64,000 nucleotides of DNA from Hygrophila difformis. Lineage: Eukaryota > Streptophyta > Magnoliopsida > Lamiales > Acanthaceae. The stretch lies in assembly GCA_030278955.1 (NCBI GenBank), contig JAOANR010000003.1, positions 54,036,902 to 54,100,901 of the forward strand, written 5' to 3'. Position numbers and translations under genes: made by a program. This document shows, piece by piece, positions 1 to 64,000 of the stretch. The notes beneath the pieces are model-generated. The model was given only the letters and a program-made list of their open reading frames with translations. It was not told the origin of the DNA and made no database searches. How positions within the stretch are numbered: position 1 is the first letter of the stretch; the number at the start of each line of letters is the position of its first letter.

Positions 1-284
1 AGCCCTCGCACCATTCCTTTTCTTTCCTCGCTATGTCTTTTCCACTTCCTGCTGCTTTCCAGCTTAACTTCCTGATAAATGACAAAGCGTGGATCAGTTC
101 AATAAAAACACAGCGTGCGAGACTTACAATGAAAACTTAGAATTTCAAGCCATTTTCAGTGTAATTCCAACTTCTTCGTAATCTTAATTCTTCTTCAATC
201 TTTTCTGATCCTCCATGATTATTCATCAAAAATCAATGGAATTAAGAACAAAAGATCATCATTAAGACACTAAATTGGACGCAA
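1..284. other. 5' flank of the gypsy remnant, no gene recognised
   Basis: I see no coding signal here. The stretch lies where the gag region of a complete Ty3/gypsy element would be, but no gag or zinc-knuckle sequence is readable. The element is therefore either truncated by the window edge or by a deletion before position 285. Confidence 0.4.
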
Positions 285-2787
285 ATGACAGTCATAAAAG
301 GCTGTCATCAAGTGGCTATACTCAATACAGGCGAGGATGAAAGACCTGTGATCGAGGTTGAACCAGGAGTATTCAAAGTTGTTGATTCTGAGGATGAGGA
401 TGACTATGACGAAGATCCAAGGCGCTATCAAATTGATGAACCAGTCAATCCAGAAATCAATGAGGACAATGAGGAAGATGTGAATCTGCTGGTAGCCATG
501 AGGGTGCTAAACGCTGACAGAGAGCCCGAAATCTCACCCAACGAACAAAGAGAAAATCTCTTCCATTGTCGTTGCACCATTCAGGGCAATAATGCCACTA
601 TCATTGTTGATAACGGAAGCTGCACTAATATTGTTAGTTTGTATACTATCCGCAGATTGCAGCTACCAACAGAGGAGCATTCCAGTCCCTATTTACTACA
701 CTGGATGAACAACAGTGGCAAAACCAAGGTCTCCCAACAGGCATGGGTCTCTATCACGAAGGGTACCTACTCGGAAAGAGTATTATGTGATGTCGTTCCC
801 ATGAACGCTTGTCACGTTTTGCTTGGAAGACCGTGGCTTTATGATAAGGACGCCACTTACCGAGGAAGGTCTAATGTTTTATATTTTAAACATGGGCAAA
901 AAGAATATCTGTTTAAGCCTTTATCTGTAAAAGCTGTCAGATTAGACCATGAGAAGTTGAAAAATAAAGTAGCTCAAGCGGAAGCTGACCACAAGGCAAA
1001 GGAAAGAGGAAAAGCCAAAATAGGTGAAGAGTCATCAAGCTTGGATCAATGTCTGATATTGACCAAAACAGCATTTCAGCAAGCAGCACGAGAACCTGAC
1101 TTCTCAGGTCACTGTTTTCTTGCATTAATTAAACCTGATGAATCTCTCAATAGAACTGTTCATACTGCACCTGATTTGCCTTTGGAATTTTCCAGAATGC
1201 TTGACAAAAATCAGGATATTTTTCCGGAAGAAGTGCTAGCTGGCTTACCACCACTCCGAGGTGTGGAACATCGCATTGACTTTGTACCCGGAGCTTCGAT
1301 CCCCAACAGACCTGCGTACCGCATGAATCCCGAGGAAACAAAAGAAATTCAGCGGCAAGTATAAGCACTGCTCGAAAAAGGTTGGGTTCGAGAAAGTTTG
1401 TCCCCGTGTGCTGTTCCAGTCTTACTTGTCCCAAAGAAGAATAGCGAATGGCGTATGTGTGTTGACTGTCGGGCAGTCAATGCTATTACAGTCAAATATC
1501 GTCATCCAATTCCCCGACTGGACGACATGCTAGATGAACTTGGTGGCGCTAGTCTCTTTACCAAGATCGATTTAAAGAGCGGATATCATCAAATCCGAAT
1601 GCAGCCAGGGGATGAATGGAAACCGCCTTCAAGACGAAGTTTGGTCTATATGAATGGCTCGTCATGCCATTCGGCCTTACAAATGCCCCCTCTACATTTA
1701 TGCGTTTGATGAACGAGACTCTTAGACAATTCATAGGAAAATTTGTAGTAGTTTATTTTGATGACATTCTTATTTATAGCTGTACTCTAATCGATCATGT
1801 AAATCATGTGCAACAGGTACTGGATCGATTGAGAGAAGTTCGCCTGTACGCCAACTTCGAGAAGTGTAGATTCTGTGTATCGGAAGTGACATTTCTTGGA
1901 TTTGTCGTTGGAAAGGATGGACTGAAAGTGGACGAATCAAAGATCAAGGCTATAACTGACTGGAAGCCGCCAACCACTGTGCATGAAGTACGCAGTTTTC
2001 TGGGTTTAAGTGGTTTCTTTAGAAGATTCGTCCCACAGTTTAGTGTCATTGCGGCCCCAATCACTGCACTGCTCAGAAAAGACATTCCGTTCAAATGGGG
2101 ACCAGCACAACAAAAAGCATTTGAAGACCTTAAGGATAAGCTCACTCATGCACCTGTTCTAGCATTACCAAATTTCGACTTACTATACGAAATCGAAAGT
2201 GATGCGTCAGGTACAGGCATGGGAGCAGTGTTGCTTCAAGAAGGGAGACCAATAGCATACTACAGTGAGAAGTTCAGTGGAGCACAACTGAATTATTCCA
2301 CGTACGACAAGGAACTATATGCTGTTGTTCAATCTTTAAGGACATGGCAACACTATCTGAGAGGAAGAGAATTCGTGATCAACACGATCATGAGACGCTT
2401 AAGCACATAAGGGTTCAGGGAAAATTGAGCAAAAGGCACGCTCGGTGGAGCACGTTTATAGAGTCCTTTCCTTACATGATTAAGTACAATAAAGGGAAAG
2501 ACAATGTGGTTGCAGATGCACTCTCCAGAAGAACAACATTGGCCACATTTACAACTACTCATCTGTTTGGATTTGAGCATATCAAGAGTCAGTACTCCAC
2601 TGACGAAGATTTCAGAGTGTTGTACGAGAGGATGAAGCAGAATGGATTCAAGGAGTTTTCCCAACTAAACGGGTTTCTGTACTACGGAAACATTTGGATC
2701 TTTCAGAGAATTACTAATTCAAGAGGCTCACGGAGGTGGTCTCATGGGACACTTTGGGAAAGATGCAACTCTGGGGATTCTCATTGA
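285..2787 (+). pseudogene. gypsy pol, protease-RT-RNase H part (broken)
   Basis: The first open segment (285-1364) has an acidic linker and then a retropepsin-like stretch, IIVDNGSCTNIVS, followed by CHVLLGRPW. The catalytic triplet reads D-N-G rather than D-S/T-G. RT begins near 1300 and is cut by an in-frame TAA at 1362-1364. It resumes in the same frame with [10 protein letters not shown] and [13 protein letters not shown], shifts frame near 1620, and continues with the RT active-site motif YFDDILIYS and the RNase H stretch [13 protein letters not shown]. Another frameshift near 2390 precedes [17 protein letters not shown], the end of RNase H. A last shift lies near 2735, before integrase. 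Each shift fits a one-base indel. The enzyme would reverse-transcribe element RNA in the cytoplasm; this copy cannot make it. Confidence 0.85.
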
Positions 2788-4039
2788 AAAGTTCTACTGG
2801 CCAAAGATGCAAGCCCAGATTGTTCGCTTCATTGCTAAATGCTTGGTCTGTCTGAAGGCCAAGTCAACTGTTAAACCCCACGGCTTATATCAAGCATTAC
2901 CTGTGCCAGAAGGACCCTGGCTGGACATATCAATGGACTTCGTGCTTGGACTACCACGGACTGTAAGAGGCAAAGATTCAATCTTTGTGGTAGTTGATCG
3001 ATTCTCTAAGATGGCACATTTCATACCATGTACGAAGACCAATGACGCCAGGCATATCTCGAATCTATTCTTCAGAGAAGTGGTACGTCTTCATGGAATA
3101 CCAAAGTCAATCGTGTCTGACCGCGATGCCAAGTTCGTAAGCTACTTCTGGAAAGGCTTTTGGCGTGAGATGGGTACGCAACTTTTGTTCTCAACGTCTT
3201 ACCATCCTCAGACGGACGGACAGACAGAAGCAGTAAATCGTGTGTTGGGTAACCTCCTGCGCATAATTACTTCTTCGAGCTCCAAAATTTGGGATGAATG
3301 TTTACCTTACATTGAATTTGCTTATAATCGTCACATTCATCGTGCCACACACATGTCACCCTTTGAGGTCGTTTATGGATTTAACCCGATGACCCCTCTC
3401 GATTTTCTGCCACTACCTAGTAGTGAGCATCTTAACTTAAATGGCAGGGATAGGGCTAAGGCAATCAAGGATCTGCACGAGAAGGTTCGGAACAACTTGT
3501 TGAAGGCATCAGAAACATATGCCAAATTTGCCAACAGGGGCAGAAAAAGGTTGTTGCTGAAACCAGGAGACTGGGTCTGGGTGCACATGAGAAAAGAATG
3601 TTTTCCTGCACAAACACATGGCAAACTTGCATCTCGTGGGACAGGACCTTACAAAGTCCTTGAGAAAATCAATGACAATGCCTATCGGATTGAGCTTCCT
3701 GATGACTTTAATATTAATCCGACTTTCAATGTTGCTGATTTATCTCTTTTCAAAAGAGATGATGAGTTGGATTCTGATCGGTTGATGTCTCAACCTTCCC
3801 AACGGGGTGGGGATGGCGTAGTCGCCAGAACCAATGGATTAGTTATTCCAATAATCCCCGAAGGGCCAGTGTCCAAACAAAAGGCCAAGAAATTTTCTGA
3901 TGCAATGTATAAATTTTTCTTGCAGGAAGCAGATAATCTGGAACCCCAGGAATCCCAAAAGCTGCAAGTAATGATCCGGATAGATCAAGACCGGACAAGC
4001 TCGGAATCCATTCATATGGATTCCTCACATCGGATTTAA
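2744..4039 (+). pseudogene. gypsy integrase and C-terminal region
   Basis: This is the longest open piece of the element. The zinc-binding region runs from about 2720 with the CLVC pair near residue 35. The catalytic triad is readable: D in SMDFVLGLP, D in IVSDRDAKF and E in TDGQTEAVNR. The C-terminal part contains the gypsy-type PGDWVWVHMRK and RIELPDD motifs and the usual VADLS segment, then a short variable tail. It is not an independent gene: it is the 3' end of the pol reading frame, separated from RNase H by a frameshift near 2735. Integrase would insert the cDNA into nuclear DNA. Confidence 0.85.
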
Positions 4040-4212
4040 ATAAAGATGGAAAAAGGCCTTAGGATGCACAAGGAAAGCCCAACAAGCATGAACAGGCCCA
4101 AAACGGAGTTCGTCGGAAAAGTGGCCGGAAAGCAGCCGGAACCACCACTGGACGTCGGACATATTTTGTAATAGTATAGAAAATAAGAACGTGTGAAATT
4201 TGGCTAAGGCAT

Positions 4213-4660
4213 TGAGACCAATTCGGTCTAGCAATTCGAAATAGCCAATTCGGTCTAGACCGAATTGGCCTAAACCGAACTGCCCCATGCCTTAGAAAAA
4301 TTGCCCGCTCTCTCTCAATTCGGTATAACCCAATTCGGTCTAGACCGAATTGCTTCCTAGACCGAATTGCCTATACCGCATCAATCAGCAATTATTTTCC
4401 AAGACTCCCAATTCGGTCTATTGGCCAATTCGGTCTAAACCGAATTGCACCACATAAACCGAATTGCCCTCTGACTGTTATTATTATTATTATTATTACT
4501 TGTAATGTTTGTAAGTGTCCAATTCGGTCTTATGACCAATTCGGTCTAAACCGAATTGGCACCCCATTTTCTTTTGTAATAGATAGGTTTGGTCCCATTT
4601 CGATCTAGGCCATACCAATTCGGTTTACACCATAGACCGAATTGATCTCCCCTAAACCGA
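4213..4660. repeat. Array of five nested hairpins built on CAATTCGGTCTA / TAGACCGAATTG
   Basis: Perfect or near-perfect palindromes, each made of (C)CAATTCGGTCT and its reverse complement, are centred at about 4256, 4341, 4436, 4547 and 4630. Each is flanked on one or both sides by a further outer copy of the same word in opposite orientation (for example near 4218 and 4271, 4316 and 4371, 4410 and 4453). A unit can therefore fold as a stem inside a stem. Spacing is 82 to 111 bp. The array stops about 60 bp upstream of a TATA box, which places it in the U3 part of the LTR. Confidence 0.85.
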
Positions 4661-4716
4661 ATTAGGCCATTTTTGATGTATTTTTCATTTCTCTTGTTTC
4701 CCCAAGGGGTTTGGCC

Positions 4717-4725
4717 TATATATAT
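4717..4725 (+). promoter_or_regulatory. TATA box of the LTR-like segment
   Basis: A TATATATAT tract follows GGCC and lies about 60 bp after the hairpin array and about 440 bp before the primer-binding site, as expected for an LTR promoter. Transcription would run rightward. Confidence 0.5.
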
Positions 4726-5166
4726 GAACTCCCCCTTCATTTGTAAACAACTTTGCTTAATATTGAAATCAACTCTCATATTTTCAAAGTTCACAACCGA
4801 GAGCACTCTTTCAAAAGTGTTCTCCCCCATCCGTGTTTGTCTTGAACTTATGTTCATTTCCCTCACGCCATCAAGTTGGAAACTTGCTCGATGGATTGTC
4901 AATGAATGATGCACTTGAAGGAAGCCATTTGTCTTGAGCTTGACTCACTTCCCTTGGCAAGTTCGGGTCCCCTTTATTCATAAGTTTCATTATCTATTAT
5001 TTTACAATTTAGTCTCATCTTCTTTGTGTGTGTTCTTGTTCTTCATCCACCTTCATACCCTTATCCTCCTAAACATCATTTTACCTAACCCTAAAATTCA
5101 AACCACCCTAATCCGGATATTGTCACTAAACAAGTTTCGATCTACGGCATATATATAGAAAATTTT

Positions 5167-5179
5167 TGGTATCAGAGCC
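5167..5179 (+). other. tRNA-iMet primer-binding site
   Basis: TGGTATCAGAGCC is the standard plant retroelement sequence complementary to the 3' end of initiator tRNA-Met. It marks the inner edge of a 5' LTR ending at about 5165. Confidence 0.85.
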
Positions 5180-5655
5180 AAACTTGTTGGTGCAATAGGA
5201 TTATTCTCCATATTTTATTGTTATTATCCGTGTGTTATTTGTGTTATCATCCATATAAAAATCTATGAAAACCATAAAAATATTTCGTGCCTTGTAACTC
5301 TCGGCCCTACCATATTTTTCCATCTCTTGTTTGTTGTTGATGTTAGTCTTGTTGTCCTAATCTCATGTATGAATGTGCTTGCATGATTGCTTGAGTTCAT
5401 TCGGTTAAACAAGATTATTAAGAGCGAACAGTGAAGGGTATTCGGGTTCGGAAGTGAGATTTTGTTCTTGGTGTTCATATTGTTCTTGACAAGGTTCATC
5501 TTGTTCTTGGCAAATTGATGTAATAGTGTAAGTTTGATCTTGCATGGGCAAAAGGCTAGCATGTGTAGCCGTGATCATTAAATGTCCAATCATGTGCAAA
5601 TTCGGCTCCTTGTTTAATGTGAAGATATTGTAAAGAAATCTGCAGCAATTAATTC
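5180..5655 (+). other. Retroelement leader, non-coding
   Basis: This stretch between the primer-binding site and the first readable copia pol codons shows no open reading frame that I recognise. Gag and protease, which should lie here, are absent. A deletion or a junction between two elements must therefore fall between the PBS and about 5700. Confidence 0.5.
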
Positions 5656-5707
5656 CCCCAAGGAGGTACAAGACATTCAGCCGAAAAAGAAGGAAGAAAG
5701 TCAAAAA

Positions 5708-7094
5708 TTGCGGACCAATCAAGTTCGGTACATACCAAAATTTGCTAAGAATCTCATATCTGTGGGAGTCTTGGAAGCTAAAGGCCACTCCATCAGCATT
5801 CAGAATGAGATTATGAAAGTGATCTCGGGAGCAATTGTTGTCATGAAAGGTATAAAGAAAAATAACTTATACCACTTCCAGGGCAATACAGTGATTGGCA
5901 TTGCAGCAGCAGTATCAGAAGCAAACAAAGAAGAGGAGATGACCAAGCTATGGCATATGAGGCTTGGACATGTTGGGGAAAAATCCTTGCAGACTCTGGC
6001 AAAGCAAGGATTATTAAAGGGTGCAAAGACTTGCAAACTTGAATTTTGCGAGCAATGTGTTCTGGGAAAAAAACACGGGTGAAGTTCGGAACAGCAATCC
6101 ATAATACTAAAGGCATTATGGATTACATTCATTCAGATGTGTGGGGACCTACCAAGACGGCTTCTCTGGGAGGAAACCGCTATTTTGTAACGTTTGTTGA
6201 TGATTTTTCCGGTGAGTATGGGTGTATCCCATGCGAACAAAAAATGAAGCATTCGGAAAATTCCTCGCTTGGAAGAAAATGATGGAGAACCAGACGGGGA
6301 GGAAGATTAAAGTGCTTCGATTTGATAACGGCACAGAATATCGAAATGACCCTTTTTTCGATTTGTGCAAGAAGGAAGGTATTTCCCGACATTTCACTGT
6401 GCGGGACACGCCACAACAGAAACGGGTGGCTGAACGGATGAACCGAACCTTGTTGGAGAAAGTTCGGTGTATGTTGTCCAATGCTAATTTGGGCAAGCAG
6501 TTCTGGGCCGAAGCGGTGACATATGCGAGCCATCTAATCAATCGACTACCATCAACTGCACTTAAAGGCAAGACACCTTTGGAGGCATGGTTTGGCAAAT
6601 CTGCAAATGATTATGATTCTTTACGTGTGTTCAGTTCCGCTGCTTATTATCAAGTGGAAGAATCAAAAATGGATTCGAGGGCGAGAAAAGCTGTTTTTGT
6701 GGGGATATCTCCTGGAGTAAAAGGATATCGCCTATGGTGCCCGGAGATGAAAAAGGTGATCTTTAGCAGAGATGTTACCTTCAACGAATCGATAATATTG
6801 AAGAAGGTAGCCAAGCAGCAGCCGGATAGTACTCCCCAGCAGGTGGAGCATTATTCTCAACAGGTGGAGTTTCAGACATCTACAACCAGAGATGTAGATG
6901 GTCAACCAATAGAAGATGATGGTCCAAGTATCGAAGAAGAGCCCAGAGAAAATGAGGTTTTAACCCAAGAACCTCAGGAGCAACAAGACTTACCAATTGC
7001 AATTAGGAGGCCAAGAAGAGAAACTCGGAGACCTGCTCGATTCGAAAACATGTTGGCTTATGCACTTCCTGTTATTGAAGAAGGTATACCATAA
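5708..7094 (+). pseudogene. copia GAG-pre-integrase and integrase (broken)
   Basis: The first piece (5708-6082) holds the GAG-pre-integrase zinc region: LWHMRLGHVGEKS followed by FCEQCVLGKKH, which gives the H-x4-H and C-x2-C ligands. Frames change near 6060 and near 6215. The catalytic residues are visible as D in HSDVWGPTK, D in RFDNGTEY and E in VAERMNRT. The reading frame then runs through the acidic linker to an in-frame TAA at 7092-7094. Integrase would insert the element cDNA. The two frameshifts and the stop show this copy is dead. Confidence 0.85.
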
Positions 7095-8640
7095 ACTTTT
7101 CTTGATGCAAAAATTAGTCCGGAAAAAGAAAAGTGGAAGAAAGCCATGGACGGGGAAATGCATTCCCTTGAAGCAAATCACACGTGGAAGCTAGCTAAAC
7201 TCCCAGAGGGAAAGAAGGCAATTGGTTGCAAGTGGATCTATGCTCAGAAAGAAGGATTTCCAGAAAAGAATGACGTTCGCTACAAGACAAGATTGGTAGC
7301 TAAAGGCTATGCTCAAAAGGAGGGAATTGCCTACAATGAGGTATTTTCCCCTGTTGTAAAACATTCATCCATTCGTATTTTGCTGGCTTTGGCAGCGCAG
7401 CTTGATCTGGAACTAGTTCAAATGGATGTAAAGACGACATTCTTACATGGTGATTTGGAGGAGGAAATCTACATGACCCAACCAGAAGGATTTGAAGTTG
7501 CTGGAAAAGAATATTGGGTTTGCAAGTTGAACAAATCGCTTTATGGATTGAAACAATCACCAAGGCAATGGTATAAGCGATTTGATCAATTTATGATTGG
7601 CCAAAAGTACACCAGGAGCAGTTTTGATCATTGTGTATATTTTCGTAAGCTACATGATGGGTCTTTCATTTATCTTCTTCTATATAGATGACATGTTAAT
7701 TGCTTCGAAACATAGAGGAGAGATAAACAGGTTGAAGTCCCAACTCAGCAAGGAGTTTGAAATGAAAGATCTCGATGAAGCAAAGAAAATTCTCGGTATG
7801 GAAATAACGAGGGACAGGAAGAGGGGCACTCTGAGTTTGACTCAGAAGCAATATCTGAAGAAAGTATTGCAGCGGTTTGGCATGACAAACAAAACCAAAA
7901 CTGTAAGTACACCATTTGCTCCTCATTTCAAACTTAGTGCTTCACAATGCTCGAAGACGAAAGAGGAACGAGAATACATGTCAAAAGTTCCTTATTCAAA
8001 TGCGGTGGGTAGCTTGATGTATACAATGGTGTTACAAGGCCTGACATTTCACATGCAGTTGGAGTAGTGAGCAGGTACATGCATGATCCTGGTAAAGATC
8101 ATTGGCAGGCTGTGAAATAGATTCTAAGGTATATCTTGAAAACCTTAGATATTGGGTTGATATTTGAGAAGACTAATGTTACTGGTCAATAAATAGTTGG
8201 GTACTGTGATTCAGATATGCAGGAGATCTGGATAAACATCGATCAACTACTGAATACGTATTTACTCTTGCAAACGCACCAGTTAGTTGGAAGTCTACCT
8301 TACAGTCAACCGTTGCTTTGACAACAACGGAGGCAGAATACATGGCCATTACAGAAGCTGTTAAAGAAGTCATTTGGTTACAGTGATTGCTGGATGACTT
8401 AGGAGTTGGTCAGAAACATGTAACAGTGTTTTGTGACAGTCAAAGTGTCATTCATCTAGCAAAGAACCAGGTATATCATGCTAGAACCAAGCATATCGAC
8501 GTGCGGTACCATTTTGTTCGGGAAATAATTGAAGAAGGTGGAGCCAGGTACAAAAGATCAAGACCACCGAGAATCCTGCAGATATGTTGACGAATGTTGT
8601 AACAGGTATCAAGTTCGAACATTGTTTGAACTTGATAAAT
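7095..8640 (+). pseudogene. copia reverse transcriptase and RNase H (broken)
   Basis: After the TAA at 7092 the same frame continues through the RT fingers (GCKWIYAQKEG), the palm region (FLHGDLEEEIYMTQPEGF) and SLYGLKQSPRQWYKRF. A frameshift near 7640-7690 precedes FFYIDDMLIASK, the copia form of the RT active site. Further stops and a frame change occur around 8040-8385. RNase H is recognisable as WKSTLQSTVA and TTTEAEYMAI, then FCDSQSVIHLAKN and HARTKHIDVRYHF. The usual C-terminal region (NPADMLT) is readable around 8570 in another frame. This half is more decayed than the integrase half. Confidence 0.8.
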
Positions 8641-8759
8641 GTCTCAAGAGGTTAAAGTTGGCGCTGAAGAGCGCATTTGGAGGTCCTGCCGGATTTCGTG
8701 ATTAGAAACTTTGAAGGAGACACTATAATTGAAAATTGGGACGCACCAAGGTGGAGATT

Positions 8760-9218
8760 TGAACAGTGGTCGTCCCACCCTTCCAATAGTGGTCAGCTAC
8801 ATTTAATACGTTAGGTAAGAAATTGTGAAAAAAAAGGCCTAACTGTGCACAATAATGTTCATTTCGCTGCTGGAAGTTTGCCTATAAATACAGGCTTTTC
8901 ATTTGCAACAAGATATCCCCAGCAGAAAGAGAGAGAGAGAGCTTGATTTTAAAAGCATTGATTGCCTTGTGAGTGAGTGTATTTTTAGGCCTTTGTTAGT
9001 CTCCCCTTGTCAAATGGGTTATGTCTGTCAGAAAATTATTTCCAAAATCCGTTTGTAATATTTCTCCCTCATAGTGAAAGAAAAATTCGGTAGGGCCTGG
9101 AGGACGTAGGCAAATTTGTGCCGAACCTCGTTAAATCTTGGTGTTCTCTTTATTGTTTAATTAATTGCTCTATTATTCGGGTATAATTTTGGTGGAAACT
9201 AACCCGATTTCCACAACA
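8760..9218 (+). repeat. 3' LTR of the copia element
   Basis: The LTR begins with TG right after the polypurine tract and ends near CCACAACA, giving 459 bp. TATAAATA at 8883-8890 is its TATA box. No matching 5' LTR exists in the window. The next five bases (ATTGC) would be one copy of the target duplication; the partner is missing because of the 5' truncation. Confidence 0.7.
8883..8890 (+). promoter_or_regulatory. TATA box in the copia LTR
   Basis: TATAAATA lies about 125 bp into the LTR, a normal position for the U3/R boundary of a short copia LTR. Confidence 0.5.
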
Positions 9219-9463
9219 ATTGCCTGTCTTTAGGAATGGTAGTTCACCCGACCCAATCTCAATGTGTATCGATTCTCAGATTTGACCCAAATCCATTGTC
9301 TATGTAATTGTCAATCACCCACCACGAGGCCAATGGGCCAATGTTAATAAGGCCAAATGTCTAACTTCACACCAACTAACACGATTTCTGGTTAACCTTG
9401 AAATCCTGCATGACCAATGGTAATTTCTAGAATCATAAAGAAGTATTTCTACATCAGCATTCT
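9219..9463. other. Intergenic, no feature seen
   Basis: This is plain AT-rich sequence between the copia LTR and the hAT element. I see no coding signal. Confidence 0.4.
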
Positions 9464-9471
9464 AATATCCT

Positions 9472-10116
9472 TAGGGGTGAAAGCGGGACGGATAATTCCC
9501 GTCCGATCCGATGCCGTATTCGATTATTATTCGAATCCGAATTCGAATTTTTATATCCGGCGGATACGGGACCGGATATGGGATTGCCAATATCCGCCCG
9601 TATTCGAAAAATCCGAATATCATGCGGATATTATCCGTATTTTCTATCCGAATATCCGAAAATTTATATATTTTATATGTATATTATAATATATTATATT
9701 AACTATAAAATAAATAAGTAATACTATATGTATAAATATAATCAAAAGCTTGAAAGCCATATGTAATTAATGAAATCAAATTATATTAATCAACTCGACT
9801 ACATCATTAGGTTCTTTGCATCTAAACTCTAGTACGTAACATCTTGTAGTGATGCTATTTAGATGTCTTGAAAAAATAACTAATGATCTTGGAGTATATT
9901 CCAATTTCTCTTAAAAAATTATAAGAACTAATAATTTTAAAAATTATAAGATTATCCGAGTTAAAATCCGAATCCGTCTCGTATCCGTTTCCCGATATAT
10001 TCGAATTCGTATTTGTATCCGGCCTATTCGTATTCGATTCCGTATTCGACAAAAAAATATGGGATAGGATACGGGACGAGTACTATCCGCCCGTATCCGT
10101 CCCGTTTTCACCCCTA
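9472..10116. mobile_element. Non-autonomous hAT transposon (645 bp)
   Basis: The ends are TAGGGGTGAAAGCGGGACGG on the left and its inverted counterpart ending in CCCGTTTTCACCCCTA on the right. The flanks are identical 8-bp target duplications, AATATCCT at 9464-9471 and 10117-10124. Terminal TA(G)GGGTG repeats plus an 8-bp duplication are diagnostic of the hAT superfamily. The interior is filled on both sides with degenerate ATCCG / CGGAT words, typical subterminal transposase-binding repeats, and encodes no transposase. The perfect duplication suggests a fairly young insertion. Confidence 0.9.
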
Positions 10117-10124
10117 AATATCCT

Positions 10125-11006
10125 AAACTTTATGTTGTTGAAAATAGGTAGGGAATTGTTGGAAGCCCAATTATTGGACAATGGTAGCTTAAGCTGGACA
10201 GGCCGCAACTTGGGCCGCGAAAAAAACACATAGAATCGCATTTTTCTATGAAACGCTTAACCAAAAAAACAAAGGGGGGAAAGAAAGAAATGAAAAGAAG
10301 AGGGTGCGAAGGCGATCAGACAAAGCTGACTGAAACTTTGTAAACTAGTAGTTTGAAAAAACCAAAAAGGCATGAGCTTCACGGGCATTGAGTTCATTAC
10401 AGCTGATTCTTTGTGTTGTTACCTCGGATTCTGTAGAATCGGTTCTTCCAAGTCGAATGCTACAAACAAAATGGGCAATTTCGAATGCTAAATTGTACCC
10501 CATCTTAATTTCGACCCAACACTTGCAAAATGTTTGTTTTTAGTTTCTAATTAGCCATTCTGATTTCAGATCTCACAAAAAGACCGATCTAAATCTTAAC
10601 ATTATCACTTTGTTTTGAATTAAAGAACAACCAAGTACTGATTGGAATCACAATGGTAACTTAGCAATCAAAATGATCATTTTGTTTTGAGGAATTTGTA
10701 ATATCAAAATTGGTGATTCAAATCCCCATCCATAAAATTGAAAACCGAAAACTTGTCAATAGATCAAGCCTCATTATATTTTTATTTAAAATTAAACTGG
10801 TGGATTCTATAAATATCAAAACTTGGAGGGGAGAATTTTCGCGCAACTGCTGCACTTTTCAACAAATCCTTCCTACATTATTGACTAAATCGTTCCTTTA
10901 CAAGAACTCATCAAATTATACTTCACCAAAGAAACTAAAATGGACACGAGATCCTCGATCAAAGATGAAGCCAATCACTGAATCTAGCAAAGCAAGTAAA
11001 ATCATA
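10125..11006. other. 3' flank of the xylulose kinase gene
   Basis: There is no convincing coding sequence. The 3' UTR of the minus-strand kinase gene must lie at the right of this stretch. A minus-strand AATAAA near 10778 is a possible polyA signal about 230 bp past the stop codon. An open frame on the plus strand at 10710-11021 overlaps the gene's 3' end and has no recognisable content. Confidence 0.4.
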
Positions 11007-14000
11007 TCACTTGCGTCCTAGTTTCTCCACCAGACGATCCTCAATTTCTACTCTCTTCTTCATCAGAACAGAGTATTTGGAGACAAGATTTTCATCCCCA
11101 GCAGTGACTGCCAGCGTGCAGTTTAGCGACGTCTTCTCCAACTTGTCCATGTATATGTTAGAAATGGGGACGAATTTCCCATGTTTGTTGCACAGCCAGC
11201 CATGGGCTGCCCTTAGAGCAGCTCCCATGGAAGCAGAGTCTACAGAAACAATAATTTCAACAGAAACAAATAGTCAAGCCCAAGCAGCCCGAATGTTTAT
11301 TGTTAGGTAACTAGAAGGTACAATGGTAGCAGCATTGAAGTTGACTGGAAAAACAAATACTTGCCTGGGCTTTCGACTTTGTAGACATTACAACCAAAGA
11401 TTGAAGCCACTGCAGTGAGAATGTTGGTATTGGCTGATGCTCCACCGGTAGCAATAAGCCGCTTTGGAGGTGAAGGCATTCCAAATCTTTCAGAGTGAGC
11501 TCGCATTGAGAGGAGTTGGCCCTCGACCACTGCTCGAACCTGCATGAACTTTTGTATGAGTTTATTTGTTTTAATATGCCTTTGGAGGAGTATAATGAGC
11601 AGATGAACCTCAGAAGCTGCATCGAATTCGGAAACTTCACGTTCTTTTACACCATCTAATGTTTTCCCAGTGAAATTCTCAAGAACAAAGCGGTGGAATC
11701 CAACTGGAAATTGAAACAAGCGAGCGTACACATTAGTCATTTCTTATTTCTTGCAAATATGATCAGATAATAATTTACTGATCATTTGATTGCTAGAGAT
11801 TTGTGGCGTACTTACTGGGAAGGGGAGGAATAATTTCATGATCTTTGTAATAAAATCCCAATTTTCCACCTGCAATAGAAAGCATAAGGAAAAGCCGGCA
11901 AAACATGCAAGTTGAAAAAAAAAAAAATCAGCGGTTTACACAGACCATTTAGAGGTTGTGTCTTCTGCAGATATGAATTAAAAACATCCCATGATTTCTC
12001 CGCACACCTGTTGCGTACATCTGTCAAGATTGGAGTTGAGTAATTATTAAATTCAATGGTGCTACATTGCAGGACCAAAAAAATACTATCTTCAACAGTT
12101 CGCTTATACCTTCACGGGTCAAAGAACCATTTTTGTAGCACAGCATTACCATGTAACCCTTGCAATCCACAGGATTGGGAAAGACATGACCTTCTAAACA
12201 TGGCTTGTGCTCGTTAGTGATTCCAAAGAGCTGTAGAGAAAAGTTGGAAGCTCATCGAATTCAACCAAAATATATTATCCAAAAATACAGGAGAACACGA
12301 ATTGTGAACTCCCCGTCTATTTCCTGAGGGTGATTTTGTGAAATTTACAGACAATGATACTAAGTTACTAACCACAACTCATCACTGTACACAACAAAAT
12401 AAGTGTAAACCACAAGCAAAAGTACTTACAGTGTCGCTGGTGCCAAGACTGATTGCCAGATCCCCGGGAGTGTTGAGTGTTAGACCTGTGAAGTGAATAT
12501 GCGACTTATGATTTTGCTGTTCAGTAGTTCAATTACCACCAGAACTGCCAGACAGTATTTTCTTCATGGCACATCAAATATAATTTAAACTATAACTTTA
12601 TGTAGATTCCATATACATTCACATTAACTGAAAATTAGCAAAATGTCAATGGAACTGTGAGCTGCGGGAATTCATTATGGGAGCCGAAACACAATACAGT
12701 AGCACAACAAACTTTACACATAAACATCAACTTGTAATCGAATAAACCATGGTACAGGGATATAGCAGGCAAGAAGCAAAAGACTTGTCATGTTAAGCAT
12801 TAACTCCATTATTGTGAGGAATAAGTAAATGGATATCGACAACTACATACCAGTACCAGGCCTTAAAAATAACAGCAAAAAATGACAGAGTCAGGCTTGT
12901 CAGCTTTTATTGTTTTCCACATCTATTCTCAACAATCTTCAATATACATAACATGGTGCATAAAGCAATTTCATTAATACAAGGGAATTCAAAGCAACAG
13001 TTTTGTAATCTAAAAAGTGTTTAGATCAATATACTGAGACTGACGTCAGCGTTTGGTAGTTAGAATTAACCGAGCAAGATGCACTATCCAGGGCAAGTGA
13101 AATAAACCGGTAGCTTATAAGTTAACAGTTGCATATGGTTCATTATGATTGATTTCTATCAAAAGAGACAAGTAGAAAAATAAACCAACCTGCTAAGCTG
13201 TTAGGATTATCACCGGACCACTGGATGATTGAACAATTTTTGTCAAAGTGATACCTGAAAGCATTGTTTGATGAGAATCATCAGACAGCAAACAAGTTAA
13301 GTTTCTCAAAGAAAATATAATACGCATGTATACAAATTCCATTGCACAAATGTCATTGAAACAACAGAGTAGGGATGCACAAAGGTTAATCATCATTCCT
13401 TGCTTAGAATGATAATTACTCCAATGACTTTTAATTCCAGAAAATGTTAAAAGGGAATTAATCACTTTCACATGTTGTTCACACTAATAAATTATTTCAG
13501 CTAATTGATCGAAAATATTACTTTAACAGCAATAGAATTACACACAAAACATATATACTGTTAACTGTAGTGTGCAAGCAGTGATCGTTATATAGATTTA
13601 AGATTACAATTCAACTGACCTCTCCACGAAATAGGGAGAAATCGGACCAGCTAGAGCATATGCAGGAGCTAACTTCCCAAGTTTTGCTTCCAATCCTGGT
13701 GCTGTCGCCTAAAATAACAGATTTAACTAGCTCAATACACATATAAAATTAAAGCAGGCAAGGAAACGAATCACCATTGCATTAAGCATACAATAAAACG
13801 GAAACCAAAATCATGTAATTAAGAAGCAAATGATTCATTGAGATATCTGCATAACAAACCTCAAGGATTTTCTTCGACCAATCCCTCTCTTTTATATCCA
13901 TCAAATTCATTCCAGCTCCATCAGTGTGATCGATACATGCATAGCTCCCAATAAATATAGAAGCCATGAAGGAGCTAACTAAAGAGATTCTCTCAGTAGC

Positions 14001-14785
14001 TTTATACCCCTCAGGTTGTGTCTGATATATCCTTCGAATTTGTGGGCCTGTAAACCTCTCATACGCACGTGAGCCAGTGAGCTTCGATAACTCCAAGGCA
14101 CCACCCACAGCATTCTGAATTTCTTTGCATTGTTCTGTCGTGCTGTTGTCCATCCATATAGGCGACTCCTTAATCGAAAATGCATCACCAAGCTGTTCCG
14201 CCAGCGGTTTTTTGGGGTCCAACGATGAAAGGATCTTGGCACTCCCATTCTTCCAATAAACACTGCCATGTTGTTGCCCACTGCCAGAAACAGCAGCAAT
14301 TTTCCCAAAGTCCAATTTAGATTTCTGGAGCCTCCCAAGAACGACGTCCAATGCTTCCACCCACATTATGGTGGGTGAAACAATTCGCCCGTTCACAGAG
14401 GTGTCGCGATAAACGCCGTCCTTAGTCTTGTAATGGGGCAAGTCCGCATCAAAATTAATCATCTCCCTAGCTACTATGCTCATATTTGAATCCAAAACAG
14501 TGGCCTTCAGAGACCTACAAAGACACGATCGCCGGTTTTTTCATTTCGTTCTAAATCGCATCAAAATCAAATCGGGCGGCACAATTAACAAAATTGGGAA
14601 ATGATCTAATTTCAAATCTCATTATCGAGAACTTAATCTCAAATTTTGGAATTTGGACCAAAAAAAAAAAAAAACTCAATTGTTCATCCATCCATCAGTT
14701 CCATAAATTAAAAGGTAGAAACTTACTGCGTAGAGCTATCAAATCCCAGAAAATAAGAGCCTTGCGGGAGGTTATATTCCGCCAT
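11007..14785 (-). CDS. XK2: Xylulose kinase (FGGY carbohydrate kinase), 11 exons, 558 aa
   Basis: The enzyme phosphorylates D-xylulose to xylulose 5-phosphate with ATP, probably in the cytosol, since no transit peptide is visible. Minus-strand exons: 14785-14727, 14514-13860, 13708-13620, 13254-13190, 12485-12430, 12230-12110, 12020-11946, 11869-11816, 11703-11609, 11539-11365, 11239-11007. They sum to 1677 nt, in frame throughout, with TGA at 11009-11007. The start MAEYNLPQGSYFLGFDSSTQ opens directly into the FGGY phosphate-binding motif. SGSGQQHGSVYWK is in the N-terminal domain. The catalytic Asp is probably D218 in DHTDGAGMNL. LAISLGTSDT and ATGGASAN are the C-terminal nucleotide-binding motifs. 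Ten introns fit GT-AG except the last, which is GC-AG (CCAG/GCAAGT at 11365). From memory, the Arabidopsis cytosolic xylulose kinase has about the same length and also phosphorylates 1-deoxy-D-xylulose. The XK2 name rests on that similarity. No break was found. Confidence 0.92.
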
Positions 14786-15434
14786 TGGTCAGAAATTGAG
14801 AATACAGAAACCTAATTTGCAGTAAAATAGAATTCAACCCGCCAAAGACGATTCCTTTCGCTTATGCATACACCAAAAACGATGAAACGTGATCAACTGA
14901 ATCGATCGCAATGGCAATATCAGTATTTTTGGATAAGCCAAACGTGGGGAGCCCAAGCCAGATTACAGGGAAATGTAAATTATTAGTGTTCCTTCGCTTT
15001 CGATTGTCGTGAAAATCAGAAAATGTCGCATATATAGATTCATTTGAGGGGTATTTGGCTAACTGAAGAAATTATTTTAATACTTTTTATTTGGGTAACT
15101 AATTAATTAACACGGATAGTATTTTGTCATTATTAATAGTTTTAATTCAATTTTTTATACAATTATATAAGATAAAATATACTCAATTGAGATCTTGTTG
15201 ATTCGTCTAATTACATAATTACATAGATTTTGAATATTAATTTTTTATAATTTTTACTCGTGTGCAAATTGAGTTATTAAGTATTAAAATATGTATTGAA
15301 TTGCGTAAAAGTAGGTCCGTAGTAATTAAAACGAAACCGACGAAGTGTGCAGGCGGCCGGACAACACGGGCCAACTTATGGCCGGGACGGGCTTAGATGC
15401 ACTAGTCCAATTAGGCCCGTTTTCAAATGGATTA
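14786..15434. other. 5' flank and promoter region of the xylulose kinase gene
   Basis: This stretch lies upstream of the minus-strand kinase. It is non-coding and becomes very AT-rich beyond 15050. I could not single out one convincing TATA box. Confidence 0.4.
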
Positions 15435-15719
15435 TAATTATTGGGAAGGGCAAATTATAGTAAAGGACCTATTAGAATTAGTTTGTATTTTAAAAAGACC
15501 CATTGTAAAAAACTTACAAAAAAGGACCCATTTAAGTTTTGACTTTAAAATAGTACCCACCTAACTTCCTAATAAATTTATCTTTAAGCATGAGACACTC
15601 TACAATTTGAGCAAAAATTCCATTTACTTTGTAAACCCACTAAAATAATTAACTTATAAAAAATGAATCAAGAATAAATAAATTCATTAATATATGAATA
15701 TGGAATATATTTACAAACT
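15435..15719. other. Left border region of the viral insertion
   Basis: This is non-coding sequence with spaced GGACC / GGGTCC-type words (15465-15560), which look like decayed transposon end sequence. The start of viral sequence lies somewhere here or just to the right. Confidence 0.3.
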
Positions 15720-15860
15720 ATGGAAGAAAGAATTGAAAATTGGAATGACATTGTTTATACTATACTCATATTTTTAACTAAATATAATCAAAAGGTATAT
15801 CCCTATTCGGAAGAAAAAAGTTTTTGGGACAATAATTTTACTCAGAATAGGATTAGATAG
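15720..15860 (+). CDS. Short ORF upstream of the viral PBS, 46 aa, unknown
   Basis: ATG at 15720 to TAG at 15858-15860. The peptide contains two Trp residues and many acidic and aromatic residues, and its composition resembles the neighbouring viral ORFs more than the random AT-rich surroundings. Caulimovirid leaders often contain short upstream ORFs. This could be one of them, or the small first ORF of the virus. It could also be chance. Confidence 0.25.
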   Translation: MEERIENWNDIVYTILIFLTKYNQKVYPYSEEKSFWDNNFTQNRIR

Positions 15861-15984
15861 TGAAAATTATGATGAAGAACAACCAGACAATTTAAGTAAT
15901 TATGGTAAATATTATTTTTCTGATTAAAACCAGTAACACAACAAAATTAATTAAAATATTTTTATTCCACCCATTTTTACAATT

Positions 15985-15998
15985 TGGTATCAGAGCCC
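15985..15998 (+). other. Viral tRNA-Met primer-binding site
   Basis: TGGTATCAGAGCCC is complementary to the 3' end of initiator tRNA-Met. It defines the conventional first base of a caulimovirid genome. The ORF chain starts 19 bases downstream. Confidence 0.85.
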
Positions 15999-16016
15999 AG
16001 AACGATTAATCTGGAG

Positions 16017-16741
16017 ATGAGTAACCATAATCATAATGATCATATATTAAACTATCATATATCAAGATTAAGATTAAATACTTCAGAACAACTATACCCA
16101 GAATATATTCCAACAGCAAGATATCTTTTAGATGAAAATCAAGAAATAGATTATCCACTAAGTACGATTAATCACTCGATACTGAAAACTATATAATAAA
16201 TAGAAATGATGAATATGCACAAAATAACACCGAAAGCTTGATGATACAAGCAAGAATTGAAAGAGCCTTTCTAAACAGAATAAGAGGATTGGAACCACAA
16301 ATAAGACCACTTACAGACATAAGAACCAACAATAATCGTAGATTTTTAACACCCACATTTAATCCTGATCATGAAATAAGTCAAGGAGAAATAGAAAATA
16401 TGGATCAACAAATAGAAGAAAGAAAAACATACATAGACAGAAGATTAAATAGATTGCAAAATGATGAAGAATTTGGAATAAGACTAGGAAATAGAGGAAA
16501 AAGATTACTTTGGATAGGAAACTATATAATTGAAACGGAAGAATATAATGGTAATTTAATACAGATTATATCAAAAAGAGATGAAGAACAAGAGTTAGTA
16601 TCACAAGTCAAATTATCTATAATCAACAATGAAATTACAACTTACAAAATATTTCCAGGATATATAAAACACAACACCATGTTTACTAGAGCACCTTCAC
16701 CCGAATTTTCAGATCAAGAATCAAATTATAGTGAAGACTAA
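16017..16741 (+). pseudogene. First viral ORF, unknown function (frameshifted)
   Basis: The ATG at 16017 opens a 59-codon segment that ends in two TAA codons at 16194-16199. The reading frame two bases over is open from before 16180 to 16741, which suggests a single ORF of roughly 240 codons with one frameshift near 16175-16180. The product is polar and charged, with a possible coiled-coil stretch around the QQIEERKTYIDRRLN segment and an acidic C-terminal tail. I do not recognise it; position suggests one of the small accessory proteins found before the capsid gene. Its stop overlaps the start of the next ORF. Confidence 0.5.
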
Positions 16742-17072
16742 TAAGATGCCAGGAATAAAGTTAGAAAATGAAACAATAGAAAGACTGATTAATAAAATTC
16801 ATGAAATAGAAAGTCAACCACAAGATATAAGTATCATAATAATGAAACAAAAACTATTAAGAATAAAATTCAAGATTTCTAAAATGATAGATGAAAGAGA
16901 AGCATATGTAATTATACAAAAACACATAGATCCAGAAAAAGAAGAATCGGAGTTAATAAAAGAATGGTATTTAAATGAATTAGAAACAATAGAAATAGAA
17001 GAATTAGAAAGGGAAACTGAAATAGATGAAGTAAACAACTTCATTAGAAACATAAGAAATATTAGAAGATGA
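16731..17072 (+). CDS. Viral small ORF, coiled-coil protein of 113 aa
   Basis: ATG at 16731 overlaps the preceding stop, and the TGA at 17070-17072 overlaps the next ATG (ATGA arrangement). The product is rich in Glu, Ile and Lys with heptad-like spacing, so it is probably an alpha-helical coiled coil. It resembles in size and place the small second ORF of several caulimovirids (aphid-transmission or unknown function), but I see no specific motif. It has no internal break. Confidence 0.5.
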   Translation: MKTNKMPGIKLENETIERLINKIHEIESQPQDISIIIMKQKLLRIKFKISKMIDEREAYVIIQKHIDPEKEESELIKEWYLNELETIEIEELERETEIDEVNNFIRNIRNIRR

Positions 17073-17422
17073 GTTATCTAGAAGATTTAGAAACAATAAA
17101 AGATGGAATTGAACTAATAAAAGAACTAATGATAAGTCTAGATACAAGACTCTACAATATCGAAAGATACATAGACAAAACAATAATTAAAACTCCATAA
17201 AAGCAAGTAGAATTAGAAAAGTCACTCCCACTACCAAAATGGGAGAAGACACCAGAACCAGGAAGTCTCGATCATAGAGTAATGATGAAAGAAATAGAAA
17301 AACTAAACAAACAAAACAAAATTAGAATTCTAATAGACAAAGTAGAAAAATTAAAAAAGATAAATGAAGAACTAAAGGAAGAAAAATTAGAAAGTAGAGA
17401 AGATAAAGAAGAAACAGAATGA
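17069..17422 (+). pseudogene. VAP-like viral ORF (virion-associated protein), one stop
   Basis: ATG at 17069 overlaps the preceding TGA, and the stop at 17420-17422 overlaps the capsid ATG. About 117 codons with one internal in-frame TAA at 17198-17200. The N-terminal part is helical and acidic, and the C-terminal part (KEIEKLNKQNKIRILIDKVE) is a likely coiled coil. The size, the coiled coil and the position directly before the capsid gene are those of the caulimovirid virion-associated protein. The basic, proline-containing DNA-binding tail seen in some relatives is not obvious. Confidence 0.5.
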
Positions 17423-18892
17423 ATACAAGTATAGAAGACTTAATAAATGAATTAAGTAGTGATTTAGAACGACTAAATTTAGAACCAATATATACAGGAA
17501 CATTTTCAGAAACAGAATTAGAAACTAATGAAAGTGATTTGGAAGAACAACATAATGTCTTTATGAATAATCATAGATTATATTTACCATCATCAGAAGT
17601 AGTTGGAGAAACTAGCACTACCTTGCCAAGAGAAGGTGTAACAGGAACTATACCAATGGAAGTAGATCAAACTACAAATAGACAAAATATAGACAATTAT
17701 CAAAGTAGATTACAAAATTTACCTTCAAGAAATTTCCCAATGAGAAAAACAACCTCTAAAAAAGAAATTTGGAAATACAATGAAGATTTTGAGTTAAAAT
17801 AAACAAGAATAGGAAATGTGAGACCAGGAGATGCAATATTCCTAAACCTGGATTGTCTTAAACAGCCAAGTCTAGAACTAGAAAAATGGAAACAGATAAT
17901 AAGAATACATTTAATGTCAGAAGAAAGTACGTCAAGAGCAAAAACATTAAAAATATGGAATTTAGTCCAAGGAAATGTGGCACAATTCCTTGCAGGAATT
18001 TCCTCAAATACAAAATAAACTTATATGAATACAATTACTCAAGGATTTGGGCAAGATGTAAACACAGGAATAGAGGAATTTATCAATATCATACAAGAAG
18101 AATTTCTAGGAGTACAAAGCTTAGATAATAATGCTATAATAGAAGAACGAGATCAAGCGTTACTAAGATTAAATAAAATAAGACTAAGAGATTTATGCTT
18201 TTTTGATCAATTCTCTGAACAATTTAAAAGTTACTATTATACAGCTTATACAAGCTCATAAAATAATGAACACACCATGAACTCTATATTTTCAAAACTA
18301 CCATCACCATGGGATGAATATATGTGGAAAACATGGATTCAAAATAAAAATGACTATCTGAATAATTTAGGAAGCCAAATAAGATTAATAAGACAGGTAA
18401 TAACTGAGTTATGTTACCAAAGAAAAATATTAGATCACACTAAAATATATAATAAAGCTGCTGATTTATGCTGTCAAGAAAATGCAGAAAATTTTGAATG
18501 GGGAAAAAATAAACCATATAGAAAAAATAAGAGATTTAAAAAATTTAAACCAATAAAAAGAAAATTTAAAAAAGGAAAAAGATTTAAAATCTTTAATAAG
18601 AAAAAATTCTTTAAGCCAAAATTTGGAAGAAAATATTACTCATAAAAGAAGAAATGACAAAAGACAAAATAAAAAGAATCCAACCACATGTAAATGTTAT
18701 AACTGTGGAGAAATAGGACACTTTGCAAGTGATTGTACAAGACCAAAGAAAAAACAAGTAAGATTTATGGAATACGATATTATAGATGAACAAATATTCA
18801 AAGAAATAGAATCAGATCTAGAAAGTATAAGTGAACCAGAATCAGGAGATGAGATATATGAAGTAAAATTCTCTGAAATAGAAAATGAATAA
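17419..18892 (+). pseudogene. Viral capsid protein ORF (broken)
   Basis: The ORF starts with an acidic N-terminal region. The capsid core follows (DEYMWKTWIQNK region at about 18295-18340), then a very basic Lys/Arg stretch encoded at about 18510-18640. A zinc knuckle CYNCGEIGHFASDC is encoded at 18695-18736, the C-x2-C-x4-H-x4-C signature of caulimovirid capsids, and the tail is acidic. Three in-frame TAA codons interrupt it at 17800-17802, 18016-18018 and 18259-18261. A frameshift between about 18620 and 18645 separates the basic stretch from the zinc knuckle. The protein would build the icosahedral shell and bind genome or pregenomic RNA. Not functional as it stands. Confidence 0.8.
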
Positions 18893-20261
18893 AGATAAAG
18901 AAATAATCACAGAAGAACAAGAGGAAACAAAAGAAATAGAATATGTAGAACAATATGAAGGACAAAGAGGATATGCAATAAAAGCTATCTTAAGTCCAGA
19001 ACAAATTAATAAAATACAAGGATTAGATCTAAAACATGGATTCAAGCATACAAATTTTAATATACTATCAAGAACATTCTCAAGAAATAATATAGTAATT
19101 CATGAATATCATGAACTAGAAAAAACAGTAGATGTATATAACACTAATACTACTCTAAAACTGCACCTTTTAACAAAAGATATAATAAATAAAGGGCTAG
19201 AAAAATTAAGTAGAAAGAAAACAGAGAAAATACAATACGTACATTTAGCAGGAGTAAAGGTTCTAATAAAATCTTTATTTAGAAGTGGAATAGACTTACC
19301 AGTAACAATAAGCCTACATGATTCAAGATTATTAAATCCACAAGACTCACACGTAGGAACTATTAATGGAAACCTGATTTACCAAAAACTACTATTTACA
19401 TGTTACCCAAACTATTGTGTATCTTTACAAGATCAAAATATAGACGAAACATTAACCCTATACATAAAAGTACATAGGAATGATGTAATGAAAAATGAAA
19501 GTAAAATATTTACAGTACATTATAGTGCTTTTTATAGCTACCTAAATAGCAATAGACTAAAACCTTATGATGATAAAAAGACAATAGAAATACACGAAGC
19601 ATGTAGAGACACAATAGCAGATCTAATATTACCAGAATTGAATAATCCGACGTTACAAGATGATTGGATAATTGATCTTGCAGACAAGAAAAATACAATA
19701 GAAATTGGAAAACCATTAGAAAATAGGAGACCACAATTATCCTATGTAGGAAGAACAATGAGTAGCAGAAAAAGTATAGATTATAGCCTGAGAACAAATC
19801 TAATACTTGATCAACCAAGACATAGTATTGATATCCCATACGAAAAGAGTAAACAAAAAGCCCAAACATGGAGAATTAATATAGAATATTATAATGGCAC
19901 AAACTGGATAAAAGGACCAAACATATTAGTAGACACTGGAGCTGGTAAGAATCATATAGGAAAAACTTGTATAAATGGATTAACAAAGCATATAGGAACA
20001 GAATATAGATATACTACTTTTGAAGGAGAAGTAAAAAGAGTAAATGAAATAGTAATAGTACCAATAAAACTAAGTACAGACTTAATAGAAGAAGTAAAAT
20101 GTTATGTAGCAGAAGAAGAAGGAACATCTAGTAGCACCTATCATGTCTTGTTAGGCAATGAGTTTTTAGACTCATTAAACAAATATACGATAACAGGAGA
20201 AATTTTTAGTGGAAAAACAAAAAATGGAAAAGCTTTCGTAATAGAAAAAACATATATATGA
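18885..20261 (+). CDS. Viral movement protein (30K family) with a C-terminal retropepsin-like domain, 458 aa
   Basis: The ORF is unbroken. Residues about 100-240 match the caulimovirid 30K movement-protein core: LIKSLFRSGIDLPV, a conserved Asp in LHDSRLLNPQD, then INGNLIYQKLLFTCYP. This protein would form tubules in plasmodesmata. The extra feature is at residues about 330-450. ILVDTGAGKNHIG (Asp at residue 350) followed about 70 residues later by HVLLGNEFLDSL is the layout of an aspartic protease: a D-T-G-A active site and a hydrophobic-hydrophobic-G motif. The next ORF carries a second, separate retropepsin motif. The start ATG overlaps the capsid stop by eight bases, and the TGA overlaps the next ATG. 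Whether the C-terminal domain is an active protease cannot be judged from sequence alone. Confidence 0.8.
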   Translation: MNKDKEIITEEQEETKEIEYVEQYEGQRGYAIKAILSPEQINKIQGLDLKHGFKHTNFNILSRTFSRNNIVIHEYHELEKTVDVYNTNTTLKLHLLTKDIINKGLEKLSRKKTEKIQYVHLAGVKVLIKSLFRSGIDLPVTISLHDSRLLNPQDSHVGTINGNLIYQKLLFTCYPNYCVSLQDQNIDETLTLYIKVHRNDVMKNESKIFTVHYSAFYSYLNSNRLKPYDDKKTIEIHEACRDTIADLILPELNNPTLQDDWIIDLADKKNTIEIGKPLENRRPQLSYVGRTMSSRKSIDYSLRTNLILDQPRHSIDIPYEKSKQKAQTWRINIEYYNGTNWIKGPNILVDTGAGKNHIGKTCINGLTKHIGTEYRYTTFEGEVKRVNEIVIVPIKLSTDLIEEVKCYVAEEEGTSSSTYHVLLGNEFLDSLNKYTITGEIFSGKTKNGKAFVIEKTYI

Positions 20262-22139
20262 AAGAAATTAGATTTCCAACAACAGTATACCTAGAGTTAA
20301 CTATACTACAAACAAATATAACAACATGTGCTATACTAGATACAGGAGCAGAAATCACATTAATACAAGAACATTTAATAAAAGAATGGGAAGTAAATAA
20401 AAGACCAATAGAAGTACATGGAGCTACTGGACACAGTCTAATTATTAATAAAATAGCTAAAGATGTTCAAATAATTTTAGGTAATAAAATATTTACAATA
20501 CAAGAAGTATATGTTAGCCCAGTAAAAACAATTGATATATTATTAGGGACAGATTTTACAAGTTTATTTCAAAGCTTTAGAGTAGATAGATATAATATTC
20601 AACTTAGATCAGCATGTAACCACTATATTACTATTCCGAGAATAAGGAAACCATACAGAGTGCTTCAGAAACGTGGTGAAAAAGGAGAAATTATAAAACA
20701 ACCAATTACTTATTACATAAAATTTAAAATTCACAAAATTAAAAAACAAGTGCTAATTCAAAAGCCGGAAGATTTTGATAAATATGAACTTCATGAGACA
20801 ATAAAATGGAATCTTAATAAAATATGCAGAATTAAAAATGAAAAACGACGATATAATAATAAGAACTCAACCTATGATGCAAAATCAAGAAGATATTGAA
20901 GAACTTCAAAAACAAATAAATGAATTGTTAGATTTAGATCTTATTCAAGAATCTATAGCAGAACATAATAGTCAGGCTTTCTTGGTTAGAAATCGTAGTG
21001 AACAAATAAGAAAGAAACCAAGGTTAGTAATAAACTATAAGGAACTAAACAAAAACATGATATTTGATGGATACTTTCTACCTAACAAAGAAAATCTAAT
21101 AGGATTAGCTAGAGGTAGAACTATCTATTCAAAATTTGATTGTAAAAATGGATTTTGGCAAATTAAAATGCATCCAGATAGTATAAAATATACAACCTTT
21201 AGTACACCACAAGGACACTATGAATGGAAAGTTATGCCGTTTGGAATAAAAAATGGACCACAAATATTTCAAAGAAAAATGGATAAAACATTTAAAAAAT
21301 TTAGTAACTTTATATTTGTATACGTAGATGATATACTAATAGCCTCAAACACTATAGAAGAACATAAAAAATATTTAGATATATTTGCAAAACTTTGTAA
21401 AGATCATGGATTAATCTTATCAGAAAAGAAAGCAGAAATATTCAAAAATGAAATAGAATTTTTGGGTCTAATATTAAACAAACTTGGAATTAAAATGCAA
21501 CCACACATAAGTACAAAACTTGTTAAAATGCCTGATGAACTTAGGAATAAATTAAACATACAAAGATTTCTTGGAATTTTAAATTATGCAGAAGGATTTA
21601 TATCAAATTTAGCAAAAAAGACAAATGATCTAAGAAAGTTGATCAGAAAAAATAATAAAATAGGATGGAATGATCAACATACTAAAATTGTCAAACAATT
21701 AAAAGAAGAATGCTCCAAATTACCACCGTTAAGATTACCTGACAAAAAAGATAATTTAATAGTACAAACCGATAGCTCAGACTACCATTGGGCAGGATTA
21801 TTAAAAACCAATACTGGTGAAATTTGTAGATATGCATCAGGAACATTACAAGGAGCAGCCATAAACTATAGTACAAATGAAAAAGAATTACTTGCAGTGA
21901 TTAAATCAATAGATAAATTTTAATTTTGGTTATTAAGTAGAAAGTTTAAAGTATTAACTGACAATACACAAGTAAAACCTTTAATTTATAATAAAGTTCC
22001 AAATAAACCCCAATATAGAAGAATAATAAGATATCAGACTTTTTTGTCAATGTACGACTTTACTGTTGAATATATTAAAGGGACTGAAAATTATCTAGCT
22101 GATTTTTTGAGCAGGAACCCTGAATATGGAGAACAATGA
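20258..22139 (+). pseudogene. Viral protease-reverse transcriptase-RNase H (broken)
   Basis: The ATG overlaps the movement-protein TGA. Protease: CAILDTGAEITLI (Asp at residue 28) and DILLGTDF (residues 93-100). A frameshift near 20838-20899 leads into RT, which has YSKFDCKNGFWQIKM, the active site VYVDDILIAS (encoded around 21318-21347) and FLGLILNKLGI. RNase H begins with QTDSSDYHWAGLL. It is interrupted by one TAA at 21921-21923 and resumes in the same frame to VEYIKGTENYLADFLSR, ending at TGA 22137-22139. Domain order without integrase is typical of caulimovirids. The enzyme would copy pregenomic RNA to DNA using the tRNA-Met primer. One frameshift and one stop make it non-functional. Confidence 0.85.
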
Positions 22140-23214
22140 ACAATTGGATGATGCTGGTCTGACTGACCACATTTACAATGAAATAGATCGACTACAAAAA
22201 CTACTCCAGTCGACTATGGACAGACAACTAAAACTACAACAATTGATTGTTGGGAGTTTTATGGACGAACATAAGACTATCAATGACGATATATATGAAT
22301 GTAATAAATGTTTGCAGGGATTACTAACTACTATGGAAGAATACTTTTACACCTCTGAAGAACTAAATACTGGTGTTTCAAACCAGGAAGGGAAAGCTAA
22401 TCCTGTTCCACAAGAGGACAAACAAGCAAAACAATCTGGAGATGCAAGACCTTCGACCTCGTCGAAAAACATTGCAGAAACTAAGAAGTATTTTTGCGAC
22501 AATATTCCTCAACCAACACCCATTAGCCCTGAAACAAGAAACTTTTTAGCAGAATACCATACCTTAAGCAGCTACATATACTCTTTACCCAGACAAGAAA
22601 CATCATTCTACACAGAATTCACCAAATCCCTACATCCACAAGTAACTATTTTACCAGGCTGCGACCCAAACTTTGTTTCGAACTGTTTCAAATTCGGCTT
22701 TATCAGAACTATTTTCCTGTCCCCTTTACGAACCGAAATATCCAAATTACCTGTATTAATTGAAGCCCTAAACATAAGACCAAAAACCCAGAAACTGAAA
22801 ATATTTTCTATCAGTCCAGAAGTAAAACACTCTTCCTACCATCTTGCTATTGCAGAAGAAATCACTAAACCAGAAAGTTATCCTCAAGACTATGGAACCC
22901 CCAAAAAAGAAATCTTCAATGACAAATACATCCACTTCAAAAGAGCAATGGGAATACGTGCTGTCCATGAACAGATGAAAAGACTATACAACCAAGGAGC
23001 AGGAATCTTTTTTGGAAATGAAGAAATCGTAGTGATTGAACAATTGAACACTCCAGGATTCAGATCAGGAAACTTAGCAGGACTAATTCAGAAATTTGAC
23101 ACATACAATTTTGAATGCTCAGAAGAAGTCAAGATAATCTGGAAGAAAGCTGTAGAAAAATCCACCACAAGTCTAAAGACAAGAACATTTCTTCGGAAAG
23201 AGACAACGAAGTGA
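22126..23214 (+). CDS. Transactivator/viroplasmin-like viral protein, 362 aa, intact
   Basis: The start overlaps the end of the RNase H frame by 14 bases, and the ORF is open to TGA at 23212-23214 with no break. The N-terminal 80 residues are helical and charged, followed by a Pro/Ser/Gln linker, then a longer folded part. Last ORF before the promoter is the position of the caulimovirid ORF VI product, which forms inclusion bodies and enables reinitiation on the polycistronic RNA. The overlapping ORF starts in this virus fit such a mechanism. I did not identify a diagnostic motif with certainty, so the assignment rests on position, size and context. Intactness next to broken genes is notable. 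Confidence 0.6.
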   Translation: MENNEQLDDAGLTDHIYNEIDRLQKLLQSTMDRQLKLQQLIVGSFMDEHKTINDDIYECNKCLQGLLTTMEEYFYTSEELNTGVSNQEGKANPVPQEDKQAKQSGDARPSTSSKNIAETKKYFCDNIPQPTPISPETRNFLAEYHTLSSYIYSLPRQETSFYTEFTKSLHPQVTILPGCDPNFVSNCFKFGFIRTIFLSPLRTEISKLPVLIEALNIRPKTQKLKIFSISPEVKHSSYHLAIAEEITKPESYPQDYGTPKKEIFNDKYIHFKRAMGIRAVHEQMKRLYNQGAGIFFGNEEIVVIEQLNTPGFRSGNLAGLIQKFDTYNFECSEEVKIIWKKAVEKSTTSLKTRTFLRKETTK

Positions 23215-23508
23215 GGTAAGCAGTGACGACAAAGAGGAACAATGTAGCACTAAGAAGAGAATAATGCAGCAAGACATATGCCATGACGAATGTACACAAA
23301 CAAACAAAGAAGAAAGATAATAAACAAGTGAATTATTGAAGACAATAATGCATAGCCACCGGATGAATTATTACAAGAAGACAGCTCAAAGTGCATGATT
23401 AAAGAAGAAAGTGACAGCCACCAAAACATCAATAATGGAGAAGAAAAGAAGGGAGAAGATGATGCCACGTACCTCAATTCAGGACCATTAGATCTTCAGA
23501 ACTCCATC
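23215..23508. promoter_or_regulatory. Upstream part of the viral large intergenic region
   Basis: This is non-coding, purine-rich sequence between the last ORF and the TATA box. Two TGACG words (23224-23228 and 23284-23288) resemble the core of as-1-type elements known from the CaMV 35S promoter, but they are farther from the TATA box and 60 bp apart, so the match is weak. Confidence 0.35.
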
Positions 23509-23515
23509 TATAAAA
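23509..23515 (+). promoter_or_regulatory. 35S-like TATA box of the viral pregenomic RNA promoter
   Basis: TATAAAA in the context CCATCTATAAAAGGAGG lies 295 bp after the last viral ORF and about 130 bp before a polyA signal. This is the standard arrangement for caulimovirid pregenomic RNA, in which the polyA site is passed once and used on the second round. Confidence 0.7.
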
Positions 23516-23641
23516 GGAGGCAATGCTTATGAAGAAGGCAGAAGTGAAGATACCTATCATAATATTCTTTCTCTTGCATTTCTTTGTAATCTTTAGTTCT
23601 CTCTGTGTGATGTAAAACTATGAGTGATTTTAAAAGCTTTC

Positions 23642-23647
23642 AATAAA
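23642..23647 (+). terminator. Viral polyadenylation signal AATAAA
   Basis: AATAAA follows the TATA box by about 130 bp, matching the short terminal redundancy of caulimovirid transcripts. Confidence 0.55.
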
Positions 23648-24290
23648 AGATGATCGGCTAAGTACAATAGCCTGATCATTCCAGTAAATATCTTCGAGTA
23701 TATTTTTCTAAAGCCTACCAAAATTCTGAATATATGTGAGTGAGTGAAACATATGTTGAGAGTCATGTCATCGATACAGTGATTTCCGAGAGGTCATGCA
23801 TACCGGAGTAAGGCAGGAGGCCTGAAAGAAGGATAGCAGACGAGGAAAGAAGGTTACTCGTTGAAGGACTTGATCAGAAGTTTCAACCACAAAGCTTATA
23901 CTACGGAAGCGAGGTAGACCCTGAAATTTTACTTTGAATAATAAATACTGTGAATGATCATGACATATATTTCAATTATTTACGTTCTCTACAAAAGATC
24001 ATTAAATAGAATCCATAACATAATATTTTGATATTGTAAGAACAAACACAACAGAATATTTACTACAATACAAGTCTTTCACTTTTCATATACTAGATTG
24101 TTCGATAAAAATACACAATACGCAGAACCACTAGATAAGAAAGATAAAAATATTTAATAATAATAATAATAAATAATTAATTAAATAATAAATAATAATA
24201 ATAAATTAATTAATAATAATCAGTAAATTAAATATAAATAAATAAATAAATAATAAAATTAAGGATATTTTAATATTTCCCATCAATCAT
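23648..24290 (+). other. Viral leader remnant grading into an AT-rich tract
   Basis: After the polyA signal comes non-coding sequence consistent with a pregenomic RNA leader (about 23650-24070). An AT-only stretch of TAA/ATAA repeats (about 24145-24255) follows. Integrations of caulimovirids often border AT-rich simple sequence, so the right junction is probably near 24100-24290. Confidence 0.45.
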
Positions 24291-24845
24291 TTTAGAACAG
24301 GTTAATCTTTAAAGGTTAATTAAGTTTCAAAGTTTTGGGGTCCCTATCTCTAAACTTATGAAAATGGGGTTTTTGACCCTAATATCATGTTTCAAGAGGT
24401 CCCTCTCCCAAACTACCCCTATTGGGAAAACAAGGGCCCATACCCTATTACCAAACATTTATTAGAGTCAACATCCTATATTTCAAATATCACAGTTTAG
24501 GTTTCGCAAAAAAAAAAAAAATCACAGTTTAGGCCCTACCAATTAAGAAAAGTAAAGCAAAATAAATCATCAAATTTCATTGATATGGAAAAGACCCAAT
24601 TGCCCTCATTGAGAAAATACTATAATACCCCAAATCCCTAAACTCCCTCCAACGTGGTAAACTACACAACAAGCACTTGGTAAATTAATGCACATTAAAT
24701 TGGTGATGTAGGTTTATTATTCCATTTGGTTAGTATCTGTGTCAACTTTCTTCGAAGGGAATTGGTAAATAAATTCAAAGAAACTTGGTAACAAGAATTG
24801 TATGCTTGGTAATTATATATGTAGAGATGTGGTAAAAAAGATGAA

Positions 24846-24920
24846 GCGGGGAGAATGGACGGTCATGTCGACGGTCCTGGGCGTATAGGACGTACTGTCC
24901 CACTAACCGTCCATTGTTTT
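24846..24920. repeat. Nested GGACGGT hairpin
   Basis: An outer pair AATGGACGGT ... ACCGTCCATT encloses an inner GGAC/GTCC-rich inverted repeat. The motif recurs at 26760-26820 and 27470-27690. Confidence 0.5.
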
Positions 24921-25023
24921 AGGGAAAAACAGAGTGTGGTAGAACGGACCTTCGGTGGACGGCTCCGATGTGCCCTGATATTTGTGGTAAAGTACATACG
25001 GACAGCGTGTTAAACTACACAAC

Positions 25024-25440
25024 AAATACTTGGTAAAGCACATACTAAGGAACTTGGTAAAGCACATGCCAATAAACTTGGTAAAGCACATGCCAATAAA
25101 CTTGGTAAAGTACATACTACTGAACTTGGTAAAGCACATACCAATGAACTTGGTAAAGCAGATACTAATGAACTTGGTAAAGCACGTACGTGGACGGCTC
25201 GGATGTGCCGTGATATTTGTGGTAAAGCACATAAGGACAGCGTGGTAAACTACACAACAAGCACTTGGAAAATCACATACTACTGAATTTGGTAAAACAC
25301 ATACCAATGAACTTGGTAAAGCACATACCAATGATCTTGGTAAAATACATACTACTGAACTTGATAAACCTCATATCATAAACTTGGTAAAGCAAATATT
25401 AATAAACTTGGTAAACCTCATACCAATTACTTGGTACTAC
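25024..25440 (+). repeat. 24-bp minisatellite (AACTTGGTAAAGCACATACC-type), two blocks
   Basis: A unit of about 24 bp, beginning AACTTGGTAAAGCACAT, is repeated about seven times between 25024 and 25195 and several more times between 25258 and 25440. The blocks are separated by a stretch that includes the same TGGTAAAGCACATA word. Because 24 is a multiple of three, the minus strand shows a long open frame with an eight-residue repeat; that frame is a by-product. Confidence 0.8.
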
Positions 25441-26514
25441 AAAGAAATATAATAGAGAATTAATTTAATTTACTTATTTATCTATATTTTATTTAAGTAT
25501 AACATAAAATAAATTTATTATAAGTACTTATAACATAATTAAATTAACTTCATTTGAAAATAAATAAATTATTATTTTTACTTATTTTCTATTATTTTAA
25601 AAATACATATTCTATTATTTTAAAAAAAAACATATCCATTTCTTAGGGGTTTACGAACTTTAAGATTATATAGCATTGAAAGTTTTAAGATTATAGGGGT
25701 TAGGGTCTTTAGAGAATCGTGTGGTAAGTAGTGGATGAAGATCGTGGTAACTTTATCCTAGACCTATGGTATGCTATATACAAAAATTTGGTAAACCACA
25801 TAAGTGAATATGGTAAGTTTATCCGTTTAAGGGTTTGTGGTTGAAAAACGATGTCATTATTACTCTTAAATGAATGCGGATTTGTCGTATTATCTTAAGT
25901 CATTTAAATTGTGATCGAAAGTGTAATTGTCATGAATCCAAAAGTATGTATATAGTCCAATAAAGCATATACGTTGACATCTCATATTGCGTTCATTACT
26001 CTAAATCATCTATGTGCTCGTTGGTAAGTTCCAAATACGTATATATCAATCAATATATACATCCAATAGTATTTTACTATCGTTGCCGCGATGTGAAATT
26101 GTTGATTTGAAGTCCATTCTAGTTTAGATAGTCAACATCACTTCGAGCTCGTTTCTAATTCTAACGCATGTTATATGTTTCACTAAATTCTCCATACGAG
26201 ATTCAACGATCGTATCTTTTATGTTTTCTCTAAGCTTTCTTCCCTTGTGATAAGTTCATGTTTGATTTGTTTCTCGTGGTTTTATTGATACCACTATACT
26301 GTAATCCAAATGTAAATATCCTGAAACTTGGTAACTAAAAATTTCAAACATGTGGTAAAGCTGTACAAATAGGGTGGTAAAGACCCAAATGGCAGGCGTG
26401 CTAACGCATGAAGGAGCTATATGGTAAACATTTCATTGAAGAGGTGTGGACGGTAAATAAGACGGTCCTTTGGAAGCGTTCACTATCCGTTCATTTCAAC
26501 TTTTTAACTTTGTT

Positions 26515-26750
26515 CAAGGTGGTAAAGATTTAAAGCTTAACGTGGTAAATGTTTATGATATACATGGTAATGATTTATAGCTCAAGGTGGTAAATATTTA
26601 TGATATACATGGTAAAGATATATCGCTCAAGGTGGTAAATGTTTATGATATACATGGTAAAGATTTATAGCTCAAGGTGGTAAATATTTATAATATACAT
26701 GGTAAAGATATATAGCTCAAGGCGGTAAATGTTTATGATATACTCCACAT
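26515..26750 (+). repeat. 45-bp tandem repeat with paired TGGTAAA words
   Basis: About five copies of a unit of roughly 45 bp run CTCAAGGTGGTAAAT ... ATACATGGTAAAG ... TATAG. Each unit contains two TGGTAAA words spaced about 20 bp apart. Confidence 0.75.
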
Positions 26751-27469
26751 GGTAAAGAAAACAAATCTCGTGGGACGGTGTCGGAACGTTCTCGAGTGGG
26801 CCGTCCGGACCGTCCCACATAATTATCTGAAACTGGTGGATTAACACACTACATCAAATTTTTTTTACCACAAATACGTTTACCAAGTTTAACCAAATTT
26901 TGGTTTGTGCTTTACCAACTATTCTGTTTGTGGTTTACCAAGTTTTGTGTTTATGTTTTATCATATTTTCGATTGTGGTTTTCCAAGTATGTAGTTTGTG
27001 TATTACCAAGTTATAGTTTGTGTCTTACCAAGTTTTGTTTTTTGTGTTACAAAGTTTAACTTCTTCCAATACCACACATACCAAATGGTGTTTTACCAAG
27101 TTTTAAGTATGTTGTTTACCAAGTTTTAGTTTGCTTTTACCAACTATTTAGTATGTAGTTTGGCACGGTGCTTGGGATGGTAAGTGGAACGGTTGACAAA
27201 CCGTTCGTATACAGTTCGGAGATGCTTACATCGTCCAGAGAGGAATGTGGTAAGCAAGAACTTCAAAGTGTGGTAATAAAGTATTAAAAGTGTGGCAACC
27301 ACGTATTAACAAATAGTGTGGGTTGAAATATATTGAGAATTTATAGAATTGAGTAAAAAAATATGTGGTAATTAAATCACTAGAAGTGTGGTAATCCATA
27401 ATGTGAAGACTTGGTAACCACTTATTGCATTTTGTGGTAAACAAGTTTGGGGACAAACAAATATATTGG

Positions 27470-27690
27470 GATGGTCAATGGGACGGTCCTCGGGGACGGT
27501 CCTGAGGATCGTCTCATGACCGTCCCAAACATTCTGACCATTTCAGAAAGCATGGGACGATCCTGGTGTGCACAGGACGGTCCTCAGGACCATCCAACTG
27601 ACTGTCCCAACATTATGTCCACTTCAGAACGTATAGGACAATCCGAAATGACCGTCCCTTTCACCGTCTTCTTGTTAAAATTTCGAAGCA
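27470..27690. repeat. GGACGGTCC nested hairpin repeats, about 80-bp period
   Basis: Inner inverted repeats of GGACGGTCCTGAGGAtCGTC type are enclosed by outer GGGACGGTC / GACCGTCCC words. A shared spacer (ACTTCAGAA-like) recurs at about 27538 and 27618, giving a period near 80 bp. Similar hairpins are isolated at 24846-24920 and 26760-26820. Confidence 0.6.
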
Positions 27691-28245
27691 CGTCAAAGCC
27701 AACCGTCCACTTCACCATTTAGGATGATTTACCACATTTTACATATAGTTTTTTTACCAACTTATACTAATACCAATTACCACGATTGATAATAATACTT
27801 TACCTACTTTATTAAACAATTCTTACCATTATATAACATATGAAATTGCACCCAACAAAACCAACATACACATCCAAATACCCATACAAGTTCCAATTAC
27901 ACTGACCAATCGCCACATACACAAACTAAAATCCTTGGTTCACAAATCAACATCAACCCACACAATTGCGTATCCATATACAAAATATTCAAAGGTTTAC
28001 AAACCAACATCCACCTACGTAATTCAACATCCATATACAAAATATTCAAACTACATAACCTCCCCAGGACTACATCGCTCTATCCCCTGCACTAATCCTA
28101 CCCAGTCACTCAGAGCCTTTGCCATTTCATTCATATTCACGTCCCCACACCTTCCCTCGAAGAACTTCTTTGATATCAGAGGATAGTCCTCCAACCTCTT
28201 CTCAATATAATGTCATGCGTGCCTCAAACCAAGCACGCATAACAA

Positions 28246-28500
28246 CTACTTGGCTTTGAACTCCAAACTAATGCCTTTGCCCACTAAGAATCTCCTTGTC
28301 GTCAGTTTAAATATTTTTAGCACCGCTTGCAACCGAGCTTGATATGCATTGTTCTTGCTCAGCTTTGTCAAATGCCCAAATCTCGTGGCCCCTATGGCTT
28401 CTCTTTGTGTTTGAGACCATCGGACCTCCACCTCGTCCACAAGCTCCCGTAGATATTTCGCAGAGCACCGGGATTCTTATATTTTACTCTCCTTCGTGAC
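28246..28500 (-). pseudogene. DUF1985-like fragment
   Basis: The minus-strand open piece reads CSAKYLRELVDEVEV, QREAIGATRFGHLTKLSKN and RRFLVGKGISLEFKA, ending in a stop at 28246-28248. This order (Cys-Ser-x-Lys-Tyr start, Q-R-E-A-I then FGHL) resembles the DUF1985 domain found upstream of Ulp1-type proteases in plant MULEs. A stop lies in frame directly before the domain. An upstream splice acceptor and a short ATG-containing exon near 28890 (MSPKRKPEQSNPG, then GTAATG) are possible. No Ulp1 protease domain follows. I treat it as a remnant; the domain name is from resemblance and needs a profile search. Confidence 0.4.
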
Positions 28501-29555
28501 ACCTATAAAAAATGGTTGAAACAATCATTTACCATTCACATAAACATCCTTCTAACGTTGCATAACAGTGCATTCTACCACATACATAACACTAATACAT
28601 TAAAAAATTTAATATTTTGCACCATAATATCCATTCTAACATTTCTTCGAACACATTATGATCAATTTCACAAACTTTCATCAAAAGGATTACCCACATA
28701 ACACAACTTCTACAAATAGCTGTATATTGCCACAAAAACAACACAATCAATTCCAAAGATTATTTCCATCTCACATAACACACATTACCTAACTTAACAC
28801 ATGCCCTAACCTAATTCCATCTTCAACCAACAAAAGCACAAAAATGAATGAAATTTCTCATTACCCGGATTGCTCTGCTCGGGCTTCCTCTTTGGTGACA
28901 TTAATTCGGGAATTGTGGTTCTCAATACCTCTTCTTTCTCTTCCTCCACTAAGGTTTGGTCCACACTTGCCTTCAACAGCTTCCAAATCCCCCTACTACT
29001 CTATGGGTTAGGGCGTTTCTTTCTTTCTTTCTAAACCCGATAGATTAAAAACCTAGCCTTCCACTCTTCTGTCTCTGCGTCGTCGTTCGCTTCTTCTCTT
29101 CCTATCACTTTCGGTCGTCTTGATCTTTTCTTCTCCAATCTTTCGTCTGTCTCGCTCCCGCTCTCACCACTCTTCTCTCTTCGTTCCTTTAATTTTCGAG
29201 TTAGGAGGATTATAGAGTTAATCGAATTAGTGAATTTGGGTGGGTATTTTTCACTGAGTCAAATGTAAGATAGGGTGTAAATTATAAGAAAACGTGGGAT
29301 GGGGCGTAAAAAAATTGAAACATTTTTAAAAGGGGACCGGGCCCTAGTTTACCTATAATTATTTCGGCCCAGCTCAATTCACCGACGGGCTAGAACGGTT
29401 GTTTTAATTATTTCGGCCCACCTCAATTCACCAGCGATCTACAACGGTTGTTTTAATTAATTAATATATTTGAAGTATAATATTTTTTTTTAAAATAAAT
29501 AGATGTGTTTCCATAATTATTTTATAATTATTTAATACTAGTATTTTAAAAAATA

Positions 29556-29815
29556 CTTCCTCCGTATTTAAAAAATTCTAACATTTCTTATTTTCACGCA
29601 ATCCAATACACATTTTTAAAGAGTAATATCTCAAATTTTATAAAATAAAAAATTATGAAACTTTAATATTATAAAACTACGTGATTAGAGGAATCTAACA
29701 AGATTTCACTTGAATATATTTTATCTTATGTAACTGTGTTAAAAAGTCGAATCAAAGTTACTCAATGAATAGTATTTACTATGCAAACGTTAAAATTTTT
29801 AAAAATTGGAGGGAG
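29556..29815. mobile_element. Stowaway-like MITE (260 bp)
   Basis: The left end CTTCCTCCGTATTTAAAAA and right end TTTTTAAAAATTGGAGGGAG are inverted repeats, flanked by TA on both sides (29554-29555 and 29816-29817). TA duplication with CTCCCTCC-type ends defines Stowaway (Tc1/mariner). It shares internal sequence (ACGTGATTAGA, TCTAACAAGAT) with the MITE at 43342-43598. Confidence 0.85.
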
Positions 29816-29868
29816 TATAAAATTATTAAATTATATACTATCAAATTAACATTATGCTTCCTTCTAAG

Positions 29869-30110
29869 TAGGGTGATCGAGTATCGAGTATGGAGCCTGA
29901 ACAGTAACAAAATTTAAAGTTCAAAGCCCGAATTTAATTAGGCTAGATAGTATATAATTTGAATTTAAATTGGCAGTTTTACTTATTATGTTGCAATATA
30001 TAAATTTGTTAGGCTTGAAAACACTTAAATTGTATCTAATAGTTTTTAATTTTTATATTTTTAAAATTTAATAGTCTAATCGAGTACCGAGTTGAGTTTC
30101 CTCACCCCTA
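29869..30110. mobile_element. Non-autonomous hAT (242 bp)
   Basis: Ends TAGGGTGATCGAGTA and CTCACCCCTA are imperfect inverted repeats. The flanking 8-mers CTTCTAAG (29861-29868) and CTTCTAAC (30111-30118) match at seven of eight positions. The interior has repeated CGAGTA words. No coding content. Confidence 0.8.
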
Positions 30111-30199
30111 CTTCTAACTAACAAACATTAGTACAAATAAATGAAATGCGATATGATTTAAGCTTGCATAACAAACTGAAAAAAGAAAATTTAAAAAAA

Positions 30200-30356
30200 G
30201 GCTTAGCTCGTGGGCCAGCCCAAGCGACGGCAAATTTAGACGGGTTTGGCCTGTTTGGGCCCGCTTCCAAACGGGTCTCAATTTCTCAGCCAACCCACCG
30301 TTAGGGAGGCAGGGCAGGCTAGCTCAACGGGTTAAGCCCATTTTGACAGCTCTAAT
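30200..30356. mobile_element. Probable hAT remnant (one end)
   Basis: A GC-richer island of GGGCC / GGGTTT words ends in CCATTTTGACAGCTCTA, a form seen at the ends of plant hAT-type elements. A matching left end and target duplication were not found. Confidence 0.35.
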
Positions 30357-30883
30357 AATATGATTATACGAAAGTATGAGTGCTCTTTCCAATGCATTTT
30401 AATCTTACTTGTACAATTCTCAGGAGAGTCTTATACTAAAATTACTCTATAAGAAGGTGTATTCAATTCATGTTTTGTCGATTTTTTGAATTTTAAAAAA
30501 TTAGTGGATATAAAACATAAACTCCGTATAGAGTTGGTTGACTTTGTTCTATGTAGAGTTTGGATGGTTTTTATAGAATCCGTAGAAATCTTTGGTATAT
30601 ATATAGTTAGAATTTTTTTAGTTAAAATCTATTAAAAAAATTCATAAACGGTTGAATACCTCTAAATTTTTTAAGATTTTTTAACATTGTATCAAATATT
30701 TATATATTTTTAAAAGCTTTTTAAAATCGAAATTGAATATACTTAAATTTTAACAGTCTAGAAAAATCTTAGAGACTCTGCATTGAGTACACTTTTACGA
30801 GACAAACACACTTTACATTGAAATTCCTTTTTTTTTTTGCTGAGACTTTGAAATTCTTTTCAAATAACTACTAAGAAAAAATA
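30357..30883. other. Intergenic, no feature seen
   Basis: AT-rich sequence without readable genes or clear repeats. Confidence 0.4.
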
Positions 30884-31149
30884 TACATTGTTGGGGGAAA
30901 AATCCTCTTTTGGTCCCATAGAGTTTTCTCTCACCCACTTTTGGTCCCAAGTTTATGAAATTTCCACTTTTACTCCCATAAAATAGCTATTTTCATAAGG
31001 GCCAATATGCAATTTTTTAAAATTTTTTTTATTTGTAACAATTCAATTAAAAATCCATAACTTATTTAACTAAACCTAAATTTATTCATTTGTACCAAAT
31101 AAAATTATTTATAAATTTACTAGAAGATAATATTTATTAAAAAATAATA

Positions 31150-31826
31150 CACTACTAGAAAAAATCCGGATTCGGTCACTAAAATTGTGGTAGCTAACGA
31201 GTTTTGGTCGCTAAAATTATGGTCGCTAACGAATTTCGGTCGCAAATTCGGTCGCTAACCCCTTCAGCTACCGAATTTTACCAAATTTTTTCGGTCGCTA
31301 AAACAGAAAATTCTTTTTGTTTTGGATAAAAGACGCATAGCGTTGGCAAAGAGTTACAAAGCTAAGAAAAAGCTACAGCAAAGGAGGCAAAGAGAGAGGA
31401 AAGCAAAATACAGATAGACCGAAAATAGGCAGAGCTAAAAGCGAGGGAAACAGACGCCCATCGAGTCTGCAACAAGATGAGGGCGCACATCATCAGGTGG
31501 GAAAGCCCATGAAGTGAAGAAGTCAACTGACATAGCTCCCCTTCGAACCAAGGCATCGGCGACGGTATTGCCTTCACGAAGAAGATGACTCCAACAATAT
31601 CCAGGGTGCAGCTGAAGGAGCTCTATAATGGATCGTACCAGAGGATAAAGCAAATGGTCACTAGAGACTCCATGTGTAATCATGCGAAGCGCCTCCACAG
31701 AATCTGAGAAGCATATAGCCGAAGAAATTCCCCGACGTTGAAGGGCCAAGATACCATTCCAAATACCCCTCAACTCCGCCACAAGAATGGTGGAGACACC
31801 CACAAATCCCGAAAATTCTTGTAGTG
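31150..31826. mobile_element. CACTA MITE inserted in the MULE
   Basis: The element begins CACTACTAGAA and ends TTCTTGTAGTG, flanked by 3-bp ATA duplications (31147-31149 and 31827-31829). These are the hallmarks of CACTA (En/Spm). Subterminal TCGGTCGCTAA words are repeated. Without the LINE insertion it would be about 170 bp. Confidence 0.85.
31316..31810 (-). mobile_element. 5'-truncated LINE fragment inside the CACTA MITE
   Basis: Minus-strand RNase H-like sequence runs VSTILVAELRGIWNGILAL, ICFSDSVEALRMI, LLREGNTVADALVRRGA and WAFPPDDVRPHL, as at the C-terminus of plant L1 ORF2. The 3' end is TTTATCCAAAACAAAAA. The flanks are 10-bp duplications GAAAATTCTT at 31306-31315 and 31811-31820. 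Its RNase H resembles that of the LINE at 46.6-52.3 kb (WAFPPDDIRPF there), so both belong to one family. Only about 120 codons remain. Confidence 0.9.
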
Positions 31827-32403
31827 ATAATTTAATTTCATTAAAAATATTTACTATATATTATATTGAATAAATATATAATTCCACATATAAAATAAAA
31901 TAGAAATATATTAATTATTATTCATTAAATAATAATTTTTAAATTTTTATAAATATGAAATATTTAATTTTGTGTATTGAATTTATTATATTATTATATT
32001 TTATAATTCTTTTTGATAAATATTTATTTAAATATTGTATTTAACAAATTTCATAAAATATATTTGTTCAAAATTTTAAATTTTAATATTAATAAAGATT
32101 ATTCTTTTAATAAATTCAAAATTAATTTTATTGGTACAAAATTACAAATGAATAAGTTTGGATATAACCAAATGAGTTGTGAATTTTTAATTAGATTGTG
32201 GATATTTTGCAAATAAATAAATTTTAAAAAAATTTCACATTGACCCCTATAAATATTTTTTTCTTTAAATATGGACTGATGGACTAAAAGTGGAAAAATT
32301 ATTATTTTATGGGATCAAAAGTGGAAATTTCATAAAATTTGGACCAAAACTGGGTGAGAGAAAATCCTATTGGACCAAAAGTGGATTTTCCCCTACATTG
32401 TTG

Positions 32404-33773
32404 ATATAAGTAACTTTTATTGTCATCTAATCTATTTCCAGGAGTATTACGTATACATTTTCAACCATTGCACTACCAATTTCAACACTTTAATATGCCA
32501 CATACAATCTGTCATTTTCCCTTGGTTATTTAAAACATACTACTAGAAGTTAAGGTTAATTTACTAATGCTCATATTTTAATGTCATTAATATTTTTATG
32601 TGAAAGGAACATTCGAGCTTTCGAAGTATGGTTGTAGTGAAGATTACTATTAGTAAATTAGTAACTTATCCAAAAATAGTAAAAGAGAAAAAAGATAAGT
32701 CACTTAAATAAATATAATTAAGATAAACAATGACACCTTCCTTTTACTTTACAAGAAGAGATAAAGACGGCCAAACCAAGTAGTACTATGTATACAATGC
32801 AATCGTAAATCTTTAATTTCCTTGGATGGAAATTTTGGAGGTGGAAGGAACATATATGTGGCTTTCGTGCATACACATACATATTTTATATCTGTGATGA
32901 GAGATATGTTTTATGTGATTATAGAGATGTTTCATGTGATAGAAGAATTTTGTGGGTGTGTGATGGAAGAGAATTTTTTATGATAGATGAATATGTGATG
33001 TGACGAATGTTCTATGTGATAGGAGAAATGTCATATGTGATTTCTGTACATACATACTATTGAAGATATTGTACCGTAACCGAATTGAGAAGGAACATTT
33101 GTTGTTTAATAATTATTTTTAGAAAAATTATAACTATATAAATTCTAGTATTTTACTCTGTAATTAATCCCTCAATTTGTGGCTTGACTTCGATTATTTC
33201 TTGACTTGGGTTATGATTGATTTGGGTTATGTTCATAATTTGTTAATTTAGATAATTACTTGTACTAATAGTTAAATAACTGAATTCAATTCCTTATGAT
33301 TGGGAGACAAGAAAATATATTTAGTTTACCCATTGTAAAATATGATTATATAGCCCCAATATTGGATAAGATGCTGGATGAGTAATATTCAGGTATATAT
33401 TAGCAAGTTGACCCAATGAGATATATGTGCTGGGTGTTGTGTATTTAATGTCTATTAGGTTATATAAAAACCGGTTAGGTTACTAGGCTGAATTATTATT
33501 TTCAGCCGCTGTTGATTGTGATCAAATGCATCCATATGTGTGCTACTGGAATATGCAGGGTAAGTGTTTCCAAATGGATTGGCATAAACATTTAAGGCAA
33601 TACAATATCCACTTTCTAATATTAAAATCATAATTTTAGGAGTGAAATCCACATGCCATAACTGCAGAAATCAATATTGCTCTACCGCCTTAAATTCAGA
33701 AAACGTGTCTGTGTGTATGTTATCTCCAAAAAGGGAAAACAAAAACCCTAATTAGCACAACGGCGCCGACGGG
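32404..33773. other. Intergenic, no gene seen
   Basis: AT-rich; around 32890-33050 there are loose repeats of ATGTGAT-type words. No coding signal. The promoter of the transposase-like gene at 33774 would lie at the right edge. Confidence 0.4.
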
Positions 33774-36700
33774 ATGTTGGACTTGAACGTGACACCAGTT
33801 CCGGACGATGATGCCCCAATGGTGGACGATGCTTTTGATGTGCTTGATGCTGCTCCAGAACGTGATACTGACTGCAACCATATGCAAGGCAACCATGGAG
33901 TTTGCCAAGAGAAGACTAAATCGGCAACCAATGTTCGTGATTCCGATGTTGACGGGAAAGGTATATAAAACGGAATTAAAGGATGTATTGTGATGCATCA
34001 ATGTGCTAGTTTGTATAATATGTAATATGTGATAGCGATTATTGCAGATGAAAGTGACGATGACACACATGATGCCGAAGAAGTAGAACAAGATGACAAT
34101 ACATCCACATCCCTCGGCGAACGCACACAAGGGTGCAGCCAGCCAACGTTTTCTTCAGGTATATCATTCATACGAAATTGTTTATGCAATAGCGCATTTG
34201 TGTGACGTTTAATTCGCATGTGAGGGAAAATAATACAGTCATCACCTACCATGAAATGAATATATCGACTAACACAATATTTCATTACGAATCTCAGACA
34301 TCGAAGAATTCCGTGGAAGCACATTCCCGACTGTACAAGATGCGTACGAGGCCTATTGCATATTTGCCCATCAACGTGGATTCGCCGTCCGGACACGATA
34401 CCATCGGAAAGCAGAATTCGACAAGACGATCGTATGGTATATGTTATATTGCTGCAACAAGCAAGGGTACCGTCGTAACAGCGCAATGAATCCCCTAAAC
34501 CAAGATTCAACGAGTGAAAAATATAAGGGGGAAAGTAGCCGGAGCAAAATAAGACACATTGACGAAACTCGTACTGGGTGTGAAGCGATGATTCGCTTCA
34601 AGTTAGATCTGAAGAAAAAACTGTATGTTGTTCACAAAATGAATGATGTGCACAACCATCCCATGCACGATGCAACGACGAAACATGTATTAAGGTCCAA
34701 TCGGGTTATCTTGAAACATCATGAGTTAATCGCAAGCCTAGGGGAGAAAGCAGGTTTATCGTTAAATGAGTCGTACGGCTTGATCAAAGCGATGGCGGGA
34801 GGATCAACGAAAGTTGGTTTTCTTAAATCGGACCTTAAGAATTTTTAACAAGAAACGCAGTCGAGTGATGAGGCAGGGGGAAGCACAAACCCTGCTCCAA
34901 TACATGCAGGATTCGTAGAGGAATGATCCGGGGTTCTACTACGAACTACACATCAATAATGATCGCCAAATAGGTAGCATATTCTGGGCGGATGGCAGAA
35001 TGCGACATGATTACTCAATGTACGGTGATGCAGTTGCTTTGGATACAACATTCAACACAAATAAAAATTCGCGACCCTTAGGTATGTTCAGTTTGTCGAT
35101 CAATATGATCTACCATATGTTTTTTTTTAATATGGAACATGATGTTAAACGACCATAATTTGTTGCCCATTCAGCTTTGTTTGTCGGTTTCAACAATCAC
35201 CGAAGTGGAAGTGTGTTTGATCTTGCATTGCTTGTAGACGAGACACAAGCAAGTTTCGCATGGCTACTGAAGACGTTTTTATGGTGCATGAAGGGTTAGT
35301 GAAAAATCAAGTCCCTTAAATATTGTACTGTGCTATAGTGCGAGTATTCATGTGCTAATGTGTGCCAATATTTGTGATAATTGTTTGTGAAGCATGTGCT
35401 GTTTGATATGGAGTTGTGTTATATCGATATTGTCACACGTAGCATCAATGTAGGTGCAAAATTACTTACAAAGATTATTTTTGGGTGATATTTTGTGTGC
35501 ATATTAATAAGCGTTATGTGCTGAGCTTCAGTTAGTATTGTGATAATGTAATATGTATGATGTGATATTGCATGTGTTCTGAAAATTAGATCTGCTATTC
35601 TGGTGGCATGTTGTTTGTGTGCTGTATACATATTTATATTGTGATACTATTACGCGTTAGATGTGCTGCTTTATACATATTATTGTGCAGGTACACCACC
35701 AAAGAGTATAATGACTGACCAAGATCCGGCAATCGCAGCTGCTATACGGTCTATGCTTCCGGATTCATACCATGGCCTTTGCACATGGCATATATTAGAG
35801 AACGTAAAAAAAAACCGCAGTAAGCGATACACAAAAAGGTTTGGCTCCAATACATGCTCGTCTACATATGTACATGTCTACTTCAATGCATCAATTGTAA
35901 TAATGTATCTTTGCACCGGTTTAGGTTTGCAGAATACTTCAATGTACTCTTGTACAAGGTGATGAATGAAGAGAATTTCATGAAGCATTGGAATGAAATG
36001 ATTAAGGAATGTTTTGATGGGGTTCCGCATCGTTGGCTTGATGGTATTTTCACCTTGCGTAAACATTGGTCTGCTGCTTGGCGCCGCCACCAGTTCACTG
36101 CAGGCATGCGCAGGACACAAATAAGCGAGTCTACTAATGCTACTCTAAAAAGGTTAATTGTGGAGTTTATTTGATTGATTTGAGTACTTGTTAGACCGTG
36201 TAATATGCATGCTATGTATACTGATATGCACACGATATTATGTCTGTCACAGGTATCTTCAAGTTGACCACAACATCTCACAATTCTTCATGCACTTCAA
36301 TCGTGCTATCGAAAACAGGCGGGCAGAAGAGGCGGAATTACAATTTAGGTCGGTGGATAAAAATATGAGTGCGCGGTACCCGTGCAGTCCCTTGATTGAT
36401 TCTGTCGCATCATCTTATACCCCATCCATGTTTGATGCTTTTTGCAATGAGTATGTGAGGTCACATAGATTCTTCATAAAGGAATCGGTTGGGCCATCAT
36501 TGCTTGGTGCGAAATCCTATGAAGTTTGGAATCCGAATAAGGTAAAGGATATCAATCGAATGCACACCGTGACACTCTGCCCCAGTACTACTTCAATCAT
36601 GTGCACGTGCTGCAAGTTCGAAAATTGTGGGATATTGTGTAGGCATGCCTTACGTGCGATGACGATACTCGGTTATTTGTCATGACTGAATTCAACAAAG

Positions 36701-37195
36701 TTCCTAGTCAATATATATTGTCACGGTGGTGTGTGTCGAAAAGTATTGGATCAGGAGAATATGCATCTCCTCACGGCCTTAAGTTGGATACATTTGAAGA
36801 TCGATTTGCATCATTGTCCAAAATATTGATGACAGATGCAACTACATATGCTAAGGATCATGAAATGTGCATCAAGTTTATTGATCATATAAACTTATTC
36901 CGGACAGCTCATAACGGTGCACCAACATCGACAGGACAACATAACGGTAATATGGATTAGTTTGTATGTTTGTATATATATATATATATAATGGTTGTTA
37001 TCAATGCAATAAACAAACCCTGTGATGCAGATGAAGAAGCGGGATGCATAGATGGCCCAAGTGTGGGGGATAGCACTACGTACACGTTAAAAACTAAAGT
37101 AAGGCGATTTGGGCGGAAACGACGCATGGTTTCAATATCCGAGTCAGTACGCACCCCAAAGGGTAACGGCGGGAAGATGAAGAAAAAGTGCTAGA
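33774..37195 (+). pseudogene. FAR1/MULE-type transposase gene (multi-exon, broken)
   Basis: Exon 1 is 33774-33960 (acidic N-terminus), exon 2 is 34048-34158, and exon 3 begins at 34298. All three have GT/AG borders and consistent phase. Exon 3 carries the FAR1-type DNA-binding zinc region (YEAYCIFAHQRGF, CCNKQGYRR, CEAMIRFKLD, VHNHPM). A one-base loss near 34845 and a TAG near 34907 break it. The MULE transposase core follows in later pieces: DTTFNTNK (first D, about 35040), IMTDQDPAIAAA (second D, about 35713) and ISESTNATLK (E, about 36127). A SWIM zinc finger, CTCCKFENCGILCRH, lies near 36600. A nuclear-localisation-like tail (GRKRRM) lies near 37110. Long introns separate pieces at 35300-35690 and 36165-36250. 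It could be a transposon gene or a FAR1-related sequence (FRS) pseudogene; no terminal repeats were found. Confidence 0.8.
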
Positions 37196-38800
37196 TGGTT
37201 CAACATCAATTTTAATAGTGGGCAGTATCACATGAGTATCAATTCAATATCACACCAAGTGGATGATTGTATCACAATTGCAAGTACACATTAACGTTTT
37301 TTTTTTTTTTTTAATACTGGGCAGTATCACATGGGTATCAATTCAATATCATTTGATTGGAATGCAGTGATTATATTGTGATTATATCATTTGATTGGAA
37401 TGCATAAACGCTTTATAGAAATGAATATATGTCCAACTCAATAATATCACATCAAGTATGTTGTATCAGCAAATTGAAAAATTGCAAATAGCACACCAAT
37501 GTGTTGAATGTATCACAACATCCTGAAAATCCATGGAAAAAAAAAACCATGGAAAAAATGTAACTCTATCTATTCCTGTTTTAATTATAGATTTGAAATT
37601 TAGAACGCTAAAATTAAAGATGAAAGCTTGTTCTACCAATTTTTAGACTTAGTGAATCCAAAATAAATTCATTAAGCCTCTTCAAAACTCAATAGTATCA
37701 CTTACTTCTAAGTATATAGTAATTTTTTTATTACATACTACAATGATAATTATTGAATTCATTCATAATTTAAAAATAGTCAACATTGCAAAAACAAACA
37801 CTACCAATAAATTGGAATGGTCCCCCATCACAGCTTATGAATAACTAAATAATTTAAATAACAAAATGTCTTCATCACTAAACGAGCACCATAAACACAA
37901 TATGTCTATTAAAATAACCCTAAACCTCCGACGGAAATGCGGCTGACGGAGACAGAATTCGCCTGGATAACACAAGTGTGTAGTGGCGGAGGCTACGATA
38001 AACTAAGGGTGCGGATATTTCAGAGGATACGCATCGAATCGCAAATAAGCGGGGTCTATAGCGGTGCTAGGGAAGGGGATCGGTTGTGAGGATGAATAAA
38101 TTGAAATGGATGTAAAAATGTGGAAAATGACAACAGCACAATACGGGCCCCACATGGATTTCCTACCCTTTCAAAAAAATTTAATATTTACTACGGAATA
38201 GAAAATTCCTAAATCAAATGAGTCCGACAACTATACAAATATGACCTACCTAATATATGAAATCGTTAATATCATTACCTAAAATATATATTTCTATACA
38301 TCAGTCTTCAACTAGCACACTTATACAAAGAATTCACGGAATCAGCCCCTGCTTATTCAGCGGGGTAACTTAACCCTGTAAAAACACTCCACAGAAACTT
38401 ATCGTGGACTTGTCACAAAGTAAAACTTAATTACTTGTCCTTAATAATTAATGTGTATTTCAGTATTTGATTGATCAAACAATGACCATTATACTAATTT
38501 ATAGGGATCTTAGTAGTCTATCCCAAAGTAGAATTCTGCATGCATAAATGCTCGAACTCGAGACTTTTGCTTAAACAGTCGGAACCCCATACCACTCAGG
38601 TCAACTGTGTTTGGTTCAAGATGTAAGTATGATAATTAGTTATCATTATAAATAAATAAATAAATAAAAATTCTTAACGTTTTATAACAAAATTTAATAA
38701 CAATATTAAATTCTTACCAATGTATAGCTTTTAAAATATCATTATTTATGTAAATAAGTTTATTTTTATATAAAAAAAATAAAAAAAATGCTATACTGAA
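37196..38800. other. Intergenic, no gene recognised
   Basis: Contains T and A runs (37293-37312, 37540-37550) and one GC-richer island at about 37920-38160 that could be the end of a transposon or an old untranslated exon. No open frame of note. Confidence 0.4.
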
Positions 38801-39240
38801 CAAGAGACTTACAACGATTCAACACCGGCTTTTGGCTTGCAATCCAAAATAGGCAACCTCCTTGTGGTTTTCAACCTGCTTCACGCATTCACCCACGCCG
38901 AGTCGCGGAGAGTCAGAGAAAAGAGCAGCACTGAGAGCAACTCCAGCGGCATCTGCAAATTGGTGGAAAACGCCAAAACAGAGGCCATGCCTTCTCCAGC
39001 AGGTAACGGCAGACGGGTAAATGCAGCACTATTTTTGAATAGTGTCTCTCTAAACAGTAGCGAAACCAGAAAGTCCCTCATGGAGGGGCCGATTTCCACT
39101 AAAAAAAATTGTCATAAAACATCAACACAAAAACCAAGTACAAACTATATAGGATATTGTTCAAACGATATTATGTACATATATCACTAGACTGTGTGTA
39201 CATTCAGACTATAGCACAAAAATCATGGAGGGGCCCAAGG
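38801..39240. other. GC-richer island, possible Harbinger-type MITE
   Basis: The stretch contains GAGAGCAACTCCAGCGGCAT and nearby AAAACGCCAAAACAGAGGCC, wording I associate with PIF/Harbinger MITEs of plants. It is open on both strands (117 and 72 codons) without any protein feature. No terminal repeats were proven. Confidence 0.25.
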
Positions 39241-39457
39241 CACTCCTTTTATGGGCATAGTTTCGCCCCTGTAGCTAAATACTTAAAAACCAGTGGAGAG
39301 TGAATATAGCCCGGTGGTACCAAGTTGTTAAGATCCAGACCCTATATGGATATAATGGAATGTTTTTCTATATGCAAGATTGGAATGGTACCATTGCGAT
39401 CCTAAATCTTCTGAAATTACAAAAATGAATGAACTTAATTATGCATACTAATAAGTA

Positions 39458-39596
39458 CTCTCTCCGTTCTTGTTCTTTTTTTTAGTTATTTTTATTGTAA
39501 ATATTACACAAAACAAAGCAAGAAACATAATTATTATCATACAATCTTTCATTTCTACCTCTCACTTACCAAGAAATATACTTGGGGTGGAGAGAG
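39458..39596. mobile_element. Stowaway-like MITE (139 bp)
   Basis: Ends CTCTCTCCGTTCTTG and CTTGGGGTGGAGAGAG are inverted repeats of about 15 bp with mismatches. The left flank is TA, the right flank TG, so the duplication is imperfect. No coding content. Confidence 0.55.
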
Positions 39597-39599
39597 TGA

Positions 39600-40340
39600 A
39601 CATCCTTGGAGGAATAAAGGGGTAATATTGGAAAACTTTCATAGAAATATCCAAAATGACAACTATTATGGAATACCTTTTCATCTCTAAAAGGACTACT
39701 AAGTTGTAATACCATAGAAATTGCCCGAAATATATATATATGAATATATATTTTTGATTAATTCACTAAGTAGATTTTTAATCAAATCTATATATATTTA
39801 TATGTTCAAATATGTGCTTAAAGATTAGTATATTATTTTCTACAAAACATACTTTGAAAAATTATATATATTTGTCTTTTCAAATAAATATATGGATTTC
39901 AATATCAAGTGTAATAAGTATATGGTTCATAGAATATTTTAAATCCATATACAAGTTTATATACACATATATAAATACCTTGGTCTTGAAATAATCTTTC
40001 CAAACATGTACACATGTATATACATGTATATATTCATATGTTTAAATTATAATGAGAATTATCTATTTTCTATAAATCCTTGATTAATCATTCTACCCAT
40101 ATATTTTTTATTATGGGATTATTCTAGAATGCCATAATATAATTGGGAATAATTTGACTATGGTTTGAAATTGTAGGGTGGAATATTAATCATATCTTGT
40201 CATTTTCAAATAAAGAATATATTCCTTTTTGAAGCTATGTATGACTTACAAGATCACAAAAATTCCCACATTATGATTTTTTTTTTTGAAGATAAGAATC
40301 TTAATATATATATATAAAAAAAAAATTAAAAAAAAAAATT
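39600..40340. other. AT-rich intergenic, no gene
   Basis: Dominated by ATATAT-type words, with A-runs near 40315-40355. No feature beyond low complexity. Confidence 0.4.
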
Positions 40341-40349
40341 TTAAAAAAA

Positions 40350-42784
40350 AAAAAAAGTTACTGTAGCACGCTACTGTAGCATGCTACTGTAGCAGTCGGG
40401 CATTATGTGTTTTTGGCGACTTTTTGCCATTTTTTGGGTCCCAAAGGTGGGAATCTTGATCTATCACGGGTGAGGCCTCTTTTGGACGTTATGTATTGAG
40501 TCCCACCTCCATTGTCAGCCATTTTTCATCAATCATTCACCCCAAAACTCTCCCAAAGCCAAACACTCTTCCGACGAACTTCCGGCGACTTTCCGACGAG
40601 TTTCCGGCAACCAAATCCAACCAAGGAAGTGTGTAGATCAAGTATTGCAGGCTTTGGATTGTTGGTAAGATGTTATTCAAGTTTCCTTATGATTTTAAGA
40701 TCATAAACATCATCCTAACTTACGAATCTTCGTATTCAAACACAAATCGGAGCCAAGGGAAGAATAAATCGGGTGGAAGAGATTCGTTCGTGACATCCCG
40801 TGGATTCCGGACGACCCCGTGACTTCCTAGACATCATCCCCACTGTAAGTTAACCTTACTATGGTTTTGGGTGACTTAAAATGCAACCAAACATAGAGAT
40901 TCAACTCAAGAAAATTAATGAAAATCTGTCAACAAGAGAAACCCTCAACGCAGCGTTTTCGTATGAATTTTTCAAACCTCTAAAGCTGCTCAAACAAGAA
41001 AACTCAAAACATGAAAAATGTTCCTAAGACTTTGATCTAGCTTCTGTAAAAATTTTAGAATTTTCATGATGTTTTGAAACCTGAAACCAACCCAAAACCG
41101 AAGAGTATTAAACCTGGATCTTAGAACCTTGGACAGATTTCACTCACAATCTTGTTGGTTATTTTGACCATGGATCTAGGCCGATCTAGGATTGGTGTTG
41201 AACATGAAAATTGTAGATCTATGAGTTTAGAACATTACTGTAAGTTTTTAGAATTTTTCGTTGAGATTTGAGCCTCCGAATCTGAGCCGATCCGATCTGC
41301 GTTAGAACCGATGTCAGGAACCTGGACAGATTTCATAACCGAACTTGAGGAACATATTCCTATCACTTCTAGCCCGAACCAATCTATGTGATCTAAACAA
41401 AAGTTGTTGGAAATCAAGTCTAGTATGTGTCTGTAAAATTTCAGAATTTTTGAAGTTCATTTGGTATGTTAAAAAGTCAAATCTTTGAAAGGTGTCAAAC
41501 CTGAATCCTGACAGCATACTATTTGAGTCGAAAATTTGATTTTTGACATGCTTCCCATCGTTTTTCCGAAAAACTTAAAACACGAAAGTTGTTCGTTGGG
41601 ATGTTATTGAGCTACTGTGAAAATTTCAGATCAATCACCTAAGTAATGGATTTTTAAACTAAAAAGGCGCAAACTGTGATTTTTAAATCAAAGAGATTTT
41701 GAAATTTCGAACAAACGGTCGAGACGTTGAAATACGATATAACTATACTTTTGAAAATCCCGTTATACTAAATCAAAACACATGAGATACTTAATCGACG
41801 TAGAGGGTGAGTGCTCGATAGAGTGCCCCTCTAGCTCTTCGCATCGTGCCTATACGGACGAGTGTGACCTATGTAGAGGGTGAGTGCTCGATAGAGTGCC
41901 CCTCTAGCTTTTCACTTCGTGCCAAAACGGCCGAGAGTGATCGACGTAGGGGGTGAGTGCTCGATAGAGTGCCCCTCTAGCTCTTCGCATCGTTCCTATA
42001 CGGACGAGTGTGACCTATGTTATGTAGAGGGTGAGTGCTCGATAGAGTGCCCCTCTAGCTTTTCACTTCGTGCCAAAACGGCCGAGAGTGATCGACGTAG
42101 GGGGTGAGTGCTCGATAGAGTGCCCCTCTAGCTCTTCGCATCGTGCCTATACGGACGAGTGTGACTATAAAAGAAACGAGAAATGTTGAGATGATGGCGT
42201 AACGGGAAATAAATATATATTAAAAAGCTCAGATTTTATGAAATTGGCTGCGGCCGCCGGATTGCCGGCTAAATTAAATATTGTTGAGATGGTGGCGTAT
42301 CGGGAAGAATTTTTAAAAGCTCAAAACATCTTTTTATTAAATTTAATTAAAGGCTTTGAAACCCCTAACCCATGCTATGTGTTAACTTACTCAGCGCGTT
42401 TTTGCTGACCCAAACCATTTATCCTCTTTTTCTTTCAGAGTTGAAGAATATGCATCATCATATGCATACTGGGAATTTTTGGGGATTACATTATATTTAA
42501 AATTTTGCGTTAGACTAGAATTTGCATGAACGTGCCTGTTTAACCCGTGTTTTGGCCATGTTGGCCCTATATTTAAATTCCGCTGCACTATATATGTAAA
42601 TATTATTTTCCGCTGCAACTTTGATGTATTATTTTTAAATTATATATGAATGGGCTGTTTGAATATTTTAAATTCTGAAAAACCATAGCCTTGCATCTCT
42701 TTAGTGAGCTCGGAGAAACCGTGTCTTGCTAGGGAGGTGTGGCGGTGGCATCCCGGCCTGGGTTACCAAAACCGGGGTGTTACA
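40350..42784 (+). repeat. Probable solo LTR of a Del/Tekay-type gypsy element
   Basis: The right end is CCAAAACCGGGGTGTTACA, a form typical of the 3' end of plant chromoviral (Del/Tekay) LTRs. The left part has TACTGTAGCA repeats (40360-40400), GACGAACTTCCGGCGACTTT-type words near 40575, and long non-coding sequence, all common in those LTRs. No PBS or coding region follows, so it is a solo LTR or a remnant. The left border and target duplication could not be fixed. The sequence right after it (42785-42807) is the 3' end of a Stowaway MITE (GGAACGGAGGGAG then TA). Confidence 0.6.
41800..42167 (+). repeat. Alternating A/B tandem repeat, 73-bp unit
   Basis: Five units begin GTAG(A/G)GGGTGAGTGCTCG at 41800, 41873, 41946, 42024 and 42097. 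Units 1, 3 and 5 share one second half (CTCTTCGCATCGT.CCTATACGG) and units 2 and 4 another (TTTTCACTTCGTGCCAAAACGG). This is a higher-order period of about 146 bp, with a 5-bp insertion in one junction. It lies within the probable LTR. Confidence 0.9.
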
Positions 42785-43340
42785 TAAGTATTTTGGAACG
42801 GAGGGAGTAAAAGCAATAATTCATGTGTTTATGAATCTTGCAAGTTAATTAGTACAATACAATATAAAAACATCACAATTAAGCATAAAATATTTCCACA
42901 TACATGCATATTATATTTTTTTTACACATCATACGTAATGAGTATAAGTTTTTAAATTTAAAATTAAAGAAAAAAAGCTTTAGATCAAATAATAAAATCC
43001 TACAAAAATCTTATGCATTTAAGTATGTATGACCATAAGATCGTATAAGCGTTTAAGGGAATATGACCGTACGATCCTAATATTATGCTATTAGAATCCA
43101 GATCTTATGCAAATCTTATTAATTTTAATATTTTAAGAAGATCATAATTGGAATCTTAACAACTATGTCAAAGTACTATACTACAATTAATATAGGGAAA
43201 TTGTAGTAATAATAATAATAATAGTGGGATATGCTGAGCTAGCCCACTTTTAATTGTTCAACGTAATTGGGCCATTCAACCCATTCTACAAGTAATATTT
43301 AAATTAAATACTAGTATATTTTTTTTTTACCCTATCATAT
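42785..43340. other. Intergenic with a Stowaway end
   Basis: Starts with 23 bp that look like the right terminus of a Stowaway MITE (…GGAACGGAGGGAG, then TA at 42808-42809). The remainder is AT-rich without genes; (AAT)n near 43205-43225. Confidence 0.45.
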
Positions 43341-43341
43341 A

Positions 43342-43598
43342 CTTCCTCTGTTCTTTTTTAAATACACTCATCCTGCATTTTACGTAGTCCAATACACATT
43401 TTTAAATGTCAATAACTCAAATTATAAATAAGTAAAAATTATAAAAAATAATATTATAAAACTACGTGATTAGATGAATCTAACAAGATCTCATTTGACT
43501 ATGTTTTATCTTATATAACCATGCTAAAAAATTGATCAAAGTTAGTTAATGAATAATAACTACTATGCAAATGGATCAATTATATGTGAACGGAGAAG
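43342..43598. mobile_element. Stowaway-like MITE (257 bp), same family as at 29556
   Basis: Flanked by TA at 43340-43341 and 43599-43600. Ends CTTCCTCTGTTC and GTGAACGGAGAAG are degenerate inverted repeats. The interior shares ACGTGATTAGATGAATCTAAC-type wording with the MITE at 29556-29815, so both derive from one family. Confidence 0.75.
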
Positions 43599-43703
43599 TA
43601 TGCCACTTTTATTTTTTTTTATTGAACATCATGTATATATTAAGAAAATAGGTGGTGGAAATATATGCTTAACAAATTACAAATACATAAAAAGAAAGAA
43701 TAT

Positions 43704-43770
43704 GAGGCTCAGTGGGAAGTCGAACTCCAAACCTTCGGATTGGAAGTCCGCATCCCCTATCCCGTGCCTC
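43704..43770 (-). tRNA. tRNA-like sequence, tRNA-Gly(UCC)-like, probably degenerate
   Basis: The minus strand has a 67-base cloverleaf-like order. The outer stem is GAGGC / GCCTC, the anticodon arm is CGGA-CTTCCAA-TCCG with UCC in a 7-base loop, and a TTCGA T-loop core follows. The D arm is poor and the T stem has mismatches. It may be a decayed tRNA or a tRNA-derived repeat. Confidence 0.25.
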
Positions 43771-44170
43771 ATCTAAATTAAATATCCTTTATCCCCTCTA
43801 ATTCCTTACATATATTTATTTTTTAGGATTAAAATGTTTAAATCAACTACCCACAATTTATCCATTTTTTAGCTCAATGACCTATGAAGTCCAGAAAAAT
43901 AAGGGGAAAAAAGAACAAACAAATGACATAACTAGTGACGTGAGAACCACGTGCTAGCTGCATAGTGGCCAATAGAGACTTCACAAAATCCAGCAGAAAT
44001 GCCCATGTCGTGAATCCATTTGAAAGTGTGATTTTAATATTTCCTTTTTTAACCATATATACTATTGATATTATTAATATATTAAATCTCTTCATTAAAA
44101 ATAATTATCTTTTCTAAATAAAAATTTTTATTTTTATATAATTGTCTTTACATAAATGACAAGTCATTGA

Positions 44171-44755
44171 TAGGGGTGGAAATAGCTAGGTCGAGCTAGA
44201 CTTAGGCTCGAACGGCCTAGGCCTGCGCCAATTTTTTACGACCCGAGCCTGACCTATTACTTGTGATAGGCCTATCTTATAGGTCTAAGCCTGGCCTATT
44301 TATTTAAATAGGTCAATTTTTAAGCCTTTTAAAAGCCTGTTTAAGTCTTTCAAAATTAAGTTAAAATTCTATTATATATGTCCGGATGTAATCATAAAGT
44401 TGGATGGCCTGAATTTTTGCAGTTGGGCAAGTCATTATCCACAATTATTTATATACGGAAAAAAGTTATAAATATTTTAAAAATCTATATAAGATCAAAT
44501 TAATAATTACTTTTACATAAAATAATAATAATATCATATATTCCTATGTAGTAAACATAAAAAGACTAATAATGATAATAAATAGGCCGGCTTAGTAGAC
44601 TTAATAGGCTTTTTAGACCTTGCCTTATTTAACTAAATAGGCTTGCAAAATAGCCGGAGTCTGACCCGTTTATAAAAAAAAGTCTGGTCTAGTCTGGCCT
44701 TTGGTAGGCTAGGCCGTAGGCCCCTGTCGGGTTGCCTGACGTATTTCCATCCCTA
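44171..44755. mobile_element. Non-autonomous hAT (585 bp)
   Basis: Ends TAGGGGTGGAAATA and TATTTCCATCCCTA are inverted repeats. The flanking 8-mers GTCATTGA (44163-44170) and GATATTGA (44756-44763) agree at six of eight positions. The interior has many TAGGC / GCCTA words as subterminal repeats. No transposase is encoded. Confidence 0.8.
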
Positions 44756-44846
44756 GATATTGATATATAATATTTAAAAATATACCGTCTATGTTCCATA
44801 AATCTCTTTCAAAATTTTTGAACACGCAATCCAATACATTTACTTA

Positions 44847-45024
44847 ACAATTGATATCTTGAATTTATAAAAGTAAAAACTTTATATAATATATTTTTTT
44901 TGGATGAGCCACTAAAGGCCTAGGAAAATGGTGGTGGAAGCCCATATACTATAAAATATATGTTTTAAAACTATACTAAAAAAAATCCAAAAAAATTCCA
45001 CTCAACGATAATTTTTCTTATATA
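44847..45024 (+). repeat. Left copy of a 178-bp direct duplication flanking the LINE fragment
   Basis: Starts ACAATTGATATCTTGAA and ends ATAATTTTTCTTATATA. The same sequence, about 95% identical by eye, is at 45521-45697. It includes an internal TTTTTGGATGAGCCACTAA stretch that looks like an older small insertion. Confidence 0.9.
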
Positions 45025-45520
45025 TTAAGAGACTTCTCTAGTCATTGGTTCGGGGTGTTTCGGGGTACTTGGGAATGCCTCTGTCCTTAAGGCCGAAGTA
45101 TGTGCTATCCTGCATGGCTTGAGTTTGGCACGGGAGAAGGGTATACTTGAGATCGTTTGTTGCTGCGACTCGAAAGCGGCAATTCATTTGCTTCAGGTTC
45201 CCCTGGTCGTTTTCATTGGCTGGCTCCTCAGATGCGCTGCATTCATGAGCTCTGACGGGAATTCCATTATTGTCGGTTTGAACATCGGTTGCGAGAGGGT
45301 AATGGCATGGCAGACTCTTTGGCTAAAATGGGTGCTGATGGTGAACAGTTCTTCACGACATGGGCGTACCCCCCGGATCCTTTATTGCCTTTGCCAGCTG
45401 CTGAAGCGGCACGGACTTGGTTCCCTCGCCAGTAGTTCGCTTGCCCTTTTATTTTTTCATGTTTTGTATTTTTTTATTTTTTCCTAGCCTTCACTGGCTG
45501 TATCGCAAAAAAAAAAAAAA
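45025..45520 (+). mobile_element. 5'-truncated LINE fragment with polyA tail
   Basis: Plus-strand sequence holds degraded ORF2 RNase H (CDSKAAIHLLQ on the plus strand, later ADSLAKMGADGE in another frame) and ends in GCAAAAAAAAAAAAAAA (about 45506-45520). The A-run abuts the second copy of the 178-bp duplication, as expected after target-primed reverse transcription. It belongs to a different LINE family from that at 46.6 kb (the C-terminal wording differs). Confidence 0.85.
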
Positions 45521-45697
45521 ACAATTGATATCTTGAAATTTATAAAAGTAAAAACTCTATAAAATATTTTTTTTTTGGATGAGCCACTAAAGGCCTGAGA
45601 AAATGGTGGTGGAAGCCCATATACTATAAAATATATATTTTAAAACTATACTAAAAAAATCCAAAAAAATTCCACTCAACGATAATTTTCTTATATA
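45521..45697 (+). repeat. Right copy of the 178-bp direct duplication
   Basis: This copy begins directly after the LINE polyA tail and matches 44847-45024, with small indels and a handful of substitutions. Confidence 0.9.
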
Positions 45698-46006
45698 ATT
45701 GCAACAAAAAGTTTGGTCAAACTTATACCATAACCAATGTAAAAGTTCAAATATGGCACAATAATGTAGGACGGAGGGAGTATGTTATTAATGAGGGTGT
45801 ATTGAGTCAAGGCACTACAGGATTTTTTGCACTTTCAATTTTTGGGTGTATTCAATTTTGATTTTTAAAAGTATTTAAAAGTCTAGAGTTATTCCGTATA
45901 GAGTTTAAAAGGTATACAATATATATACTTTTAAAAAATAAATAAAAATTTTTAGGTATTCAAAAGTCTAATAAGTTCAAAACTTTATCAATTTTGATGG
46001 ATTCTT

Positions 46007-46008
<2 letters not shown>

Positions 46009-46048
<40 letters not shown>

Positions 46049-46083
46049 TAATTAATTAATTAATTAATTAATTAATTAATTAT
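46009..46083. repeat. (AAT)n/(ATTA)n microsatellite
   Basis: Roughly thirteen AAT units followed by about nine TTAA/ATTA units. Confidence 0.9.
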
Positions 46084-46249
46084 ACAAAGAGATAATCAAA
46101 TAATTTATGGATTATGTACAAAATCAACCAAACTCCATAGTAGATTCTATGCAAACTCGGCTAAGTGGATTCTATTGATTTTATCAATCCACAAAATTTC
46201 TAAGACGAAAAAACTCTAACAAAATTTCAATTGAATGCATTATCTAAAG

Positions 46250-46545
46250 TAGGGTTGCAAATGAATCGAATCGAAGCGAATATCACTATTTCATATTCGT
46301 ATTCGAAAAAATATTTGAATATTCGTATTCATATTCGGTTTTTAAACGAATAACAAATAACATTCGTATTCGATTCGAAACTAATATTCGAATTATTCAC
46401 TTCAATTCGAATATTCGATTCAAATATTTTGATACAATATTATTTTTTTCCAATCGACTATATTCGCTTCGATTAGTAATTATTTGATTCGATTTAAAAC
46501 TATTCGAAATTCGATTCAAAATTCATAAAAAACCATGCTACAAAT
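46250..46545. mobile_element. hAT-like terminal fragment with ATTCG words
   Basis: Begins TAGGGTTGCAAATGAATCGA, a hAT-type end, followed by dense ATTCG / CGAAT subterminal words. No matching right end is present; the LINE starts about 50 bp later. Confidence 0.45.
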
Positions 46546-46597
46546 AAAAACTTCAAAAGCTTGAACATTAACTTTGAGTTAATGTAAAGACCTTAGA

Positions 46598-48007
46598 TAT
46601 GCTCTCTCTCGACCTCTCCCCGATCCACCTATTCTGTCTCCCCTTCCGGCAGACTCTCGGTCCTCCTCTTCTCCGTCGTTTCGTGATGTCGTCAAGGCAA
46701 TTTCTGCTGTTCCGCCGCCTATAATCGTTGATACTCGTGACTGGTTGAAAGACAACTTAGCTTCTATTGACAGTAATCGACCCCATCGATGTTGTCCAAA
46801 GATCATATTTGAGAAGGCTGCCCTTGATGAATTGTACAAACCCTGGATGGACACACTGGTGATCAAGGTGCTTGGTCGCTCTGTAGGTTATATTGCCATG
46901 AAGGAAAGACTAAGCCGTGCATGGAAACTTGCAGGCCAATTTGATCTCTTAGCTTTAGGTTACGACTGTTTTCTCGCCAAGTTTGCTAGGCCAGATGATC
47001 GTGAAAAGGTACTCACGGGAGGGCCTTGGATGGTTTTTGACCATTTTCTTGCAATTAGAAGATGGTCGGCAGATTTCAATCCAAAGAATTCTAAGGTGAC
47101 CACGATACAGACTTGGATCCGGTTCCCGGATCTCAAACAAGCTTTTTATAAAGAGAATGCCTTAAAGGTTATTGCTTCAGCACTGGGAATGTTTATCAAA
47201 GTGGACAAACATACCTTGACAATTGCTAGTGGGCGATATGCACTAGTTTGTGTTGAAATTGATATAGATAAACCTCGCAATAGGATGTTGGACGTCGAAG
47301 GTGAAGTGATTCAAGTGGCTTACAAAGGCCTCCATTTGATGTGCATGAAGTGTGTGCGCTTCGGTCACTTGCAGGACCGTTGTCCGAATCCTTCAAAAAA
47401 ACCCTGTGTCAATGATACGCCGGAAACTGACCAAGGGATGGAAGCTGTTCCGACTGATGTGCCGTCAATAATTGATGAGAACAATAAGAAAACCAACGCT
47501 ATTTTCGGAAACAAGATCTCAAATTCGGAAAAAGATTTAGCTAATAAGGTTAGTGTATCTCCAGGTTTTGTGGAAAAAGATCAAGTGGATTTAGAGGTTG
47601 GGGAATGGATGTTAGTCAAGAGGGCGAAGCCTCGACAACCTAAATCTGAAAAATCTAAACCTTTGACGAATGGAGATCCTCAGTTCCATGACATACGAGT
47701 TGAGGGAAAAGATATAGCCAAATCCCAGGATTGTCAGACTGAAGGAAAAGAGTGCTCAATGGAGTTAATCGCAGATGTGTCGAATGAAGGCCCCAAGCTC
47801 CATGACACACGGGTTGAGAAAAATGATAAATCCCAGGATTATCAGACTGCAGGGAAAGAGAGCTCAATGGAATTAGTAGCAGATGAGTCGACTAAATTTA
47901 AGGCTGCACTTGTGGTTACCAGTCAAAGAAGGTTCATAAAACCTTCGCATGGTGGGAAATATTCTAGAAATGATAAAAAAAAAGGCTCTAGAAGCAGTAA
48001 AGAATAG
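46598..48007 (+). CDS. LINE ORF1 (DUF4283 and CCHC zinc knuckle), 5' incomplete
   Basis: The frame is open from 46598, but the first ATG is at 46745, within a conserved region, so the true start is lost. A typical SFRDVVKA segment precedes it. The DUF4283-like part (about residues 60-190 from 46598) includes FLAKFARPDDREKVLTGGPW and IRRWSADFNP. CMKCVRFGHLQDRC is the zinc knuckle. The last 150 residues are Lys/Glu-rich and contain two imperfect copies of a roughly 40-residue segment (ITHDIRVE / LHDTRVE, each followed by KSQD and ELIADVS / ELVADES). The product would bind LINE RNA. It is the only long intact frame of this element. Confidence 0.8.
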   Translation, partial: YALSRPLPDPPILSPLPADSRSSSSPSFRDVVKAISAVPPPIIVDTRDWLKDNLASIDSNRPHRCCPKIIFEKAALDELYKPWMDTLVIKVLGRSVGYIAMKERLSRAWKLAGQFDLLALGYDCFLAKFARPDDREKVLTGGPWMVFDHFLAIRRWSADFNPKNSKVTTIQTWIRFPDLKQAFYKENALKVIASALGMFIKVDKHTLTIASGRYALVCVEIDIDKPRNRMLDVEGEVIQVAYKGLHLMCMKCVRFGHLQDRCPNPSKKPCVNDTPETDQGMEAVPTDVPSIIDENNKKTNAIFGNKISNSEKDLANKVSVSPGFVEKDQVDLEVGEWMLVKRAKPRQPKSEKSKPLTNGDPQFHDIRVEGKDIAKSQDCQTEGKECSMELIADVSNEGPKLHDTRVEKNDKSQDYQTAGKESSMELVADESTKFKAALVVTSQRRFIKPSHGGKYSRNDKKKGSRSSKE

Positions 48008-48228
48008 GCCCCCGTTATGATGGGTGTTGCTAAGTTTTTTCCTAATAAATTCTCCCATTTGTTGAATGGTGGTACTGGTAATGAGGTCCTTAATTCTCTT
48101 GGGCTAGAGAAGGGTTTGCTAGCTAGTCTAACAGCCAAGGGTGATGCGGTTATGGTTTCTGGTGGTGTCATTCAGCAACATTAGGAATCATTCTTCTGGT
48201 TGCTGGGCCGTTTGACATTTTTGTTAAC

Positions 48229-51200
48229 ATGATAAAGTTCAAAATTTTTTCTCTCCTGTCATGGAATGTACGTGGCGCTATGAACATGAATACACAACGC
48301 CATATTTCAGATATTCTTAGGAAGGTCCAACCTTCTGTTTTAATTATCATGGAACCTCAAGGCTCTTTTGATCGCCTTAAGGTTTTCTTGTATAGTCTTG
48401 GTTATGAGGCTTTATATGTCATTGATTGTGTTGGATGTGCCGGGGGTATTTGGGTGCTTACGCATCTGGGACAGATCTTTTCTTATAAGGTGCTCTTTAC
48501 TTATAACCGAATGGTCACTATTGAAGTTAGTAATGGAGCACCTTCCTGGATTTTCTCATCAATTTATGCTAATCCCTCTCCCTCTCACCGTTTACTGGAC
48601 TGGGATAACATGAGGGCGGCGTGTGCTTGCATTACTGGACCGTGACTTTCCATAGGCGATTAGAATGATGTCTTCTTCTCATCTGAAGCTTTTGGTATGG
48701 TTCCGAACACTAATCACTGCGAACAATTTCGCTCCATGCTCGATGACTGTGGTCTTTGCTCACTCCATATTGTTGGAGATTTTTTTACATGGCAAAGGAA
48801 CACTACAGGTGGCCCACTTGCAAGTAAGCGTTTAGATCGGGTTGTGGTTAACATGGCATGGTGGAAGTTCTACCGATGAGGGCTTCTGATCATAATGCTT
48901 TACTTCTCCGATGTCACCGCGATTATAGACACTATGGACCCCGGCCTTTCCATTGGGAAAATGCTTGGTCGACTCATCCACACAATAAACATGTAGTAGA
49001 TGCTGCTTGGCATCTTGGAAAGGAGAATATCTATGACCGCTTAGCTCAAGTGAGATCTTCTTCTAAAGTGTTTAACAACACGACATTTGGTAATATTCAT
49101 CATCGCAAGCAGAGGCTTTTGAGACGGCTGCTTGTGATTCGTCGGTGCCTAGTGGGCATCGATTCGGCTCGGATGGTATTACTAGAAAGTCATCTTTTTA
49201 TGGCCTTAATGAAGAAATTTTATGGCATCAGAAATCGAGAGATAATTGGGCCAAATTGGGGAATCGTAACACCAAGTATTTCGACAATCAAACTATTGTG
49301 AAACGCCAACGTACGAAAATGTCAAGATTGAATGTGGACAGTGTTTGGGTCATGGATGAGCATGCTTTAAAGAGGCATGCGGTGTCTCATTTTATTTGGC
49401 TTCTTGGACAACAACTTAACCCTATTCGTATGGGAGATCATTTGGTCTCTCTTCATGATGCTTGTAATTTGGATGGTCTTGATAGAGCGGTATCTTTGGA
49501 TAAGGTCTCAACTGTTGTGAAAGAGATGAAAGATTTGGCGGCGCCTGGCCGGATGGGTCACAACTATGTTCTATAAGTTGTACTAGGAGTCCGTGGGATT
49601 GTCTGTGTGGGACTTTGTGAAGAAAGTTGTGGCTGAAGGTACATTTGATAAACATCTATTTGAGACTTTTCTTCTTCCTAAAGTTCAAGCCCAAAAGAAA
49701 TCAAAGAGTATCGTCGCATCAGTTTATGCAATGTGTGTTACAAGATACTGACCAAAGTCATTGTCAATCGCCTCCACCCTATCGGCCTTTAAAAATCGTA
49801 GTCGGCGCGCTAAAGAGTTCATCATTAAGATTGATCTTGAAAAGGTGTATGACAATATTAATTGGGATTTCTTGAGGAGTGTTTATCTGAGATGGGACTG
49901 CCTGTTGGTTTGGTGTGGATTATTATGTTCGGTGTATGCTCGCCGGCTTATTCCATTTTGTAGAATGATTCGCCATTGAGTCCTTTCACGCCCACCAAAG
50001 TATTAGACAAGGTGATCCCCTTTCCTCGTACCTTTTCATTATTGTTATAGAAAAACTCTCGCGATCCATACTTGCCAAGGTCAATGCGGGTTTGTGGGAA
50101 CCATTCGTATTATGTCGTGGTGCTACTCCTCTGTCACACTTAATGCTTGCGGATGACCTATTAATTTTTTCTAAAGCCAGGGTTTCAAGCACCCAGTGTA
50201 TTGATAATGTTCTTGGTAATTTTGCTATGTGTGCTGGTTTGAAAATAAATACCAGGAAGTCCATAGCTTTACCTTCTATGGTCGTTGATGCTAGCACGTT
50301 GAATACCATCTCTTCCTGCATTAATGCTCAGTCTGCTAGTGAATTGAATCCTTGGGTTTTCCTATCTTTCGTGGTTCTCCTCGCAGTGGTCATTTTGCCT
50401 TCCCGGGGGAAAAAATGTATTCTCGTATTGGATCTTGGAAACGTGGTCTTCTAATAAGGATGGGTGTATTACTCTTGCTCGATCTGTCCTGTCGGCTATC
50501 CCATCTTATGTAATGCAAATTTATTGACTTCCGTCGAGCACTTGCAATCGTATTGATCGCTATGTTAGCAAGTTTATTTGGAAGGATGTTAATGATAGAG
50601 GGCTTCATTTGGTTAGTTGGGATAAGGTTGCACTACCTAGATCTATGGGCGGTCTTGGGCTTAGTAAGTGTCGTGACATGAATTGCCTTTCTTGGTAAGA
50701 TCTTCATGGATTTCTTCAGCATGAATAATAAACCTTGGGTCCAGCTGTTGGGGCAGAAATATGGTAATCGTAATGGGTACTTTCCCACTAGACCTGGGTT
50801 TCTTCAACTTATCATGCCATGCACCATGTGGCTCCCTTCTTACGGCAAGGCTTTCATATTCGACTGAGGAATGGGGTTACTAACTTGTGGCATGGTTTTT
50901 GGTTGAAGGGTGGTCCGATTGCTCCGCGCATCCCCAATGTACATTTTATGGACACCAATATACAGGTGAGGGATATCTTTGTTGATGGGCATTGGATCTG
51001 GGAGGTTGTGGTGTCCCCGGTGACTGTTGCCATCAAAGAAGAGGTTAAGAATTTTGGCCCCTTGGTGCTGCATGCTTCGACTATTGATCGGTGGTACTGG
51101 ATGGGTTCTTCTTCAGCGAATTATTCTATGAAGTTCGGATATCTTTGGATCCTCAATCAACAAGGATTCGTCATGATGTGTCTATCTCGTGGGTGTGGAA

Positions 51201-52099
51201 AATTCCTGCGCCAGAAAAGATTCAATTGCTTATGTGGTTGGCAACACATAATTCTCTACCAACTAATGATTTGCGAGTTCGTCGAGGGCTCACTTCATTT
51301 GCTGCTTGTGTGCTCTGCGGTGGAGTTGAATCTATTTCTCATCTCTTTTTTCTTTGTTCAAGAATGCTGGATGCTTGGAGGTGATTGGTCCTCATCAATT
51401 GGGGTATGTTGAAGATTCAGAAATCACTCTTGCTGTTCGGTTTTTTAGAAGCTGTTGGCATTAGCTTGGACATCAATGGGCGATGATATGGGCTATTTGG
51501 AGGGGGCGGAACGCTGCCTGTTTTCGAGGGGAGAGTTTCCAGCCTAAAAATATTCGTATGAATGCTTCAGTTATGGGACGGGCCTTCAATAAGCTTCTTG
51601 GTAAACCCTCTCGTGTGATTGTTCCTCGTTTTGTGAACTGGAATCCCGAGGATTTCTCTGGGACTATTCTTCATGTTGATAGTAGTTCCTTGGGGAACCC
51701 GAGTGTTGCTGGGTTTGGCGGAGTGATTAAGGGTGACGATGGCCGCTGGATTGAAGGCTTTACGGGATTTTTGGGTGTGGCCACCAACTTGGTGGCTGAG
51801 CTTCATGGCATTTGGCGTGGTGTTGAGCGGCTTCATAGGCTCGGAGTGCAGACTGCCTGGTGTTACTCCGACTCTATGGAAGCTTTGAGATTGATCCGGT
51901 GTGGGTGGATGAGGCGCATATCCTATATCCATTGCTTAAAAACATTGGTGATATATTACAATTGCATCATTACTATCATTGGCACCACATTCTTCGGGAA
52001 GGTAATGTTGTTGTTGATGTGTTAGCAAAGAGAGGGGCTCGTTCGGAAGAATGTTATACGACTTGGGCTTTCCCACCAGATGATATTCGGCCTTTCTAG
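48229..52099 (+). pseudogene. LINE ORF2: endonuclease, reverse transcriptase, zf-RVT, RNase H (broken)
   Basis: ATG at 48229; the endonuclease start FSLLSWNVRG is clear. In-frame TGA (48643-48645) and TAG (about 48661) interrupt it, and frameshifts follow near 48870, 49160 and beyond. RT pieces: FIIKIDLEKVYDNINWDFL (about 49830) and HLMLADDLLIFSKA (about 50140), the L1 form of the active site. zf-RVT: SISWVWKIPAPEKIQLLMWL (about 51180) and CVLCGGVESISHLFFLC. RNase H: ILHVDSSSLGNPS (about 51670), NLVAELHGIWRGV, CYSDSMEALRLI and WAFPPDDIRPF, ending at 52097-52099. The protein would nick target DNA and copy the LINE RNA; this copy cannot. Confidence 0.85.
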
Positions 52100-53953
52100 C
52101 TGCTAATAGTTCTGGGGTTCTATTTCACCTGCTTTTGATTTCTTTTTTTTTACAGTTCTTCCTCCCCGGCCCCTGTTCTATAGTTTTTTCAAGCTTTCCT
52201 CTTTGCCGACCCTTGAAACTTTTGACCATTTCCCGCACGAGTATTTTCGAAATAAAAGGAATCCCGGTCTTGATTTTATTTAATAAAAATCAATTTATGA
52301 GTACGGAGTTGGGATTAGGGATATATGTATAGGTTGTCACGTTTTTATTACTCGTGTTAAGAAACTGTGGCCCGAAAGCGCACGGTGTCAAAAATTGCAA
52401 CAATTTGTAGGTAAGTCCGGATTGTTCACTGGAGGATGTGCGATGGAAGCAGGTCCCACGCCATTTTACAAGATTTTCAACTCGGTTACTCGAATCAGTT
52501 TAAGAAGTTGACTAACAATGCTTTACTGAATTTAAACTAGGCTATGAAAGCAATTATAGTTATTCTATAAAGCATGCAAAATTCTATTCTAGAGTGCAGA
52601 TAAGTTTAAGCTAAAAAGCAATTAAGATTAGGTCTAGGAAAGCAGATAAATCTACCCTATAGAAGCAATACAATTAATCTAAGAAATGCTATAATCTAAG
52701 CTATACTAGCTATGAAGCTGATTCAAAATGATGACAGAATGGACAGGGAGAAGAGAATAAAGATTGGACAAGATTTAGCTAAAACATAATTAAACTTCCA
52801 TTTTTATACACAGATCTTCGTTTGGGATAATCCTGTCAAATAGCTAGTTCTCATGCTCTCAGTACTATGTTCCCTTTAACAGACAGGTACTTACAGTATG
52901 AGTTTACATGTTCTTAAGACCACAGATTCTAAGATACTACAGATTCATAACTGCCCCGGCCAGGGTATGCTATTTCATCTGTGGTGGACAAGCAACACCC
53001 GACAAATCATTAGTTGAAGTGCCAAGTACTGCTATCATTCCCCCATGTCACACCCAAAGTTTACAAATAAGCCTAAACTATCCCTTAACTCTCAGACCTA
53101 GAAGCAGTTCCACTACTCTCAATACAACCGAGTGACCTCTAAAGAAAGCATTTAAAAGAAAGCGGTAAAGAAAGAATTTAAAATCCTATCACTCGGAGGT
53201 CTTGAAAGAGTTACCCTGGTAGTATAAGAAGAGCCCCCAGTCATGATGACCGGATGTGGATCAAGAATTCCCATATCTCGGTGAACTGCTCGCAGTGTTC
53301 ACTCCCTTCCGGGTGGTTATGAGGTACAAACTAATGAAACGAACTAATAAATTATTTCGTTCCGGATGCACTCACTCAGGACTCAAGAATAGGCTTTAGC
53401 ATAAGAGGATAGCAGTTGAAAGGAACTCAACCCTATCTTAGAAAATAACCAAGGCATGTGTATTGTTCCTTCAGAATTATCTGTCACACTGTAATAGAAT
53501 CCAAGTGGATCCCATCTCGGTGCGACAGTTAAGACTAAATTCCCAACACATAGGAATTTTGGAAAATAATAGATTTGAAAACCATTCCCTAAACAGGTAC
53601 TAGACTCTCAATAAGAACACAGACCCTTTCTGTCTAGAAGAGACCTAATCGCTGACTCTGCTTCTAATTTCCCAAAATTTAACCCTTGACCGAGTATGAA
53701 CTAGTCATAACTGAGGAATTTATCCCTTATTTAGATCTGGATTTTATAAATGAATTTTTATTGGAAATTTAATATGCAGTATCTATTTAAATCTAGACTT
53801 CTGATGTCCAAGGAAAGGATCCCAAAATATTATAAACCACAATAATTACATAATAATATCATGCATAAAGATATATGGAAGTGTAAAATTAATTAACCCA
53901 AAATATAAAAGTGGGTTTAGACAGAATGCAGAACACAGATATGAAGTGGCCGC

Positions 53954-53982
53954 GGGGGGGGGGGGGGGGGGGGGGGGGGGGG
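53954..53982 (+). repeat. G29 homopolymer
   Basis: Twenty-nine consecutive G residues between CGC and CGATAG. It may form a G-quadruplex in the plus strand or may partly reflect assembly error. Confidence 0.9.
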
Positions 53983-54600
53983 CGATAGTGGTGGCAGAAT
54001 AATCAGGTGGATTGCAAACATCTGCTATCCAGCTTCCCAATTACTCGGATTGAGTGAATTTAGATAGTAGAAACCCTATAATGGCAGTGTCGCTACCAGT
54101 TGGGCCCCTACTGTCTGCGAATTCAGATAAAAACCTACATGCTCCCTCTCTGTAGTATTCATCAGCTAATATTGACAGATATCAACCAGCTTATACTACA
54201 GATTGGAATTTCGGTTTGGAAATTAAGATAAAGAAAATAAAAACTGTATCTGGATAGGAATCAGCTGAGCAGCTATTATAATCCCGGATGGACGAACCGC
54301 CAAGGCTTCCACCGACCACTACCCAGACCATGCAAAATAACAGCTAGTACTTAATACTCAGACTACGAGCTAGTTTATCCGTGTGGGATACCCGCCAACA
54401 TTAGTTTGATGTATTCCTTACTAGTTGTTTCACACAATCACGAGAAAGACAAAATAAATTAAACAAAAGAGAGTGCCTTGTATGAGAGACATTGGTTTCT
54501 CATACAAGGCTATGGAGTTAATCCATAATTAATGACTTAAATAATCCTTCATACCATAATTAATTACAGTCCGGATTATCTGCTTAAGGCATTAAGGTTT

Positions 54601-54610
54601 TATTTATAGA
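54601..54610 (-). promoter_or_regulatory. TATA box, minus strand
   Basis: TCTATAAATA on the minus strand, about 175 bp downstream (in that orientation) of the hairpin array. Confidence 0.45.
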
Positions 54611-54771
54611 AGAATATTTTAATGAAAATTGAACAAAGGTCCTTTAATCATGATAATTATTGATTTAATTATTGCTAATCATAATCATTAATTAATGACT
54701 CAAGGGTTCAATTAATTAATGGTCGGATATGGAGAAACATAAAAATTGGCAAGGGAATGCCATGCTTGTCG

Positions 54772-55530
54772 CGACACAAAATTGCGTCATGAACCGTGGG
54801 TTCCCATTCATGACGGGAGGATCACGACATGGGGGGGTAGAGAATAAAAGAATTTGATTGTAGGGTTTTCCCAGTCCTTAAACAAATTGCCAGTCGCCAG
54901 ACGTGGTCTGCGACTGGGGTTTGGGGATTAGGGGTCAAGAAGATAGAATTTTTGTGATTTAATAAAGGGATGAGGACCCAGTCGCGATACCAAAAATTGT
55001 GTCGTGAACCAAGGTTTGCGCCATGGGTATCGCGACATGTTAGGTTTTAGAAATTTTTGCAAGACTTTGGCTTCGTGGCGCTAGACAAAAATTGTGTCGC
55101 GAGACGTGGTCCCGCGACAGGAGTTTAGCGACATGAAAATTTTTAGAATTTTTTTAAGTATTTGGGTCCCCGGTCGCTAGACGTGGAAAGTGTGTCGCGA
55201 GACGTGGTCTCGCGACAGGATGATCTAGCGACTGGGCTTTCGAAATATTGCTAAGGCATAATTTTCTAGTCCTGAAACTAAAATTGTGTCCTGAACCGTG
55301 GGTTCAGGACATGAGTTACATGACTAGAGCCTTTCAGAGGAAAATACAAGAATTTGGTCCACAGTCGCTAGGCAAGAGTTGTGTCGCGAACCGTGGGTTC
55401 GCGACAGGAGTCTAGCGACTGGGGTTTTAAAAATGTTAAGACAAGTGTCCCTAGGCATCCATGTCGCGAAACAGCCTTCCTGTCGCTAGACGTGGTCTCG
55501 CGACAGGAAGAGGTTGGCGACATGAATGGT
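54772..55530. repeat. Eight-unit array of nested hairpins, about 100-bp period, with covarying stems
   Basis: Inner hairpins are centred at about 54797, 54904, 55010, 55107, 55205, 55299, 55394 and 55493 (spacing 94-107). The loop is GTG or GTGG. Stem arms differ between units yet stay complementary: TGTCGCGAGAC/GTCTCGCGACA at 55193-55217, TGTCCTGAACC/GGTTCAGGACA at 55287-55311, and TGTCGCGAACC/GGTTCGCGACA at 55382-55406. Several are enclosed by an outer pair such as AGTCGCTAG / CTAGCGACT. Some units are imperfect (54797, 55010, 55493). Confidence 0.9.
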
Positions 55531-56168
55531 TCAGGACACAAGTCAGAAAAAGCAAATGGAACAGTAGCATGCAAACAGCGTGATCATACCCTACTTCAGA
55601 TCAAAAAGCTATTCTAACCCAAATATAACAAAACATAATGTGAAAATAACAAGAACATGCTTGAACAAAAATGTAAATCTACCAGAACAGAATTTAAAAT
55701 AAAGCATGACCCTAACTAGGATTTAATCACACGCATACATGAACATTATCCCAAAAATAAAATAACACTAAGCATAAGATGCATAATAAAGGTCAAATGA
55801 CCAAAAGAAAATGAAAGCAGTAAGGAATCCATGGGGTGTGAGACTCATTTCATATTTTTGGGACACAGATAAAGAATATTTTCCCATTTTTATTTAGTGG
55901 GTTTGATATTATCCATTAATTTGGATAATACAAACCCTAAAACCGAAAGTTGGAAATAGAACAAGATCTAAAACTGGCTACTTAAGCTATTGAAACAGAA
56001 AACAACATAAAAATTAAAACAAACTAAGCTAAACTATGACAGAAATTAAATAATACAAGAAAAAGAACTAAACTAAACTAAACTAAAGAAAGACTACCTA
56101 AGAACTGATCTCCAAGCTTGTCCTCAAGAAAAATGAAATGCTGACCCCGAGCACATAGGGATCACCAT

Positions 56169-56178
56169 CTATTTATAG
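56169..56178 (-). promoter_or_regulatory. TATA box, minus strand
   Basis: CTATAAATAG on the minus strand, about 45 bp downstream of the hairpin-word cluster at 56220-56520 and followed by a plausible transcribed leader. Confidence 0.5.
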
Positions 56179-56219
56179 AAGTGAAACCCTAAGCCCATGG
56201 GCCTTGATCCCGAGGCCCA

Positions 56220-56520
56220 CATGTGTCGTAAGACTCACAAACATCACAGCTTCCTTCGTGTCGCGAGACTGCGTGGTGTGGCGCGATATCACGCGATGTG
56301 GCGCTAGACGAGGCTGCATGTTGCAAGGCTTCTTGACTGAGTCTCTAACCTGCCTTCTGTGTCGCGGAACACCTCCCAGTCGCGAGGCAGTCGCGAGGCC
56401 ATGTTTTGCGACTGAGGAGTTTAGGGACTGGCTTCAGCTTTCTTCTGTCTCTTGGGTCACGAGACTCCCTCCAGTCGCAAGGCCATGTTCGCGACTGGGT
56501 ACCAGTCTCGCGACTGGCTC
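56220..56520. repeat. Second cluster of GTCGCGAG / CTCGCGAC hairpin words
   Basis: Same words as at 54772-55530 (CAGTCGCGAGGC, GTGTCGCGAGAC, TTGCGACTG, TCGCGACTGG) in both orientations, but less regular in spacing. Confidence 0.75.
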
Positions 56521-56869
56521 GTCCTTATTGGGCCTGATCGGCCAAAATATATTTTTGTGGGTCTTTTCTTTCTTTTCCCATCATTTTGTATTTTGTGGGC
56601 CTGGTTTATTCTTTTGCCCATCTTTTTCATTCCTTTTTCTTTTCTTTTCTTTTTCTGTTGTTTATGGATTTTTCTAGCATAAATGTGTAATAAAATTACA
56701 TATTTATGTATTTTTCATACCAGCTTATTATTTTTACAAATATGCATAAATCAGTCTAATTCTACTGCTTTCTTATTTAATATATGACCGGAATGCGATC
56801 AAATGCCCGTTTCAGACACGGAAATGGATTGAAAATAATGGACATTTCTGGCCATTATCAACATCCTCA

Positions 56870-58497
56870 CATTAAATACTGATCGTCAGAGTCAATGTTC
56901 CTAAGAACACGGACTCTACATATTCAATTCATTTTCGTGGCTTCATAAATTACATTCTTTTTGGATTGAGATAAGACAATTAGAACTACAAGTATTAAAT
57001 TCCTTTGATTGCAGTGTTTAATGAAATGATACTTGCTCACTAAATCGGGCCTACAAATCAAACATTGCTGTTAACCCTTCATGAATATCATGTTTGAAAA
57101 ATGCAAGGGTTAAAAATTAGAATTAAGGTGTGACACGAACATACTTAATGAAATAGAACCTCACATATAAGAGAATCGGAAATTCACTCACTCTCAACTG
57201 GAGTTTAATCGTTGAACGCTCAAAATCAAGTTTAATTAAATTGTCCCATAAGCTTGCAATCAGACCAACTCGCCACCGGCTCATTTCCTCAAATTGAGAT
57301 CCCGAGGTCTTATTAAGGTTATAACGGGGCATACGGTTGTAACATTTGGTAGGAAAGGGAAATTATTGGGTTAAGAAATGACAAGAATTTATTCTATCAT
57401 AACTTGGCATTTTTATTTAAAATTTATGATCATCAATATTTTCCTCTTTCTTTTGCTTTTCTTCTTCTATTGCATGACATTAGACCAAGTCTAAATTGCT
57501 TTGTCAATTGCAATTTATTATTGTTGAATGGATCTCAACATATTTCTTTCTCTATTTTCTTCTCTTTCTCTCTTTTTTTTTTTTTTTGAATCGGCCTATT
57601 GAACACCGATTTATATGTTTTTTATGATCACAAATTTAATGCCTTTGATGGAATTTATCCTTGTCCACTTGGGTTGAATATTTTGGTCTTTTTGTAAGGC
57701 TAGGAAAATATAGTGGGTTTCAAGAAAAATTAGGCTTAAAGGCTCAAGTTGGTTAATCCTAGGGGAAAAATATTTTTGGGTTTGGATTTCAAACAAAGGC
57801 CAAAAATTGGGTTTTCTAAGTGCCTCGATCATATGCTCAATTTCGGGAATATGACATGGTCTTGAATCGGTCTCAATTGCAAGTTCTAGTTTCCTTTAAT
57901 CAAAATGATTCACACATCAAAGAATTAAATGAGTGAAAGTGACTCATGGCTCAGATCTCACAAGGTTGGATTGATTCATGTCATAAAGTATTCTAAAAAT
58001 TAATCAAAGCTTAACTCTAACACTCTATCCAATCAAAATTTTCAACATGCAGATTTATTACCCAATAAGCTGATCGCATCATTAAATTTTTATGGCTCAA
58101 AACCTTAGGAATTCATTTCATGCATGTTCTCAATTATATTATCCCAATTTAAAAATTTGAAAATTTAATCACAAGCCTAAATTCAACATGTGAATTTAGA
58201 GCAGGTTTATGCATACTTTTGTTGGTTATTTAATTTAAAGCAGTAAAAGAGCCACTGTTAACATACAAAGTATGTCAACAACATATTTTTGGCATGACAG
58301 TCACTTATTCATCTTGGACTGTCAGACATCTTTTCTCAAAATGAAATTGTTTGGACTGCAAAATTCCTTCTTGACAGCATTAAATACATCAATTACAAGA
58401 AATTTTCAATGCAGTAAAATCGAACTTGCACAGATGGTAGAAAATTATCTTATATGATGTTTACATTTAAGCTCACAATGATAAGATCGAGACACAC
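56870..58497. other. Non-coding, no gene recognised
   Basis: AT-rich; contains T runs near 57572-57587. It lies between the candidate LTR and the long minus-strand ORF. No readable pol or gag domains. Confidence 0.4.
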
Positions 58498-61400
58498 TCA
58501 TTCAGTCGGATCCTGGGGTTGATTGGAAGGACCAGCATCGTCTTTCGGTGGACCTGGTGGTTGCGGAAGTTGTTCAACCAGTGCAGACAGTACAAACTCC
58601 ATCATCTTCCGTTGCCTCTCCTCACTTTCCATGCGTTCTTTATGCTGTCTCTCCTCTCTCATCAACAGGAATCGTCTGAATTCGTCCTCTCTTCTCCTCT
58701 GTTCCGCCTTTTCTTCTTCTTTCTTTCTTTCTCTTTCTTCTCTCCTCTTCTTTTCTTCCTGCCTATCCCTTCTGTCATCTTCCCTTCCCAGGATGATCAC
58801 ATCTGCCAACTGCTTAACGCTTTCAGTCATGGTTTTGCTCATTGTGCTCACGATTTCAATTACTTGTGAGTTGGCAGGCTGTTGCGAGATATTTTGGCTC
58901 GGAGGAGGCATTTGTGGAGGTTGAGCTGGAGGTGGAAGTGGGATCTCTGTTTGTTCCTTCTGAGGCTCTTCTTGCACCGTGGTTGAAGGTCCCGCATGAA
59001 TACGGGCTTTCTTTGTTCCCTTCTTTGCCCTAGGTGGCCTAATTCTCTTGCTCGTGGAGGGTGCTTGATCACCAGATATGAATGAAGACTGAACCTCGGA
59101 GTCGCCGGGCATTTGGGGTAATGAATATGTAATTCTTTCCTACAGAGGGAGATTTGGCACATTGATGGGGGGATTCACTCTTATTGGCTGGTCGGTTGCA
59201 AACGCACTTAAGTCGACGCCCTGACTTATGCAGATTCTTCGGATCAAATTTGGATAGCACAAGACTTGCTTGTCTTCTATCCGGGTCGTCATGACTTCAA
59301 AAACATGCCTCCATATGTTCAACTTGACTCCATGCCACAGCTTCGCAAGTCCCATTAGGACACTTCCAGATGTAGTGTGTGGGTGCGAGTTGGGCCGGAT
59401 CTTCGACATATAAAACTCATAGGTCGGCATGAAGTGCAATTTCAACCTATTTGTATCAAAAGTATGGTCCGGAGTAGGTACCCTTGTCATGCTGTTTGCT
59501 ATGGCCGAATACAATGCAACTTTCTTGGTCTTCCCCCTTTCCATCAAAATTTCTCCCGCAGGGAACTCGGCTCGGATATCCGGGGTCTCAAAGAATGTAT
59601 TCAACCATTCGGGTGAGACGTTGATAACCTGACCCTGGATCCAAGTCCTCCTGTTGCTAAGAAGAATTCGCGAGTTAGCTCTACAAATCCATCTTGCTCA
59701 TTGTGCAACATGAAGTTTCCCCATTCTTGATTTCGGTAGAATGTTTCGACTGTGGGGTGGAGTAAGATATCTGGGCTGAATCCTTTATCTGGCACGATCA
59801 TCTTTAGCATTTTTGCATATCGTTCAACCCCTTCCATTCGCCCATTAAACTTGACCTCCAAGTCTGCATTGTCCAACTTCTTCTTTTCATACTGCTTTGT
59901 TACTCCCATCCGGTGCCTAATAGTATTTTCAGACCAGAATTCAATCGGTCTAATAGAACCAATTGATTCCAAGTCTTCACTAGTATGCCAATCTGTTGAC
60001 CTATTTTGATTTCCTTGGATGGGTTCATTACTTGATTCTGCCTCCTGCGCCCTTTGACTTGGTTCTCCTTCTCCCTGAACTGCTTCATTTCTAGATTCCT
60101 CCTCAACCTGTTTAATTAGATATTGCATTGTATTGCACTTAGTTTTTACAGGTAAAGGAAATGTAATTACAGGAAAGTAAGGATCATCAACGCTTGTTGA
60201 TACCTCATCCTCCTCCCTTGCAGATCGTCCAACAGGACGTTGGAAAATCGGCGTCATCTGCCCCATGAATTCTTGTTCCTCTTGTTGAGCTTCTTCTTTT
60301 TCTTCCTCCATATCATTCTTCCTTCTTTCAGTGAGATCCTGCGGTTTAACCATTTTGGCTTGCGGCTCATCAGCTTTGTCTTTCAACAGTTCAGACAGTG
60401 AGATCGGGTCTGCTGGAATATTTTCCTCTGGCTCGTCATTCCCTCCAGTCATGATTCTTCTTCTTTTCTCAGTCCCAGACGAACCTTCAGGAGCAATGAC
60501 TGCTTCAATTCTTGCTGTCCCAACAAGTGGATCAACAATCCGGCAGACCTCTGTTTGATATCTAATCTGTTCTCGCCCTTCTCCTTCATCAATTCTCCTT
60601 TCGATTTGTTCGTTAAGCCTTTTCCTTATATCTCCCCGGATAGTTTCAGCATCATGTGCAGTGGGGCCAGCCCATGTAGGGGGCTCCTTTTTTATCTTAA
60701 GCCCTTGCCCTTGCACTTCTCCTGTGATCTTAAGCTCATCATCATCATCTTGCCTCTCCTTCTCCACATCCTTTGGATTCCTTGCTTCTAATTCAGCTTG
60801 CAGTTTTTCAGCAATCTGTCTGTCATGGATTTCTTTCTTTTTTCTTTCCTCCTCAGCTTTTGTTCTTTCAATATTCTTTCTCATTTCAGCGTACTGACTA
60901 GCCCTTTCCTCTCTCCTCAATCTTTCTCTGATCTCGGCCTCACTGGGCGGTCTTTCAGAAGTTTGTTGTTCAAGAACACCTGCTATTGCATTTTCATCTT
61001 CTTGCATCTTTCTAGCCAACTCAGCATCTCGAGCAATTTGTTCTTTCCGTTTAGGAGGTGGAGGTGGCATTATCCCTTTGCCTCTATCTTTTGGGTCCGA
61101 GGGTGCTGCCTCCTTCCTAGCATTTGGCTCGGGTTCTTGGATTACCACTTTTCTTTCTGGAGCCCTTGCTGGTTTCTCTTTTTCAGCCAATTTTACCAGC
61201 CTTCTTTTTGTTTGAGCTTGAGGCACGGGCTGGCTTCCAGCTTGTACATCAGTTGGCGTTTCAGATTGAATCGGCTGTGTAGGGGGTTCTGTGGCAACAG
61301 ATTTCTGTAGTTCTGCTTGCCCTTTTGGTGGTAAAGCCGAGGTTTGCACAGTTGGTTGGGTGGCCTGAACAGGTTCTTCTGGAGGGGGAGTGGAGATATA

Positions 61401-62721
61401 GGCATCGGCAGTGGTATCTGGGTCTTCCTCATAGCCCAGTTGTTTTTCAGAGCGTTTCAAGTAGTCTGTGACGAAGCTCCGCTGAGTAATTCGCACAAGC
61501 TGTGCTTCCCAGTCCTCCTTTATCCTCTTGCAAAACTGGCTCCTGATATTATAATTGTAATGTAGGATCTTTTTCTTGTTTGTCTTGTCATTACAATATC
61601 GGAGTGCCTCCTTATCCATCTCCATTATCAATTCCAGGTAGGATTCCCGATATTTGTCCATCATAGCCCCTACCAGATCTTTTCGAATCCCTTCAAGATA
61701 GCCCATGTCTTGCGAACGTTAAAGTTGAGATAAGCTCCAGCCTCAGCTTCTGACATTAGCTGGAACTGTCTCTCTCCTTTCTTTATGGGCTTCCACTTGC
61801 CCTTTCGTATGTCCACAAGCAGTTGTTCCCTTAATACAGCGATATGCCGAGGATGCTCATCTTCTTTCGAAGTCCCAAATTGCCCGTATTTTCTGTGCGT
61901 GAAGATGGATTCGAGCTCCCCCTCAGCAGGCAGTTCCACTCCTTTATCCAAATGAGATTTAGTGATGCTCGGGTTTCCTTTTCCCCATACAAACATGAGG
62001 TTCTCCCATTCTTCCCTTGCGTCCTTGATCATTTTCCTCATGGTGTTCAGCAATGAAGTATTGTGGCCTTGCTCAAAATTTTCTGCACTTTTGAGGTGCT
62101 TGTGCAGGTTGCACCTTAATTCTCGGTGCCTGAGATGGGCCTGATCTGTAATCCACCTTTTTTCTACAAGTCCCTTCTTTTCAAGAAGATATGGGTTCCA
62201 TTTGAAGGGAAATGCTTCGTGAATCATGATGGCTCCGCTGTTTAAAATTCTGCTCAGATCAATCTGTTTGTCAGTGAAGGCCATTCTCACTTGTGGATCA
62301 ACGATCTGATTTGGGATGATGATATCAAAGTCGGCCAGATTTGGATCTTTCGTTCCTCTTTCCACATGCCGGTTCCAAATGGCTCTGTGTTCTCTAAACT
62401 TCAGCTGGATGCGTTCGTGGTGGACATCCTGAGTTGTTAGCACGTCATTTTTGGCATGGTCCATCATCATCCCCCAAATTTCTTTAGAAACTGATAATAA
62501 TCCCTTTCTATTGAGGCAGCAACAATTGTTCTTTCTTCTGGGGGTATGGTCACGTCCCATCCTTGTGGAAATTCCAATTTATCTTCTGTGGTGTGATCCA
62601 GCGGGACCTTATATTCTGACATGATCGCCGTCCTCATATTCTTGATTTCAGTTCGGTCAATCGAAGCCTCTTTGGCTGCTTGCTCATACGTGCAATCAGG
62701 CAGTCTGATGCCTGATTTCAC
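58498..62721 (-). pseudogene. Long charged retroelement-like protein with a putative plant transposon domain (frameshifted)
   Basis: A single gene of roughly 1400 codons appears split over four minus-strand frames: 62721-62467, 62560-61670, 61706-59601 and 59604-58498. The frameshifts lie near 62480, 61690 and 59660, and a frame end near 59140. A splice acceptor-like CCTTTCCAG sits just before 62735, so an upstream exon is possible. The N-terminal 350 residues look folded. The middle (61000-60100) is a Lys/Glu/Arg coiled-coil and low-complexity region rich in Pro/Gln. Around 59850-59220 the pattern GFVELTREFF, NVSPEWLNTFF, KKVALYSAI, LHFMPTYEFY and KQVLCYPNLIRRICISQGVDL resembles the 'putative plant transposon protein' domain (PF20167 type), often near gypsy elements. 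The C-terminus is again charged with Pro-rich ends. I do not know its function. Confidence 0.5.
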
Positions 62722-62735
62722 TACTAATTCATTCC

Positions 62736-64000
62736 TGGAAAGGATAGAGGAGATTAGAGATATTCAAGTTTTTATAATTTTCATGAATTGTTCAAGTTTG
62801 AAATCAACATTCTCACATTTTGAGTTCTGCTCGAAATGTGATTTAATTGATTGAACTTGAATTTTATTGCAATGCAAAAGTAACACTATTTACAACTGCA
62901 GATTTACACAATTAAAATTTGAGGTCATTGGACCTAAAAATATTTTTGGTTTGGACTCTTGAGTCCAGAAAGAGAAAATAAAATGGTCATTGGACCAAAA
63001 ATCTTTTTAATGGGCCATTGGGCCCAAAAGTTGATTTTCTCAATTTTTATTAAACAAGCTCGAGGTACTTGTTGAGAAATGGGATGAGATGAAACGAATG
63101 GAATAGATGCTCGAAATTGAAATGTGCAGTGGAGACGTGGCGGAATGGATCTGCTATTTCCGGACTGCTTGGACTGTATTGGACAGTTAAAACATTCCCA
63201 AAAATTTGCAAACACAATTTTTTTTTTAATTTTAAAGGTTGACTTGTTTTATTTAATGAAAAGTGGGATGTGTCTGGTCCCATTTTGGATTTTGAAAAGA
63301 GAATAGCAGCTGTGGGTGACAAAATACTGCTATTTTAATACTCACAGTCTTAGTTCCATTGGGAACCAAAATACACTTGTCAACCAAAATTCCTACCAAA
63401 TATTTTGTCTTTTTGTGAAAGTCCCTTTTCTGAAAAGTGTGTGGTGTGCACTGACTTGCCACAACAAAACACACATCAGTTTTTCACAGATTGCTGCATA
63501 TATACCACAGATTGCCAAAATAGGGAATTAAACATTTATTGTTCGCAATGGTATGCAAGAAGCATACACACAGTAAACCACCAATACAGGATCATGCTTG
63601 AGGTATCTACAATGCAGATTCAACTTTTCTAAAATAAAGATCAAACATGCTTCTCAGCTATGAAACATCACAGGCAGTTAGCAACACCAAATCACCCAGG
63701 AATGACCGAATGCTCACCAACCTAATTCCATGGTTCATAATTTCTCAAAACAAGAGATCTAATATTCTAGCATGCTTCACAATCACACAGCTTATCAAAG
63801 GAAACCAATAACATCTAGCCATCCCAAAATGACCAATGTTCAAGATTTCAGATCAAGAGCATGCTTAAGAACAATAAACACCCCTCTAGAACCCTAGGAA
63901 GCTTCAAGGTTCAACAATGACAGAAATAGCCCCTGTCTAACCTTAACTAACGCCCTAGTGTTCTCCAGACAACCCAGATTCGCAAGTTACAAATGCCCAG
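62736..64000. other. Upstream of the long minus-strand ORF, no gene seen
   Basis: Non-coding AT-rich sequence. Around 62920-63040 short words TCATTGGACC, GGGCCATTGGGCCC and GGACTCTTGAGTCC form small inverted repeats. No further coding exon of the neighbouring ORF was recognised. Confidence 0.4.

What the first reader, a model, noticed from the sequence alone, without database searches (positions are those of the whole stretch)
54772..55530. Array of about 100-bp nested hairpins with compensatory changes in the stems
Eight units repeat at 94-107 bp. The inner stem sequence changes between units (GCGAGAC, CTGAACC, GCGAACC forms) while the two arms remain complementary, and outer arms (AGTCGCTAG / CTAGCGACT) pair around them. 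Random decay or cytosine deamination would break pairing; keeping it requires either selection on a DNA or RNA structure or a copying mechanism that rewrites both arms (for example hairpin-templated conversion or template switching during reverse transcription).
Basis: seen in the sequence. Interest (0 to 1): 0.85.

Follow-up and report, generated by a model that had tools for sequence, protein, structure and literature searches.

The report
Covarying hairpin array in plant retrotransposon
Eight hairpin units sit in the long terminal repeat of a plant retrotransposon, and in lineages that went on jumping the two arms of the inner hairpins tended to change together, which points to a folded RNA that the element needs.

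Summary
The array is real. Eight hairpin units (seven nested, U7 single), inner hairpins centred 94-108 bp apart, lie at 54765-55535 in a 4647-bp LTR (52214-56860) of a minus-strand Ty3/gypsy, Athila-like element in a plant genome. I compared up to 91 copies on a tree built from non-stem columns and flanking LTR. In the inner stems both partners changed on the same branch, with pairing kept, 14 times on internal branches over 68 pairs. About 0.3 is expected when arms are re-partnered between units (0 of 265 re-partnerings reach it), and breaks are nearly halved. On terminal branches breaks are only slightly below that control. One-sided changes on internal branches favour G·U on the element's sense strand (29 G·U: 9 A·C; terminal 99:88; p=0.011). 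A TATA box 99% identical in 68 copies lies upstream, so the array is probably transcribed. I read it as RNA structure selected in the element's own transcript. Hairpin-templated copying also acts: loops were inverted in at least two lineages, and insertions concentrate in hairpins. Outer-arm covariation is weak. Function is inferred, packaging or dimerisation being the best guess.

The parts
52214..56860 (-). LTR (4647 bp) of an Athila-like Ty3/gypsy element; on its sense strand it begins TGATAATGG and ends TTTCA; this is the 3' LTR side of a minus-strand element
   Evidence: the window aligns to both LTRs of a relative at C5 (L041, L042), which align to each other at 95.6% over 4645 columns; ends read; length
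54765..55535 (-). array of eight hairpin units, U1 (high coordinate) to U8; all but U7 nested
55476..55510 (-). U1 inner hairpin, 16 bp with one mismatch, loop CAC
55382..55406 (-). U2 inner hairpin, 11 bp, loop CAC
55287..55311 (-). U3 inner hairpin, 11 bp, loop CAC; two adjacent pairs replaced in the five-copy clade of the window copy
55193..55217 (-). U4 inner hairpin, 11 bp, loop CAC
55095..55119 (-). U5 inner hairpin, 11 bp with one G·U on the minus strand, loop CAC
55001..55022 (-). U6 inner hairpin with a 4-nt loop closed by C-G (CUUG here; UUCG or CUCG in 55 of 71 copies)
54890..54917 (-). U7 hairpin (one base lost in this copy), loop CAC
54785..54815 (-). U8 inner hairpin with a 6-nt insertion in this copy
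56170..56177 (-). TATA box (TATAAATA) upstream of the array on the sense strand; 99% identity over 68 copies against 85% around it
56250..56520 (-). second cluster of CpG-rich palindromes (CCAGTCGCGA type), upstream of the TATA box
   Evidence: same in the C5 relative
58498..62578 (-). minus-strand open frames of the element's internal region; the frame at 59140-59697 matches PF20167 below its cut-off (36 against 45 bits)

Best explanation
The array is a repeated RNA structural module in the transcribed part (probably R-U5, hence the 5' leader of the genomic RNA) of an Athila-like Ty3/gypsy retrotransposon. A unit is an inner stem of mostly ~11 bp capped by a CAC triloop (in U6 a C-G closed tetraloop), set inside a weaker outer stem (except U7). 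Shown here: the structure, its place in the LTR, pairing kept in the inner stems on internal branches of the copy tree, near-neutral decay on terminal branches, and slow change of inner stems and loops on internal branches. Moderately supported: the constraint acts on the sense-strand RNA (G·U kept over A·C). Inferred: transcription of the array, from the TATA box upstream. Guessed: that the hairpins are multiple binding sites for Gag or a host factor, serving packaging, dimerisation or translation of the genomic RNA. Hairpin-templated copying and exchange of whole hairpins between units supply some of the paired changes.
For: Covariation of inner stems, 91 copies, U1-U6: paired double changes 0.206 per pair on internal branches against 0.004 in the control, 0 of 265 re-partnerings reaching it; breaks 0.353 against 0.632 on internal branches but 2.28 against 2.42 on terminal ones. 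In the 71-copy set 17 of 17 same-branch co-changes kept pairing, against 10 of 30 in slid controls. Substitutions per column, internal/terminal: inner 0.71/2.14, loop 0.41/1.94, outer 1.08/2.38, non-stem 1.93/2.59; inner against non-stem p=1e-10. G·U:A·C on internal branches 29:9 against terminal 99:88, p=0.011; against the non-stem mutation bias p=0.019. A pattern search with the two innermost pairs left free gave 565 places; of the 100 listed, 77 Watson-Crick, 20 with G·U, 3 broken, against a shuffled mean of 53 paired. TATA box upstream. U6 loops: 61 of 71 are C(CUCG)G, C(UUCG)G or C(CUUG)G.
Against: The G·U asymmetry was absent in the first 42-row set (40 tips; all stems 41:37 internal against 81:89 terminal, p=0.50; inner stems alone 18:11 against 46:41), and it is modest at 91 copies. 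Double changes also exceed the control on terminal branches (0.132 against 0.030, 0 of 265 reaching it). Single-sided restorations do not clearly exceed the control at 91 copies (35 of 265 reach it). Mismatches are fixed in some lineages: U1 pair 5 is A·A in 22 of 42 rows. Five of 17 doubles look like copies of another unit's hairpin (my reading). No transcript, start site or probing data; another TATA-like site at 53748 is also conserved (97%) and, if used, would put the array in U3. Terminal branches of lone copies also hold some history before insertion. One genome only.
Confidence: 0.55

Rival explanations
1. Copying alone: template switching at the hairpins during reverse transcription or replication, plus exchange of whole hairpins between units, rewrites both arms at once; no function is needed.
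For: Loop inverted from CAC to GTG with intact arms in U8 of L009, and GTG-type variants shared by the clade L092, L094, L095, so at least two events. Insertions of 4 nt or more: 10 in 211 inner-hairpin columns (L094 and L095 possibly sharing one) against 7 in 546 others, of which two are counted twice because L043 and L044 share them. Adjacent pairs changed on one branch in U3 of the window clade and in U5 of L056 and L062, 6 of the 23 inner doubles. U7 replaced by an unrelated 12-bp hairpin with the same CAC loop in L043 and L044. Doubles also on terminal branches.
Against: Copying does not predict G·U over A·C on one strand, nor that inner stems and loops change far less than non-stem columns on internal branches but only slightly less on terminal ones. 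17 of the 23 inner doubles in the 91-copy set hit a single pair. Long-term maintenance of CAC loops argues against frequent free inversion.
Confidence: 0.25
2. DNA-level regulatory palindromes: CpG-rich dyads that bind transcription factors or shape chromatin, as proposed for Sirevirus LTR repeats; RNA folding is a by-product.
For: Dense CpG and GTCGCGA dyads; a second cluster directly upstream of the TATA box and one in the gap after pol; both strands fold about equally well.
Against: The stem sequence changes while complementarity stays, which a binding site would not need; strand asymmetry of one-sided changes; the array lies downstream of the best TATA box.
Confidence: 0.15
3. Mutation pressure only: CpG deamination hits both arms of CpG-rich stems often enough to look like compensation.
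For: Eight of 23 inner doubles in the 91-copy set are C-G to T-A at the same CpG pair of U2 and U3.
Against: Re-partnered arms, largely of the same sequence, give almost no doubles. Doubles also include G-C to C-G, A-T to G-C, A-T to C-G and T-A to A-T.
Confidence: 0.03

Closest known systems
Palindromic repeated motifs of Sirevirus (Ty1/copia) LTRs (PMC2829016, passages seen; Bousios et al. 2016 known only through passages of PMC10760457, as PMC4728375 is not held)
   Same: many copies of a CpG-rich palindrome in the LTR of a plant retroelement, with a cluster just upstream of the TATA box and more copies between pol and the 3' LTR (in some Sireviruses at the env gene)
   Different: different superfamily; core GTCGCG rather than CGG-CCG; here the array units lie downstream of the best TATA box, are mostly nested, and their inner arms covary; I saw no covariation test in those passages
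Template-switch origin and upkeep of RNA hairpins (PMC8794818, abstract and passages seen)
   Same: multi-base compensatory changes and inverted loops
   Different: described there for RNA genes such as rRNA and microRNA; the words transposon and retro do not occur in its text; here selection on the structure also seems needed
Leader RNA structures for packaging and dimerisation in Ty1 (PMC5454406, passages seen) and in retroviruses (search listings only)
   Same: hairpins near the 5' end of the genomic RNA, needed in cis
   Different: here eight similar units over ~770 nt; the CAC triloop is not self-complementary; no function tested

Membership tests
Ty3/gypsy LTR retrotransposon | RT-RNase H followed by integrase, between LTRs | tested here: met
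   In the relative with two LTRs at C5 (L041, L045, L042): PF17917 E 1.9e-22, then PF00665 E 1.2e-17 and PF17921, between two 95.6% identical LTRs; not tested on the window's own element, whose pol would lie beyond the window
Athila lineage | long LTR, primer site for tRNA-Asp, extra open frames between pol and 3' LTR (features recalled) | tested here: inconclusive
   LTR 4.6 kb; TGGCGCCGTTGCCGGGGA directly after the 5' LTR, read as tRNA-Asp from memory; extra frames with a sub-threshold PF20167 match; no tree with reference lineages was made
Sirevirus LTR palindromes | Ty1/copia Sirevirus host element with CGG-CCG core repeats | tested here: not met
   gypsy domain order; repeat core is GTCGCG
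Conserved RNA structure | paired changes beyond controls that keep relatedness and composition | tested here: met
   inner stems; outer stems weak
Conserved RNA structure | G·U tolerated over A·C on the transcribed strand | tested here: met
   29:9 internal against 99:88 terminal, p=0.011; but not seen in the first 42-row set and not in outer stems (p=0.38)
Known Rfam family | match to one of 4227 models | tested here: not met
   no match up to E 1 in 52200-56900
Template-switch mutation | inverted loop or multi-base compensatory change on one branch | tested here: met
   U8 loop GTG in L009 and GTG-type variants in the clade L092, L094, L095; adjacent double changes in U3 and U5
Retroelement packaging or dimerisation signal | needed in cis for packaging or dimer formation of genomic RNA | not testable with these tools
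   no expression or probing data

The most novel reading that the evidence does not exclude
A plant retrotransposon carries a multivalent RNA module, eight hairpin units in its leader, whose inner stems are held together by two forces at once: selection on the genomic RNA's fold, and hairpin-templated copying that rewrites both arms and sometimes flips the loop. It may be a repeated Gag-binding packaging signal of a kind not described for plant elements.
Probability: 0.35. Interest if true: 0.75.

Novelty: new variant of a known kind. Interest (0 to 1): 0.6.

Why it matters
Leader RNA structures are well studied in retroviruses and Ty1. Among the rows listed by seven literature searches (10 to 20 titles and abstract starts each, out of up to several hundred matches) I saw none that describes such an array in a plant gypsy element. 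A family with thousands of candidate places, each with up to eight parallel units, gives a natural experiment in which selection on a fold and templated copying can be told apart on one tree.

Tried and rejected
Chance and simple CpG decay were rejected by the re-partnered-arm control. Strong covariation of the outer arms was looked for and not found: internal doubles 0.017 per pair, one-sided changes 34 G·U: 32 A·C internal, p=0.38, though internal breaks are fewer than in all 265 re-partnerings. A known RNA family was rejected at E 1. A self-complementary kissing loop was considered; CAC cannot pair with itself, and the TCGCGA palindrome in the arms is not kept in U3 of the window clade. Dicer-type precursors were considered unlikely from stem length (knowledge, not tested). 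The first pair table had wrong arm positions for several units and was replaced. One search stopped on an assertion and was redone. L033 (partly N) and L040 (foreign start) were dropped from the event counts and from the 71- and 91-tip trees.

Genome-wide counts of inverted loops, and of the A·C and G·U variants, were not obtained: the tool did not complete.

Full report
What is there. The array at 54772-55530 is real and runs a little further, 54765-55535. It lies in an LTR of 4647 bp (52214-56860). A relative at C5 has two LTRs that align to each other at 95.6%, begin TGATAATGG and end TTTCA, and the 5' copy is followed by a primer-site-like TGGCGCCGTTGCCGGGGA (read as tRNA-Asp from memory). 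That relative carries RNase H and then integrase domains, so it is a Ty3/gypsy element; I call it Athila-like from memory of that lineage's features, without a tree. In the window the element lies on the minus strand, so the sense strand is minus. The first look of the genome search counted 2948, 5217 and 3580 candidate places for three queries, of which 40 each were scored.

Anatomy. Read on the minus strand, a unit has an outer arm, a short spacer, an inner stem of mostly about 11 bp with a CAC triloop, a longer A/T-rich linker and the outer partner arm; U7 is a single hairpin and U1 has a longer inner stem. U6 has a 4-nt loop closed by C-G. In 71 copies that loop was CUCG 29 times, UUCG 26 times and CUUG 6 times, the other 10 differing; UUCG and CUUG are known as stable RNA tetraloops (recalled; TNCG and CTTG appear in a loop table in PMC8794818). 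The window array folds at z -15.4 on the sense and -14.6 on the other strand, so folding energy does not tell the strands apart.

Where it sits. On the sense strand TATAAATA at window 56177 has 99% identity over 68 copies, against 85% in its surroundings. Other TATA-like sites at 54608, 53748 and 52808 have 88%, 97% and 95% (39, 38 and 5 copies; surroundings 91-92%). If the first is the promoter, the array is in the transcribed leader. The site at 53748 cannot be excluded.

Covariation. I aligned 42, then 73, then 91 copies and built trees from non-stem columns and flanking LTR; the last 20 copies had no flank. As a control I paired each 5' arm with the 3' arm of another unit, which keeps base make-up, largely the CpG context, and the tree. 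With 91 copies and 68 inner pairs of U1-U6, internal branches show 14 double changes that keep pairing (0.206 per pair; control 0.004; 0 of 265 re-partnerings reach it), three more that do not, and 24 breaks (0.353 against 0.632; all 265 are higher). Terminal branches show 155 breaks (2.28 against 2.42; 12 of 265 as low), close to neutral. Doubles on terminal branches also exceed the control (0.132 against 0.030), and single restorations on internal branches do not clearly (35 of 265 reach the observed value). The 42-row set (40 tips) and the 71-copy set gave the same picture for doubles and breaks. In the 71-copy set all 17 same-branch co-changes of true partners kept pairing, against 10 of 30 for partners slid by one to three positions; the number of co-changes itself (9 internal, 8 terminal) lies at the edge of a null in which changes are moved to random branches (means 2.3 and 2.6, maxima 9 and 9 of 1000). 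The control does not rule out replacement of a whole hairpin from elsewhere, which changes true partners together.

Outer stems. Internal doubles are 1 in 60 pairs (0.017, control 0.000); terminal doubles 0.083 against 0.025 (5 of 265 reach it); internal breaks are fewer than in all 265 re-partnerings (0.700 against 1.152); one-sided changes are 34 G·U: 32 A·C internally. Some constraint is likely, but covariation is weak.

Constraint and strand. Substitutions per column on internal and terminal branches are 0.71 and 2.14 for inner stems, 0.41 and 1.94 for loops, 1.08 and 2.38 for outer stems, 1.93 and 2.59 for non-stem columns (inner against non-stem p=1e-10). One-sided changes from Watson-Crick inner pairs of U1-U6 on internal branches were 29 G·U, 9 A·C and 12 others, on terminal branches 99, 88 and 66 (p=0.011 for G·U against A·C; all eight units 37:13 against 117:107, p=0.007); against the mutation bias of non-stem columns p=0.019. 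With 71 copies, all eight units, this was 34:9 against 81:70 (p=0.003). With the first set it was absent (all stems 41:37 against 81:89, p=0.50; inner stems 18:11 against 46:41). I treat it as moderate evidence for RNA of the sense strand. A pattern search with the two innermost pairs free gave 565 places; of the 100 listed, 77 were Watson-Crick, 20 held a G·U and 3 were broken, against a shuffled mean of 53 paired (maximum 65 in 1000 shuffles). The G·U form GG/TC was listed 19 times and its A·C counterpart GA/CC never. These copies are related, so they are not independent events.

Copying. In U8 the loop reads GTG instead of CAC, with intact arms, in L009. The related copies L006 and L021 read CAT, and L006 lies 19.4 kb from L009, as the two LTRs of one element would. 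L092, L094 and L095 form a clade and all carry GTG-type variants, so that inversion was probably passed on by transposition. Insertions of 4 nt or more number 10 in 211 inner-hairpin columns and 7 in 546 others, two of the latter counted twice; several look like partial copies of an arm. U3 of the window clade changed two adjacent pairs on one branch. U5 of L056 and L062, and U4 of L010, look like copies of the U3-type hairpin. U7 of L043 and L044 is an unrelated 12-bp stem with the same CAC loop. These are footprints of the kind reported for template switching in RNA genes (PMC8794818).

Conclusion. The best account is selection on an RNA fold in transposing lineages, with templated copying and exchange between units supplying part of the paired changes. 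What the fold does is not shown. Packaging or dimerisation of genomic RNA is my first guess by analogy with Ty1 (PMC5454406, passages); translation control or a host-factor site are alternatives. It differs from Sirevirus palindromes in superfamily, motif and position (PMC2829016, passages).

Noticed in passing
56250-56520, and C5 element positions ~11.2-11.7 kb (L045): Further clusters of CpG-rich GTCGCGA palindromes: one upstream of the TATA box, one in the gap between pol and the following open frames, a layout like that reported for Sireviruses.
   Followed up: partly
L043:2111-9895 and L044 (beyond the window's right end): A second, related element (about 75-90% identical in parts) begins about 210 bases beyond the window's right end; whether it interrupts the window's element was not tested.
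   Followed up: partly
16172-23214 +: Open frames that read like an endogenous caulimovirid (coat, protease and reverse transcriptase-like); judged by eye, not tested.
   Followed up: no
53954-53982: Run of 29 G on the plus strand inside the LTR; relatives align on both sides of it.
   Followed up: no
13782-14540 -: Host-type sugar kinase exon (FGGY_N, E 2e-16).
   Followed up: no
34273-34848 +, 46583-48007 +, 1616-2410 +, 7095-7691 +: FAR1 domain (MULE-like or FAR1 gene), DUF4283 frame at the head of a LINE-like block (LINE by eye), reverse transcriptase RVT_1 with RNase H (gypsy type), reverse transcriptase RVT_2 (copia type).
   Followed up: no
41794-42165: Tandem repeat of 151 bp, 2.5 copies with 96% matches.
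   Followed up: no
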